A stretch of DNA of 64,000 nt from NCBI GenBank assembly GCA_963920705.1, contig OY987228.1, positions 16,537,187 to 16,601,186 of the forward strand. Reading direction: 5' to 3'. This DNA is from Odiellus spinosus. Its lineage: Eukaryota; Arthropoda; Arachnida; Opiliones; Phalangiidae. Both the position numbers and the translations under genes were made by a program. The notes under the pieces were generated by a model. The model worked only from the letters and a program-made list of their open reading frames with translations. It had not been told where the DNA came from and ran no database searches. Positions 1 through 64,000 of the stretch are shown in pieces; the stretch's first letter is position 1; the number at the start of each line of letters is the position of its first letter.

Positions 1-737
1 TTCAAAGGGGTAATCTGATCGAGCGAGTGTCTAGCGGGGAGAGTTAATCCCCATTCTTTCAGTATGGGGTTAAAGAGCAATCTAAACTTCAAATTAAGAC
101 CAAGTACACCAAAATTGGGCAAAAAATATGAAAAGTATCGGAAAACGATTGTACAGTGACGTCACTACTTCAAATATAAGCTCATAAGTTTTAATATAAA
201 TTCACCTGTGTAAAATTACAATTTGATCTGATTAAATTAAATCTCATTAAGTCCCTTAGTCTACCTTAATCAGACTATAGTGGCGTAATTCGGTTATTTT
301 TTAATGGAAAGTTATGATTTTAAGCATTTTTCCAAACAGTTAAGAATAATTAAAACTAATTTACCACAACATATACCTTAAAATCTATTGAAATCTCATT
401 TTCCCTCTAATTTTTGCTACACCCTACCTCTCTAAGCACGCGCTGGCCTGGTTGCTAGGTAACAGAATGCCTCTAATATCTCTGTCCTAATAATTACTCC
501 TCATCCATTCCCGAGCTTTTTTCCTCATCATACATTTTTCTTGTATATTTTTATCAAGGCGTGTCCTTCAAATTCGGAAGGGTAATTTGTTTACCGTTAT
601 ACTTAATTACAATTATGTTATATGTCGGTACGCTTTGCTTTAACTTTCTCTTTTTTTATCACTTGGTTTTGTTAAGTCAGCAAATACAATGATCCAACCG
701 CTTTAGTAAGAAAATATTTTGTTGAAGAGAAACGGGG
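1..737. other. AT-rich non-coding stretch
   Basis: No gene, RNA or clear repeat is visible. The only compact motif is the 12-bp palindrome AGTGACGTCACT at 155-166, which contains a CRE-like TGACGTCA core; nothing around it supports a promoter. Confidence 0.5.
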
Positions 738-1003
738 AAACCCAAGCCTAGTCACAGTAAAACAGACTCTTTCATAATATAGCAAGAAGCCATTGAAGTA
801 TCCAAGAACGTCGGGGCTAAGATTTTGTAAAATTTAAACCCTTCCTCACGTATTTAAAATAGATTCGCGAAAACCCAAGGCTAGTCACAGTAAAACAGAC
901 TCTTTCATAATATAGCAAGAAGCCATTGAAGTATCCAAGAACGTCGGGGCTAAGATTTTGTAAAATGTAAACCCTTCTTCGCGTATTTAAAATAGATTCG
1001 CGT
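738..1003. repeat. 133-bp direct tandem dimer
   Basis: Two nearly identical 133-bp units lie head to tail, 738-870 and 871-1003, both starting AAACCCAAG and ending in AGATTCGCG. They differ at only a few positions (for example CAAGCC versus CAAGGC, and CCTCACG versus CTTCGCG). This looks like a recent local duplication. No coding potential or transposon ends are visible. Confidence 0.9.
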
Positions 1004-1205
1004 AAACTTTTAAATCAAATATCAAAGAAGAATTTAAAATCTAAATCAAATCATTGATGTCGTGAAACTACAAGGCTTAACAATTAGCGTCAGGAGGAAA
1101 ATGAAACGCCAGGGTGTGCTCTTCACTTTTAAGAGGTGTATAGAAAAATAAAAGCAGACGACTTTTGTAGACATAGTATTTAGGGACGGTTCCAGATAAT
1201 ACTAA

Positions 1206-1388
1206 AGCCGCGTTCACACTAGAGACTTTGAAACCGTTTTTAACCGTTAGGTAAAGGTCAAAATTGAAAATTTTAGGGTCAAATTTAGAGAGCTATCGTC
1301 CAAAAATGGAATTATTCGCTTGAAAAATCGATTTGAATATCCGAAACGGTTTCAAAACGGTTCCAAAGTGTCTAGTGTGAACGTAGCT
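1206..1388. mobile_element. Short inverted-repeat element, GTTCACAC type, copy a
   Basis: Terminal inverted repeats read AGCCGCGTTCACACTAG at the left end and, reverse-complemented, AGCTACGTTCACACTAG at the right end. The 183-bp interior carries AAACGGTTT-like motifs and no open frame. Related elements lie at 3897, 13870, 28324 and 43691. The target duplication is ambiguous; TA is possible. It is a non-autonomous DNA transposon by structure; the superfamily is not determined. Confidence 0.75.
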
Positions 1389-1576
1389 TATGTTACTTTC
1401 ATCTCCACTAGCTAATTTCTAAATTAATTTAATATTTATGGCAAAATCAAATCCAGTTCATTTTTATTACACACTTATTTAAATAGTCAAAATATGGAAT
1501 TTCTACGTTAATGAAGCTCTAAATATTCTAATTTAGGAATCTTCTTAATTAAGGCGAACAAAAACTATTTAAAAAA

Positions 1577-1862
1577 GGAACAGCTTTTGAATTTATTTTC
1601 GGAATCACCATGCCAAAAAATGTATTCGAGAAATTTTCGGAATGTCCTAACATTAAAAGAATAGGCCGACGTTTGATACCTATTCTTTTAATGTTAGGAC
1701 ATTACAAGCGTTGTTGAAAGCTGAAATAATATGATTGAACCGAATACTTTTTTTTCCAAAAAAATGAATTTAAACACCAAAAACGAGTCTAAAAATTGTT
1801 TGAAAATTCTCAAATACGCTTTTTGGCTTTGTGATTCCGAAAATAAATTCAAAAGCTGTTCC
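1577..1862. mobile_element. Foldback element with nested hairpin
   Basis: A perfect 32-bp inverted repeat (1577-1608 against 1831-1862) extends inward with imperfect pairing. Inside it is a second perfect inverted repeat with 24-bp arms (1641-1664 and 1680-1703) and a 15-nt loop. The arms have not decayed, so the hairpin is either young or maintained. No protein is encoded; small open frames on both strands across it are by-products of the symmetry. Confidence 0.8.
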
Positions 1863-1889
1863 ATTTTTAGCTCCAAGTTTCCCTTTGAA

Positions 1890-3246
1890 TTTTTTGAGTT
1901 AAGAAGGGACTTTTAGAAGTAGGTATTCTGAAGAAAACTCTCAAAAATGATATAAGAATACAAAGTTTTCCTTCGAAGTCTGCCGACGCGTAGACGCCTA
2001 AAATCAATATAGACTTCCGTGAAAAGGGTTAGTGAATGTTTGGTGACGCTGGTGTTAGTGAAACATTTAGTTTCGACGTCTAAGCGGAATATTGTAGAAA
2101 TTAGCTTAGTTTCGTCCAGTTTTTCGTGCGTGTGTGGGGGTGGAAAGTCTGTTTTCAAAGGCGTGGTTATATATTCGCTAGTTCACGTATCTATGGTAAC
2201 ATTTTTAATACACAAGATTTTGGTATTGTTATAGATTATACCCCCCAGATTTCTTGAATCAGCAACGTGGTTTTACGGCGATAGTGGTCAGCGCTGCAGG
2301 CCAAAGATTTTAAGTTACGTTAATGTAATTGGGTCTGGGAGTTTTTTTTATCGAAATCACGTTTTAAGCTATTATTTTTAATACATAACATTCAACATGG
2401 TGCCAGAGTTATTAATTATTACACCATACTCGTACGAGTATGACCTTAGTCGTGCATGAAATGACCTTTATATTGAAGCAGTCGGTTTAGTTATATCGTA
2501 TTAGTTCCAGTTGTAGTTGCCATTATTGTCGAAGCTATGTATTTTATCTAACACGTTTATTACGCCAAAATTAATGTATTAATTTAAGCATTATGAACGA
2601 AGCATTAAACGAAGATAATTATTAGTAAGAGCAGGAGTAACGTTATAATCTTCCCTACAGGTAGGGAAGTTTATTTTGTTAAGCTCTGTATTCAACTAGG
2701 TTTTTTTGTGTGGCCGAAAAAGCAACTTTTTCGTCGTAACTATAGAAATTTAATTTATGACGAAAAAGTGTCTATTTTTGCCAAAACATCTTGATTGAAA
2801 ACGCGCCTTTAATAATGATAAAAACTTATACTCATAGTGCAAAGATTTTCCTAACCGATCCTCGCGAACTTGATATGATTCGTGAAAGATTTAAATCAAA
2901 AATAGTACAGAAATATTCGAAAATATTGTCGTTAAACACGAAATCATAGCTCAGAAGAAAAATGAAACGCCATAGTGCGTTTCAATACTTTTTAGATATA
3001 TGAGCAGACGAATTTCAGCTACAACGTACCCAGTAAGGTACCAAGGCTCCTAAAAATACTTGGTACCATGGGATAATGTGGTATTCCCAGTCTCTTATGT
3101 GCTCGAATGAGTTCCTGATAAATGAAGAAAAAATAAAACAATTTATTTTTCAAACATTGCACAAAATAAATAGTTTTATTTTTTATTCATCGTATGTTAC
3201 CACGATGATCTCATTTTTAATAACTATTTACTTCATATTACTCAAA
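1890..3246. other. AT-rich non-coding stretch with small hairpins
   Basis: No gene is recognised. It contains a 20-bp palindrome, CTTCCCTAC-AG-GTAGGGAAG, at 2650-2669, and a GGTACCAAG/CTTGGTACC hairpin at about 3037-3067. A segment at 2945-3060 resembles 1090-1203 in order of motifs (AAAATGAAACGCCA, then GCAGACGA), suggesting an old dispersed repeat. Confidence 0.4.
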
Positions 3247-3253
3247 ACCATAG

Positions 3254-3591
3254 CAGAAGTAGATGAAACCCTCCTTTGAAGTCTATTACTCCCGGGTCTT
3301 GTCTACCCCTCTCTGTATGGGTTAGTTTCAAAAAGCGCGATTCGTACGCCTCCTAACGCTAGATATTTTCGGAGCGGGAGTTCGTCCAGCGAATATCTCT
3401 AGCAGCCTTGGAGTTCGTCAAAAAAACGTCGTCGTTTGTGGAGAGAGAGAATTTCCAATTTTCCGTAGACAGGGGGGTATGAAGTAGGACCCCTCCGATC
3501 TCGTAAAATTGGGAATTTTACCCATACAGAGAGGAGCGCTATATGGAACATTAGAGTAGTAGACTTCAAAGGAGGGTTTCATATACTTCTG
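3254..3591 (-). mobile_element. CAGAAG inverted-repeat element (MITE), copy 1
   Basis: A 338-bp element with termini CAGAAG...CTTCTG and long terminal inverted repeats containing GAAACCCTCCTTTGAAGTCT. It is flanked by a perfect 7-bp target duplication ACCATAG (3247-3253 and 3592-3598). It is inverted relative to the copies at 9129 and 34490. There is no transposase, so it is non-autonomous. A 7-bp duplication with CA-starting ends is compatible with P- or Dada-like transposases, but this is inference. Confidence 0.92.
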
Positions 3592-3598
3592 ACCATAG

Positions 3599-5325
3599 TC
3601 ATAGAATAGTTATACCGCCTCATACAAGAACCTCATTTTGGAGGAATGATGATAAATCCCTATGTTACTAAGCCAACTAAGATTTTACTTGCATGTCTGT
3701 CAACTTCCTAACACTCCGTACTCCAAATTAATGGACAGAGTGTATGAACATTATGGTCGTTAATTCGAGAATTATACCGCATCATGCGATTTAAATTAAT
3801 TCTAAAATTCCAACTACGAAAACTACAGTTAATACCACTTCGAATTGGCATATATGCTCAACCGTAATCTCTATCCCTTGATTATACCATAATTATAGCT
3901 AAGTTCACACTATCATTTCTTAATCGATTTGAAACGGTAAAATCAAACCGATATTCAAATCGCCAGGAATCGATTTAAGCGTCACGCGTTCACGCATTAT
4001 CTTTATAAATCGATTTATTGTAACTTCATCTATCGGTATGAAAATGATTCCCGAAGCAGTTTCAAGAAATCGAATCAAAACGATTCGAGAAAAGACGGTT
4101 TCCCGTTCTCATGACTTTTGCGAAAGGTTTCGAAACGGTTTAAATCGATTCCAAGGCTTAGTATGAACGCGGCTTAAGTTAAAAATGACTCTTGGGCTTC
4201 TAACATTTCTACCTCATTCTACTATAAATAATAACCTCATTTCCCCAAATCATTACCGAATATTTCTTTTTTTATAATTTGATATTCTGGATAAACTTGT
4301 TGTTAGCAACGGTATACAAATAACGCTAACTTATAAAAGATACCTTTACTTTTATTTAATCTAGGGTAATAGACCTATATATTGTTAACGAAACGCGTTC
4401 TGGTTCGTGCCGCGGCTAAGTTTGGATAATTAAAGTCCGCTCCGACGCTCGCTTTAACCAACACCTGCCACATTGATTATAACGAACGTTCGGATACGAA
4501 AATTCCTCTTATCTGAAAAACTGGGTCCGTATACGTAGGGTATCTTAAAGTATATATAAGAGGGAAAGATAATTTTTTTTTGTTCTTTAACGCCGCGGGA
4601 AGGCTTAGGAAGGATTTATGAATCATCGACGGTCGACGCGGTGACCGCTAATGCTCGAGCTAATATTAAGCCTAGTCAGCCCTAGAGGGGCTTCGCTACC
4701 ATTAGAGATTGACCAACTAAATCGCGCGTTCCGTATCTCTTACGTGTACTATACCTAAAGCTTAAAGAACAAATCTCACGGTTAAAATTCTCTCAGAACG
4801 TGCGAAAACTTGAAGCCATAATTTTAAGGCGCTGACCGTTACTTCCACATTATTATATTATAAAGTTCCGGAAAAGTTATTTTTACAAAATACCTAACTT
4901 TCTCATATTACGGGAGCTTTTGTTGTTATTATATATTTTTTTCTTCGTTAATATTATTTTTAAGCTCCAATTGAGCTCTCTTAGAACTCACGAATTCCTC
5001 CCCCCTCCCCTTGCAGACTTTCCCTTTGAGTGGCTTTAGAAGCTTTAGGATATATTTCGCCAGCGTAAACATTTTCTCCGTTTGAGCTTTTGTATCAAAA
5101 CCCGGCGGCTACGTGCGATACGATATAGAACCGAGGATTGCGCAAAGATAATCTTACCAACTATAGCAATTTGTAGGCTTAGGAAAAGACTCGGTCCAAT
5201 TGTCAAGAGTGTATCTACACTTAACCCCGGTTAAACCCAAAGTGTAATTTGTATTCTATTCGCGCCTCGAGTTCTTGGCTCAAAATCATCGAAATCAAGC
5301 AGGACGTAATTCAGGATACTTAGAG
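3599..5325. other. Non-coding stretch
   Basis: Apart from the GTTCACAC element at 3897-4174, no gene or repeat is recognised. The part around 4560-4760 is somewhat richer in GC than its surroundings and has several CG dinucleotides, but it has no open frame or RNA signature I can name. Confidence 0.35.
3897..4174. mobile_element. GTTCACAC-type element, copy b
   Basis: Ends AGCTAAGTTCACACT and, reverse-complemented from the right, AGCCGCGTTCATACT. The 278-bp interior shares a block (GATTTGAAACGGTAAAATC and what follows) with the copy at 28324, making these two a subfamily distinct from 1206, 13870 and 43691. Many ATCGATTT/AAATCGAT segments give internal self-pairing. It has no coding capacity. 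Confidence 0.75.
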
Positions 5326-5422
5326 AATATTTTTTTCTAGTTTAGATAATATCTTTCTAGTTTAGTAAAATAGTATAATTACGTGTCTATGTTTCTAGTT
5401 ATTAAATTTATATTTTTAGTTT
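5326..5422 (-). repeat. Degenerate minisatellite, reverse of the 5951 array
   Basis: Repeats of TTTCTAGTTTAG and close variants are the reverse complement of the CTAGAAA core of the 19-bp array at 5951-6180. The two may be the ends of one approximately 850-bp element with subterminal repeats, or independent local expansions. Confidence 0.5.
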
Positions 5423-5950
5423 ACCGAATGGACGTCTTTAAAAATGTTTTATCTGACGCGTGGTAGAATGAATAGTTGCTCCTATTTATGCATTCCCTTT
5501 TGAAACCGAGAGAAGCCCTTAAAAGGTTCACAACTGAATAAATTTAAATAATTAAATAATAATGTTTGTAGAGTAAAATTACCGGTATAGTAACTGTAAT
5601 ATACTAACTCTTAACTTTAAAGTTACAACAAAGATTGTAATTAGAGATAACTAGTACCTTGTGTAAGTCTGAGAGAGGCCCAAAGTTTCAGACTGTCCTT
5701 CGCCCTCTTAACACTGCGCCAACACTGAGCTCACAGAAAAGCCATACCTAAGGCTCGACCAGTATAATGTATTTCCTACGGAACGCCTGTGGAAATGTTC
5801 CCACTGCCGCGCTTTGGTGTTCATGGCAAAGAGTATGTTCAGTATCAACCAAACTAATGCCTACTTCTTGTAGAACATGCGTTCAAGAAGATACTTCTTT
5901 TTTTCTATCGGGTCACTCGTTTCTTCTGAAACGATATAACAAATAATTTC

Positions 5951-6180
5951 AATATATTTGATCAAACTAGAAATATTTGATCAAACTAGAAATATTTGAT
6001 CAAACTAGAAATATATGATCAAACTAGAAATATTTGATCAAACTAGAAATATTTTATCAAACCAGAAATATTTTATCAAACTAGAAATAATTTATCAAAC
6101 TAGAAATAATTTATCAAACTAGAAATAATTTATCAAACTAGAAATAATTTATCAAACTAGAAATATTTTATCTAACTATA
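5951..6180 (+). repeat. 19-bp minisatellite, about 12 units
   Basis: The unit is AAATATTTGATCAAACTAG. The first half of the array keeps TTTGATCAAACT; the second half is homogenised to the variant AATTTATCAAACT, showing local spreading of a sequence variant. It has no coding or RNA signature. Confidence 0.9.
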
Positions 6181-9121
6181 TATATATTTTTTTTTCTAAA
6201 AGATTCATGTCATATTCAGCTCATTGTAAAAAGGTATATTTTCCTGCTTTGCGCCTTATATATGTGTAAAATTATCAAGGATTTATGTATTTCCTATCAT
6301 TTCTCTAATTATCCCGTAATTCCTACACTTTTGAAGAGTAAATTTCAATAATCTCTTTCAAAATTATACCAAGGTGAGCTTTCATCGAAAAAAAAATGCC
6401 ATATGGCGTAGGATAATCCGGGATATATGGATGTATTGATAACTTAAAACTGGCACGAAGGAATCTTTTGAAATTTAAATACTAATAAAAAATCCTCAGG
6501 AAATTAATTAACCTCTCAAGAACCCGGTTTCGTAATCATCGTAAAATTAATTAACTTCTCAAGAACTCGGTTTCGTAAGGGAAACGGATTACGGGAAGAG
6601 GCGGGAAGGCTCATCTGGTCTTTAATTTATTTTTGACTTAACTATTTGTAATAATTTACCTTCAAGACATACTCACCTTTTGTACAAAAAAGGGCTTGAA
6701 TTATAACAAAAACGGTGGAGTGACTACAGAATTTGGTCTAAAACTAGTAACATCACTATTTAATAGATGAAAATTAACACAAGGGCTCTATACACGTATA
6801 ACTAAATATACCGCACGCTCGGGTGAATCCATTTAATCCTGTTTAAAGTATTGATTTGAACCCACATCACGTTCAAAGTCAATGGGGCCATAAGCTTAAA
6901 CCTATCCGAGAGTGGGAAAATTTGGTGGTGTATATCTTGGAATAACTCGAACGGAAAAATAATCCTTATAAGACTTTCTCCTCGGGCGAAATTGTTCTTG
7001 GTTGGAAAAACCCTCCTCTTATATTCACGTAAAATAGTTTCGAGATCTTTCTCTTCTTTTAAATATTCTAGTTTCTTCGATCAATGATGTGAAAATGACT
7101 CTAGAAATGGATAGGAATATTGGACCTTTTCTTTATAGCTTTATAAATTTTTATTACTACTACAGTTAATTTGTTTCGTAAAGCGAGATAAGATAAGAAA
7201 GAAGCCGGTTTCTGGCTTTCGTCGTTAATTTTAGAAGGATTATTAATATTTATTTTTATTTTTAAAACCATTAATTATATAAACCATCTGCATTCCTGAA
7301 ATTTTAAAGCCATTTCAAAATTTTATTGAGAAAAAGGAGCTATGCCCGACTTAAAAAAAAAACTCATTAATTTTCATTAAAACGAATTAAGAATTTTAAA
7401 AATTTCAAGACTTTGCAAACTCTCAGAATTTGGGATTCAAAATTTATATTGATTAGAGTAAAATAGAGTTTTATCGGATTTAGTCTGTCGAAACTTGGTC
7501 TCGGGGCGTAGGATTTATTTAATACGGAAGGTACTGTGTTAAAAATTACCCTTCGAATAATTAAAATGTCGAAATTAAGTAGTTTATTTAAACCTTGATT
7601 AATTAATAGGGAAGATGTTTATTAATCCATGTTTAAACAATCTTGAACATATATATATATGAAATATATATTTTTATTTTCGGCAACAATCTTCTTAAAA
7701 TTGTTTTTACATTTTTTATGAGCTAGGCCCTATATTGAGCTTGAAAAATGATTAACAATTAACTTCGTTAACCTAATGACAACGTCATAAGGTTAAAGAT
7801 TAATTTTTGACAATTTATCGAGAACTTCTCATAAAGGTGGTGAAAATGTGGCCCCCCCAAATCTGTTACAATTGAATTTGATGGAAATGAAAAGTTTTTT
7901 TATTTTTATCTTCATCTTTCCCTGGGGTAAAATATATTTCTTCGAATTAATTCTTTAAGGAATTTCTTAAGAGTATCTTAACCGACCCTTTTGCCAAACT
8001 GTACTACTTCGTTTCCGCTTCGATAGTTAATCGAACCGTTTATTTTTTATTTTTTTCCGTTTCCAAGGGAATGTGAAATATAACGATAAAGATTGTCGAG
8101 AATAGGGCGAGTGACTGATCATTCCACGTAATCGCTGTTTTAGCCTGTAGGTTTAACTGTACTAAAGTTTTTATGTCATTTAGAACTTATTTAGCATTAC
8201 AAAAGTCAGTGATTGTATAATTGTACAGAGCTGTCCTCGCATTGGAGAGTACTTATCAAATGTGCAAATATTTCGAGAAATATTTTCAAAGATTTTTTAT
8301 TGTTTCTGCCAAATAAGTAGATTATCTGTAAATTACATATCTATCGTATCAAATAATGTAGCCAGCGATTTATATTTATTTCAAGATAAGATTGAGGTGC
8401 CCTCTTTTGTTCAGTGATAGCGTATACAGTTTTTCCTTTTGACTCGCGGTTCTGAAAAATGAACCAGTACCTCCCGAAATAATAACCTGGAATATTTCTT
8501 CCGGAGGAATGTCTACCATTGGCTAAATACCGTGACCCGGAAAACAAATACAAAGCCAAGAGGGTTTTATTTTCTCTCGGAATCTAATGCCAAAAACGGC
8601 AGCGTTGAGTCGCGTTTATTGAATATTTTAGGACGATAAATAAATGTATCGCTTCATTTTTTGAATATCGCTATAGGGAAGTTCTAGTAATTATGTTTTG
8701 AATTACGTATAAGGTAATATGAATAATATCTGCCCTTTTTTATTTCGCATTTAATTCAGGTACAAAAACTAAAAATATATATTGCAATGTTTCACCAACC
8801 CTTTAGATTTGTTCAATATAGTAATGCTGGTGGTATACGTTTCCCCTATGCCAAATTTGGTTTCCCTCCATCCTGGCCCGAAAAAATCGATGCTTTCGAT
8901 CATTTTTCCGCTTTCCTCCTTTCATTCCATCTACATCTTTAATATTTTTGGTTTCCGCGGGGGGAATACGGTCCTGGCCGCAAACGGCCGAATTTCTTTC
9001 TTGGTTTTTTCGTTCATTTATTTCCTTTTCCTCTTTTTAACATTTCCTTCTTTGGTTCTCTATATTTTTCGTCTCGTCTCCTTGACAGACCAATCGCGCA
9101 CAATCGTAGTTTTTGGAATGA
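6181..9121. other. Long AT-rich stretch without a recognised gene
   Basis: I see no exon, RNA or transposon that I can support. Small features are an (AT)n-like run near 7650-7672 and an imperfect hairpin TAACCTAATGAC/GTCATAAGGTTA around 7768-7795. An open frame from 8782 runs into the neighbouring transposon and has no recognisable domain. Confidence 0.35.
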
Positions 9122-9128
9122 CTACTAG

Positions 9129-9464
9129 CAGAAGCCGATGAAACCCTCCTTTGAAGTCTAATACTCCAATGTTCCATATAGCGCTCCTCTCTGTATGGGT
9201 AAAATTCCCAATTTTACGAGTTAGAAGGGGTCCTACTTCATCCCCCCTGTCTACGGAAAATTGGAAATTCTCTCTCTGCACAAACGACGACGTTTTTGGA
9301 CGAACTCCAAGGCTGCTAGAGATATTCGCTCGACGAACTCCCGCTCCGAAAACATCTACCGTTAGGAGGCGTACGAATCGCGCCTTTTGAGAATAACCCA
9401 TACAGATAGGGGTAGACAAGACCAGGGAGTAATAGACTTCAAAGGAGGGTTTCATCGGCTTCTG
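9129..9464 (+). mobile_element. CAGAAG inverted-repeat element (MITE), copy 2
   Basis: A 336-bp element starting CAGAAGCCGATGAAACCC and ending in its reverse complement. It is flanked by a perfect 7-bp duplication CTACTAG (9122-9128 and 9465-9471). The arms contain TCTGTATGGGT near each end and the centre is asymmetric (CTCTCTCTGCACAAACGACG). Same orientation as the copy at 34490. Confidence 0.93.
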
Positions 9465-9471
9465 CTACTAG

Positions 9472-10552
9472 GTACAAAATATGATAAAATATCTTGAGAA
9501 AAATGCCCGTAGCTTAATACTATATCGTAATCCGAGAGTTACTTTGGACAGGATCACGAACCAAATTCAACGAAAGTTAAATCTAAAAGTTTGACCTATT
9601 AGGGTAAACTAATACCCATCAAATTTTAAATTATATTAGTATTAATTCATTTTATTAATGCGCGCTTTCAATTCGTGGTGGCAAGCTCTCTACAGAATAC
9701 ATCTCGTATTGCAAATAAAATTTTGCGAAATTAATTTGAAAGTTATCTGGTGCGCGACTGTCCTTAGTCTATGAAGTTTTGGAATCATCTACGATGGTTG
9801 ACAGTCGCTTCATTATTATTCCCCTCCCAGTTTTGTGCCCAACCAAGTTTTTGATACGTTTTGGTCTCATTTTTTATATAGTTTGATAGGAGAGGGAGTG
9901 TATTGTCGTCGAATATTTTTTATATATTTTGCTTATCGATGGTCAAAATTCCATTACAATGTAAATTACGCAACCTTCTTTCCTATTCTATAAAGGAATT
10001 ATAGATGACTTGGGTTGATGATATTTTACATTTTTGGGATATAATCTGACAAAAATATTATCCATTCGATTTCAGATTCGATGATTTAAAACTAAAATTG
10101 CACGCTATAGTAGCATCTGATACGATATTATAATGTTATATTGCAATATATGATTTAATAATTGTTTAATTAATAATAATTATACTGAAATTTATATTAT
10201 TTATTGCTATTAATATTTTATTACACAGTTTAATATTATTAAATAAATAATATATCATAATATTATTAAATTAATTAACGATATTGATACATAATGGTTG
10301 AGAAAAACCAGTAACAGTCTCGTTAATTATTTAAATTATTAAGTAATCACTAAGGTCAATTATTTCGTGCAATAGATTATAATATACAAGTAAAATTAAT
10401 AAAGTATTCATATATAAATTACAGTTATAACATATAAAGTTACTATTTCTATTATTATTATAATAATTATATAATATCCCGTATATAGAATTCCAAATGA
10501 TGGAAAAACCTAATTAATCATATTATACTTTATTCCTTATTAAAAGGAGCGC
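9472..10552. other. AT-rich intergenic stretch downstream of the tRNA
   Basis: Very AT-rich, especially 10100-10450, with many TAAT/ATTA runs. No gene is recognised. Confidence 0.35.
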
Positions 10553-10556
10553 AAAA
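10553..10556 (-). terminator. Pol III terminator of tRNA-Pro
   Basis: Read on the minus strand, TTTT lies 9 bp beyond the 3' end of the tRNA, a minimal RNA polymerase III terminator. Confidence 0.75.
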
Positions 10557-10565
10557 GATATTTCG

Positions 10566-10636
10566 GGTCCGTCCGGGATTTGAACCCGGGACCACTCGCA
10601 CCCTAAGCGAGTATCATACCCCTAGACCAACGGACC
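10566..10636 (-). tRNA. tRNA-Pro, anticodon AGG
   Basis: On the minus strand a 71-nt cloverleaf is complete: acceptor stem GGTCCGT/ACGGACC (7 of 7 pairs), a D arm containing TCTAGGGG, anticodon stem CTCGC/GCGAG enclosing TTAGGGT (anticodon AGG, read as IGG after editing), and T arm CCGGG/CCCGG with loop TTCAAAT. Internal Pol III promoter elements fit: A box TGGTCTAGGGG and B box GGTTCAAATCC. The CCA end is not encoded, as in eukaryotes. No intron is seen. It reads CCN proline codons. No other tRNA was found in the window. Confidence 0.97.
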
Positions 10637-13600
10637 TCTTGCTTTACCGCAATCTTTCAGTTTGAAAACACAAAGTACTATATGGTTTATCTAAATTATA
10701 TTTTAACAATCACAAAGTTAAATATGATATCTTTAGAAAGATTTACATCCAATAATAATATTTTAAAGGACAAGTATCATAAATTAACTTTTTAGATAAT
10801 AATTATTTTTTACAAATATCAAGTTAGATTGAATACTTAATAGTGACTATCACCTAACAAATCTTAACATGGGCTCTTAATATAGCTACAGTGGGTGTCT
10901 CAATGCGGATTAAGCCCAGTTCATTGGCTAGAACACGTCTGACGTTTATTCCCCCTCGAACGGTACTTCTCTTAAAATGGAAAGTTATATAATGTATTTT
11001 ATTGCAATGATTATAGCTTGCTTTAAATTATTTTATCCTCATTTCAAGAGACATTTTTAGCCTGCAACATAAATTATATTTAACTACACCAGTTCACTGA
11101 CAGTTTGTGAAACTTTTTATCCCCTATGCGCGTTAAATATTAGGCGTTATTATACCTCGGATTTCGTTGGTCTGAAAAATAATAATTAAATATAAATGCT
11201 TAAGATTGATCCAGCAGCACGTGACCTTTAAACCTTTAATAGAAAAGTCTTAAGTAAATTAAGATAGTTTAAGAGCTTCATATTAAGTTCAAAGATAATT
11301 TAAAAATAAGGCTAATTTAATCAAAAACTGAAAAAAAGTTGTTTTTGAGATATATCTTCTTTTAAAATGTATCACTATTTATCAGTATATGTTGTCAATC
11401 TGACGTCACAAATCGATAAAACTATTTTAATTTTGAATGTTTTTATTTGTCCCCCACGCTCGACGTCAGAAAGGGATTATTTATTATTTACGTTTCATTC
11501 GAGAAAATATTAAAGAAAAAAAGAAACTATAGCAATCTTGGATATTCTTTCGCTTTCGAGTTGTTCTCGACAACTCGATTGATTTCCTTCAGAAAGGCGC
11601 GGCACACTTTAGTTTTTATCATATAAAGTTTCAAAGGCGTTGAGGCGAGATTCCCTTATACTTTTCACGATGTTAGGAATGCTTTTGTCAGAAATCGCTT
11701 TGTTTGAAAAGCAAGGCTAAAAGCGTCGAAAAACCGTCACGCTATCTCGCAAAGGTCCAAAGGAAGCGTCCGCGATGTCTAGAAGCGTATTCGAGAAGTT
11801 TCTTCTAAGCTTATTGATCATATACCTTCTTCACCTTCGGCGTTTTGATCAAAATGAATAATTCCTTTTTGAATAAATAACGAAGCGGAGTATACAAGAG
11901 CGTACAATTTGAAACATCTACCTTTTTTCCCACAACGTTTGACATTGGTTATTAATCCGCCCAAGTTTTCTTTATTGGGCAAACTGTTCTTGAACTGAAG
12001 TATTTATATATATTTATATATACCAGTACCGCTGAAAATAAATTAGCTAGGAAAGACGCGTAATACCTCTGGGGAATTAAGTGTTTGGGGGATGAAAGTT
12101 CCTCGTTAGTCCTCGTATATGGTAGAAGTGACCACTCCCCCGTCTAATTTAGAAATAGGAGATCGTCGAACGGTCTTTGTTAATTAAAAATCTTTTATAT
12201 ACACCGGAAACTATTGGATTTTCGTACGCTTAATTGGGCGATATATAAATTAAAGGTTGAGTGAAAACAAAATCCCTCTAAAGACAATTAAAATAGATTT
12301 ATAAATAGAAACCAACCCTGGAAGTTAGAGTATAATTTAATGCAATTTAATCCAACTACGTATCCTGTAGACTCGAATTGTGAAGAGAGACGACCTTTTT
12401 CGCTGGGAGGGTGATTCTAGAGTGTAGAGGTGAAAAATGATAGTTTGAAATTACTAAACAACATGGCGCGTTTTGTACAACTATTGTTTACAATTATAAA
12501 GCTATACCCATGCACAATTCGAGTTCATGCAGATTGGTACGACTTTGGGATGCTACTGCAAACTACAAATAGCATAATTATCTATAGATGTATAACTCTA
12601 AATTTCATTTTTCAGCAATTATAATATGCCCTAATTTTTTAATAAAATTACTAGGAAAATTTTAGAGAGGCTTCCGAGTTGCAACTGAGAATAACATATT
12701 AGGCTACTATTGATTTTATTTATTTTATTTTATTTTTTTTTTTTTTTTTTTTCGAGACTCAAAAGACTGGGCCTAAATAAAAACAAATTGTAATTGAAGA
12801 AGTTAACGAGAAACAAAATTCGAAGTTAGTTTAGTATTTCTGTGTCCAAAGAGATTGGTTTTCATTTACGCGTTGTGCTCTGATCTTCTTCGTTTCAACG
12901 AACCGAAGCAAAAATGAATTTTGTCACACTCGTTCTTTCAGGGGTTTTTTCTTTTTGGTCAAAACTTATTTTGCTTTTCGGTCTAGCATTCGGAGAAAAA
13001 ACGGGGTGAATGAGTGGGATATAGGGATGGAATGGGAGTTAGTAGAAAGCTCGAGAAAGCGCTCTCTCTATCTCGATTTGTAGGGCTATCAGTCAATCTA
13101 ACGCCGTTCGAATGGGCTTCGAATCGTGGAAAAACCCTTACAACGAGAAAGGATTGAAAGTGATATGTTGGAATCATTCCTGAAAGGGCAAATGGGCGCA
13201 ATTTTCCCACTCGATGGCCTTCTTAAGTGCCAATAGATTTAGATCTCATATTTTGATTTCTCAAATTGCTTAACCCAATCCTGGTAGCAACCTTTATGTC
13301 CTTTTTATAATCGGAGATAAATTGATTTGTTTCAATTTTTTTTAGTCTCATTCAATAAATTTGCATATTTTGTGTAAAACTAGTGGTTAAAAATCAAGAT
13401 ATTGATTATATTACAATGGCAATGAATTTAAAATTTATGCTTTTAATTTAAATTACTTAAAGTGACAATTAAACCCAACAATAAAAGCTAGCCTATAGTT
13501 TTCTCATCGATAAAATAGGCCTTATAAACTAGAAAAAACAGGAAAAACATGTATTAAAATCAATTTATAATTTTTTAGGAAAGTAGACATAACGAGGATA

Positions 13601-13869
13601 CGTAAAAAATTTATTTTTGCCGTTGAAAAGTCTCTGACTAATGAACAATAGTGTGCGCCTCTTAAGCTTATAGTTTGAAATGTTTTACCGTCGGAATAAA
13701 GCGGGCTTCGCACCTGATTGGCCGGAAATTAAGCTGTTCAAGGACGATACTTCAAATTTTCCATTGATCCATTTAGTTAAAAATTATTCCAAGCTTAATA
13801 TTAACTTGTATTTTTTTAATGGTGAAGTAGGCCAATTTTAAGGATAAAGAATGGATTGAAATTTACTTA
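10637..13869. other. Non-coding stretch upstream of the tRNA
   Basis: No exon or RNA is supported. It contains a T-tract at 12733-12752. Small open frames at 12430-12624 and 12983-13210 show no domain, conserved motif or splice context that would justify a gene call. Confidence 0.35.
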
Positions 13870-14049
13870 AGCCTACTTCAAACTAGAGACTTACAAATTG
13901 TTTTCACCGTTTTGGTAAGGTCAATATTGAAAAAAATTGAGGTCACCTGTAGAGATCCTTTGTGTAAAAATACATTTGTTAGCTTGAAAAATCGATTTGA
14001 ACATTCGAAACGATTTGAAAATCGTTTGAATCGTTGGGCTTCATTCCCA
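13870..14049. mobile_element. Degenerate GTTCACAC-type element, copy e
   Basis: The left end AAGCCTACTTCAAACTAGAG and the interior (GTAAGGTCAATATTGAAAA, GAAAAATCGATTTGAA) match the 1206 element, but the right terminus has decayed, with only GGGCTTCATTCCCAC left. It is an old relic. Confidence 0.55.
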
Positions 14050-14466
14050 CTTTAATGGAATTGGGTGCGAAACATTCTGTTGTTTAAAGTGTAGGCCTAG
14101 TAAGGATTTTATAGAATGAACCATCGAATATTAGCTCCATAAAAAAATGAAAATAATTTTTTTTTACCGTGTAAAATATTTTTTGATTTGATTAGTATTT
14201 TTTATATTCAAACACTATATTTTAGCTTCCTTTTTTCATTTTATGTTACGTTGCATTGTTTAAAGTGTAGGCCGATGTTATTTCGGTATAATACTCGCGA
14301 AGCTCTGAGGGATTCATTCAAAGGCTGAAACGCTTCTATCATTATATCTTAGCCCCTGTTGACTGTCTTTGCTATGGGCACTGATGCGCGACTAGTTGAA
14401 CACTTTTACAGGCGCTTATAGAAAATGCGTGCAAACAGCTTCTTTTTTCGCTATTATTATTTTTCA

Positions 14467-17400
14467 GGGTTGCCACAGGTCAGGGAAAACAGGGAAAATT
14501 CAGGGAATTTGAAAATGAACCAAAAAAGTCAGGGAAAAGTCTGGGAATTTTAAAATATTTTAAAAAGTCAGGTAATTAAAAAATCTTTCAAGAAGCCAGA
14601 AAATTACAATAATTATCTGCGGAAAAGATTTTAAGCTGACTGTGACAGTTGTATAGATTAGAACAAAAATATGCGTGCATTAAATATTGCTTCGCCACTC
14701 ATAAAAGTTGTTTCGCCACTCGATACAAATCGAGCAAAATTCCAAATATGAGCCCTATATTAAAATGCAAAAAGCCGTAACTTTTCTTTGCAACCACCTA
14801 GGCATAAACCGATTGCACCATTAGAAAGTAGACATTCCGTATATTATTTTAAGATCATAAAATATTGCTTCGCCACTCATAAAAGTTGTTTCGCCACTCG
14901 ATACAAATCGAGCAAAATTCCAAATATGAGCCCTATATTAAAATGCAAAAAGGCATAACTTTTCTTTGCAACCACCTAGGCAAAAACTGATTGCACCATT
15001 AGAAAGTAGACATTCCGTATATTATTTTAAGATAATAAAATATTGCTTCGCCACTCATAAAAGTTGTTTCGCCACTCGATACAAATCGAGCAAAATTCCA
15101 AATATGAGCCCTATATTAAAATGCAAAAAGACATAACTTTTCTTTGCAACCACCTAGGCATAAACCGATTGCACCATTAGAAAGTAGACTTTCCGCATAT
15201 TATTTTAAGATCATAAAATATTGCTTCGCCACTCATAAAAGTTGTTTCGCCACTCGATACAAATCGAGCAAAATTCCAAATATGAGCCCTATATTAAAAT
15301 GCAAAAAGCCATAACTTTTCTTTGCAACCACCGCTAGGCATAAACCGATTGCACCATTAGAAAGTAGACATTCCGTATATTATTTTAAGATCATAAAATA
15401 TTGCTTCGCCACTCATAAAAGTTGTTTCGCCACTCGATACAAATCGAGCAAAATTCCAATTATGAGCCCTATATTAAAATGCAAAAAGCTATAACTTTTC
15501 TTTGCAACCACCTAGGCATAAACCGATTGCACCATTAGAAAGTAGACATTCCGTATATTATTTTAAGATCATAAAATATTGCTTCGCCACTCATAAAAGT
15601 TGTTTCGCCACTCGATACAAATCGAGCAAAATTCCAAATATGAGCCCTATATTAAAATGCAAAAAGCCATAACTTTTCTTTGCAACCACCTAGGCATAAA
15701 CCGATTGCACCATTAGAAAGTAGACATTCCGTATATTATTTTAAGATCATAAAATATTGCTTCGCCACTCATAAAAGTTGTTTCGCCACTCGATACAAAT
15801 CGAGCAAAATTCCAATTATGAGCCCTATATTAAAATGCAAAAAGCTATAACTTTTCTTTGCAACCACCTAGGCATAAACCGATTGCACCATTAGAAAGTA
15901 GACATTCCGTATATTATTTTAAGATCATAAAATATTGCTTCGCCACTCATAAAAGTTGTTTCGCCACTCGATACAAATCGAGCAAAATTCCAAATATGAG
16001 CCCTATATTAAAATGCAAAAAGCCATAACTTTTCTTTGCAACCACCTAGGCATAAACCGATTGCACCATTAGAAAGTAGACATTCCGTATATTATTTTAA
16101 GATCATAAAATATTGCTTCGCCACTCATAAAAGTTGTTTCGCCACTCGATACAAATCGAGCAAAATTCCAAATATGAGCCCTATATTAAAATGCAAAAAG
16201 CCATAACTTTTCTTTGCAACCACCTAGGCATAAACCGATTGCACCATTAGAAAGTAGACATTCCGTATATTATTTTAAGATCATAAAATATTGCTTCGCC
16301 ACTCATAAAAGTTGTTTCGCCACTCGATACAAATCGAGCAAAATTCCAAATATGAGCCCTATATTAAAATGCAAAAAGCCATAACTTTTCTTTGCAACCA
16401 CCGCTAGGCATAAACCGATTGCACCATTAGAAAGTAGACATTCCGTATATTATTTTAAGATCATAAAATATTGCTTCGCCACTCATAAAAGTTGTTTCGC
16501 CACTCGATACAAATCGAGCAAAATTCCAAATATGAGCCCTATATTAAAATGCAAAAAGCCATAACTTTTCTTTGCAACCACTTAGGCATAAACCGATTGC
16601 ACCATTAGAAAGTAGACATTCCGTATATTATTTTAAGATCATAAAATATTGCGTCGCCACTCATAAAAGTTGTTTCGCCACTCGATACAAATCGAGCAAA
16701 ATTCCAAATATGAGCCCTATATTAAAATGCAAAAAGCCATAACTTTTCTTTGCAACCACCTAGGCATAAACCGATTGCACCATTAGAAAGTAGACATTCC
16801 GTATATTATTTTAAGATCATAAAATATTGCTTCACCACTCATAAAAGTTGTTTCGCCACTCGATACAAATCAAGCAAAATTCAAATATGAGCCCTATATT
16901 AAAATGCAAAAAGCCATAACTTTTCTTTGCAACCACCTAGGCATAAACCGATTGCACCATTAGAAAGTAGACATTCCGTATATTATTTTAAGATCATAAA
17001 ATATTGCTTCGCCACTCATAAAAGTTGTTTCGCCACTCGATACAAATCGAGCAAAATTCCAAATATGAGCCCTATATTAAAATGCAAAAAGCCATAACTT
17101 TTCTTTGCAACCACTTAGGCATAAACCGATTGCACCATTAGAAAGTAGACATTCCGTATATTATTTTAAGATCATAAAATATTGCTTCGCCACTCATAAA
17201 AGTTGTTTCGCCACTCGATACAAATCGAGCAAAATTCCAAATATGAGCCCTATATTAAAATGCAAAAAGCCATAACTTTTCTTTGCAACCACCTAGGCAT
17301 AAACCGACTGCACCATTAGAAAGTAGACATTCCGTATATTATTTTAAGATCATAAAATATTGCTTCGCCACTCATAAAAGTTGTTTCGCCACTCGATACA

Positions 17401-20400
17401 AATCGAGCAAAATTCCAAATATGAGCCCTATATTAAAATGCAAAAAGCCATAACTTTTCTTTGCAACCACCTAGGCATAAACCGATTGCACCATTAGAAA
17501 GTAGACATTCCGTATATTATTTTAAGATCATAAAATATTGCTTCGCCACTCATAAAAGTTGTTTCGCCACTCGATACAAATCGAGCAAAATTCCAATTAT
17601 GAGCCCTATATTAAAATGCAAAAAGCTATAACTTTTCTTTGCAACCACCTAGGCATAAACCGATTGCACCATTAGAAAGTAGACATTCCGTATATTATTT
17701 TAAGATCATAAAATATTGCTTCGCCACTCATAAAAGTTGTTTCGCCACTCGATACAAATCGAGCAAAATTCCAAATATGAGCCCTATATTAAAATGCAAA
17801 AAGCCATAACTTTTCTTTGCAACCACCTAGGCATAAACCGATTGCACCATTAGAAAGTAGACATTCCGTATATTATTTTAAGATCATAAAATATTGCTTC
17901 GCCACTCATAAAAGTTGTTTCGCCACTCGATACAAATCGAGCAAAATTCCAAATATGAGCCCTATATTAAAATGCAAAAAGCCATAACTTTTCTTTGCAA
18001 CCACCTAGGCATAAACCGATTGCACCATTAGAAAGTAGACATTCCGTATATTATTTTAAGATCATAAAATATTGCTTCGCCACTCATAAAAGTTGTTTCG
18101 CCACTCGATACAAATCGAGCAAAATTCCAAATATGAGCCCTATATTAAAATGCAAAAAGCCATAACTTTTCTTTGCAACCACCGCTAGGCATAAACCGAT
18201 TGCACCATTAGAAAGTAGACATTCCGTATATTATTTTAAGATCATAAAATATTGCTTCGCCACTCATAAAAGTTGTTTCGCCACTCGATACAAATCGAGC
18301 AAAATTCCAAATATGAGCCCTATATTAAAATGCAAAAAGCCATAACTTTTCTTTGCAACCACTTAGGCATAAACCGATTGCACCATTAGAAAGTAGACAT
18401 TCCGTATATTATTTTAAGATCATAAAATATTGCGTCGCCACTCATAAAAGTTGTTTCGCCACTCGATACAAATCGAGCAAAATTCCAAATATGAGCCCTA
18501 TATTAAAATGCAAAAAGCCATAACTTTTCTTTGCAACCACCTAGGCATAAACCGATTGCACCATTAGAAAGTAGACATTCCGTATATTATTTTAAGATCA
18601 TAAAATATTGCTTCACCACTCATAAAAGTTGTTTCGCCACTCGATACAAATCAAGCAAAATTCAAATATGAGCCCTATATTAAAATGCAAAAAGCCATAA
18701 CTTTTCTTTGCAACCACCTAGGCATAAACCGATTGCACCATTAGAAAGTAGACATTCCGTATATTATTTTAAGATCATAAAATATTGCTTCGCCACTCAT
18801 AAAAGTTGTTTCGCCACTCGATACAAATCGAGCAAAATTCCAAATATGAGCCCTATATTAAAATGCAAAAAGCCATAACTTTTCTTTGCAACCACTTAGG
18901 CATAAACCGATTGCACCATTAGAAAGTAGACATTCCGTATATTATTTTAAGATCATAAAATATTGCTTCGCCACTCATAAAAGTTGTTTCGCCACTCGAT
19001 ACAAATCGAGCAAAATTCCAAATATGAGCCCTATATTAAAATGCAAAAAGCCATAACTTTTCTTTGCAACCACCTAGGCATAAACCGACTGCACCATTAG
19101 AAAGTAGACATTCCGTATATTATTTTAAAATCATAAAATATTGCTTCGCCACTCATAAAAGTTGTTTCGCCACTCGATACAAATCGAGCAAAATTCCAAA
19201 TATGAGCCCTATATTAAAATGCAAAAAGCCATAACTTTTCTTTGCAACCACCTAGGCATAAACCGATTGCACCATTAGAAAGTAGACATTCCGTATATTA
19301 TTTTAAGATCATAAAATATTGCTTCACCACTCATAAAAGTTGTTTCGCCACTCGATACAAATCAAGCAAAATTCAAATATGAGCCCTATATTAAAATGCA
19401 AAAAGCCATAACTTTTCTTTGCAACCACCTAGGCATAAACCGATTTCACCATTAGAAAGTAGACATTCCGCATATTATTTTAAGATCATAAAATATTGCT
19501 TCGCCACTCATAAAAGTTGTTTCGCCACTCGATACAAATCGAGCGAAATTCCAAATATGAGCCCTATATTAAAATGCAAAAAGCCATAACTTTTCTTTGC
19601 AACCACTTAGGCATAAACCGATTGCACCATTAGAAAGTAGACATTCCGTATATTATTTTAAGATCATAAAATATTGCTTCGCCACTCATAAAAGTTGTTT
19701 CGCCACTCGATACAAATCGAGCAAAATTCCAAATATGAGCCCTATATTAAAATGCAAAAAGCCATAACTTTTCTTTGCAACCACCTAGGCATAAACCGAT
19801 TGCACCATTAGAAAGTAGACATTCCGTATATTATTTTAAGATAATAAAATATTGCTTCGCCACTCATAAAAGTTGTTTCGCCACTCGATACAAATCGAGC
19901 AAAATTCCAAATATGAGCCCTATATTAAAATGCGAAAAGCCATAACTTTTCTTTGCAAGCACCTAGGCATAAACCGATTGGACCATTAGAAAGTAGACAT
20001 TCCGTATATTATTTTAAGATCATAAAATATTGCTTCGCCACTCATAAAAGTTGTTTCGCCACTCGATACAAATCGAGCAAAATTCCAAATATGAGCCCTA
20101 TATTAAAATGCAAAAAGCCATAACTTTTCTTTGCAACCACCTAGGCATAAACCGATTGCACCATTAGAAAGTAGACATTCCGTATATTATTTTAAGATCA
20201 TAAAATATTGCTTCGCCACTCATAAAAGTTGTTTCGCCACTCGATACAAATCGAGCAAAATTCCAAATATGAGCCCTATATTAAAATGCAAAAAGCCATA
20301 ACTTTTCTTTGCAACCACCTAGGCATAAACCGATTGCACCATTAGAAAGTAGACATTCCGTATATTATTTTAAGATCATAAAATATTGCTTCGCCACTCA

Positions 20401-23400
20401 TAAAAGTTGTTTCGCCACTCGATACAAATCGAGCAAAATTCCAATTATGAGCCCTATATTAAAATGCAAAAAGCTATAACTTTTCTTTGCAACCACCTAG
20501 GCATAAACCGATTGCACCATTAGAAAGTAGACATTCCGTATATTATTTTAAGATCATAAAATATTGCTTCGCCACTCATAAAAGTTGTTTCGCCACTCGA
20601 TACAAATCGAGCAAAATTCCAAATATGAGCCCTATATTAAAATGCAAAAAGCCATAACTTTTCTTTGCAACCACCTAGGCATAAACCGATTGCACCATTA
20701 GAAAGTAGACATTCCGTATATTATTTTAAGATCATAAAATATTGCTTCGCCACTCATAAAAGTTGTTTCGCCACTCGATACAAATCGAGCAAAATTCCAA
20801 ATATGAGCCCTATATTAAAATGCAAAAAGCCATAACTTTTCTTTGCAACCACCTAGGCATAAACCGATTGCACCATTAGAAAGTAGACATTCCGTATATT
20901 ATTTTAAGATCATAAAATATTGCTTCGCCACTCATAAAAGTTGTTTCGCCACTCGATACAAATCGAGCAAAATTCCAAATATGAGCCCTATATTAAAATG
21001 CAAAAAGCCATAACTTTTCTTTGCAACCACCGCTAGGCATAAACCGATTGCACCATTAGAAAGTAGACATTCCGTATATTATTTTAAGATCATAAAATAT
21101 TGCTTCGCCACTCATAAAAGTTGTTTCGCCACTCGATACAAATCGAGCAAAATTCCAAATATGAGCCCTATATTAAAATGCAAAAAGCCATAACTTTTCT
21201 TTGCAACCACTTAGGCATAAACCGATTGCACCATTAGAAAGTAGACATTCCGTATATTATTTTAAGATCATAAAATATTGCGTCGCCACTCATAAAAGTT
21301 GTTTCGCCACTCGATACAAATCGAGCAAAATTCCAAATATGAGCCCTATATTAAAATGCAAAAAGCCATAACTTTTCTTTGCAACCACCTAGGCATAAAC
21401 CGATTGCACCATTAGAAAGTAGACATTCCGTATATTATTTTAAGATCATAAAATATTGCTTCGCCACTCATAAAAGTTGTTTCGCCACTCGATACAAATC
21501 GAGCAAAATTCCAAATATGAGCCCTATATTAAAATGCAAAAAGCCATAACTTTTCTTTGCAACCACCTAGGCATAAACCGACTGCACCATTAGAAAGTAG
21601 ACATTCCGTATATTATTTTAAAATCATAAAATATTGCTTCGCCACTCATAAAAGTTGTTTCGCCACTCGATACAAATCGAGCAAAATTCCAAATATGAGC
21701 CCTATATTAAAATGCAAAAAGCCATAACTTTTCTTTGCAACCACCTAGGCATAAACCGATTGCACCATTAGAAAGTAGACATTCCGTATATTATTTTAAG
21801 ATCATAAAATATTGCTTCACCACTCATAAAAGTTGTTTCGCCACTCGATACAAATCAAGCAAAATTCAAATATGAGCCCTATATTAAAATGCAAAAAGCC
21901 ATAACTTTTCTTTGCAACCACCTAGGCATAAACCGATTTCACCATTAGAAAGTAGACATTCCGCATATTATTTTAAGATCATAAAATATTGCTTCGCCAC
22001 TCATAAAAGTTGTTTCGCCACTCGATACAAATCGAGCGAAATTCCAAATATGAGCCCTATATTAAAATGCAAAAAGCCATAACTTTTCTTTGCAACCACT
22101 TAGGCATAAACCGATTGCACCATTAGAAAGTAGACATTCCGTATATTATTTTAGGATCATAAAATATTGCTTCGCCACTCATAAAAGTTGTTTCGCCACT
22201 CGATACAAATCGAGCAAAATTCCAAATATGAGCCCTATATTAAAATGCAAAAAGCCATAACTTTTCTTTGCAACCACCTAGGCATAAACCGATTGCACCA
22301 TTAGAAAGTAGACATTCCGTATATTATTTTAAGATAATAAAATATTGCTTCGCCACTCATAAAAGTTGTTTCGCCACTCGATACAAATCGAGCAAAATTC
22401 CAAATATGAGCCCTATATTAAAATGCAAAAAGCCATAACTTTTCTTTGCAAGCACCTAGGCATAAACCGATTGCACCATTAGAAAGTAGACATTCCGTAT
22501 ATTATTTTAAGATCATAAAATATTGCTTCGCCACTCATAAAAGTTGTTTCGCCACTCGATACAAATCGAGCAAAATTCCAAATATGAGCCCTATATTAAA
22601 ATGCAAAAAGCCATAACTTTTCTTTGCAACCACTTAGGCATAAACCGATTGCACCATTAGAAAGTAGACATTCCGTATATTATTTTAAGATCATAAAATA
22701 TTGCTTCGCCACTCATAAAAGTTGTTTCGCCACTCGATACAAATCGAGCAAAATTCCAAATATGAGCCCTATATTAAAATGCAAAAAGCTATAACTTTTC
22801 TTTGAAACCACCTAGGCATAAACCGATTGCACCATTAGAAAGTAGACTTTCCGCATATTATTTTAAGATCATAAAATATTGCTTCGCCACTCATAAAAGT
22901 TGTTTCGCCACTCGATACAAATCGAGCAAAATTCCAAATATGAGCCCTATATTAAAATGCAAAAAGCCATAACTTTTCTTTGCAAGCACCTAGGCATAAA
23001 CCGATTGCACCATTAGAAAGTAGACATTCCGTATATTATTTTAAGATCATAAAATATTGCTTCGCCACTCATAAAAGTTGTTTCGCCACACGATACAAAT
23101 CGAGCAAAATTCCAATTATGAGCCCCATATTAAAATGCAAAAAGCTCTAACTTTTCTTTGCAACCACCTAGGCATAAACCGATTGCACCATTAGAAAGAA
23201 GACTTTCCGTATATTATTTTAAGATCATAAAATATTGCTTCGCCACTCATAAAAGTTGTTTCGCCACTCGATACAAATCGAGCAAAATTCCAAATATGAG
23301 CCTATATTAAAATGCAAAAAGGCATAACTTTTCTTTGCAACCACCTAGGCATAAACCGATTGCACCATTAGAAAGTAGACATTACGTATATTATTTTAAG

Positions 23401-24606
23401 ATAATAAAATATTGCTTCGCCACTCATAAAAGTTGCTTCGCCACTCGATACAAATCGAGCAAAATTCCAAATATGAGCTCTATATTAAAATGCAAAAAGC
23501 CTTAACTTTTCTTTGCAACCACCTAGGCATAAACCGATTGCACCATTAGAAAGTAGACATTCCGTATATTATTTTAAGATCATAAAATATTGCTTCGCCA
23601 CTCATAAAAGTTGTTTCGCCACTTGATACAAATCGAGCAAAATTCCAAATATGAGCCCTATATTAAAATGCAAAAAGCCATAACTTTTCTTTGCAACCAC
23701 CTAGGCATAAACAGATTGCACCATTAGAAAGTAGACATTCTGCATATTATTTTAAGATCATAAAATATTGCTTCGCCACTCATAAAAGTTGTTTCGCCAC
23801 TCGATACAAATCGAGCAAAATTCCAAAAATGAGCCCTATATTAAAATGCAAAAAGCCATAACTTTTCTTTGCAACCACCTAGGCATAAACCGATTGCACC
23901 ATTAGAAAGTAGACTTTCCGCATATTATTTTAAGATCATAAATATTGCTTCGCCACTCATAAAGGTTGTTTCGTCACTCGATACAAATCGAGCAAAATTC
24001 CAAATATGAGCTCTATATTAAAATTCAAAAAGCCTGAACTTTTCTTTGCAACCACCTAGGCATAAACAGATTGCATCATTAGAAAGTAGACATTCCGTAT
24101 ATTATTTGAAGATCATAAAATATTGTTTCGCCACTCATACAAGTTGTTTCGCCACTCGATAGAAATCGAGCAAAATTCCAAAAATGAGCCCTATATTAAA
24201 ATGCAAAAAGCCATAACTTTTCTTTGCAACCACCTAGGCATAAACCGATTTCACCATTAGAAAGTAGACTTTCCGCATATTATTTTAAGATCATAAAATA
24301 TTGCTTCGCCACTCATAAAAGTTGCTTCGACACTCGATAAAAATCGAGCAAAAAGTCCAAAAATGAGCCCTATATAAAGTCAGGTAATTTTAAGATATTT
24401 TAAAAAGTCTCGGAGTTTAAAGATCTTCCAAGAAGCCAGGAAATTACAATCATTATCTACAGACAATATTTCAAGCTGACCGTGTCAGTGCAAAAGGTTT
24501 GGCGAACGCAATTATCTAAAAAATAAAAGATTAAAAATTGGATAGAATTAACTGAAATGGTCAGGGAAAATCGTTGGAAAAGGTCAGAGAAACTCAATTT
24601 TACACC
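14467..24606. mobile_element. Dispersed element carrying an expanded satellite
   Basis: Both flanks of the 178-bp array carry GTCAGGGAAAA motifs (14479 and 24560 areas). The left segment 14537-14650 and the right segment 24377-24490 are diverged direct repeats, sharing AATTTTAA, AAGAAGCCAG, AAATTACAAT and AAGCTGAC in the same order. The satellite therefore appears to have expanded from tandem units inside a mobile element. The borders are approximate, no terminal inverted repeats or target duplication could be fixed, and the class is unknown. Confidence 0.55.
14683..24375 (+). repeat. 178-bp satellite array, about 54 monomers
   Basis: Monomers of 177-180 bp run head to tail. Each carries TTGCTTCGCCACTC, a second TTTCGCCACTCGATAC 20 bp later, the palindrome TCGATACAAATCGA, GAGCCCTATATTAAAATGC, TAACTTTTCTTTGCAACCAC and ACCGATTGCACCATTAG. 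Copies in the middle are almost identical; divergence rises after about 22800 and at the right edge, as expected for an array homogenised from its centre. Marker variants recur in blocks: CCGCTAGG at 15331, 16401, 18182 and 21030, and GCGTCGCC at 16651, 18432 and 21280. The monomer length is near that of a nucleosome repeat. There is no coding capacity. Confidence 0.97.
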
Positions 24607-25992
24607 TTAGTTTTATTATCTTAGGTTATAAATCCGTAACAATAATAAAGGAATAAAGTTTTCACGACTGCTTATTTTTTAAAGTTTTAAGTTTTCGAGA
24701 GAGAAATAGCATCTTAGCGGCTTATAGGTTGTTACGCACTTTCTGCTATTGGCTCAACTGTATATATCCCATCAAAAAATGCGCGCGAGACTTACTCTAG
24801 CGTAAGGCGCCTTTTTATTGATCGAAAGATCTGAGTGAGGGGACACTCTGGATTTTATTTTTCTTTCCTTCTTCAACGTTCTTTCCAAGTACCCCGAAAT
24901 CTATGGCCCTTTGCCAATGGTTTGAGTCGCTTCTTATATATAGCAATACGAAAGCATAAAGACCGGTTTCTATCCTATAGTTAGAAGAAGGAGTAAAGAG
25001 ACTGTCGTTAAAGGGAGAGTGAAAATAATCAAGTTATTTGTGAATCGATTCCTCAATTGACATTAAAAATTAGCAAGCGATTGTTAAAGGATTTTATTAC
25101 TGAGATTTTATTTTGAATAATAACAAAAAACAATTAATTTAGATTAAAAATAAATTTATTTAATAATTAGAACATTTTACAACATTTTTTTTTTTAATTT
25201 AGCCGGGTGAAGTTTAAAATTCAATTGTTAGAAAGTTTTAATAAGTCTACTGGCTTTGATTGCAAATTTTTTTCGAGATTTTTGTCTGCAAATTATGCTC
25301 TATCAAAATGAGTTTGATTTTCTCTCTCATACACTTCTAACAAGTAGTAGATCTCTTTCTGCAGGGGTTAATTCCCAAAGCTATAGTTTTGTAGTTTATT
25401 TACCAAGAAACATGAATACAAAGATGTTCTATTCTCAATTTTACAAGGCTTAGCTTAGGAAATTAACCTCGGATGGAAAAAAAACAAATCTGTAGTGTTT
25501 TTTAAAGATCTGATGGAATTTTGACTGCAAAATCTGCGAGGATGGTACCATGGGTAGATGCGGTATGAATGCGGTACTGGAATGAGTTCTTGCCAATATA
25601 TAGTTTAGGATATCAATGTTTTTTAATTTAAAAACTTGCTTGTAAGGGTTTATATTTCTTGTGTACTTCAATAGGTTCTTGGAATAACTTTATTTTGACC
25701 TTTTTTACAATCCTTTAACATCGGCAAAGTGGGAGGCTATATGGGAGGGGTCAGTCGCGCCTAATGGAGGTTTCTCGGCAATGGTAAATACTATGTAGTT
25801 TTTGTTAGTATCCGTACGCGATCCTAGAATACTAGACGCGTTGCAAAAAGGAATTTACTACATTTTCTTTTCGAATTTTAACAGTATGTATCTCTCCGCC
25901 GTAGTATTGCTCATTATATAAATTTCGAATGGTGTACTGTATACTACCATTCGTAACCCCCAAGACCCTCAATCCACGTCTCTATGAGGAGA

Positions 25993-26029
<37 letters not shown>

Positions 26030-27463
26030 ATTCGGAGAAAAACGGATATAAGAGGAGAGTTTGTAAAAAGCATTTCCGGATATAGTCGTGATGGATCCAT
26101 AAAGCGGATTCCAGGCGCCTTTTTTCAAAATGAAACTATACATCCGATGAGGCTTCGGTGTGGTGATCGTGACCTTATATACGAGTTTGAACTGGGCCAG
26201 CTAGCCATGTCCTAGACTGAACCTTAAGGTCGATATTATAGAAATTTTATTGGGCCTTTTATTTCTTTATATGTTTAGGGCCCTAAAATACCGTTTTTTG
26301 GCCCCAAATCTCATTTTAATAGTTTTTCCGAAATCTTTCAAAGAAGTTTAAGTCTCAATATTCCCTCAAAAAATTAAATGGTGTTTATTTTCAACCTATT
26401 TTTGGTCCATAGTGTACGATTATATATTCTAGTTCTAAAGTATATTTTGAAAAATCTCCTTTCTATGAAGTGTTAAGGCGTACGATAAATCGAAACAAAC
26501 GATTTACAAAATCAAACGATTAACAAAAACCTTCCTAATAAAAAACCCACCAAAGGTTAACAAAGCGATTAACAATGGCTAGGAATAACAAATCAAAACT
26601 ATTAGAAATATACAAAAATTACTACAATAGTAAAAAAATATTTTGTTGTAGGTCTTTTCGAAATATTTGGGAACCAAAGTTTCTTAAAAACGTTGTAAAA
26701 ATTTCTATATATATTTTTCATAGTACGAGAAAGTTTAAAATATAATCTGTAGACATCAGTTTTACAAAAACTAAATTACAAATAACCCTTGACAGTTTAA
26801 ACCTAATAACATTTAACCAAAGCCAAATAACAATTATCAAAAAATTACACTTAATCAAAAAAAAAAAAAAAAAAGAACACCTAACAAAATTTTAAAATAA
26901 TTTGTAATTGGTATTTTTTTATCACTCGCTCTCAATGACTTGTTTATTTAAATATCTCGATAACCAAAAATGAGAGTTTAAACCTAATTTGTCCTTTAAA
27001 ACTGGAGTTAAGATCATGGGAACATTATGATAAAGTCTAAACACATCGTATATAGTAGGCTCACTTGGCGCTTCGCCATTAGCGTTATTAATACTACAAG
27101 CATCATATTGAGCTGTACAACCACTTTTTTTTTTGACTTCTGATCCTCATGTAGCGGCTCAGTATCCCATTAATCTGAAACGGAAAGCAAAATTTCTTAG
27201 TGGTTTATCCCCATTGGATGATAATACTTCGGAATCTTACATTATATTAATCATACAACGCTCTTTCAATCTATATCCTTGTATTGTTTGCAAAAACTAT
27301 TTTTATCCCTAGTCAGATTTAACGTTGAGTATTAATCCGACTCAACTTTCCCTTCGTTGCGAAATGATGTTGAATAAATAATCATATTTTTATTATTTTA
27401 GTAGCAACGAATCTTATCCTTCTTACTCTCTTTAAGCTTATATTCTGTTATTTATTATTACAG
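24607..27463. other. Non-coding stretch, presumed intron or upstream of the cysteine-rich exon
   Basis: No further exon could be supported. It includes a tract of 33 A at 25996-26028 and a hairpin CGAATGGT/ACCATTCG around 25926-25953. The end of the stretch is pyrimidine-rich and finishes in TTATTACAG, the splice acceptor of the following exon. Confidence 0.4.
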
Positions 27464-27604
27464 CCCTTATTCCCGTTGGTGATAACTGTTCGAAAAACGA
27501 AGAATGTATTACCGACAAGGATCTTATCTGCGACGTGACGTCACAGAAATGCGTTTGTCAAGACGAAAACAAAGTTATCTCGCCCGAAGGAAAATGTCTA
27601 TTAA
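27464..27604 (+). CDS. Internal exon encoding a six-cysteine EB/EGF-like module
   Basis: A 141-bp exon is bounded by acceptor TTATTACAG and donor GTAAGT. Reading from the third base gives LIPVGDNCSKNEEC, then DLICDVTSQKCVCQDENK and GKCLL. The cysteine spacing is C-x5-C-x7-C-x6-C-x-C-x12-C, with VGDNC at the start and CVC in the middle, as in EB modules and related EGF-like domains of secreted or membrane proteins. Both flanking introns are phase 1, so the exon is symmetrical and can be duplicated or skipped without a frameshift, a usual property of shuffled extracellular modules. The parent protein is unknown: I found no convincing neighbouring exon, so the introns must be long or the other exons outside the window. 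Codon use is richer in GC than the flanks. Confidence 0.72.
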
Positions 27605-28323
27605 GTAAGTACCATAATACTTATATTTTCTTTTCTTTTTTATTATGAAAATAATGATAGGTTTAGTCACTTTAGAAGGCTTTTTGGCTAAGTTATATAT
27701 GCTTGACGTGGCTTAGTTCAATTACTGCTCGGCCTTCATATACCCGTAAAACATTAAAAAAAATCATTTTTAAGGCTTAATTAACTCTTCAATGTAGGTG
27801 ACTTGAAACGTGTCATTTATTTAAAGTACCAGAAAAGATAAAATAGAAAGAGAGTATGAAAAGTAAAATTAAATTATAGTTTAGTCTAAATTTTAGACTA
27901 GACTCGCAAATCTAATTTAGAAATAATGAAACCATATCACTGCTAATTTTTAATGACAGCAAATTAGCATTTCGATCTAGTTCGGTTGTTTTAGTGACGT
28001 AATCTAAGTGAAACCAATAAAAATCCATGGAATAATAAACACAGGGGACGAAAGACATAGCGAAATGGGGAGTAAAAAGAATTAAGGTTTGGGCAGGCAT
28101 AGCTAAAATTAAAAGGGGTTGAAAATATTTTGCCGCTTAAAAAATATCCCTTTCACTTCTAACTCGTACTCTGTTCAGTTCTCCTTGTCCTTACCTCACG
28201 TCGTTTGTAATTTTTCTACGTCAAAATCGTGGAAAAATTAACTAAACTAAATTAACGTTACCTTCAAAATCAGGTGTTTAAATTTTCGCTGTTTAAAGTA
28301 ATCAATTTTTATCGGCTTAAATA

Positions 28324-28608
28324 AGCTACGGTCAAACTAGCATCTCTTATTCGATTTGAAACGGTAAAATCAAACCGATATTCAAATCGCCAGGAATCGT
28401 TTTAAGCGTCACGCGTTCACGCATTATCTTTATAAATCGATTAATCGTAGCTTCATCTATCGGTTGTTGAAACCGAATCGGTACGAAACTGGTTCCCGAA
28501 GCAATTTCGAGAAATCGAATCAAATCGATTAGAGAAAAATCGTTCCCTGTTCACGCGACTCTATCGAAACGTTTTGAAACGGTTGCAAGGCCTAATACGA
28601 ACGCAGCT
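28324..28608. mobile_element. GTTCACAC-type element, copy c
   Basis: A 285-bp element with ends AGCTACGGTCAAACTAG and (reverse complement of the right end) AGCTGCGTTCGTATTAG. The interior closely matches the 3897 copy, including CAAATCGCCAGGAATCG and CACGCGTTCACGCATTAT. It lies about 0.7 kb downstream of the cysteine-rich exon, probably within its intron. Confidence 0.78.
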
Positions 28609-31512
28609 ATATTAATTTCCTGTAATTCTGGACAAATTTTTAAGGAACCATTTAAAATTTCTTGTTTTTCCTTTTTATTTGCCCTTTAAAGGTGTTTAAA
28701 CAACACGATGGTTCTTTTTTAAAGCTAGGTATGATATTTATAGCCTATTGACTCGGTTAGGGGCACCTGTCTAATTATTTCTGACCGCGTTTGAAATAAT
28801 TAGCCGAACTATATACCCATATAATCTCTCGGTAACATTTAGTCCAAGAAAATTCATCTAATAGAGTCCGAGCCTGTTTGTCGAGTGTTGTTTCGAAGCG
28901 TTAAGGTTTAACGTCCTTATTTTCCATCCGTTAGTTCTATTTTCCCGGATACGAGATTATAGAGTCTGAAGCTTCGAGAATTTATTTTCTCTATACTTTA
29001 GGAAAATATATTCAAAATGCGTTGGATGTTCCGCATCGTCTGTTTCGAAAACAGGGTTGAAACTGACCATAAATTATGATCTTGCACTAGACTCTTACGC
29101 TTGTGTACTATACTTCGTATAAGCGAATAACTTTAAAATCTGGGTTTAACAATCTTGAACTAAAGTATATGCGCGTGAATAATGGTTGTTTGAACTCGCT
29201 GTTCGCAAAATTTTGACAACTTTTAATACGTTTTATAAAGCTAGCTTTTTGGACATAGGCAGGTGTTTGGAAGGAACGTCTTATAAATATAGTCAATTCT
29301 CCCTTGAGTTGGCATATCACGCTCTATAGGTTATCCTTAAAATATTTATGATTTGCTGACTTGAATGTGAATGGATCATAGCTTTCAAATTTCTGCCAAC
29401 TCGAGGTTAAATAAATTATAATTTAAATTTATTATTTCAAGAAGGAAGTATGAGGCTATAATTATATTTATAATAATAGTAATAATTATTATAATGAAAA
29501 AGACATAACGGGGATAGTTTCAGACAGCATTTATTTTCTAGATAGGGGGTTAAAAGATTAAACGTCTACTAATTCACGACTCATTAATAACAACCTTGAA
29601 ATTGACCTAAATTTCTATAGAAAAAAGGGTTTTACGTTGGAAATTTGGGCCCATTCAAGGATGTAAATCAGTTTATAAATTTGTATTGTGGATGGGGTAT
29701 ATCACTATATTGTACTTTTGAACTTCTAATGTGTGATTTAATCTGTATTGTTACGTTTGATCTAATTTAATCTTGATAGGGTGAAATATAAGAGGGACTA
29801 TCCCACTTCCCCGAAAAATGAACACCTGATTTCTTATATTTCCTAGATTTCTTCTGATTCCTAATATTATCCTCGATTTCTTTGGGATTTCGGGATTTCC
29901 AGAAATACAGAAATATAATTCTCGCTGCTTGTACACCTGATATCTTAAGTGCCTATAGCCCTTCGTAAATATCCCCTATATAATCTATTTAGTGAGATTA
30001 AGAAAGTATATTTAAATTTCTCTGTGAAACACTTCTAATTAATGGGAATAATTAGTAATTTGTTGCGGGTGGTTAGTCTAAAGATCCCAGATCGTCTTAG
30101 AGGAATTATTATCTTGAAAATCCAAAACCGCTAATAACATTTAACAGAAACTCAACGTGGTCGATTTCGCAGACCAACTCTCACATCTTCGATATCACCT
30201 TGACCCCGTATTAAAACCCCGACCTATATACATTTAACGACGCGATGTAGGCTAATATCCTTTACCTAGTCCGTTATTATGCCTTGCTCACGTCCGATCC
30301 CGTTCTTTCAGACACCAAAAATAGATAATTGGCGGGCGACGATTTTCTCATTTTTATTGTATTCCCTGTAAACCCGTAAACTATACTGATTCCACGCGTC
30401 GCGCTAATGGGGAAAATATTCCCAACGTACTACTTTTTTTTATTAATGGAGGTTAACATTGTGCGCCACTACGCCATAATATTTCCAATTATGTATACTT
30501 AATGTAAAAATTTATTGATTCGAAATATGCCTACTGCGGTTAAGAGTTTGAAATATACTGCATTGAGGATCGATACATACATAAACATATTATCAGAAGG
30601 AGATAATAGGAGAAGGGATTATTTCTAATCTATTATTTGAATCGTCGAATCGAATTTGCCATTTAATAAAAAAATGCTCATTCGAAATAAACTAATTTCA
30701 CTATCGTCATCCTACCTTGGCAATCTAGGTAACCAAAAATGAGCTCCTGATGATTACAAGAAACATTCCGATGGTGGTTAATTTTAATCCCTTTGTTTCT
30801 GGTTGCGAGTAAGCGTTGTTCGCCGCTCCTTCATCATATTTCGAATCGTTGGATTCTTTATAATCGTTCATAACGCCTCCAAATTAAGGAACTAGCTACT
30901 CTTTCACAGTTTTCTTTACCTGTTAATAGAAAAGCCAACAAGGAAGTTGGTCAGATTTGTCATTAGGAAAACACAGCTTTCTCCATTTTCCTATATATCC
31001 TTTTTAAAAATATGAAAGGGTGGAAAAAAAGGTATAATAAAAAAAGTAGATCAGTGGCGCCGTTCAGCCTACCGAGGAACGAAAGAGAGACTGAGTGTGT
31101 TTTACATTAAAATCATCTAAGGTTTTCACTAGAAGGAAAGATATCATAATGTATTTCCTACGATATAAGTAACGGGTTATTGAAGAACTTAGGCATAGTA
31201 CCAACTTTATTTGAATCAAATGACGAATTCAATTCAGTTTGAATTTTCAGAACGTACAAAGAAATTCTTCCGTCTAGTATTCTAGTTCAATTCGCTTTTT
31301 TTTAATTTTAAATGAAGGCGATTTGTTGTTTAGTACATATTGTAAACTCAAAAAGATTCCACATATACATTCTCATTACAGTTTTTCGGGTTATTATACC
31401 CGCGCCGCGACAAACGATTTCATATATTTTATTCCGTTTTCTTTCTTATGGTACTGTTCAGATCATATAGAATTCAGAGTAAGTTTGCACTACTAAGAAA
31501 CCTATCTTATAT

Positions 31513-31535
31513 CAAGAAGGATCTGATCCTTCTTG
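31513..31535. repeat. 23-bp palindrome resembling fused element ends
   Basis: The sequence CAAGAAGGATC-T-GATCCTTCTTG has perfect 11-bp arms around one base. The arm matches the terminal sequence of the GC-rich element (TCAAGAAGGATCAG at 41731), so this may be two element ends joined after loss of the interior. Confidence 0.55.
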
Positions 31536-32542
31536 CTTATATTTGCTATCTTCGTAACATTAAAAAGCGTGTTAGAGTGACTCTGTAAAAATGGATAACT
31601 TAGAATGTAACTTTCAGATAATGTTTTCTTCGTTGGGTCACCGGCGCTGTCACGAAAAGTCCTTCCTTATTTGAACCGGTAATGTGGGTCGCACGCGAGC
31701 GAGGCTGCGAGGCGGATTAAGAAGTAAAGAACTGGGAAGGAGGGGAAGAGAATCTCTCCACTCTGTTTTCCTTAAATCGACGCATTAAGGTTCTCAAACA
31801 AAGGCCTGGGGTGCCTGTGACTAAAGCCAAAATCAGTTTTCATTGAGTATAAAAGGGTAAAATACCCTCTATATTTATAAGAAATCAAGAGATGTGTTGT
31901 GCACTGAAATTTCAAACTGTTTTTGACTAAAGTTCATGTATAGAGATAATAAAGTGAAAGGCTGAAAGACAGAAACTCCTGCTGAACGTAATCACGAGCT
32001 TTCTTTCTCTCAACCTTTTCCTTAAGGTTTCTAAGACATATGGGATAGTGTGGAACCTCTAATCGACTGCGTAGGGTTTTTTGCCCCTCATCTTTATATA
32101 GAAAATGAAAATTCTTGAAAGCTTTCATTCTTTTAAACACTTTCGGGTGATGAGGCGCTCGTCAAGCTCGACGTGCTCATTTACTCCTTGGAATTTTTTT
32201 CAACTTTTTAAAGCATTTTTTATTTTTTTTTTTCCTTTCTTCTTTGTTTTTGGATTGGGTGGTAACTTGCCCTAGATTTGGTTTAAGTATCGTACTAATG
32301 ACTTTCCGTCGGATTTTGGAGTTTTGGGGGTTGGGTGTAGTTTGTCTGGACAATCTGTCGAAATAAAACTTTTGTTTTCGCTAAGATTTTTAGGCCTAAT
32401 TTTTTTGAAAAGTCAATTTGTAAAACTAAGTGAATGTCTATTCATTTTACAAATAAAATTAAGATTTCTGTTTCTTAAAACAAATGTTTTAAAGCATTTT
32501 ATACGTTAAATTGGACAGAAATTTATTTTAAAACTAGACCTT

Positions 32543-32824
32543 ATCAAGGAGGATCAGAGGAGAGGAAATGTGGGGCTGCGTTGAGTTAGAGAGAGAAGAG
32601 CCAACCTCCCACTCGGGTGGAAAGGGGGGGATAGGAAATTCTCGAGGTAAACTGTTGTCACGTGGTCGCTAGCTAGCGCGTCTCATAAAGGATTCGTTTT
32701 ACCCACGCGACAACATTTTACCACGAAACGTCTCTACCCCCGTTCTCCCAGAGTGGGAGTTTAGGCCGACGCAGTAGGAACCGCGCCGTCCCCACATTTC
32801 CTCTCCTTCTCTGATCCTCCTTGA
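32543..32824. mobile_element. GC-rich inverted-repeat element, complete copy
   Basis: Terminal inverted repeats start TCAAGGAGGATCAGAG and continue through GAGAGGAAATGTGGGG on both sides. The interior, much richer in GC than the flanks, contains near-palindromes (GTGGTCGCTAGCTAGCGCG; GTTGTCACGTGG against CGCGACAACA). A partial relative lies at 41731-41943. No target duplication was fixed. It is non-autonomous. Confidence 0.82.
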
Positions 32825-34482
32825 CCTATGAACTAAATCTCCAATTTCAACTTTCTTAATTTAAAGTCAAAATGAACTTTAGCTACAATATGATTTTTCA
32901 AATCAGTAAGCGAATAACGGAAAAGGTTTTTGAGGAAATATTTTGGATGACGAAATTCTAATCAAGTGTGATTTAGAATCGGGTTAGAATAAGGCGCTTT
33001 TAATTTTAAAAAGATTGAAGTTGTAAAAGTAAAGACTTATTATTTTTTAAACGCGTCAATTAATCTCATTAATCTTATAAAAAGAATTTAATATTAAGTT
33101 TGAAACAAATAATTTTAACCTAGAACTTGAGCGATCATGTATTCGCTTTACTTAGAACATAAAATAGGTATTTATATGAACGTATGTCCGTATGGGTTTC
33201 CTTTTAATATCGCGCGTTTATTCATAATCCATCTCACGCGGACCTTTAATAAGAAATGCCTCAAATTCCATAACTTATATAACGTTGATGTCAACGTTTC
33301 TCTATACATATCTATACATATATGGTTCTCGCGGTTCATTCGCTCCAATTCCTGTGGCAGCATTTGGTTCCGAAGCGCGTTCCCGTCATACGCGGAACAA
33401 TAATTATTTGTTTTCCCCTTAATAAACGGAAAAGCCAAACCTTTCGGTGGTTATGTCGGGAATTTCCCGCACTCGTAATTTCGCGTCCTTCCATATATTA
33501 TTTTTCGTTCATTCGTTTTTCCTCAATTAAGTTATATTCATTAGGAATTTTATTGGTTCATTTCAATATGCAGGAAATTTTCACACAATATAAAATTAAT
33601 TGTTGGACTATATAAAATTTATTGTAGGGCTTTCTGGATTAAGTATTTTCACGAAAGAGACAGCGGATAAAAAACGACATTCTACGTCATCAATACTATC
33701 GCGTGACCTGTTAAAGAATCCAAGGCTGATTCAAACACCTTCCGGCACTTGAAATGGTTGTTTTATGGCTGCCTTTCTTTTTAAAATATGATAGATAACT
33801 GAAGTTAAACCAAAAAATATGCGGGGAAGATTCTTTATAATTCCTGCTTGTCTAACGAAATAATCTCCCTATTCAAATTTATAAAACGTTTCTAACAATT
33901 TGAGAAATTATAGGGTAATTATTTGTCACAAAGCTGTCTTTTCCTCAGTTAAATATAAGGTCGCTCAGAATTTTATAATAGCAGCGATTTCTGTCAGTAC
34001 TAAATTTTGATATTGGCAAACAAGTAGCGATTTATGATCGTAAAGACTTCCTTTGAAGCAGTTTTATTTCTTTTTTTTTTTTTTTTTTTTTTTTTTTCTT
34101 TAACCGGAATCTCCTCTCTCTCTGACGTTCCCACTCCCCCGTCTATAGTTCGATCGGGTATTTCGCGTCTTCACCGAACATTCCTTCATCCATCAGTGTC
34201 TCTTCGTTCGCCTCGTATTATTTTTTTGTTTTTACTCTCTCAACTTTCCCATCTCTTTTGATCTCTTCTTTTCATCGCGTGCATAGTTCTCGTTCCGAAA
34301 CTTCTCCCCAATCAAATTAATTGGGTTAGATTCGTTCATTCGTTACCCTTTTGCTTAAAGTCGATAAATTCCCTCGCACACGACGACTCTGGTACTTGTG
34401 TACTGCAACAAAAAAGGGGAACATTCACTTTAAGTGATCTTCGAACATTAAGTCGAATTTAATTGGTAATTTCTTCAGCGGC
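32825..34482. other. Non-coding stretch with overlapping open frames of unclear meaning
   Basis: At 33137-33615 three frames (two forward, one reverse) stay open for 88-97 codons, but no encoded peptide has a recognisable domain. A tract of 27 T at 34071-34097 precedes a pyrimidine-rich region to about 34260. I call no gene. Confidence 0.35.
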
Positions 34483-34489
34483 ATTATAC

Positions 34490-34827
34490 CAGAAGCCGAT
34501 GAAACCCTCCTTTGAAGTCTACTACTCCAATGTTCCATATAGCGCTCCTCTCTGTATGGGTAAAATTCCCAATTTTACGAGTTAGAAGGGGTCCTACTTC
34601 ATCCCCCCCTGTCTACGGAAAATTGGAAATTCTCTCTCTCCACAAACGACAACGTTTTTTGGACGAACTCCAAGGCTGCTAGAGATATTCGCTCGACGAG
34701 CTCTCGCTCCGAAAACATCTACCGTTAGGAGGCGTACGAATCGCGCCTTTTCAGAATAACCCATACAGAGAGGGGTAGACAAGACCCGGGAGTAATAGAC
34801 TTCAAAGGAGGGTTTCATCGGCTTCTG
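34490..34827 (+). mobile_element. CAGAAG inverted-repeat element (MITE), copy 3
   Basis: A 338-bp element nearly identical to the copy at 9129, with the same termini and orientation. The flanking duplication is ATTATAC (34483-34489) and GTTATAC (34828-34834), six of seven bases matching. Its high similarity to the 9129 copy suggests recent activity. Confidence 0.92.
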
Positions 34828-34834
34828 GTTATAC

Positions 34835-36505
34835 TTAAAACAGGTCTAATTCATAAACCAATATTAAGCTAGAAAACCATTTTTAACTTACTTGGAAAGT
34901 AGGCCTTAACAGGAGACTCGTTAACGGTAAGATATTGAACTCTCCGTGGATCCTTGTTAAGCCTACGATCTGAGTAAATTTTTGTGGTACAAATGACCGT
35001 TATGGAGCTGCATTTTCCATTTATTTTTCTTTATTTTGTATTTTACCTACTATGTAGGCTATAACGCCTGTAAACACCCAGAAGTATGAGAGAAAATACG
35101 AAACGAGAACTCAAAAGCGCTAGCCTTCATATTATCTATTCTTTATATATCTCTTTTAACTCGTAAATCTCCGGAAATATGGAAACGCGATTAATTTAGT
35201 GTAACGGTTTCAAATTATCCTAAGTCAAGAATGTATTGAAGCTACTCTAACATCATCCTCGCACACTTGCCCTTATTGTGAAAAAGCGTCTGCTGATTTA
35301 TTGCCCCGCCTGATATCACGACCAACTTAAATCGACGGAGAAGTTGATCTAAATTGGGCGTGGTGAGGCGGGACCAATATATTATCAGATGTTTTAAGAT
35401 AAAGTAGTCGAAGACGTGCGGACTGAAGTAGTCTTCTTCAAGGTTCTTAGAGGCTTCAATTCGTTCTTGATAATATGAATTGCGACTGTATTTTCTAGGT
35501 CAGAAGTGAACCGATGTAATTTTTAGTTATTTTTCCTCAATTTCATTTTATGCTTGAGCATCTGGAATATATGTTTTACCTTGAATATGAGGGTCAAACT
35601 GAATATTAAGGGCAAGGACATATTTCTTACCAGATTCTGGTATCGCCCCGATTAATGACAATTACTTTTTAAGCAAACCGTCGAAGTTTCCATCAAGGGC
35701 GTATCCTTTCTCTTTCGGTATCGTTTCTTCGTGTAGAATATAGAATGACATTGAGCCCCTGTAGGGAATGCGCATTTACCTTTCCTTATCTAAAAGAGAA
35801 TAACCATCTCTTTATCTCTCTCTACTGTTTTAATTAAATGCCGAGCCCTTTTGGTATAAATGATCTATTTTAGTCGAAAAATCGCGATTTTCCAGATTGT
35901 CGCCTCATATCCGTGTGTTTGTCTCTAAATGATTTATATTCCTTCATCCTCCACTGAAGCTATATTCCTCGTTTCGTTTGTTCAAACTAAGGTGACTTTA
36001 TTAAAGAGATGGGAGGATCTAGAGACGAGCCCGAAATTATCTCCGTGAGCTCATTAACAAAAGCAAACAACTTCTGATTTACCGACAAACTTTCTATTTA
36101 AATCACTAACAATAGGTAGAGGGTAAACTGTCAAGGGGGAAAGAACACCTGACATCAAGCAACTCCCATAACGAGGGAGTGTTTGTAATGACAAATACCT
36201 TAATTCACCCACTAAGGGGAATGAAAACGAACCGATAAAAGCCACTGACTGACTTTAAAAGATCGGGATCGCCTCCTCCCTTTGTAGATAATCCGAACAA
36301 AAGTTTCATTTTGTTCCAAGCAGAGTACGGCTTTACTTCTGTTTGAAACTTGATTTAATAAGAAAAGCTATGGTGGATTAAAGGAAAGTTAATCAAGCAA
36401 AATTAAGTTTAAAGTCATCGTTTTACACCTTTGACATATTTAAATCGTCCACCAATTTGTTCCACTTGGGTTTTTAGGCGATAATTCGCGTCAAACAATA
36501 CGGAA
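34835..36505. other. Non-coding stretch
   Basis: No gene is recognised. The segment around 34855-34970 resembles 41575-41690 (AATATTAA-CTAGAAA, then GGAAA-TAGGC-TTA), indicating a degenerate dispersed repeat related to the nested element there. Confidence 0.35.
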
Positions 36506-36551
36506 TCGATAAAAAAATCACCTGTTGTTAGGTTTCATTCTGCCTTTAAAG
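36506..36551. mobile_element. Solo terminus of the CTTTAAAG inverted-repeat element
   Basis: The sequence matches the right end of the element at 41474-42057: ATCACCTGTTGTTAGGTTTC then ATTCTGCCTTTAAAG. It lies directly against the left border of the 7SL island. Confidence 0.6.
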
Positions 36552-36636
36552 TTATTTTTTATGCTTTTGATATATGATTTTGTTAAACTAAATAGATTTA
36601 TGTCAACTAAGTGATATCTTTCGATTAGTGTCATCA

Positions 36637-36938
36637 GCTGGGAGTCGTGGCGAACTCCTGTAATCCAGCGACTTGGAAGCTAGAATCGTTGAACGGTCTG
36701 AGGATGGGAATCCTACGGCTTATTGACCCGTGTCGATCGGATGTCCGCGCTAAGCCAGGCGTCAATATGGTGACCTCGGGGTAGCCCGTGGGTAACCAGG
36801 TTGTTCTAACGAGGAGTGAATCGGTCCAGGGCAGCAATGAAGCAGACTAAAGTTCCCGCGTCTAGCAGTAGTGGGTTAGCGTTCGAGAGCGGGCTGTGGG
36901 TCATAGCCTATCCGATAATGGCCGAACTCGATTCTTTT
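36637..36938 (+). ncRNA. SRP (7SL) RNA gene, island copy 1
   Basis: This encodes the RNA scaffold of the signal recognition particle, which pauses translation and targets secretory ribosomes to the ER. Over 302 nt it shows: 5' helix 2 GCTGG/CCAGC; helix 3 GAGT/ACTC; TGTAA (SRP9/14 site, nt 23-27); GATCGGATGTCCGCGCTAAG and CAATATGGTGACC, near-identical to vertebrate 7SL; helix 6 CGGG-GTAG-CCCG (SRP19); helix 8 with GCAA loop and AGCA (SRP54); CAGTAGTGGG; helix 5 GAATCG/CGATTC; and TTTT. This copy carries GTCGATCGG where most copies have GTAGATCGG, and a compensated helix 5 change: nt 68 is A (36704) and nt 275 is T (36911), where most copies have T and A. Confidence 0.95.
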
Positions 36939-37093
36939 GGATTAATTTTCTATAAAATTGATGCTTTTGGACTGGCGTAAGGGCGAAGGTCAAATTATTT
37001 TAGGCGTTATTGTTTTCAAGCTTTTGATATATGATTTCTTTAACTAGATAATTTTATGTAACTATAAGTGATATATTGGGATCAGTCCCAACA

Positions 37094-37395
37094 GCTGGGA
37101 GTCGTGGCGAACTCCTGTAATCCAGCGAATTGGAAGCTAGAATCGTTGAACGGTCTGAGGTTGGGAATCCTATGACTCATTGACCCGTGTAGATCGGATG
37201 TCCGCGCTAAGCCAGGCGTCAATATGGTGACCTCGGGGTAGCCCGTGGGTAACCAGGTTGTTCTAACGAGGAGCGAATCGGTTCAGGGCAGCAATGAAGC
37301 AGACTAAAGTTCCCGCGTCTAGCAGTAGTGGGTTAGCGTTCGAGAGCGGGCTGTGGGTCATAGCCTAACCGATAATGGCCGAACTCGATTCTTTT
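37094..37395 (+). ncRNA. SRP (7SL) RNA gene, island copy 2
   Basis: Intact, with GCAA loop and TTTT. It shares GCGAATTGG, CTATGACTC and GGTTCAGG with main-array copies at 54216, 55586 and 61983, so it belongs to the same sequence type despite the distance. Confidence 0.95.
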
Positions 37396-37550
37396 GGATT
37401 AATTTTCTATAAAATTGATGCTTTTGGACTGGCGTAAGGGCGAAGGTCAAATTATTTTAGGCGTTATTGTTTTCAAGCTTTTGATATATGATTTCTTTAA
37501 CTAGATAATTTTATGTAACTATAAGTGATATATTGGGATCAGTCCCAACA

Positions 37551-37852
37551 GCTGGGAGTCGTGGCGAACTCCTGTAATCCAGCGACTTGGAAGCTAGAAT
37601 CGTTGAACGGTCTGAGGATGGGAATCCTACGGCTTATTGACCCGTGTCGATGGGATGTCCGCGCTAAGCCAGGCGTCAATATGGTGACCTCGGGGTAGCC
37701 CGTGGGTAACCAGGTTGTTCTAACGAGGAGTGAATCGGTCCAGGGCAGCAATGAAGCAGACTAAAGTTCCCGCGTCAAGCAATAGTGGGTTAGCGTTCGA
37801 GAGTGGGCTGTGAGTCATAGCCTAACCGATAATGGCCGAACTCGATTCTTTT
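37551..37852 (+). ncRNA. SRP (7SL) RNA gene, island copy 3, partly decayed
   Basis: It has A at nt 68 like island copy 1 but keeps A at nt 275, so this helix 5 pair is lost. Further changes are CGATGGGATG for CGATCGGATG, AGCAATAGTGGG for AGCAGTAGTGGG, and GTGAGTCA for GTGGGTCA, which breaks the TGACCC/GGGTCA helix. TTTT is present. It is at the decaying right border and is probably a weak or pseudo copy. Confidence 0.85.
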
Positions 37853-37889
37853 GATTTAATTTTCTATAAAATTTATACTTTTGGACTGG

Positions 37890-39040
37890 CTTTAATTTCG
37901 TGGAACTTATTTTCGTTTTAATTAAGGCAATTGGGAACCATCTCATTAGTGGGGGATAATTGGTTATTTATGTAATCTTATTTTCCAGGAGAAGAATTGA
38001 GTAAAACTTGGCCCCATTAGTTGCAAACTTCTAAGCTATTCCCACAGGGAATTAGAATTCGTGTTTCCGAATTTCTGTCTTACATAATCGAGTTTAAAAG
38101 AAGATAAGGCCCATCGCACACCTATCTAATTTGATTCTATTTTTGTATGATCGTCTATATTTATACAAGTTAAAATATTTTCATTTAAACAACAACTACA
38201 ATATTTATAGGGATTATTAAGTCAACTGGCAAGTATTTTTATTAGCTGCATAATTTATGCAATAAAACATTCAAGTACAACAAATATTTGCATCGAAACG
38301 TCTTTTTTAACTGAAAATAGCTTTTTAGAAAATTAAATCAAAAAGGTTTATCGCCGTCCACTTGGACCATTTCAGATCCGATAAACTATTGGATAAGAAT
38401 CACGATGCTCGCGAGATAAATAAAACAATCTTTTAATGCCGCTAAAATCTTTATATCGAATCTTAAAAAAATGGTGTGAAATAGGCTAACTCGTTAGGAC
38501 GAAAGAACGCGGTCGTTAGTGGCCGATTAACCATATGTAGGGAAAATTATTCCGATCGATGTATTTGCCTCTGGGAAGTCAGTTTTGTTCCCTTTCTCGC
38601 GAAGGAAATCCGAATGATCGATCTCTCCCCCTTCGACAAGTTCGCGCCATAACTTAGTTATGATGACGCGAAATGGGAAGCGGGGGAATAATTGGAAATT
38701 CAATCATTTCTCGAGCCCCAATTCTTCATTTGCGTGCCTTATGGCTTAGTTTTCCCCTCCCGCTCCGATTCGTCTTTATAGCATGGCCGCAATAACATAC
38801 TGTTAATTATAATAGCACCTCAAACTGCTTGTTTCGATTTTGCTTGACAATCGGCATTTCAATCTAAATACCCAAATTCTGTTGGAAATATGCTTTACAT
38901 ACATCTCGCGAGAATGTCAAAATTTGGCTTTCAACTTAACTAGAAGAAGGTATTTTCCCGGGCTTAAATCAATACTTTTACCCCAATATGTTTTCTCGAT
39001 AATCGCTCGACTGAATAAAAATATGAAATAAAAATAGTTT
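37890..39040. other. Non-coding stretch between 7SL island and CAGAGG element
   Basis: No gene or repeat is recognised. The base composition is ordinary for the window. Confidence 0.35.
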
Positions 39041-39047
39041 GTTACAC

Positions 39048-39465
39048 CAGAGGTATATAATAACCCCCTTCGGGGGGAAGTATGAAAGGTAGGCAAAATC
39101 GACGAAAAACAAGTGCCCGGCGTAAATCGCGGCGGATCGACACACCGCTTTACTCCCAAAAAATAGTTACACAATTTTGAACCTCACTAAATTTTCCCTA
39201 CGCACACTTCCGGAACTTGCGAGCTGAAGTCAACCTTCGACTCCATTTTAACAGACCGCCTGACTCCTGAGACAGGAAGTTCTAAACACAAATCGAGCCG
39301 TCTTGTTTATACAAAGACCATTTACTAGAGTAGCGACATTGAGAAGTCCAGCGCGAGCTAGTGCCCTAGATAGTCAGCAGCGGGCTCTTGTTGTTCGTGA
39401 TTTTTAGCATTGGTAGTATAGGGGCTTTCATACTTCCCCCCGAAGGGTGTTATTATATACCTCTG
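39048..39465. mobile_element. CAGAGG inverted-repeat element
   Basis: A 418-bp element with terminal inverted repeats starting CAGAGGTATATAATAA(C) and containing CCCTTCGGGGGGAAGTATGA. It is flanked by a perfect 7-bp duplication GTTACAC (39041-39047 and 39466-39472). The interior is richer in GC (GGCGGATCGACACACCGC) and has no transposase. The same duplication length and a CAGA(A/G)G end link it to the CAGAAG family, though the interiors are unrelated. Confidence 0.92.
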
Positions 39466-39472
39466 GTTACAC

Positions 39473-41473
39473 TCAATTGCATTTTTGGAATAGACCTGAA
39501 TTTCCATCAGGCCGTTTTACTGTTTGAATTTAAGCTCTTTTCCAAGACTGTATCTTAGCATAGGAGGTCTTTGAAATTGGTGAAATCAATATATCATAGG
39601 ACATATTTCGTTTACTGATTTAGAAATAATACGTTGTAAGGTTGGGAAATAATATCAGTGTTATGACGTCAATGCTCCAATATCCTTATCTCCAAATTTT
39701 ACTCTATCGCTTCTGAGCGAATGGACCGAAGAGAAACGAAGTGGAAAGTAAAGAAAGGGAACATTTTCCAACCCCTGAGTTTCTCGTCCCCTTTTGCGTA
39801 GTTTATTTAATATTTAACCTCTTTTGGACGCGCAACCTCGCGTGCCTTTTTCGACTTAAATTGTTTCTATTCGTGAGGCCGGCTTTGTTATTATATTTAC
39901 CGCCGCGCGTATAAGGCATTACCCAAAGGCGCCGTACTGACTCTCACTCCCCCTATTGTCTATTTCATCCAGAGTTAACAGCGTGTACGAACTTGAACTC
40001 CATTCTATCTCTATAAGAGATCAAATAGGTTTATACTTCGTACACAATACAGCTCCGCGGTCTAAACCCAATTATATCATCGACTATCCCTTTTACCTCG
40101 TTTATACCTGAAGTTGCCATAGCAACGAGTTTCATCTCGTCTCGCTATCTATCCAATAGTAGCGTTCCTATTGTAGATACTTCTATAAATGTCTAACGTT
40201 TTGTAAAAGTTTTACAAAATTGATAATATGGGAAGATTTACGAAATTAAATGTAATACTATTTCCCAACACTTTACGAAAAAACCCCGCCACAACAAACT
40301 ATTTGCGCTAAATAGAACCAAGACTATAAGTGCTGGGGAAAATTTAGTTATAGGTAGAATTAAATAAATATTAGAAAATAGCTAAAAAAAGCAAAGTGTG
40401 ATTGGGATTGGGATCGTAGAATTGTTTATTTAATCTCGGTTTCTCTTCCAACTGTTTTTATTGTTATTTTCATATATATTTTATTCCTTATTTCGGGTTT
40501 CGCTACGACTATAGGTGTGTATATATTTTTAATATGGACCAACAAAATAGCCAACGCTAAAAGAGACAATCTAGGTTTTTTTTTCGCTACATTTATCGCC
40601 GATTTATTACCGTTATCTTTCGCTTTTCTCGCTCTCTGCAAATTGATATTTTGGAGCTAAACTGCCTTAAGTGCCAAAAATGATGTAGAAATCACGTATA
40701 CTAAGTTTAAAGTGTTTTGAGATTAAAATTAAGTTCATTAAATCTTCAGTTTATACCCGAAAGCATCCCTAATTAGCTTTTATCAATGAACATTGAGGAA
40801 AACTATTTTTTAATTTTAGAAAACAAATTAAATTGCAGTAAAAATTTGTATTTATCATATAAATAAATCATATAAATAAATTAATTAATTCGTTACCAGT
40901 TTAGAAAAAGGGATTACGAGGTCACTTCTTGATAAATCTATGAAAGTAATTGCCTTATACATTAAAGAATGAGCTGGAAGAGAAATTATAAATATATCCA
41001 ATGCTTTACTATACTTTCGCTCTAAATGATAAAATGTATTTTCCAACGTTTTTATCTCGAGAAAAGTCACAAAGTGCCATCATAATCGCTTCCTGGCCAC
41101 ATTTTCCTCCTCTCCAAAATAACCCCTAATTATATCTCGATTCCCAACTCTTTTTATCGCCCATTAAATAATCCGTATAAAATCTTATATTGGGCTCAAC
41201 GCCTGTAGAAGTGTTCCAAGTGTCGGGCGTTGGTGTACGAGAGGAAGCCAACACGTAGGGTTAAATAATATCACGTATTTTCAATATTACCCCGGTAGAA
41301 ATGGTCTAGCCAATGCACTTTGGTTCCTCCGCCATTAAATCAGTTCCAAATTAAATCGGACTAGAATTTTCAGAAAGATCTTTAAAAATGACTCATAAAA
41401 TTACCGCAATATTTTATAAACGCCATCTTCTATGGTCGAATTTGTGTGCTGAATTTTAAATATTACATTATCC
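39473..41473. other. Non-coding stretch
   Basis: No gene is recognised. At 41190-41250, ACGCCTGTAGAAGTGTTCC with a following CGTTGGTGT resembles 5783-5825, a possible old dispersed repeat. At 40858-40890 there is a short ATAAATCAT direct repeat. Confidence 0.35.
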
Positions 41474-42057
41474 CTTTAAAGGGAGAATGCAACCTACTAA
41501 CAAGTGATTTTTTTATCGATTCTTTATCTTTTAAATAGGATTAATCCACCAATAAAAAGTTAACAAAGCAAATATTAAACTAGAAATAAATTTAAAACTT
41601 ATCCGGAAAATAGGCTTAGCGGGATTAAGGGAGATCCTGAGTTTCCTCCGTGTAAGGTCTAGCAACCAATAGGCTTATCGTTCACGCGACATCTCCACGA
41701 GAATTCCAATCGATTGGTCGCTAGACCTTATCAAGAAGGATCAGATAAGGAGAGGAAAAGAGGGAACGGCGCTGCTCCTACTGCGTCGGCCTAAACTCCC
41801 ACTCTGGGAGAACGGGGGACAGACGGGGGTAGAGATGCTTCGTGGTAAATTGTTGTCACGTGGGTAAAACGAATCCTTTATGAGACGCGCTAGCTAGCGA
41901 CCACGTGACAACAGTTTACCTCGAGAATTTCCTATCCCCCTTTCTTTATTTCTAGTTTAATATTTGTTCGTAAATATTTTCACTAGTGGATTAGGCCTAT
42001 TTAAACAATAATGATAAAGAAAATCACTTGTTGTTAGGTTGCATTCTCACTCTAAAG
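41474..42057. mobile_element. CTTTAAAG inverted-repeat element with nested insertions
   Basis: Inverted arms of about 115 bp (41474-41591 and 41944-42057) share AGAATGCAACCTA, ACAAGTGATTTT, TTTAAATAGG, TAATCCAC and AATATTAAACTAGAAATAAA. Between them lie an 18-bp inverted pair (41653-41670 and 41713-41730, 17 of 18 matching, both containing TAAGGTCTAGC) and a truncated GC-rich element. This is a nest of non-autonomous elements. Confidence 0.75.
41731..41943 (-). mobile_element. GC-rich inverted-repeat element, truncated copy
   Basis: This matches 32543-32824 in reverse orientation, from TCAAGAAGGATCAGAT through CGCTAGCTAGCGACCACG to TTCCTATCCCCC, and lacks the last 60-70 bp including one terminal repeat. 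It is inserted within the 41474 element. Confidence 0.8.
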
Positions 42058-45000
42058 TGAAATCAATATCTTAGTGCTGATCTTTCAGCTCGTAACAAAT
42101 CCCTATTTAAGCGTGTTTCAAGGTCTCAATTTTCAAAGAAAAGGCGGCCGGATATTGATACCGAGCCCAAAAGTTGTGAAAATGATTCCTATTTTTGGGC
42201 TCGACTATAATGAAAACGTTAGGTTAGGGTTTTTAGGCGCCAATAAAGGGGTCAAATCAATGGTAATTTGTCCTAGCCAGACAAGGCTTATTGCGGGATC
42301 AAAGCCACAGAAACTTTTGAGATAAATTCACTCATCAATCACGCTAAAGTGGTTTTAGGGCTTTATCCTTTTTGCGTCACCGTTTACCTTACCCCGTAAA
42401 CGGCCTTCGCTCTGATAAGCTATTGCCTCTTTTTTTCTGATCATGGCTTTTTATGGGTGGTTCGATCCCTCCTCTACGATTAATACGTCACTTTGCATGG
42501 ATCGTTCCCTTTTATTATCTGGTAGAAAATTGAATAAAATCAATTTTCAATACCTTTTTAAATAAATGAAGTTGTTAACTTTGTTACAGCGTAATAATGT
42601 TTTATTTTAAATAAAACCGAACAAATACCGACCATTGCTAGTGACCATTGTGGGCTTACTTTGTGGACATTATTTTTTAAACTAGAGATGTCTTGGGTTT
42701 GGCTATTCAAATTAGTGCATAAATAACACATTAATTTATGATCCAGATTGTAATATATTGAAAGATTTGATGATTTGAAATGAAGTACTCTTCAATTTAA
42801 AATCAATTTTCATTTTCGTTACATGGTAATCGAAACTGCAAATATATCTGAATAGAACGGAACTAAAATTAACTTCAATTTTAAATCAATTTGAATTTCG
42901 ATTCCAGAAACGTTCAATCAATATTGTATTAACAAAATCAACAGTTTTGTAAAACATTATCTATCACTCAGAAATTCCACGCTTGAATTAATTATAACTT
43001 ACCATACGTAACAAAGTTACAAGTTTTTTTTATTTTATAAGGTTGCCCAATAAAATGTATACATTTAAAAATTTTTTACACAATCATTTTAATTACACAG
43101 AGTAACATTTCTTTAAAAAAAAAATTCGAAAAAGGAAGAAGGGTATTGGAAATAATTTCTCTTAGTTTTATTTTGTAAAAGAATACTCACATCGAGCCTT
43201 CGTGCTTTTCTTTCTTTCAATTTTGCGCCAGGGGATTTTTTTTTTTTTTTTTTTTTTTAGTTTCTTCTTGTCGCTAGTAAATCGTAATGAATGAAGCTAG
43301 TTTTCATCCTGTACCCTTGCTTCTTTAAATTGCCTATATATAGAAAAGAAGCTATATAGATCCATCGAAGGAAGACGTCGGTTAGCTCTCTGGTCGTTTT
43401 TAACGAGAATATCGTCTCCGGATTGCCCCTCCTTCTCTTCTCCTTTTTAAGCCTTACTTTCCGAGAAGAAGGTTTCATTAGGCCTGTTTCTGAGCAGACA
43501 TTGTCTCTCGGGAGTTGCTGAGAACTCTTTCTCTCTGTTTTCTTGCTCCTGTATTTTGCACTCCACGACTCTGATCGCTCTTCTGGTGCTAGATAAAGAC
43601 GAACTATCTCTACAACATATAGCTAGGGCAGGGTATTGAAGAATAGTCAAGGGATCAACCATTCGTGTAATTCGCTGTACATGTACACTGAGCTACGTTC
43701 ACACTTTGAAACCATTTACAAAACGTTTTGAAGGATCAAATCGACTATTCGAGATATTATTTGTATTTCTTATTCAAAGATCTACACTGATGACCCCGAA
43801 ATTATACGATTTGACCTTTGCGAAACGGTTAAAAACAGTTTCTGAGTTTCTAGTGTGAACGCGGCTTAAATGGTACATCTTTCTGTAATATTTTTGATTT
43901 GCAGAGAATTTTAATTATTTTCTAAAATGTATAGAGAACGAATCATGTGCACGTCAGTTAAAAGTAACTTCTTACGAGAGGTGGTGAGTTTTACTTCTTC
44001 TAAGTTCAACCTATGATCAGCCCTAATTATTCAAATTAGCAGAAAACTGAAGAACATATTCCCTTTACACCCAAATATCAACAAGCATAGAATAGAAAAA
44101 AAAATATTTCTTTCATTTGTAATTTTTCAAATATAAAACCTAAAAAATGCTTGTTTAATTGCATTTCGGTCTAGTTCTGATATTTCGCTTTGATTTTCAC
44201 CACCTCTGTTTGTGGCAGACTACTATTGTAGGGAAAACCCTAAAAACGGTACTCCCAATTCTGAAGGATTCCTTCGTCTCATTCTGCAATTGAAAGGCCG
44301 GCGGGCAAAGCGAAATTGGGAATCGCGTAGGGTGGGTTTTTTTGGATGACCACCATAGATATACACGTTGCTTGTTCCCCTTCAAAACTATAACTATAAA
44401 GGTTCCCTTCTTCAACTCTTCTCTCGACTGTGGTGTGTCAAAACCCCCCTTATCTCCGTTTAAAAGAGGCACTTGTCACAGCCACACTTAAAGTATATAT
44501 CGTGCCTTTAAGTTGATAGGAAGCCGAGGAGCTCGTTTTTGGGAAAATGGAACGGACGAGAGTTATATACGTTGCCAACTTGTATACAATTTTCCCGAAG
44601 GGGAAATATTTGTTGAGAATCAAGCACCGCAGCTATTTCGCAAATGTTATACAATCCTTATATAATATTTTGTCGCTAGTTTTTTTTTTTTTTTATAAAA
44701 ATCGATCAAACAGTTGGTTTAAAACATTTTTTAAAGGACAAATCTCGTTTAAATTCACGTTATTGACTATGATTAAAAGATTTTCAAATAAAACCAAAAA
44801 AAGACCTTTAATTGAGGCAAATTATTCCATACATTGTAACGAAGTTACTAATTAATTTTAAAATTTAACTAAAAGTTTGTTAATTCGTCTCAATTTTCTT
44901 TTTTGGCATAAACTGGAAATATTTTAGTACATTTATAAAAAATACATAAGCTATACATTTACGCCAAGCGCGTTGGAAAGGTTTCCAAAGTCTTGCAATT

Positions 45001-45273
45001 GTCCGATCCCTCGTATTTAGTAAATACTTATTTGTTAGGAAAAACGTGAATTGTAAAATCAGACTTGTCCTTTTAAAATTTAGCGTGTAACGGCCAATAT
45101 AGAAAAGCAAATTCTGTGTATGTAAAAATAAACCTTAGACGGTTTTCCCAGACTTTCGGTTGAAACAGTTGTGAATGTGAATATTGACTGAACAAGATGG
45201 CTAAGCACATATTTATAGCTACACCAATTACACTTCAAACCAATGTCTGACTTTTTGTTTGTAAAACTTTTCA
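42058..45273. other. Non-coding stretch
   Basis: It includes the GTTCACAC element at 43691 and a T-tract at 43236-43258. Open frames at 42074 (+), 43257-43662 (-) and 44197-44472 (-) lie in slightly GC-richer DNA but encode nothing I recognise and show no clear splice signals in phase. I leave them uncalled. Confidence 0.35.
43691..43866. mobile_element. GTTCACAC-type element, copy d
   Basis: A 176-bp element with ends AGCTACGTTCACACTTTG and (reverse complement) AGCCGCGTTCACACTAG. The interior resembles the 1206 copy: GACCTTT, GAAACGG and AAAACAGTTT. Confidence 0.75.
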
Positions 45274-45417
45274 TTTGTCCGACTCGTCGTTGTGTCCCAC
45301 TCGTCGTTGTGTCCCACTCGGCGTTGTGTCCGACTCGACCTTCTGTCCGACTCGGCGATCTGTCCGACTCGACCTTCTGTCCGACTCGGCGATCTGTCCG
45401 ACTCGGCGTCCTGTCGG
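45274..45417 (+). repeat. 17-bp minisatellite, about 8.5 units
   Basis: The unit is TCTGTCCGACTCGGCGA with variants CGTCG, CGACC and CGGCG. Later units alternate between two variants (CGACCT and CGGCGA), a 34-bp higher-order period. It is clearly richer in GC than its surroundings. A 68-codon open frame across it is a by-product of the repeat. Confidence 0.9.
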
Positions 45418-45527
45418 TAAAAATAATTTCAACCTATGAAAATCGATAAAAAATCATTTCAACCTATTAAAATTGGTAAAAATTAATTTCAACCGATAAA
45501 AATCGATAAAAATTAATTTCAACCGTT
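45418..45527 (+). repeat. 30-bp minisatellite, about 3.6 units
   Basis: It directly follows the 17-bp array. Units read TAAAAATTAATTTCAACCGA followed by TAAAAATCGA. Confidence 0.85.
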
Positions 45528-47054
45528 AGACTTAGTTATTTGGAGCAAATTTAGTCCTAGATAATGGATTTATATTATTACCGTACGTCAAAGTACATTA
45601 AAAAATTAACAAAATGCAGCAGCGCAAGGTTTTAAAACCTTCATTAATCATCGCTTTCACGTGTGTTATGTACATAGGGATTCCCCAAAAACCCATGTAC
45701 TTTGAATATATTTTTATATGAACTATAGCTTTTAAAACTTTATATCTTAACAAAATTGGAATAATCTTACTATAAACTTTAATACAATATAACAACAACG
45801 AGGAGTTTTACGACGAGACAGTACTTAAACACCTTATCCCTTAGTCTTTTACCTAAAACGCTTTTTTTTTTTTTCTTTCATAATTTTATGATCCTTATCA
45901 TTTTTGTATTCCGCTCATTTTCGTCCCAAATTTGAAAAGATTTTTGGCTAGCGGGAAGTTAGAAGATCTTTTCAGTTGGAGAATGCGACACCTCTAAACC
46001 TACTTCCCTCTCTTTCTATGAAGTTTGAGTTCTTGAATTTAGTTAAGTCGTAGCTCTTGGCGTACTGACATCTTTCTCTGAATAGCAGGAGGTTTCAAGG
46101 TATATTTTTGAAGTCTAGAGACGAAAGAAGATTCGAATATATAGAGTAAAGGGGAGCGATTTATGGCTAGCTAGGAACACTTGGCATTTTTACGACAATG
46201 CCGTTTACTTCGGGAATGAAAAATATCCACTAGCCGCTTCGTATATAAGAAGGCTTAAGCCTTAAGGCGGCAGTTACATAATGTATAGAGATTTTGAAGG
46301 AAAAAAAAAAGAAGAAAAAAGCTTACCCGTAGGGCGACTATAGACAACCAGAATTTGACAGAGTTTTGAAAGACTCGGGCCACTTGGGGGCACGATATCT
46401 TCGCTTAAATGACAGCTTAAACTTCTGATATATTATCGTGGATAAGTTTTGAAGGTCCCTGAATTTAGTACGCGGATTTTAGTTAAGTAACCCTATGCGA
46501 AACTTCAAAAGGTCAACTTAGCCTTGACCCAAACCCCAGTACCGTCTTGCTTGGACTAGAGTGTATTTTATCGCCCCAACAATGTTTTAGTGATATTTCT
46601 ATAAATTTCGCTTGGATTTAAGTTAAATTTATAGCGGATCACTGCATTGTATTACGACAGATTTTAAATTAGATTTTAATCTTAGTATTTTTATACCATA
46701 TGTAGTAGGAAACTTGGCTCACTGCGCTTATCTTAACTGAACTTAATCAATGTTTTTTGGTTGTATCAAGTCAAACCCAAAAAAAAACTCTTAGGAGAAA
46801 TGTTTTAATTAGAAACAAATGTCTATCAAAGGCAGAGTGAGCTTGTTTTGATTGATCATTGCATCTGTAGCCAGATATTTATTTTTGTGACGACCAATCA
46901 ACGCGCGCTTTCAAAGTGAATAGATTTTTCTCATATTAACCGGAATTATGCCATAAAGCAGATGACTTTCCCAAAGATTTTATATTTCCTAGCTTTCTAT
47001 ACGAAAAAAAGAATTTTCGAAAGAATCTCGGCCGACGAAAATGATAATTTTTTT

Positions 47055-47087
<33 letters not shown>

Positions 47088-47664
47088 CGGGGCGAGGGAG
47101 TCGTTTCTTCGTTTTTACTTTTGATTAGGTTTTAACGCACGGGATAAATAATTCATACAAAAAGCTAAAAAAAAAGCCATAAAGAGTCTCATCCTCTTTC
47201 CTCTTCCACGCTTCGACTCTCACATCCCGGGCGAGAACCATTTCTTTTATTACGTCTATTTCTCCAATCGCACTATACATGTATAGTGAAAATACAATAA
47301 GCCAATTCCGTGGGCTTTTCTTCGCAGAAATGGGAAAACATCGAGGTATTTCTTCTCCGATTTCCGAGGGAGGAAATTTCTTTTAGAATACGAATGACGG
47401 AAATGAAAAACTCCCTTCTCCCAGTATCAGGAGTTTCCTAAAAAACCGTAGAGATCAATTTTCCCTTTAGCCTATCTAATGGATTGGCAACAGATGGTTT
47501 ATGTAGATCAAAATTTTCTCCATCCTTTTACCATAAGTCTATTATTATCTCTAAGTAGCCAAAAAATTACATTTCTATCGGATATCTATATCTACGAAAC
47601 GTTTCGTCAATACCAGCGCCGCTGGACGAGTGACAAGGCAAAATAAACCTGTTTAATTTGTTTA
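45528..47664. other. Non-coding stretch
   Basis: No gene is recognised. There is a tract of 31 T at 47057-47087 and a purine run at about 46299-46320. Confidence 0.35.
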
Positions 47665-47790
47665 TGGACATGAACATAAGAGCAAATTAAAATACGAGCA
47701 TATGAACGTATGACATATGAACATATGATCATATCACATAGGAACATTTATGATCATATGAAAATATGAGCAAATGAAACAAACATTATT
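47665..47790. repeat. CATATGA-rich degenerate tandem tract
   Basis: Loose repeats of GAACATATGA, GAGCATATGA and GATCATATGA occur up to the start of the 7SL array. They abut the array's first promoter. Confidence 0.65.
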
Positions 47791-47817
47791 AGTGATATAT
47801 TTGGATGACTCGCATTA

Positions 47818-48119
47818 GCTGGGAGTCGTGGCGAACTCCTGTAATGCAGCGTCTTGGAAGCTTGAATCGTTGAACGGTCTGAGGTTGGGAATCCTATGGC
47901 TCATTGACCCGTGTAGATCGGATGTCCGCGCTAAGCCAGGCGTCAATATGGTGACCTCGGGGTAGACCGTGGGTAACCAGGTTGTTCTAACGAGGAGCGA
48001 ATCGGTCCAGGGCAGAAATGAAGCAGACCAAAGTTCCCGCGTCTAGCAGTAGTGGGTTAGCGTTCGAGAGCGGGCTGTGGGTCATAGCCTAACCGATAAT
48101 GGCCGAACTCGATTCTTTT
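47818..48119 (+). ncRNA. 7SL RNA gene, array copy 1 (border copy)
   Basis: First gene of the main array. CCAGC of helix 2 reads GCAGC, and helix 6 GTAGCCC reads GTAGACC, so both stems are weakened. The helix 8 loop is GAAA. TTTT is intact. It is likely a decayed border member. Confidence 0.85.
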
Positions 48120-48252
48120 GGATTAATTTTCTATAAAATTGATGCTTTTGGACTGGCGTAAGGGCGAAGGTCAAATTATTTTAGGCGTTATTGTTTTCAA
48201 GCTTTTGATATATGATTTCTTTAACAAGATAATTTTATGTAACTATAAGTGA

Positions 48253-48258
48253 TATATT
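48253..48258 (+). promoter_or_regulatory. TATA-like box of 7SL unit (representative)
   Basis: TATATT lies 22 to 17 bp upstream of the predicted 5' end (48275) and is present before every copy. It is followed in many units by the palindrome TTGGGATCAGTCCCAA (48257-48272), which other units break, so the palindrome itself is not strictly required. An upstream TATA-like element fits Pol III genes of the 7SL type. Confidence 0.6.
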
Positions 48259-48274
48259 GGGATCAGTCCCAACA

Positions 48275-48576
48275 GCTGGGAGTCGTGGCGAACTCCTGTA
48301 ATCCAGCGACTTGGAAGCTAGAATCGTTGAACGGTCTGAGGTTGGGAATCCTATGGCTCATTGACCTGTGTAGATCGGATGTCCGTGCTAAGCCAGGCGT
48401 CAATATGGAGACCTCGGGGTAGCCCGTGGGTAACCAGGTTGTTCTAACGAGGAGCGAATCGGTCCAGGGCAGAAATGAAGCAGACTAAAGTTCCCGCGTC
48501 TAGCAGTAGTGGGTTAGCGTTCGAGAGCGGGCTGTGGGTCATAGCCTAACCGATAATGGCCGAACTCGATTCTTTT
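48275..48576 (+). ncRNA. 7SL RNA gene, array copy 2
   Basis: Type B variants: GTCCGTGC for GTCCGCGC, and ATGGAGACC for ATGGTGACC. GACCTGTG replaces GACCCGTG, leaving a G-U pair in helix 5. GAAA loop. Confidence 0.93.
48573..48576 (+). terminator. Pol III terminator of 7SL unit (representative)
   Basis: TTTT directly follows the closing GAATCG/CGATTC stem of helix 5. It is present in all full copies except those at 52388, 53302, 59242, 60156 and 62897, where it is CTTT. A second TTTT (in TTAATTTTC) lies about 10 bp further. Confidence 0.8.
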
Positions 48577-48731
48577 GGATTAATTTTCTATAAAATTGAT
48601 GCTTTTGGACTGGCGTAAGGGCGAAGGTCAAATTATTTTAGGCGTTATTGTTTTCAAGCTTTTGATATATGATTTCTTTAACTAGATAATTTTATGTAAC
48701 TATAAGTGATATATTGGGATCAGTCCCAACA

Positions 48732-49033
48732 GCTGGGAGTCGTGGCGAACTCCTGTAATCCAGCGACTTGGAAGCTAGAATCGTTGAACGGTCTGAGGTT
48801 GGGAATCCTATGGCTCATTGACCTGTGTAGATCGGATGTCCGTGCTAAGCCAGGCGTCATTATGGAGACCTCGGGGTAGCCCGTGGGTAACCAGGTTGTT
48901 CTAACGAGGATCGAATAGGTCCAGGGTAGAAATGAAGCAGACTAAAGCTCCCGCGTCTAGCAGTAGTGGGTTAGCGTTCGAGAGCGGGCTGTGGGTCATA
49001 GCCTAACCGATAATGGCCGAACTCGATTCTTTT
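48732..49033 (+). ncRNA. 7SL RNA gene, array copy 3, diverged
   Basis: Type B, with extra changes in conserved places: CATTATGG for CAATATGG, GGATCGAATAGG, and CAGGGTAGAAATG, where the C-G pair below the helix 8 loop becomes T-G. Possibly a pseudo copy. Confidence 0.88.
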
Positions 49034-49188
49034 GGATTAATTTTCTATAAAATTGATGCTTTTGGACTGGCGTAAGGGCGAAGGTCAAATTATTTTAGGC
49101 GTTATTGTTTTCAAGCTTTTGATATATGATTTCTTTAACTAGATAATTTTATGTAACTATAAGTGATATATTTAGATCAGTCTCAACA

Positions 49189-49490
49189 GCTGGGAGTCGT
49201 GGCGAACTCCTGTAATCCAGCGACTTGGAAGCTAGAATCGTTGAACGGTCTGAGGTTGGGAATCCTATGACTCATTGACCCGTGTAGATCGGATGTCCGT
49301 GCTAAGCCAGGCGTCAATATGGAGACCTCGGGGTAGCCCGTGGGTAACCAGGTTGTTGTAACGAGGAGCGAATCGGTCCAGGGCAGAAATGAAGCAGACT
49401 AAAGTTCCCGCGTCTAGCAGTAGTGGGTTAGCGTTCGAGAGCGGGGTGTGGGTCATAGCCTAACCGATAATGGCCGAACTCGATTCTTTT
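49189..49490 (+). ncRNA. 7SL RNA gene, array copy 4
   Basis: Type B with CTATGACTC, TTGTTGTAACG and GCGGGGTGTG for GCGGGCTGTG. GAAA loop, TTTT intact. Confidence 0.92.
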
Positions 49491-49645
49491 GGATTAATTT
49501 TCTATAAAATTGATGCTTTTGGACTGGCGTAAGGGCGAAGGTCAAATTATTTTAGGCGTTATTGTTTTCAAGCTTTTGATATATGATTTCTTTAACTAGA
49601 TAATTTTATGTAACTATAAGTGATATATTTAGATCAGTCCTAACA

Positions 49646-49947
49646 GCTGGGAGTCGTGGCGAACTCCTGTAATCCAGCGAATAGGAAGCTAGAATCGTTG
49701 AACGGTCTGAGGTTGGGAATCCTATGGCTCATTGACCCGTGTAGATCGGATGTCCGCGCTAAGCCAGGCGTCAATATGGTGACCTCGGGGTAGCCCGTGG
49801 GTAACCAGGTTGTTCTAACGAGGAGCGAATCGGTCCAGGGCAGAAATGATGCAGACCAAAGTTCCCGCGTCTAGCAGTAGTGGGTTAGCGTTCGTGAGCG
49901 GGCTGTGGGTCATAGCCTAACCGATAATGGCCGAACTCGATTCTTTT
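49646..49947 (+). ncRNA. 7SL RNA gene, array copy 5, AGCA site mutated
   Basis: GAAGCAG of the helix 8 symmetric loop reads GATGCAG, changing a nearly invariant SRP54-contact position. It also has GCGAATAGG and TTCGTGAGCG. Its 3' part is the source type for copy 20. Confidence 0.9.
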
Positions 49948-50102
49948 GGATTAATTTTCTATAAAATTGATGCTTTTGGACTGGCGTAAGGGCGAAGGTC
50001 AAATTATTTTAGGCGTTATTGTTTTCAAGCTTTTGATATATGATTTCTTTAACTAGATAATTTTATGTAACTATAAGTGATATATTTAGATCAGTCCCAA
50101 CA

Positions 50103-50404
50103 GCTGGGAGTCGTGGCGAACTCCTGTAATCCAGCGACTTGGAAGCTAGAATCGTTGAACGGTCTGAGGTTGGGAATCCTATGGCTCATTGCCCCGTGTA
50201 GATCGGATGTCCGTGCTAAGCCAGGCGTCAATATGGAGACCTCGGGGTAGCCCGTGGGTAACCAGGTTGTTCTAACGAGGAGCGAATCGGTCCAGGGCAG
50301 AAATGAAGCAGACTAAAGTTCCCGCGTCTAGCAGTAGTGGGTTAGCGTTCGAGAGCGGGCTGTGGGTCATAGCCTAACCGATAATGGCCGAACTCGATTC
50401 TTTT
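50103..50404 (+). ncRNA. 7SL RNA gene, array copy 6
   Basis: Type B. TTGCCCCG for TTGACCCG weakens helix 5. TTTT is followed by A instead of G. Counterpart: copy 21. Confidence 0.92.
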
Positions 50405-50559
50405 AGATTAATTTTCTATAAAATTGATGCTTTTGGACTGGCGTAAGGGCGAAGGTCAAATTATTTTAGGCGTTATTGTTTTCAAGCTTTTGATATATGA
50501 TTTCTTTAACTAGATAATTTTATGTAACTATAAGTGATATATTTAGATCAGTCCCAACA

Positions 50560-50861
50560 GCTGGGAGTCGTGGCGAACTCCTGTAATCCAGCGAATTTTA
50601 AGCTAGAATCGTTGAACGGTCTGAGGTTGGGAATCCTATGGCTCATTGACCCGTGTAGATCGGATGTCCGCGCTAAGCCAGGCGTCAATATGGTGACCTC
50701 GGGGTAGCCCGTGGGTAACCAGGTTGTTCTAACGAGGAGCGAATCGGTCCAGGGCAGAAATGAAGCAGACTAAAGTTCCCGCGTCTAGCAGTAGTGGGTT
50801 AGCGTTCGAGAGCGGGCTGTGGGTCATAGCCTAAACGATAATGGCCGAACTCGATTCTTTT
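50560..50861 (+). ncRNA. 7SL RNA gene, array copy 7
   Basis: GCGAATTTTAAGC for GCGACTTGGAAGC, and CCTAAACG for CCTAACCG (nt 276, opposing G67, lost pair). GAAA loop. Counterpart: copy 22, sharing both marks. Confidence 0.92.
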
Positions 50862-51016
50862 GGATTAATTTTCTATAAAATTGATGCTTTTGGACTGGCG
50901 TAAGGGCGAAGGTCAAATTATTTTAGGCGTTATTGTTTTCAAGCTTTTGATATATGATTTCTTTAACTAGATAATTTTATGTAACTATAAGTGATATATT
51001 TAGATCAATCCTAACA

Positions 51017-51318
51017 GCTGGGAGTCGTGGCGAACTCCTGTAATCCAGCGAATTGGAAGCTAGAATCGTTGAACGGTCTGAGGTTGGGAATCCTATGGCT
51101 CATTGACCCGTGTAGATCGGATGTCCGCGCTAAGCCAGGCGTCAATATGGTGACCTCGGGGTAGCCCGTGGGTAACCAGGTTGTTCTAACGAGGAGCGAA
51201 TCGGTCCAGGGCAGAAATGATGCAGACCAAAGTTCCCGCGTCTAGCAGTAGTGGGTTAGCGTTCGAGAGCGGGCTGTGGGTCATAGCCTAACCGATAATG
51301 GCCGAACTCGATTCTTTT
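51017..51318 (+). ncRNA. 7SL RNA gene, array copy 8, AGCA site mutated
   Basis: GATGCAG in helix 8. The upstream palindrome is broken (TTTAGATCAATCCTAA). Counterpart: copy 23. Confidence 0.9.
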
Positions 51319-51473
51319 GGATTAATTTTCTATAAAATTGATGCTTTTGGACTGGCGTAAGGGCGAAGGTCAAATTATTTTAGGCGTTATTGTTTTCAAG
51401 CTTTTGATATATGATTTCTTTAACTAGATAATTTTATGTAGCTATAAGTGATATATTTAGATCAGGCCCAACA

Positions 51474-51775
51474 GCTGGGAGTCGTGGCGAACTCCTGTAA
51501 TCCAGCGACTTGGAAGCTAGAATCGTTGAATGGTCTGAGGTTGGGAATCCTATGGCTCATTGACCCGTGTAGATCGGATGTCCGTGCTAAGCCAGGCGTC
51601 AATATGGAGACCTCGGGGTAGCCCGTGGGTAACCAGGTTGTTCTAACGAGGAGCGAATCGGTCCAGGGCAGAAATGAAGCAGACTAAAGTTCCCGCGTCT
51701 AGCAGTAGTGGGTTAGCGTTCGAGAGCGGGCTGTGGGTCATAGCCTAACCGATAACGGCCGAACTCGATTCTTTT
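51474..51775 (+). ncRNA. 7SL RNA gene, array copy 9
   Basis: Type B with TTGAATGGTC for TTGAACGGTC and GATAACGGCC. Upstream TAGATCAGGCCCAA. Counterpart: copy 24. Confidence 0.92.
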
Positions 51776-51930
51776 GGATTAATTTTCTATAAAATTGATG
51801 CTTTTGGACTGGCGTAAGGGCGAAGGTCAAATTATTTTAGGCGTTATTGTTTTCAAGCTTTTGATATATGATTTCTTTAACTAGATAATTTTATGTAACT
51901 ATAAGTGATATATTGGGATCAGTCCCAACA

Positions 51931-52232
51931 GCAGGGAGTCGTGGCGAACTCCTGTAATCCAGCGACTTGGAAGCTAGAATCGTTGAACGATCTGAGGTTG
52001 GGGATCCTATGGCTCGTTGACCCGTGTAGATCGGATGTCCGCGCTAAGCCAGGCGTCAATATGGTGACCTCGGGGTAGCCCGTGGGTAACCAGGTTGTTC
52101 TAACGAGGAGCGAATCGGTTCAGGGCAGCAATGAAGCAGGCTAAAGTTCCCGCGTCTAGCAGTAGTGGGTTAGCGTTCGAGAGCGGGCTGTGGGTCATAG
52201 CCTAACCGATAACGGCCGAACTCGATTCTTTT
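51931..52232 (+). ncRNA. 7SL RNA gene, array copy 10
   Basis: The 5' end reads GCAGGGAG, an A-A mismatch in helix 2. AACGATCTG, TTGGGGATCC, GCTCGTTG and AAGCAGGCT are further marks. From here on most copies have the GCAA loop. Counterpart: copy 25. Confidence 0.92.
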
Positions 52233-52387
52233 GGATTAATTTTCTATAAAATTGATGCTTTTGGACTGGCGTAAGGGCGAAGGTCAAATTATTTTAGGCG
52301 TTATGGTTTTCAAGCTTTTGATATATGATTTCTTTAACTAGATAATTTTATGTAACTATAAGTGATATATTGGGATAAGTCCCAACA

Positions 52388-52689
52388 GCTGGGAGTCGTG
52401 GCGAACTCCTGTAAACCAGCGACTTGGAAGCTAGAATCGTTGAACGGTCTGAGGTTGGGAATCCTATGGCTCATTGACCCGTGTAGATCGGATGTCCGCG
52501 CTTAGCCAGGCGTCAATATGGTGACCTCGGGGTAGCCCGTGGGTAACCAGGTTGTTCTAACGAGGAGCGAATCGGTTCAGGGCAGCAATGAAGCAGACTA
52601 AAGTTCCCGCGTCTAGCAGTAGTGGGTTAGCGTTCGAGAGCGGGCTGTGGGTCATAGCCTGACCGATAATGGCCGAACTCGATTCCTTT
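52388..52689 (+). ncRNA. 7SL RNA gene, array copy 11, weak terminator
   Basis: The terminator is CCTTTG (three T). GTAAACCAGC, CGCTTAGCC and CCTGACC are marks; the last gives a tolerated U-G pair in helix 5. Its spacer has GATGTTTTTGG and TTAGTGGTT. Counterpart: copy 26. Confidence 0.9.
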
Positions 52690-52844
52690 GAGTTAATTTT
52701 CTATAAAATTGATGTTTTTGGACTGGCGTAAGGGCGAAGGTCAAATTATTTTAGTGGTTATTGTTTTCAAGCTTTTGATATATGATTTCTTTAACTAGAT
52801 AATTTTATGTAACTATAAGTGATATATTGGGATCAGTCCCAACA

Positions 52845-53146
52845 GCTGGGAGTCGTGGCGAACTCCTGTAATCCAGCGACTTGGAAGCTAGAATCGTTGA
52901 ACGGTCTGAGGTTGGGAATCCTATGGCTCATTGACCCGTGTAGATCGGATGTCCGCGCTAAGCCAGGCGTCAATATGGTGACCTCGGGGTAGCCCGTGGG
53001 TAACCAGGTTGTTCTAACGAGGAGCGAATCGGTTCAGGGCAGCAATGAAGCAGACTAAAGTTCCCGCGTCTAGCAGTAGTGGGTTAGCGTTCGAGAGCGG
53101 GCTGTGGGTCATAGCCTAACCGATAATGGCCGAACTCGATTCTTTT
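52845..53146 (+). ncRNA. 7SL RNA gene, array copy 12 (consensus-like)
   Basis: Best reference copy. Helix 2 is nt 1-5/29-33; helix 3 nt 6-9/18-21; TGTAA nt 23-27. Helix 5 is GAATCG 47-52/293-298, CGGTC 58-62/GGCCG 284-288, GGTTGGG 66-72/CCTAACC 271-277 and TGACCC 88-93/GGGTCA 262-267. The helix 6 GTAG loop is nt 145-148; the helix 8 GCAA loop nt 198-201; AGCA nt 205-208; TTTT nt 299-302. All known binding sites of SRP9/14, SRP19 and SRP54 are present. Confidence 0.96.
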
Positions 53147-53301
53147 GGATTAATTTTCTATAAAATTGATGCTTTTGGACTGGCGTAAGGGCGAAGGTCA
53201 AATTATTTTAGGCGTTATTGTTTTCAAGCTTTTGATATATGATTTCTTTAACTAGATAATTTTATGTAGCTATAAGTGATATATTTAGATCAGTCCCAAC
53301 A

Positions 53302-53603
53302 GCTGGGAGTCGTGGCGAACTCCTGTAATCCAGCGACTTGGAAGCTAGAATCGTTGAACGGTCTGAGGTTGGGAATCCTATGGCTCATTGACCCGTGTAG
53401 ATCGGATGTCCGCGCTTAGCCAGGCGTCAATATGGTGACCTCGGGGTAGCCCGTGGGTAACCAGGTTGTTCTAACGAGGAGCGAATCGGTTCAGGGCAGC
53501 AATGAAGCAGACTAAAGTTCCCGCGTCTAGCAGTAGTGGGTTAGCGTTCGAGAGCGGGCTGTGGGTCATAGCCTGACCGATAATGGCCGAACTCGATTCC
53601 TTT
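53302..53603 (+). ncRNA. 7SL RNA gene, array copy 13, weak terminator
   Basis: Same marks as copy 11 (CGCTTAGCC, CCTGACC, CCTTTG terminator), so 11-12 and 13-14 form a local two-unit duplication. Counterpart: copy 28. Confidence 0.9.
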
Positions 53604-53758
53604 GAGTTAATTTTCTATAAAATTGATGTTTTTGGACTGGCGTAAGGGCGAAGGTCAAATTATTTTAGTGGTTATTGTTTTCAAGCTTTTGATATATGAT
53701 TTCTTTAACTAGATAATTTTATGTAACTATAAGTGATATATTGGGATCAGTCCCAACA

Positions 53759-54060
53759 GCTGGGAGTCGTGGCGAACTCCTGTAATCCAGCGACTTGGAA
53801 GCTAGAATCGTTGAACGGTCTGAGGTTGGGAATCCTATGGCTCATTGACCCGTGTAGATCGGATGTCCGCGCTAAGCCAGGCGTCAATATGGTGACCTCG
53901 GGGTAGCCCGTGGGTAACCAGGTTGTTCTAACGAGGAGCGAATCGGTTCAGGGCAGCAATGAAGCAGACTAAAGTTCCCGCGTCTAGCAGTAGTGGGTTA
54001 GCGTTCGAGAGCGGGCTGTGGGTCATAGCCTAACCGATAATGGCCGAACTCGATTCTTTT
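53759..54060 (+). ncRNA. 7SL RNA gene, array copy 14
   Basis: Consensus-like, nearly identical to copy 12. Counterpart: copy 29. Confidence 0.95.
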
Positions 54061-54215
54061 GGATTAATTTTCTATAAAATTGATGCTTTTGGACTGGCGT
54101 AAGGGCGAAGGTCAAATTATTTTAGGCGTTATTGTTTTCAAGCTTTTGATATATGATTTCTTTAACTAGATAATTTTATGTAACTATAAGTGATATATTG
54201 GGATCAGTCCCAACA

Positions 54216-54517
54216 GCTGGGAGTCGTGGCGAACTCCTGTAATCCAGCGAATTGGAAGCTAGAATCGTTGAACGGTCTGAGGTTGGGAATCCTATGACTC
54301 ATTGACCCGTGTAGATCGGATGTCCGCGCTAAGCCAGGCGTCAATATGGTGACCTCGGGGTAGCCCGTGGGTAACCAGGTTGTTCTAACGAGGAGCGAAT
54401 CGGTTCAGGGCAGCAATGAAGCAGACTAAAGTTCCCGCGTCTAGCAGTAGTGGGTTAGCGTTCGAGAGCGGGCTGTGGGTCATAGCCTAACCGATAATGG
54501 CCGAACTCGATTCTTTT
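54216..54517 (+). ncRNA. 7SL RNA gene, array copy 15
   Basis: GCGAATTGG and CTATGACTC type, intact stems. Same type as copies 18 and 32 and island copy 2. Confidence 0.95.
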
Positions 54518-54672
54518 GGATTAATTTTCTATAAAATTGATGCTTTTGGACTGGCGTAAGGGCGAAGGTCAAATTATTTTAGGCGTTATTGTTTTCAAGC
54601 TTTTGATATATGATTTCTTTAACTAGATAATTTTATGTAACTATAAGTGATATATTGGGATCAGTCCCAACA

Positions 54673-54974
54673 GCTGGGAGTCGTGGCGAACTCCTGTAAT
54701 CCAGCGAATTGGAAGCTAGAATCGTTGAACGGTCTGAGGTTGAGAATCCTATGACTCATTGACCCGTGTAGATCGGATGTCCGCGCTAAGCCAGGCGTCA
54801 ATATGGTGACCTCGGGGTAGCCCGTGGGTAACCAGGTTGTTCTAACGAGGAGCGAATCGGTTCAGGGCAGCAATGAAGCAGACTAAAGTTCCCGCGTCTA
54901 GCAGTAGTGGGTTAGCGTTCGAGAGCGGGCTGTGGGTCATAGCCTAACCGATAATGGCCGAACTCGATTCTTTT
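54673..54974 (+). ncRNA. 7SL RNA gene, array copy 16
   Basis: As copy 15 but with GGTTGAGAATCC (G71 to A) in the helix 5 segment. Counterparts: copies 19 and 33. Confidence 0.93.
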
Positions 54975-55129
54975 GGATTAATTTTCTATAAAATTGATGC
55001 TTTTGGACTGGCGTAAGGGCGAAGGTCAAATTATTTTAGGCGTTATTGTTTTCAAGCTTTTGATATATGATTTCTTTAACTAGATAATTTTATGTAACTA
55101 TAAGTGATATATTGGGATAAGTCCCAACA

Positions 55130-55430
55130 GCTGGGAGTCGTGGCGAACTCCTGTAATCCAGCGACTTGGAAGCTAGAATCGTTGAACGGTATGAGGTTGG
55201 GAATCCTATGGCTCATTGACCCGTGTAGATCGGATGTCCGCGCTAATCCAGCGTCAATATGGTGACCTCGGGGTAGCCCGTGGGTAACCAGGTTGTTCTA
55301 TCGAGGAGCGAATCGGTTCAGGGCAGCAATGAAGCAGACTAAAGTTCCCGCGTCTAGCAGTAGTGGGTTAGCGTTCGAGAGCGGGCTGTGGGTCATAGCC
55401 TGACCGATAATGGCCGAACTCGATTCTTTT
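55130..55430 (+). ncRNA. 7SL RNA gene, array copy 17, 1-bp deletion
   Basis: GCTAATCCAGCGTC replaces GCTAAGCCAGGCGTC, a 1-bp loss next to helix 6. It also has CGGTATGAGG and TTCTATCGAGG. TTTT intact. Counterpart: copy 34, which shares the deletion. Confidence 0.9.
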
Positions 55431-55585
55431 GGATTAATTTTCTATAAAATTGATGCTTTTGGACTGGCGTAAGGGCGAAGGTCAAATTATTTTAGGCGTT
55501 ATTGTTTTCAAGCTTTTGATATATGATTTCTTTAACTAGATAATTTTATGTAACTATAAGTGATATATTGGGATCAGTCCCAACA

Positions 55586-55887
55586 GCTGGGAGTCGTGGC
55601 GAACTCCTGTAATCCAGCGAATTGGAAGCTAGAATCGTTGAACGGTCTGAGGTTGGGAATCCTATGACTCATTGACCCGTGTAGATCGGATGTCCGCGCT
55701 AAGCCAGGCGTCAATATGGTGACCTCGGGGTAGCCCGTGGGTAACCAGGTTGTTCTAACGAGGAGCGAATCGGTTCAGGGCAGCAATGAAGCAGACTAAA
55801 GTTCCCGCGTCTAGCAGTAGTGGGTTAGCGTTCGAGAGCGGGCTGTGGGTCATAGCCTAACCGATAATGGCCGAACTCGATTCTTTT
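55586..55887 (+). ncRNA. 7SL RNA gene, array copy 18
   Basis: GCGAATTGG and CTATGACTC type, intact. Confidence 0.95.
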
Positions 55888-56042
55888 GGATTAATTTTCT
55901 ATAAAATTGATGCTTTTGGACTGGCGTAAGGGCGAAGGTCAAATTATTTTAGGCGTTATTGTTTTCAAGCTTTTGATATATGATTTCTTTAACTAGATAA
56001 TTTTATGTAACTATAAGTGATATATTGGGATCAGTCCCAACA

Positions 56043-56344
56043 GCTGGGAGTCGTGGCGAACTCCTGTAATCCAGCGAATTGGAAGCTAGAATCGTTGAAC
56101 GGTCTGAGGTTGAGAATCGTATGACTCATTGACCCGTGTAGATCGGATGTCCGCGCTAAGCCAGGCGTCAATATGGTGACCTCGGGGTAGCCCGTGGGTA
56201 ACCAGGTTGTTCTAACGAGGAGCGAATCGGTTCAGGGCAGCAATGAAGCAGACTAAAGTTCCCGCGTCTAGCAGTAGTGGGTTAGCGTTCGAGAGCGGGC
56301 TGTGGGTCATAGCCTAACCGATAATGGCCGAACTCGATTCTTTT
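56043..56344 (+). ncRNA. 7SL RNA gene, array copy 19
   Basis: As copy 16, with an extra GAGAATCGTATG change. Confidence 0.92.
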
Positions 56345-56499
56345 GGATTAATTTTCTATAAAATTGATGCTTTTGGACTGGCGTAAGGGCGAAGGTCAAA
56401 TTATTTTAGGCGTTATTGTTTTCAAGCTTTTGATATATGATTTCTTTAACTAGATAATTTTATGTAACTATAAGTGATATATTGGGATAAGTCCCAACA

Positions 56500-56801
56500 G
56501 CTGGGAGTCGTGGCGAACTCCTGTAATCCAGCGACTTGGAAGCTAGAATCGTTGAACGGTCTGAGGGTGGGAATCCTATGGCTCATTGACCCGTGTAGAT
56601 CGGATGTCCGCGCTAAGCCAGGCGTCAATATGGTGACCTCGGGGTAGCCCGTGGGTAACCAGGTTGTTCTAACGAGGAGCGAATCGGTCCAGGGCAGAAA
56701 TGATGCAGACCAAAGTTCCCGCGTCTAGCAGTAGTGGGTTAGCGTTCGTGAGCGGGCTGTGGGTCATAGCCTAACCGATAATGGCCGAACTCGATTCTTT
56801 T
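56500..56801 (+). ncRNA. 7SL RNA gene, array copy 20, chimeric
   Basis: The 5' part (upstream GGGATAAGTCCC, CTGAGGGTGGG) matches copy 35; the 3' part (GGTCCAGG, GATGCAG, TTCGTGAGCG) matches copy 5. The crossover lies between about 56567 and 56688. T68 is G, giving a G-A mismatch in helix 5, and AGCA is mutated. Confidence 0.9.
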
Positions 56802-56956
56802 GGATTAATTTTCTATAAAATTGATGCTTTTGGACTGGCGTAAGGGCGAAGGTCAAATTATTTTAGGCGTTATTGTTTTCAAGCTTTTGATATATGATTT
56901 CTTTAACTAGATAATTTTATGTAACTATAAGTGATATATTTAGATCAGTCCCAACA

Positions 56957-57258
56957 GCTGGGAGTCGTGGCGAACTCCTGTAATCCAGCGACTTGGAAGC
57001 TAGAATCGTTGAACGGTCTGAGGTTGGGAATCCTATGGCTCATTGACCCGTGTAGATCGGATGTCCGTGCTAAGCCAGGCGTCAATATGGAGACCTCGGG
57101 GTAGCCCGTGGGTAACCAGGTTGTTCTAACGAGGAGCGAATCGGTCCAGGGCAGAAATGAAGCAGACTAAAGTTCCCGCGTCTAGCAGTAGTGGGTTAGC
57201 GTTCGAGAGCGGGCTGTGGGTCATAGCCTAACCGATAATGGCCGAACTCGATTCTTTT
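56957..57258 (+). ncRNA. 7SL RNA gene, array copy 21
   Basis: Type B, matching copy 6 including TTTTAGATTAA after the gene, but with the normal TTGACCCG. Confidence 0.93.
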
Positions 57259-57413
57259 AGATTAATTTTCTATAAAATTGATGCTTTTGGACTGGCGTAA
57301 GGGCGAAGGTCAAATTATTTTAGGCGTTATTGTTTTCAAGCTTTTGATATATGATTTCTTTAACTAGATAATTTTATGTAACTATAAGTGATATATTTAG
57401 ATCAGTCCCAACA

Positions 57414-57715
57414 GCTGGGAGTCGTGGCGAACTCCTGTAATCCAGCGAATTTTAAGCTAGAATCGTTGAACGGTCTGAGGTTGGGAATCCTATGGCTCAT
57501 TGACCCGTGTAGATCGGATGTCCGCGCTAAGCCAGGCGTCAATATGGTGACCTCGGGGTAGCCCGTGGGTAACCAGGTTGTTCTAACGAGGAGCGAATCG
57601 GTCCAGGGCAGAAATGAAGCAGACTAAAGTTCCCGCGTCTAGCAGTAGTGGGTTAGCGTTCGAGAGCGGGCTGTGGGTCATAGCCTAAACGATAATGGCC
57701 GAACTCGATTCTTTT
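57414..57715 (+). ncRNA. 7SL RNA gene, array copy 22
   Basis: Shares GCGAATTTTAAGC and CCTAAACG with copy 7. Confidence 0.92.
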
Positions 57716-57870
57716 GGATTAATTTTCTATAAAATTGATGCTTTTGGACTGGCGTAAGGGCGAAGGTCAAATTATTTTAGGCGTTATTGTTTTCAAGCTT
57801 TTGATATATGATTTCTTTAACTAGATAATTTTATGTAACTATAAGTGATATATTTAGATCAATCCTAACA

Positions 57871-58172
57871 GCTGGGAGTCGTGGCGAACTCCTGTAATCC
57901 AGCGAATTGGAAGCTAGAATCGTTGAACGGTCTGAGGTTGGGAATCCTATGGCTCATTGACCCGTGTAGATCGGATGTCCGCGCTAAGCCAGGCGTCAAT
58001 ATGGTGACCTCGGGGTAGCCCGTGGGTAACCAGGTTGTTCTAACGAGGAGCGAATCGGTCCAGGGCAGAAATGATGCAGACCAAAGTTCCCGCGTCTAGC
58101 AGTAGTGGGTTAGCGTTCGAGAGCGGGCTGTGGGTCATAGCCTAACCGATAATGGCCGAACTCGATTCTTTT
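57871..58172 (+). ncRNA. 7SL RNA gene, array copy 23, AGCA site mutated
   Basis: Matches copy 8, including GATGCAG in helix 8. Confidence 0.9.
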
Positions 58173-58327
58173 GGATTAATTTTCTATAAAATTGATGCTT
58201 TTGGACTGGCGTAAGGGCGAAGGTCAAATTATTTTAGGCGTTATTGTTTTCAAGCTTTTGATATATGATTTCTTTAACTAGATAATTTTATGTAGCTATA
58301 AGTGATATATTTAGATCAGGCCCAACA

Positions 58328-58629
58328 GCTGGGAGTCGTGGCGAACTCCTGTAATCCAGCGACTTGGAAGCTAGAATCGTTGAATGGTCTGAGGTTGGGA
58401 ATCCTATGGCTCATTGACCCGTGTAGATCGGATGTCCGTGCTAAGCCAGGCGTCAATATGGAGACCTCGGGGTAGCCCGTGGGTAACCAGGTTGTTCTAA
58501 CGAGGAGCGAATCGGTCCAGGGCAGAAATGAAGCAGACTAAAGTTCCCGCGTCTAGCAGTAGTGGGTTAGCGTTCGAGAGCGGGCTGTGGGTCATAGCCT
58601 AACCGATAACGGCCGAACTCGATTCTTTT
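58328..58629 (+). ncRNA. 7SL RNA gene, array copy 24
   Basis: Type B, matching copy 9 (TTGAATGGTC, GATAACGGCC). Confidence 0.92.
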
Positions 58630-58784
58630 GGATTAATTTTCTATAAAATTGATGCTTTTGGACTGGCGTAAGGGCGAAGGTCAAATTATTTTAGGCGTTA
58701 TTGTTTTCAAGCTTTTGATATATGATTTCTTTAACTAGATAATTTTATGTAACTATAAGTGATATATTGGGATCAGTCCCAACA

Positions 58785-59086
58785 GCAGGGAGTCGTGGCG
58801 AACTCCTGTAATCCAGCGACTTGGAAGCTAGAATCGTTGAACGATCTGAGGTTGGGGATCCTATGGCTCGTTGACCCGTGTAGATCGAATGTCCGCGCTA
58901 AGCCAGGCGTCAATATGGTGACCTCGGGGTAGCCCGTGGGTAACCAGGTTGTTCTAACGAGGAGCGAATCGGTTCAGGGCAGCAATGAAGCAGGCTAAAG
59001 TTCCCGCGTCTAGCAGTAGTGGGTTAGCGTTCGAGAGCGGGCTGTGGGTCATAGCCTAACCGATAACGGCCGAACTCGATTCTTTT
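58785..59086 (+). ncRNA. 7SL RNA gene, array copy 25
   Basis: Matches copy 10 (GCAGGGAG, AACGATCTG); GATCGAATG for GATCGGATG is private. Confidence 0.92.
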
Positions 59087-59241
59087 GGATTAATTTTCTA
59101 TAAAATTGATGCTTTTGGACTGGCGTAAGGGCGAAGGTCAAATTATTTTAGGCGTTATGGTTTTCAAGCTTTTGATATATGATTTCTTTAACTAGATAAT
59201 TTTATGTAACTATAAGTGATATATTGGGATAAGTCCCAACA

Positions 59242-59543
59242 GCTGGGAGTCGTGGCGAACTCCTGTAATCCAGCGACTTGGAAGCTAGAATCGTTGAACG
59301 GTCTGAGGTTGGGAATCCTATGGCTCATTGACCCGTGTAGATCGGATGTCCGCGCTTAGCCAGGCGTCAATATGGTGACCTCGGGGTAGCCCGTGGGTAA
59401 CCAGGTTGTTCTAACGAGGAGCGAATCGGTTCAGGGCAGCAATGAAGCAGACTAAAGTTCCCGCGTCTAGCAGTAGTGGGTTAGCGTTCGAGAGCGGGCT
59501 GTGGGTCATAGCCTGACCGATAATGGCCGAACTCGATTCCTTT
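59242..59543 (+). ncRNA. 7SL RNA gene, array copy 26, weak terminator
   Basis: Matches copy 11 (CGCTTAGCC, CCTGACC, CCTTTG) but has the normal GTAATCCAGC. Confidence 0.9.
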
Positions 59544-59698
59544 GAGTTAATTTTCTATAAAATTGATGTTTTTGGACTGGCGTAAGGGCGAAGGTCAAAT
59601 TATTTTAGTGGTTATTGTTTTCAAGCTTTTGATATATGATTTCTTTAACTAGATAATTTTATGTAACTATAAGTGATATATTGGGATCAGTCCCAACA

Positions 59699-60000
59699 GC
59701 TGGGAGTCGTGGCGAACTCCTGTAATCCAGCGACTTGGAAGCTAGAATCGTTGAACGGTCTGAGGTTGGGAATCCTATGGCTCATTGACCCGTGTAGATC
59801 GGATGTCCGCGCTAAGCCAGGCGTCAATATGGTGACCTCGGGGTAGCCCGTGGGTAACCAGGTTGTTCTAACGAGGAGCGAATCGGTTCAGGGCAGCAAT
59901 GAAGCAGACTAAAGTTCCCGCGTCTAGCAGTAGTGGGTTAGCGTTCGAGAGCGGGCTGTGGGTCATAGCCTAACCGATAATGGCCGAACTCGATTCTTTT
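59699..60000 (+). ncRNA. 7SL RNA gene, array copy 27
   Basis: Consensus-like, matches copy 12. Confidence 0.95.
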
Positions 60001-60155
60001 GGATTAATTTTCTATAAAATTGATGCTTTTGGACTGGCGTAAGGGCGAAGGTCAAATTATTTTAGGCGTTATTGTTTTCAAGCTTTTGATATATGATTTC
60101 TTTAACTAGATAATTTTATGTAGCTATAAGTGATATATTTAGATCAGTCCCAACA

Positions 60156-60457
60156 GCTGGGAGTCGTGGCGAACTCCTGTAATCCAGCGACTTGGAAGCT
60201 AGAATCGTTGAACGGTCTGAGGTTGGGAATCCTATGGCTCATTGACCCGTGTAGATCGGATGTCCGCGCTTAGCCTGGCGTCAATATGGTGACCTCGGGG
60301 TAGCCCGTGGGTAACCAGGTTGTTCTAACGAGGAGCGAATCGGTTCAGGGCAGCAATGAAGCAGACTAAAGTTCCCGCGTCTAGCAGTAGTGGGTTAGCG
60401 TTCGAGAGCGGGCTGTGGGTCATAGCCTGACCGATAATGGCCGAACTCGATTCCTTT
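60156..60457 (+). ncRNA. 7SL RNA gene, array copy 28, weak terminator
   Basis: Matches copy 13, with a private CTTAGCCTGGCG change. Confidence 0.9.
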
Positions 60458-60612
60458 GAGTTAATTTTCTATAAAATTGATGTTTTTGGACTGGCGTAAG
60501 GGCGAAGGTCAAATTATTTTAGTGGTTATTGTTTTCAAGCTTTTGATATATGATTTCTTTAACTAGATAATTTTATGTAACTATAAGTGATATATTGGGA
60601 TCAGTCCCAACA

Positions 60613-60914
60613 GCTGGGAGTCGTGGCGAACTCCTGTAATCCAGCGACTTGGAAGCTAGAATCGTTGAACGGTCTGAGGTTGGGAATCCTATGGCTCATT
60701 GACCCGTGTAGATCGGATGTCCGCGCTAAGCCAGGCGTCAATATGGTGACCTCGGGGTAGCCCGTGGGTAACCAGGTTGTTCTAACGAGGAGCGAATCGG
60801 TTCAGGGCAGCAATGAAGCAGACTAAAGTTCCCGCGTCTAGCAGTAGTGGGTTAGCGTTCGAGAGCGGGCTGTGGGTCATAGCCTAACCGATAATGGCCG
60901 AACTCGATTCTTTT
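60613..60914 (+). ncRNA. 7SL RNA gene, array copy 29
   Basis: Consensus-like gene, matches copy 14. The spacer has a 1-bp loss (GTAAGTCGAAGG). Confidence 0.95.
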
Positions 60915-61068
60915 GGATTAATTTTCTATAAAATTGATGCTTTTGGACTGGCGTAAGTCGAAGGTCAAATTATTTTAGGCGTTATTGTTTTCAAGCTTTT
61001 GATATATGATTTCTTTAACTAGATAATTTTATGTAGCTATAAGTGATATATTTAGATCAGTCCCAACA

Positions 61069-61370
61069 GCTGGGAGTCGTGGCGAACTCCTGTAATCCAG
61101 CGACTTGGAAGCTAGAATCGTTGAACGGTCTGAGGTTGGGAATCCTATGGCTCATTGACCCGTGTAGATCGGATGTCCGCGCTAAGCCAGGCGTCAATAT
61201 AGTGACCTCGGGGTAGCCCGTGGGTAACCAGGTTGTTCTAACGAGGAGCGAATCGGTTCAGGGCAGCAATGAAGCAGACTAAAGTTCCCGCGTCTAGCAG
61301 TAATGGGTTAGCGTTCGAGAGCGGGCTGTGGGTCATAGCCTAACCGATAATGGCCGAACTCGATTCTTTT
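61069..61370 (+). ncRNA. 7SL RNA gene, array copy 30
   Basis: One of two copies with no counterpart in the first block. ATATAGTGACC for ATATGGTGACC and AGTAATGGG for AGTAGTGGG alter two conserved motifs. Confidence 0.9.
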
Positions 61371-61525
61371 GGATTAATTTTCTATAAAATTGATGCTTTT
61401 GGACTGGCGTAAGGGCGAAGGTCAAATTATTTTAGGCGTTATTGTTTTCAAGCTTTTGATATATGATTTCTTTAACTAGATAATTTTATGTAACTATAAG
61501 TGATATATTGGGAGCAGTCCCAACA

Positions 61526-61827
61526 GCTGGGAGTCGTGGCGATTTCCTGTAATCCAGCGACTTAGAAGCTAGAATCGTTGAACGGTCTGAGGTTGGGAAT
61601 CCTATGGCGCATTGACCCGTGTAGATCGGATGTCCGCGCTAAGCCAGGCGTCAATATGGTGACCTCGGGGTAGCCCGTGGGTAACCAGGTTGTTCTAACG
61701 AGGAGCGAATCGGTTCAGGGCAGCAATGAAGCAGACTAAAGTTCCCGCGTCTAGCAGTAGTGGGTTAGCGTTCGAGAGCGGGCTGTGGGTCATAGCCTAA
61801 CCGATAATGGCCGAACTCGATTCTTTT
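61526..61827 (+). ncRNA. 7SL RNA gene, array copy 31
   Basis: GGCGATTTCCTG for GGCGAACTCCTG weakens helix 3; GACTTAGAAG and GGCGCATTG are private changes. Confidence 0.9.
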
Positions 61828-61982
61828 GGATTAATTTTCTATAAAATTGATGCTTTTGGACTGGCGTAAGGGCGAAGGTCAAATTATTTTAGGCGTTATT
61901 GTTTTCAAGCTTTTGATATATGATTTCTTTAACTAGATAATTTTATGTAACTATAAGTGATATATTGGGATCAGTCCCAACA

Positions 61983-62284
61983 GCTGGGAGTCGTGGCGAA
62001 CTCCTGTAATCCAGCGAATTGGAAGCTAGAATCGTTGAACGGTCTGAGGTTGGGAATCCTATGACTCATTGACCCGTGTAGATCGGATGTCCGCGCTAAG
62101 CCAGGCGTCAATATGGTGACCTCGGGGTAGCCCGTGGGTAACCAGGTTGTTCTAACGAGGAGCGAATCGGTTCAGGGCAGCAATGAAGCAGACTAAAGTT
62201 CCCGCGTCTAGCAGTAGTGGGTTAGCGTTCGAGAGCGGGCTGTGGGTCATAGCCTAACCGATAATGGCCGAACTCGATTCTTTT
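61983..62284 (+). ncRNA. 7SL RNA gene, array copy 32
   Basis: Matches copy 15; offset from it is now 7767 bp. Confidence 0.95.
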
Positions 62285-62439
62285 GGATTAATTTTCTATA
62301 AAATTGATGCTTTTGGACTGGCGTAAGGGCGAAGGTCAAATTATTTTAGGCGTTATTGTTTTCAAGCTTTTGATATATGATTTCTTTAACTAGATAATTT
62401 TATGTAACTATAAGTGATATATTGGGATCAGTCCCAACA

Positions 62440-62741
62440 GCTGGGAGTCGTGGCGAACTCCTGTAATCCAGCGAATTGGAAGCTAGAATCGTTGAACGGT
62501 CTGAGGTTGAGAATCCTATGACTCATTGACCCGTGTAGATCGGATGTCCGCGCTAAGCCAGGCGTCAATATGGTGACCTCGGGGTAGCCCGTGGGTAACC
62601 AGGTTGTTCTAACGAGGAGCGAATCGGTTCAGGGCAGCAATGAAGCAGACTAAAGTTCCCGCGTCTAGCAGTAGTGGGTTAGCGTTCGAGAGCGGGCTGT
62701 GGGTCATAGCCTAACCGATAATGGCCGAACTCGATTCTTTT
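62440..62741 (+). ncRNA. 7SL RNA gene, array copy 33
   Basis: Matches copy 16 (GGTTGAGAATCC). Confidence 0.93.
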
Positions 62742-62896
62742 GGATTAATTTTCTATAAAATTGATGCTTTTGGACTGGCGTAAGGGCGAAGGTCAAATTA
62801 TTTTAGGCGTTATTGTTTTCAAGCTTTTGATATATGATTTCTTTAACTAGATAATTTTATGTAACTATAAGTGATATATTGGGATAAGTCCCAACA

Positions 62897-63197
62897 GCTG
62901 GGAGTCGTGGCGAACTCCTGTAATCCAGCGACTTGGAAGCTAGAATCGTTGAACGGTATGAGGTTGGGAATCCTATGGCTCATTGACCCGTGTAGATCGG
63001 ATATCCGCGCTAATCCAGCGTCAATATGGTGACCTCGGGGTAGCCCGTGGGTAACCAGGTTGTTCTATCGAGGAGCGAATCGGTTCAGGGCAGCAATGAA
63101 GCAGACTAAAGTTCCCGCGTCTAGCAGTAGTGGGTTAGCGTTCGAGAGCGGGCTGTGGGTCATAGCCTGACCGATAATGGCCGAACTCGATTCCTTT
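62897..63197 (+). ncRNA. 7SL RNA gene, array copy 34, deletion and weak terminator
   Basis: Shares the 1-bp deletion, CGGTATGAGG and TTCTATCGAGG with copy 17. Adds GATATCCGCG for GATGTCCGCG and a CCTTTG terminator that copy 17 lacks. Confidence 0.88.
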
Positions 63198-63352
63198 GAA
63201 TTAATTTTCAATAAAATTGATGCTTTTGGACTGGCGTAAGGGCGAAGGTCAAATTATTTTAGGCGTTATTGTTTACAAGCTTTTGATATATGATTTCTTT
63301 AACTAGATAATTTTATGTAACTATAAGTGATATATTGGGATAATTCCCAGCA

Positions 63353-63654
63353 GCTGGGAGTCGTGGCGAACTCCTGTAATCCAGCGACTTGGAAGCTAGA
63401 ATCGTTGAACGGTCTGAGGGTGGGAATCCTATGGCTCATTGACCCGTGTAGATCGGATGTCCGCGCTAAGCCAGGCGTCAATATGGTGACCTCGGGGTAG
63501 CCCGTGGGTAACCAGGTTGTTCTAACGAGGAGCGAATCGGTTCAGGGCAGCAATGAAGCAGACTAAAGTTCCCGCGTCTAGCAGTAGTGGGTTAGCGTTC
63601 GAGAGCGGGCTGTGGGTTATAGCCTAACCGATAACGGCCGAACTCGATTCTTTT
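63353..63654 (+). ncRNA. 7SL RNA gene, array copy 35
   Basis: CTGAGGGTGGG (G-A mismatch at 68:275) and GTGGGTTATAGCC. Upstream GGATAATTCCCAGC. It resembles the 5' part of copy 20. Confidence 0.92.
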
Positions 63655-63809
63655 GGATTAATTTTCTATAAAATTGATGCTTTTGGACTGGCGTAAGGGC
63701 GAAGGTCAAATTATTTTAGGCGTTATTGTTTTCAAGCTTTTGATATATGATTTCTTTAACTAGATAATTTTATGTAACTATAAGTGATATATTGGGATAA
63801 GTCCCAACA

Positions 63810-64000
63810 GCTGGGAGTCTTGGCGAACTCCTGTAATCCATCGACTTGGAAGCTAGAATCGTTGAACGATCTGAGGTTGGGGATCCTATGGCTCATTGAC
63901 CCGTGTAGATCGGATGTCCGCGCTAAGCCAGGCGTCAAAATGGTGACCTCGGGGTAGCCCGTGGGTTACCAGGTTGTTCTAACGAGGAGCGAATCGGTTC
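63810..64000 (+). ncRNA. 7SL RNA gene, array copy 36, cut by window end
   Basis: First 191 nt only. GAGTCTTGG for GAGTCGTGG, and CCATCGAC for CCAGCGAC breaks helix 2. AACGATCTG and TTGGGGATCC link it to copies 10 and 25. Confidence 0.9.

Follow-up and report, generated by a model that had tools for sequence, protein, structure and literature searches.

A tandem array of 7SL RNA genes alongside two diverged dispersed 7SL genes in the genome of Odiellus spinosus

Introduction

The 7SL RNA of the signal recognition particle (SRP) is essential, and the usual picture is that of a handful of dispersed genes. How should we then read a locus of Odiellus spinosus where 7SL-like sequences follow one another head to tail dozens of times? 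An earlier note on the DNA analysed here, a stretch of 64,000 nucleotides (the window), proposed that this genome has organized 7SL in the manner of 5S rDNA. The answer depends on what the units are, whether the genome has other 7SL genes and how the units vary.

Results

Layout and copy number of the array

The window was searched with RF00017, the Rfam metazoan SRP RNA model (gathering score 70 bits), a check that the earlier note had suggested; all 39 matches lie above 70 bits and on the plus strand. Thirty-six of them sit from position 47,818 on, in head-to-tail units of equal length (457 bp, with 456 bp at three places), each made of gene, spacer and upstream sequence, and TRF agrees with 35.5 copies at 97% match over 47,787-64,000. 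The main tandem array, previously placed from 47,793 on, is therefore real. Every unit had been said to hold a complete gene, which is true for 35 of the 36 in the window (model positions 1-299; E-values 1e-59 to 6e-50, which rule out chance or low-complexity similarity); the 36th, at 63,810 (96.5 bits), is interrupted at the edge of the window but is complete in the sequence that follows. The 38 uncut genes in the window score 189-223 bits. As for the extent, the 36 main units stand, but a three-unit cluster at 36,551-37,890 had been missed and the main array runs on for about 1 kb more, ending near 65,016 if the window numbering is extended, which brings it to 38 units. In the same numbering, 83.9-85.1 kb has three further copies and 89.6-90.3 kb another two; two of these five carry deletions in the gene. 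With the outlying clusters included, the present assembly has 46 copies of 7SL over 54 kb. The array features are as follows:

47,787-64,000, plus strand: main 7SL array of 457-bp units, head to tail (TRF, RF00017 matches).
36,551-37,890, plus strand: outlying three-unit 7SL cluster, the middle unit identical to three main-array units (TRF, RF00017).
52,845-53,145, plus strand: 7SL gene with exactly the consensus sequence of the array; 222.5 bits, model positions 1-299 (RF00017).
51,017-51,317, plus strand: top-scoring 7SL gene of the window, 222.6 bits, tied with the gene at 57,871 (RF00017).
62,897-63,196, plus strand: lowest-scoring complete gene of the window, 188.8 bits, with a one-base deletion and a TTT end (RF00017).

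The surroundings gave no clear protein-gene match among the ten ORFs searched, a sample chosen by eye out of 249 stop-to-stop frames (at least 45 aa long, repeats left aside) that leaves room for protein genes: one EB-module match reached 18.5 bits, below the 24.3 cut-off, and one DUF6617 match had E = 0.15. In the genome (TTAGG)5 has 10,296 matches and the reversed pattern 0; one 7tm_6 match lies above its cut-off (39.1 vs 25.8 bits), and a PDB search with that sequence found nothing.

Identity of the units and 7SL genes elsewhere in the genome

The array gene forms 100 of the 120 base pairs of the RF00017 model. Its helix 8 ends in a GNRA loop, which we take to be a feature of SRP RNA: GCAA in the array consensus and GAAA in 13 of 35 inner units. 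These results support the identification of the array units as SRP (7SL) RNA genes.

Besides the array, the genome has two dispersed full-length 7SL genes, one on contig C6 and one on contig C4. At 228.2 and 226.2 bits, both outscore every array gene in the window under RF00017, and their divergence from the array gene is 19% (the 228-bit gene) and 14% (the 226-bit gene). Compared in pairs, the array, C6 and C4 genes differ at 42-63 of 300 aligned positions. When the same changes were scattered randomly over the paired sites in 2000 draws per gene, the C6 gene, with 99 of 120 pairs, stood against a random mean of 85.4 (maximum 99, so that its value was reached), and the C4 gene, with 97, against 81.8 (maximum 93). 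Changes on both sides of a pair that kept the pairing numbered 4 in the C6 gene vs 1.0 at random (maximum 5) and 8 in the C4 gene vs 2.0 (maximum 7). Since the SRP fold is kept in all three 7SL lineages, the founder of the array was a working gene. The flanks of the three genes have no match beyond a few bases adjoining the gene, which indicates that the gene alone was kept, and the upstream sequences differ between the array and the dispersed genes. The array gene is a third 7SL gene of this genome, and the other two are older and distinct. That the genome as a whole has organized 7SL like 5S rDNA does not hold as stated, given two diverged and well-folded genes elsewhere, and expression of 7SL from a locus other than the array, the case named as refuting by the earlier note, is a live option.

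Two genome-wide searches with 7SL DNA, listing the best 40 of 49 and the best 40 of 50 first-look candidates, returned among the matches listed only the array locus on C4 and the two dispersed genes. The copies that can be accounted for add up to 49: 46 array units, the C6 gene, the dispersed C4 gene and a single fragment. The genome family search scored 26 of 2,761 candidates, a sample in which more distant 7SL copies could be missed. Retroposed copies, a 7SL SINE or retropseudogenes, which would be dispersed, truncated or A-tailed, were rejected as the source of the array because the units run head to tail with their upstream sequence and the matches listed fall at three loci. A mobile-element origin was rejected as well: small-RNA-derived LTR elements reportedly do not include one of 7SL type among those found (PMC10886601).

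Promoter and terminator sequences

A TATA-like box in each unit and a TTTT in most had been noticed before. TATAAG is present in 35 of the 36 main-array units and in 44 of all 46 copies; its place, -31 to -26, is about that of the TATA box in two U6 genes on contig C18 of the same genome (-31 to -24). In a scan of 60 upstream bases, however, TATATAAG is matched just as well at two other places. The T run at the gene end is TTTT in 31 and TTT in 5 of the 36 main-array units (41 and 5 of all 46 copies). Apart from the example listed, the TTT-ended units are those at 53,302, 59,242, 60,156 and 62,897. The elements of the consensus unit and one shortened terminus are:

52,785-52,844, plus strand: sequence preceding the gene in the consensus unit; TATAAG at -31 to -26 (sequence).
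53,143-53,146, plus strand: TTTT that closes the consensus gene and is presumed to serve as Pol III terminator (sequence).
52,388-52,688, plus strand: example of a unit with the terminal T run down to TTT (sequence).

An intact unit has a TATA-like box, the whole 7SL gene and what would be a minimal Pol III terminator, and on these grounds we infer Pol III transcription for at least part of the units.

Exchange between units

Among 34 inner units 26 are distinct, and the mean difference is 10.9 of 457 positions. A run of nine units is repeated 15 units further downstream, the two versions showing 0-2 differences per unit and 6 in all, and the mean unit distance is 5.1 at a lag of 15 vs 10.9 overall:

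50,043-54,155, plus strand: nine-unit block, with its copy at 56,897-61,008 (unit comparison).

This repeat is a recent block duplication or unequal exchange, and the concerted evolution suggested earlier is supported in the sense of copy exchange between units.

Variation within the array compared with 5S arrays

No conservation of gene over spacer was detected within the 7SL array at any variant frequency cut: variable positions number 49/301 in the gene vs 22/156 in the spacer for all segregating sites (P = 0.59), 12/301 vs 9/156 for variants at 10% or more (P = 0.48) and 6/301 vs 2/156 at 20% or more (P = 0.72). Nor do the variants follow the RNA structure. Of 88 distinct substitutions in array genes, 44 break a pair vs 39.1 expected (s.d. 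3.8), and variable sites are found at 60 of 224 positions that are invariant among the lineages vs 23 of 77 that vary (P = 0.66). Common variants alter pairing in 3 of 12 cases vs 5.1 expected (P = 0.15), and the ratio of pair-keeping to pair-breaking changes is 5/3 for common vs 17/41 for rare variants (P = 0.105). By this lean towards pair-preserving changes, which is not significant, there may be some constraint on the array genes.

The same genome has two 5S arrays of 470-bp units (contigs C113 and C14). In the pooled 5S arrays variants at 20% or more occupy 0/238 gene vs 25/702 spacer positions (P = 0.0008), a contrast that comes for the most part from C14, sampled with 10 units (P = 0.003); the 5S gene differs at this cut from the 7SL gene (0/238 vs 6/301, P = 0.037). 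The 49-unit C113 sample alone gives 0/119 vs 10/351 for variants at 10% or more (P = 0.07), and for all variants shows no gene depletion (18/119 vs 42/351, P = 0.43). The proposed likeness to 5S therefore stands for the layout, short head-to-tail units with a Pol III gene and a spacer (470 vs 457 bp). It is less clear for selection, since the 7SL variants are random on the structure and equal in gene and spacer, while in the 5S arrays the gene is more conserved than the spacer where common variants are concerned, a pattern that is clear in one array. A link between the 7SL and 5S units themselves was rejected, the only matches being weak ones of 19-21 bases (E 0.16 and 0.56).

Discussion

We consider it fairly probable that a third 7SL gene, working at the time of founding, was amplified in place on contig C4 into 457-bp units (46 copies), and that the array has grown and been homogenized by unequal exchange of unit blocks. 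Some units would be transcribed by Pol III, add to the SRP RNA pool of the two dispersed genes and be assembled into SRP, and the high dosage proposed earlier might follow; single units would be individually dispensable and gather mutations under little or no selection. Three observations speak against a transcribed array: the T run is T4 (T3 in five units) vs T6 in both dispersed genes, the dispersed genes score higher, and the absent internal constraint is equally expected of a silent satellite.

The array could indeed be a 7SL-derived satellite, with a functional founder, now silent or nearly so and kept by unequal exchange while the dispersed genes supply the SRP RNA. We regard this as a possible but rather doubtful explanation. 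It would fit the random placement of variants on the RNA structure, the common variants (10% or more) spread over gene and spacer as they are not in the pooled 5S arrays, the deletions and T3 ends of some copies, the higher-scoring dispersed genes with their T6, and surroundings rich in satellites. Yet most units still have an intact gene, TATA-like box and T4, the common variants lean, if not significantly, towards keeping pairs, and the 5S contrast is derived mainly from 10 units of C14, being weaker in the larger C113 sample.

It is unlikely, though conceivable, that SRP RNA is two-tiered, with the dispersed single genes constitutive and the array a structurally sound variant used in certain tissues or stages (heavy secretion, oogenesis), possibly in a specialized SRP. 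The model for such a division is Xenopus, with separate oocyte and somatic 5S genes. An array gene 14% and 19% away from the dispersed genes with its fold kept, and different upstream sequences, would agree with it; U2 snRNA is similar, three canonical copies being accompanied by at least 41 copies of a variant that agrees fully with canonical U2 over its first 67 bases. The array variants, however, look unconstrained. Finally, inflation or collapse of a short array by the assembler, which the near-exact block repeats at a lag of 15 units might suggest, is very improbable given the 26 distinct units and an array that is embedded in a 25-Mb contig and bordered by other sequence at either end, the 144 kb read being free of N.

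A layout of this kind is seldom described for SRP RNA. The rarity in animals implied by the earlier note needs correction: an SRP RNA tandem array is mentioned for the draft assembly of another animal, Hydractinia echinata, in one sentence, and it is absent from the list shared by the two main assemblies; the available part of that paper has no description of unit structure, dispersed paralogues or constraint (PMC11067881). For insects no 7SL array was named in the open-licence literature listings searched, which is weak evidence of absence. The 4.5SH RNA genes of mouse-like rodents are also Pol III genes that derive from 7SL; they number in the hundreds, every copy lies within a tandem repeat, and they have a TATA-like box at -31/-24 similar to that of the 7SL array. 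They come from the B1 SINE and have units of 4-5 kb, whereas the array here has complete 7SL in 457-bp units (PMC10137851). A cluster in the dinoflagellate Karenia brevis, not an animal, is described as a mixture of SL RNA, SRP RNA, tRNAs and U6 and is not a pure 7SL array (PMC7022241). Dispersed 7SL genes and the SINEs that derive from 7SL (Alu, B1) belong to the same RNA family, but here no dispersed retroposed copies are among the matches listed.

One genome that combines a pure 7SL array with two old, diverged but well-folded genes can serve as a natural experiment on whether the dosage of SRP RNA is a limiting factor and whether SRP RNA variants can be specialized. If the two-tier reading were true, the array of U2 snRNA variants, on a different contig, would count as another instance of this strategy. 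Selection on redundant copies of a structured RNA also becomes testable in this genome, with 5S arrays of near-equal unit length as an internal control.

A Tandem 7SL Array and Two Dispersed 7SL Genes

The check proposed in the earlier note, a covariance search of the window (C4:16,537,187-16,601,186, in a genome of 443 Mb and 286 contigs) with the Rfam metazoan SRP RNA model, returned 39 matches, all on the plus strand. From 47,818 on, 36 of these follow one another at 457-bp spacing and bear out the tandem array of 36 7SL units which that note had described; the spacing is 456 bp at three places, and 35 of the 36 genes are complete, the last being cut by the window end. When the window numbering is carried on past position 64,000, the main array is seen to reach 65,016, the end of its last gene, which makes 38 units; three copies follow after 19 kb, and two more after another 4 kb. 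Counting also an outlying cluster of three units at 36,551-37,890, 46 7SL copies are spread across about 54 kb. Two of the copies carry deletions within the gene, of about 27 and about 11 alignment positions, and there is one 54-base 7SL fragment besides. In 2-kb steps along the window, the G+C content of the array is 45-47% with positive GC skew; elsewhere it is 29-39%, except for 43% in the step covering the three-unit cluster. The layout of the array is that of 5S rDNA, and to this extent the proposal that 7SL is organised like 5S rDNA stands, but two further full-length 7SL genes lie dispersed on contigs C4 and C6.

7SL loci besides the main array
36,551-37,890 of the window, plus strand: outlying cluster of three 7SL units (SRP model matches)
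C4:17,139,609: dispersed full-length 7SL gene, 228.2 bits, 0.5 Mb from the array
C6:18,170,368: dispersed full-length 7SL gene, 226.2 bits

The array gene is 86.0% identical to the C6 gene and 80.7% to the C4 gene, and the latter two are 79.0% identical. The flanks of the array units match neither dispersed locus past a few bases outside the gene, nor do the C4 and C6 flanks match each other beyond that, save for two short low-complexity matches. In DNA searches with each dispersed gene, the 40 matches listed per search (out of 49 and 50 first-look candidates) all fall at the array, C4 and C6 loci.

Predicted Fold and Putative Transcription Signals

The cmscan structure of the array gene was used as the fold for all three lineages, which slightly favours the array. 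On this structure the array consensus forms 100 standard pairs out of 120, the C6 gene 99/120 and the C4 gene 97/120. When changes matched in number and kind were placed at random on paired sites (2000 draws each), the mean number of pairs kept was 85.4 for C6 and 81.8 for C4, with maxima of 99 and 93, so that the C6 value was reached by chance at least once. Two-sided changes that keep the pair number four in C6 (1.0 expected, maximum 5) and eight in C4 (2.0 expected, maximum 7); six and eight pairs are broken, respectively, and five are mended in each. All three lineages are predicted by this fold to be sound SRP RNAs, which argues that the founder of the array was selected as an SRP RNA over a long time.

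Upstream of the gene, 44 of the 46 array copies have TATAAG at -31 to -26; the two copies lacking it (36,637 and 47,818) are each the first in their own cluster. For comparison we used the upstream regions of the best three among five U6 matches in the genome: both C18 copies have TATATAAG at -31 to -24, and the C11 copy has a poorer version, AAAATAAG. In the array consensus, TATATAAG is matched equally well at -39, at -22 and at -33 to -26. In the C4 7SL gene, TATATC begins at -32 and a better match is at -41, and no good TATA-like match was found around -31 of the C6 gene. The array gene ends in TTTT (41/46 copies) or TTT (5/46), with a second TTTT seven bases past the first in the consensus; both dispersed genes carry T6. 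As sequence features only, the TATA-like box and the T run of the array units are candidate Pol III signals.

Variation Among Array Units

The 34 inner units differ on average at 10.9 of 457 positions (2.4%), and 26 of the 34 sequences are distinct. The mean distance falls to 5.1 at lag 15; at that lag a run of nine adjacent units agrees except for six differences in total. One unit of the outlying cluster has exactly the same sequence as three units in the main array. Such a pattern is the mark left by duplication of blocks or by unequal exchange.

Of the 88 distinct substitutions across the 46 copies, 44 disrupt a pair, where 39.1 would be expected (s.d. 3.8). Sites that vary make up 60 of the 224 positions identical in the three lineages vs 23 of the 77 others (P = 0.66). 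Segregating sites were counted in 35 inner units (the 38 uncut window units minus u1, u3 and u4, which adjoin other sequence), with two 5S arrays as a within-genome control.

5S rRNA control arrays
C113:868,500-896,000: tight 470-bp 5S array, 50 genes read, 49 units used
C14:9,445,000-9,455,000: tight 470-bp 5S array, 11 whole genes read, 10 units used

Segregating sites by minor frequency (gene; spacer; P)
7SL, all variants: 49/301; 22/156; 0.59
7SL, >=10%: 12/301; 9/156; 0.48
7SL, >=20%: 6/301; 2/156; 0.72
Pooled 5S, >=20%: 0/238; 25/702; 0.0008
C113 5S, all variants: 18/119; 42/351; 0.43
C113 5S, >=10%: 0/119; 10/351; 0.07
C113 5S, >=20%: 0/119; 4/351; 0.58

Compared gene with gene, 7SL lies above pooled 5S at >=20% (6/301 vs 0/238, P = 0.037) and above C113 5S at >=10% (12/301 vs 0/119, P = 0.023). 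This contrast is weakened because the pooled 5S depletion is owed mainly to C14 (gene 0/119 vs spacer 21/351, P = 0.003), because the C113 5S gene is not depleted when all variants are counted, and because common 7SL variants lean toward keeping pairs (3/12 alter pairing, 5.1 expected, P = 0.15). The keep/break ratio is 5/3 for common and 17/41 for rare 7SL variants (P = 0.105); against a uniform-substitution null, which ignores transition bias, P is 0.010 for the common and 0.059 for the rare ones. We conclude that constraint on single array units appears weak or absent.

Other Repeats and Small-RNA Loci

U2 snRNA resembles 7SL in O. spinosus in having good dispersed genes and an amplified variant; the U2 counts rest on 46 scored of 35,385 candidates.

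U2 loci
C15:15,594,100, C15:15,595,700 and C7:8,355,056: three canonical U2 genes, 188 bits
C17:2,009,755-2,798,388 (loci L042, L043, L046 and L047): at least 41 diverged U2 copies, 162.1 bits each
C270 and C182: two more diverged copies, 159.3 and 156.6 bits

The variant is identical to canonical U2 over the first 67 bases and different in the 3' part; many C17 copies are about 11.57 kb apart, on the minus strand and then on the plus. At C11:13.24-13.28 Mb, 5S genes lie a kilobase or more apart, and in each of the five listed there a long T run comes directly 3' of the gene.

A 178-bp satellite (54.5 copies, window 14,678-24,375, with the first 7SL cluster about 12 kb away) has 346 genome matches, and among those listed also occurs on C1, C5, C11 and C13, on C11 about 32 kb from a 5S cluster. 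A complex satellite with the CCGTGTCACCCCTA motif, nested periods of 57-487 bp and one break (loci L009 and L010) lies at about 65.7-82.6 kb in extended window numbering, separating the main 7SL array from the next small cluster. The 17-bp minisatellite TGTCCGACTCGGCGTTC (8.2 copies, window 45,276-45,415) has open frames on both strands. Two families are probably small non-autonomous DNA transposons: one of about 340 bp (window 3,254-3,582, 9,126-9,464 and 34,487-34,827; five copies in 144 kb, 92-97% alike, bounded by terminal inverted repeats some 40 bases long) and another, distinct one of 420 bp (including window 39,048-39,467; three copies, 98% alike, inverted ends of about 43 bases). (TTAGG)5 occurs 10,296 times in the genome (overlapping count) and the reversed pattern not at all; among the matches listed on C1, many are at interior places, besides contig ends.

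Discussion

SRP RNA tandem arrays are mentioned for the Hydractinia echinata draft assembly, in a paper that also describes U2 and other small-RNA arrays (PMC11067881); the 7SL-derived 4.5SH RNA genes of rodents lie within long tandem repeats (PMC10137851), and a mixed small-RNA cluster in the dinoflagellate Karenia brevis includes SRP RNA (PMC7022241). The 7SL array is thus of an already known type. For Schistosoma mansoni, eight SRP RNA candidates are reported, one almost canonical (PMC2770079). In the open-licence literature searched, we found no description of a 7SL array beside two diverged dispersed genes, or of one without detectable constraint.

The best-supported reading is that the array is an in-place amplification of a third 7SL gene, formerly single and working, and that the units still undergo exchange. 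Judged from the DNA, the array may raise the dosage of SRP RNA, may be silent, or may have a role at a special stage.
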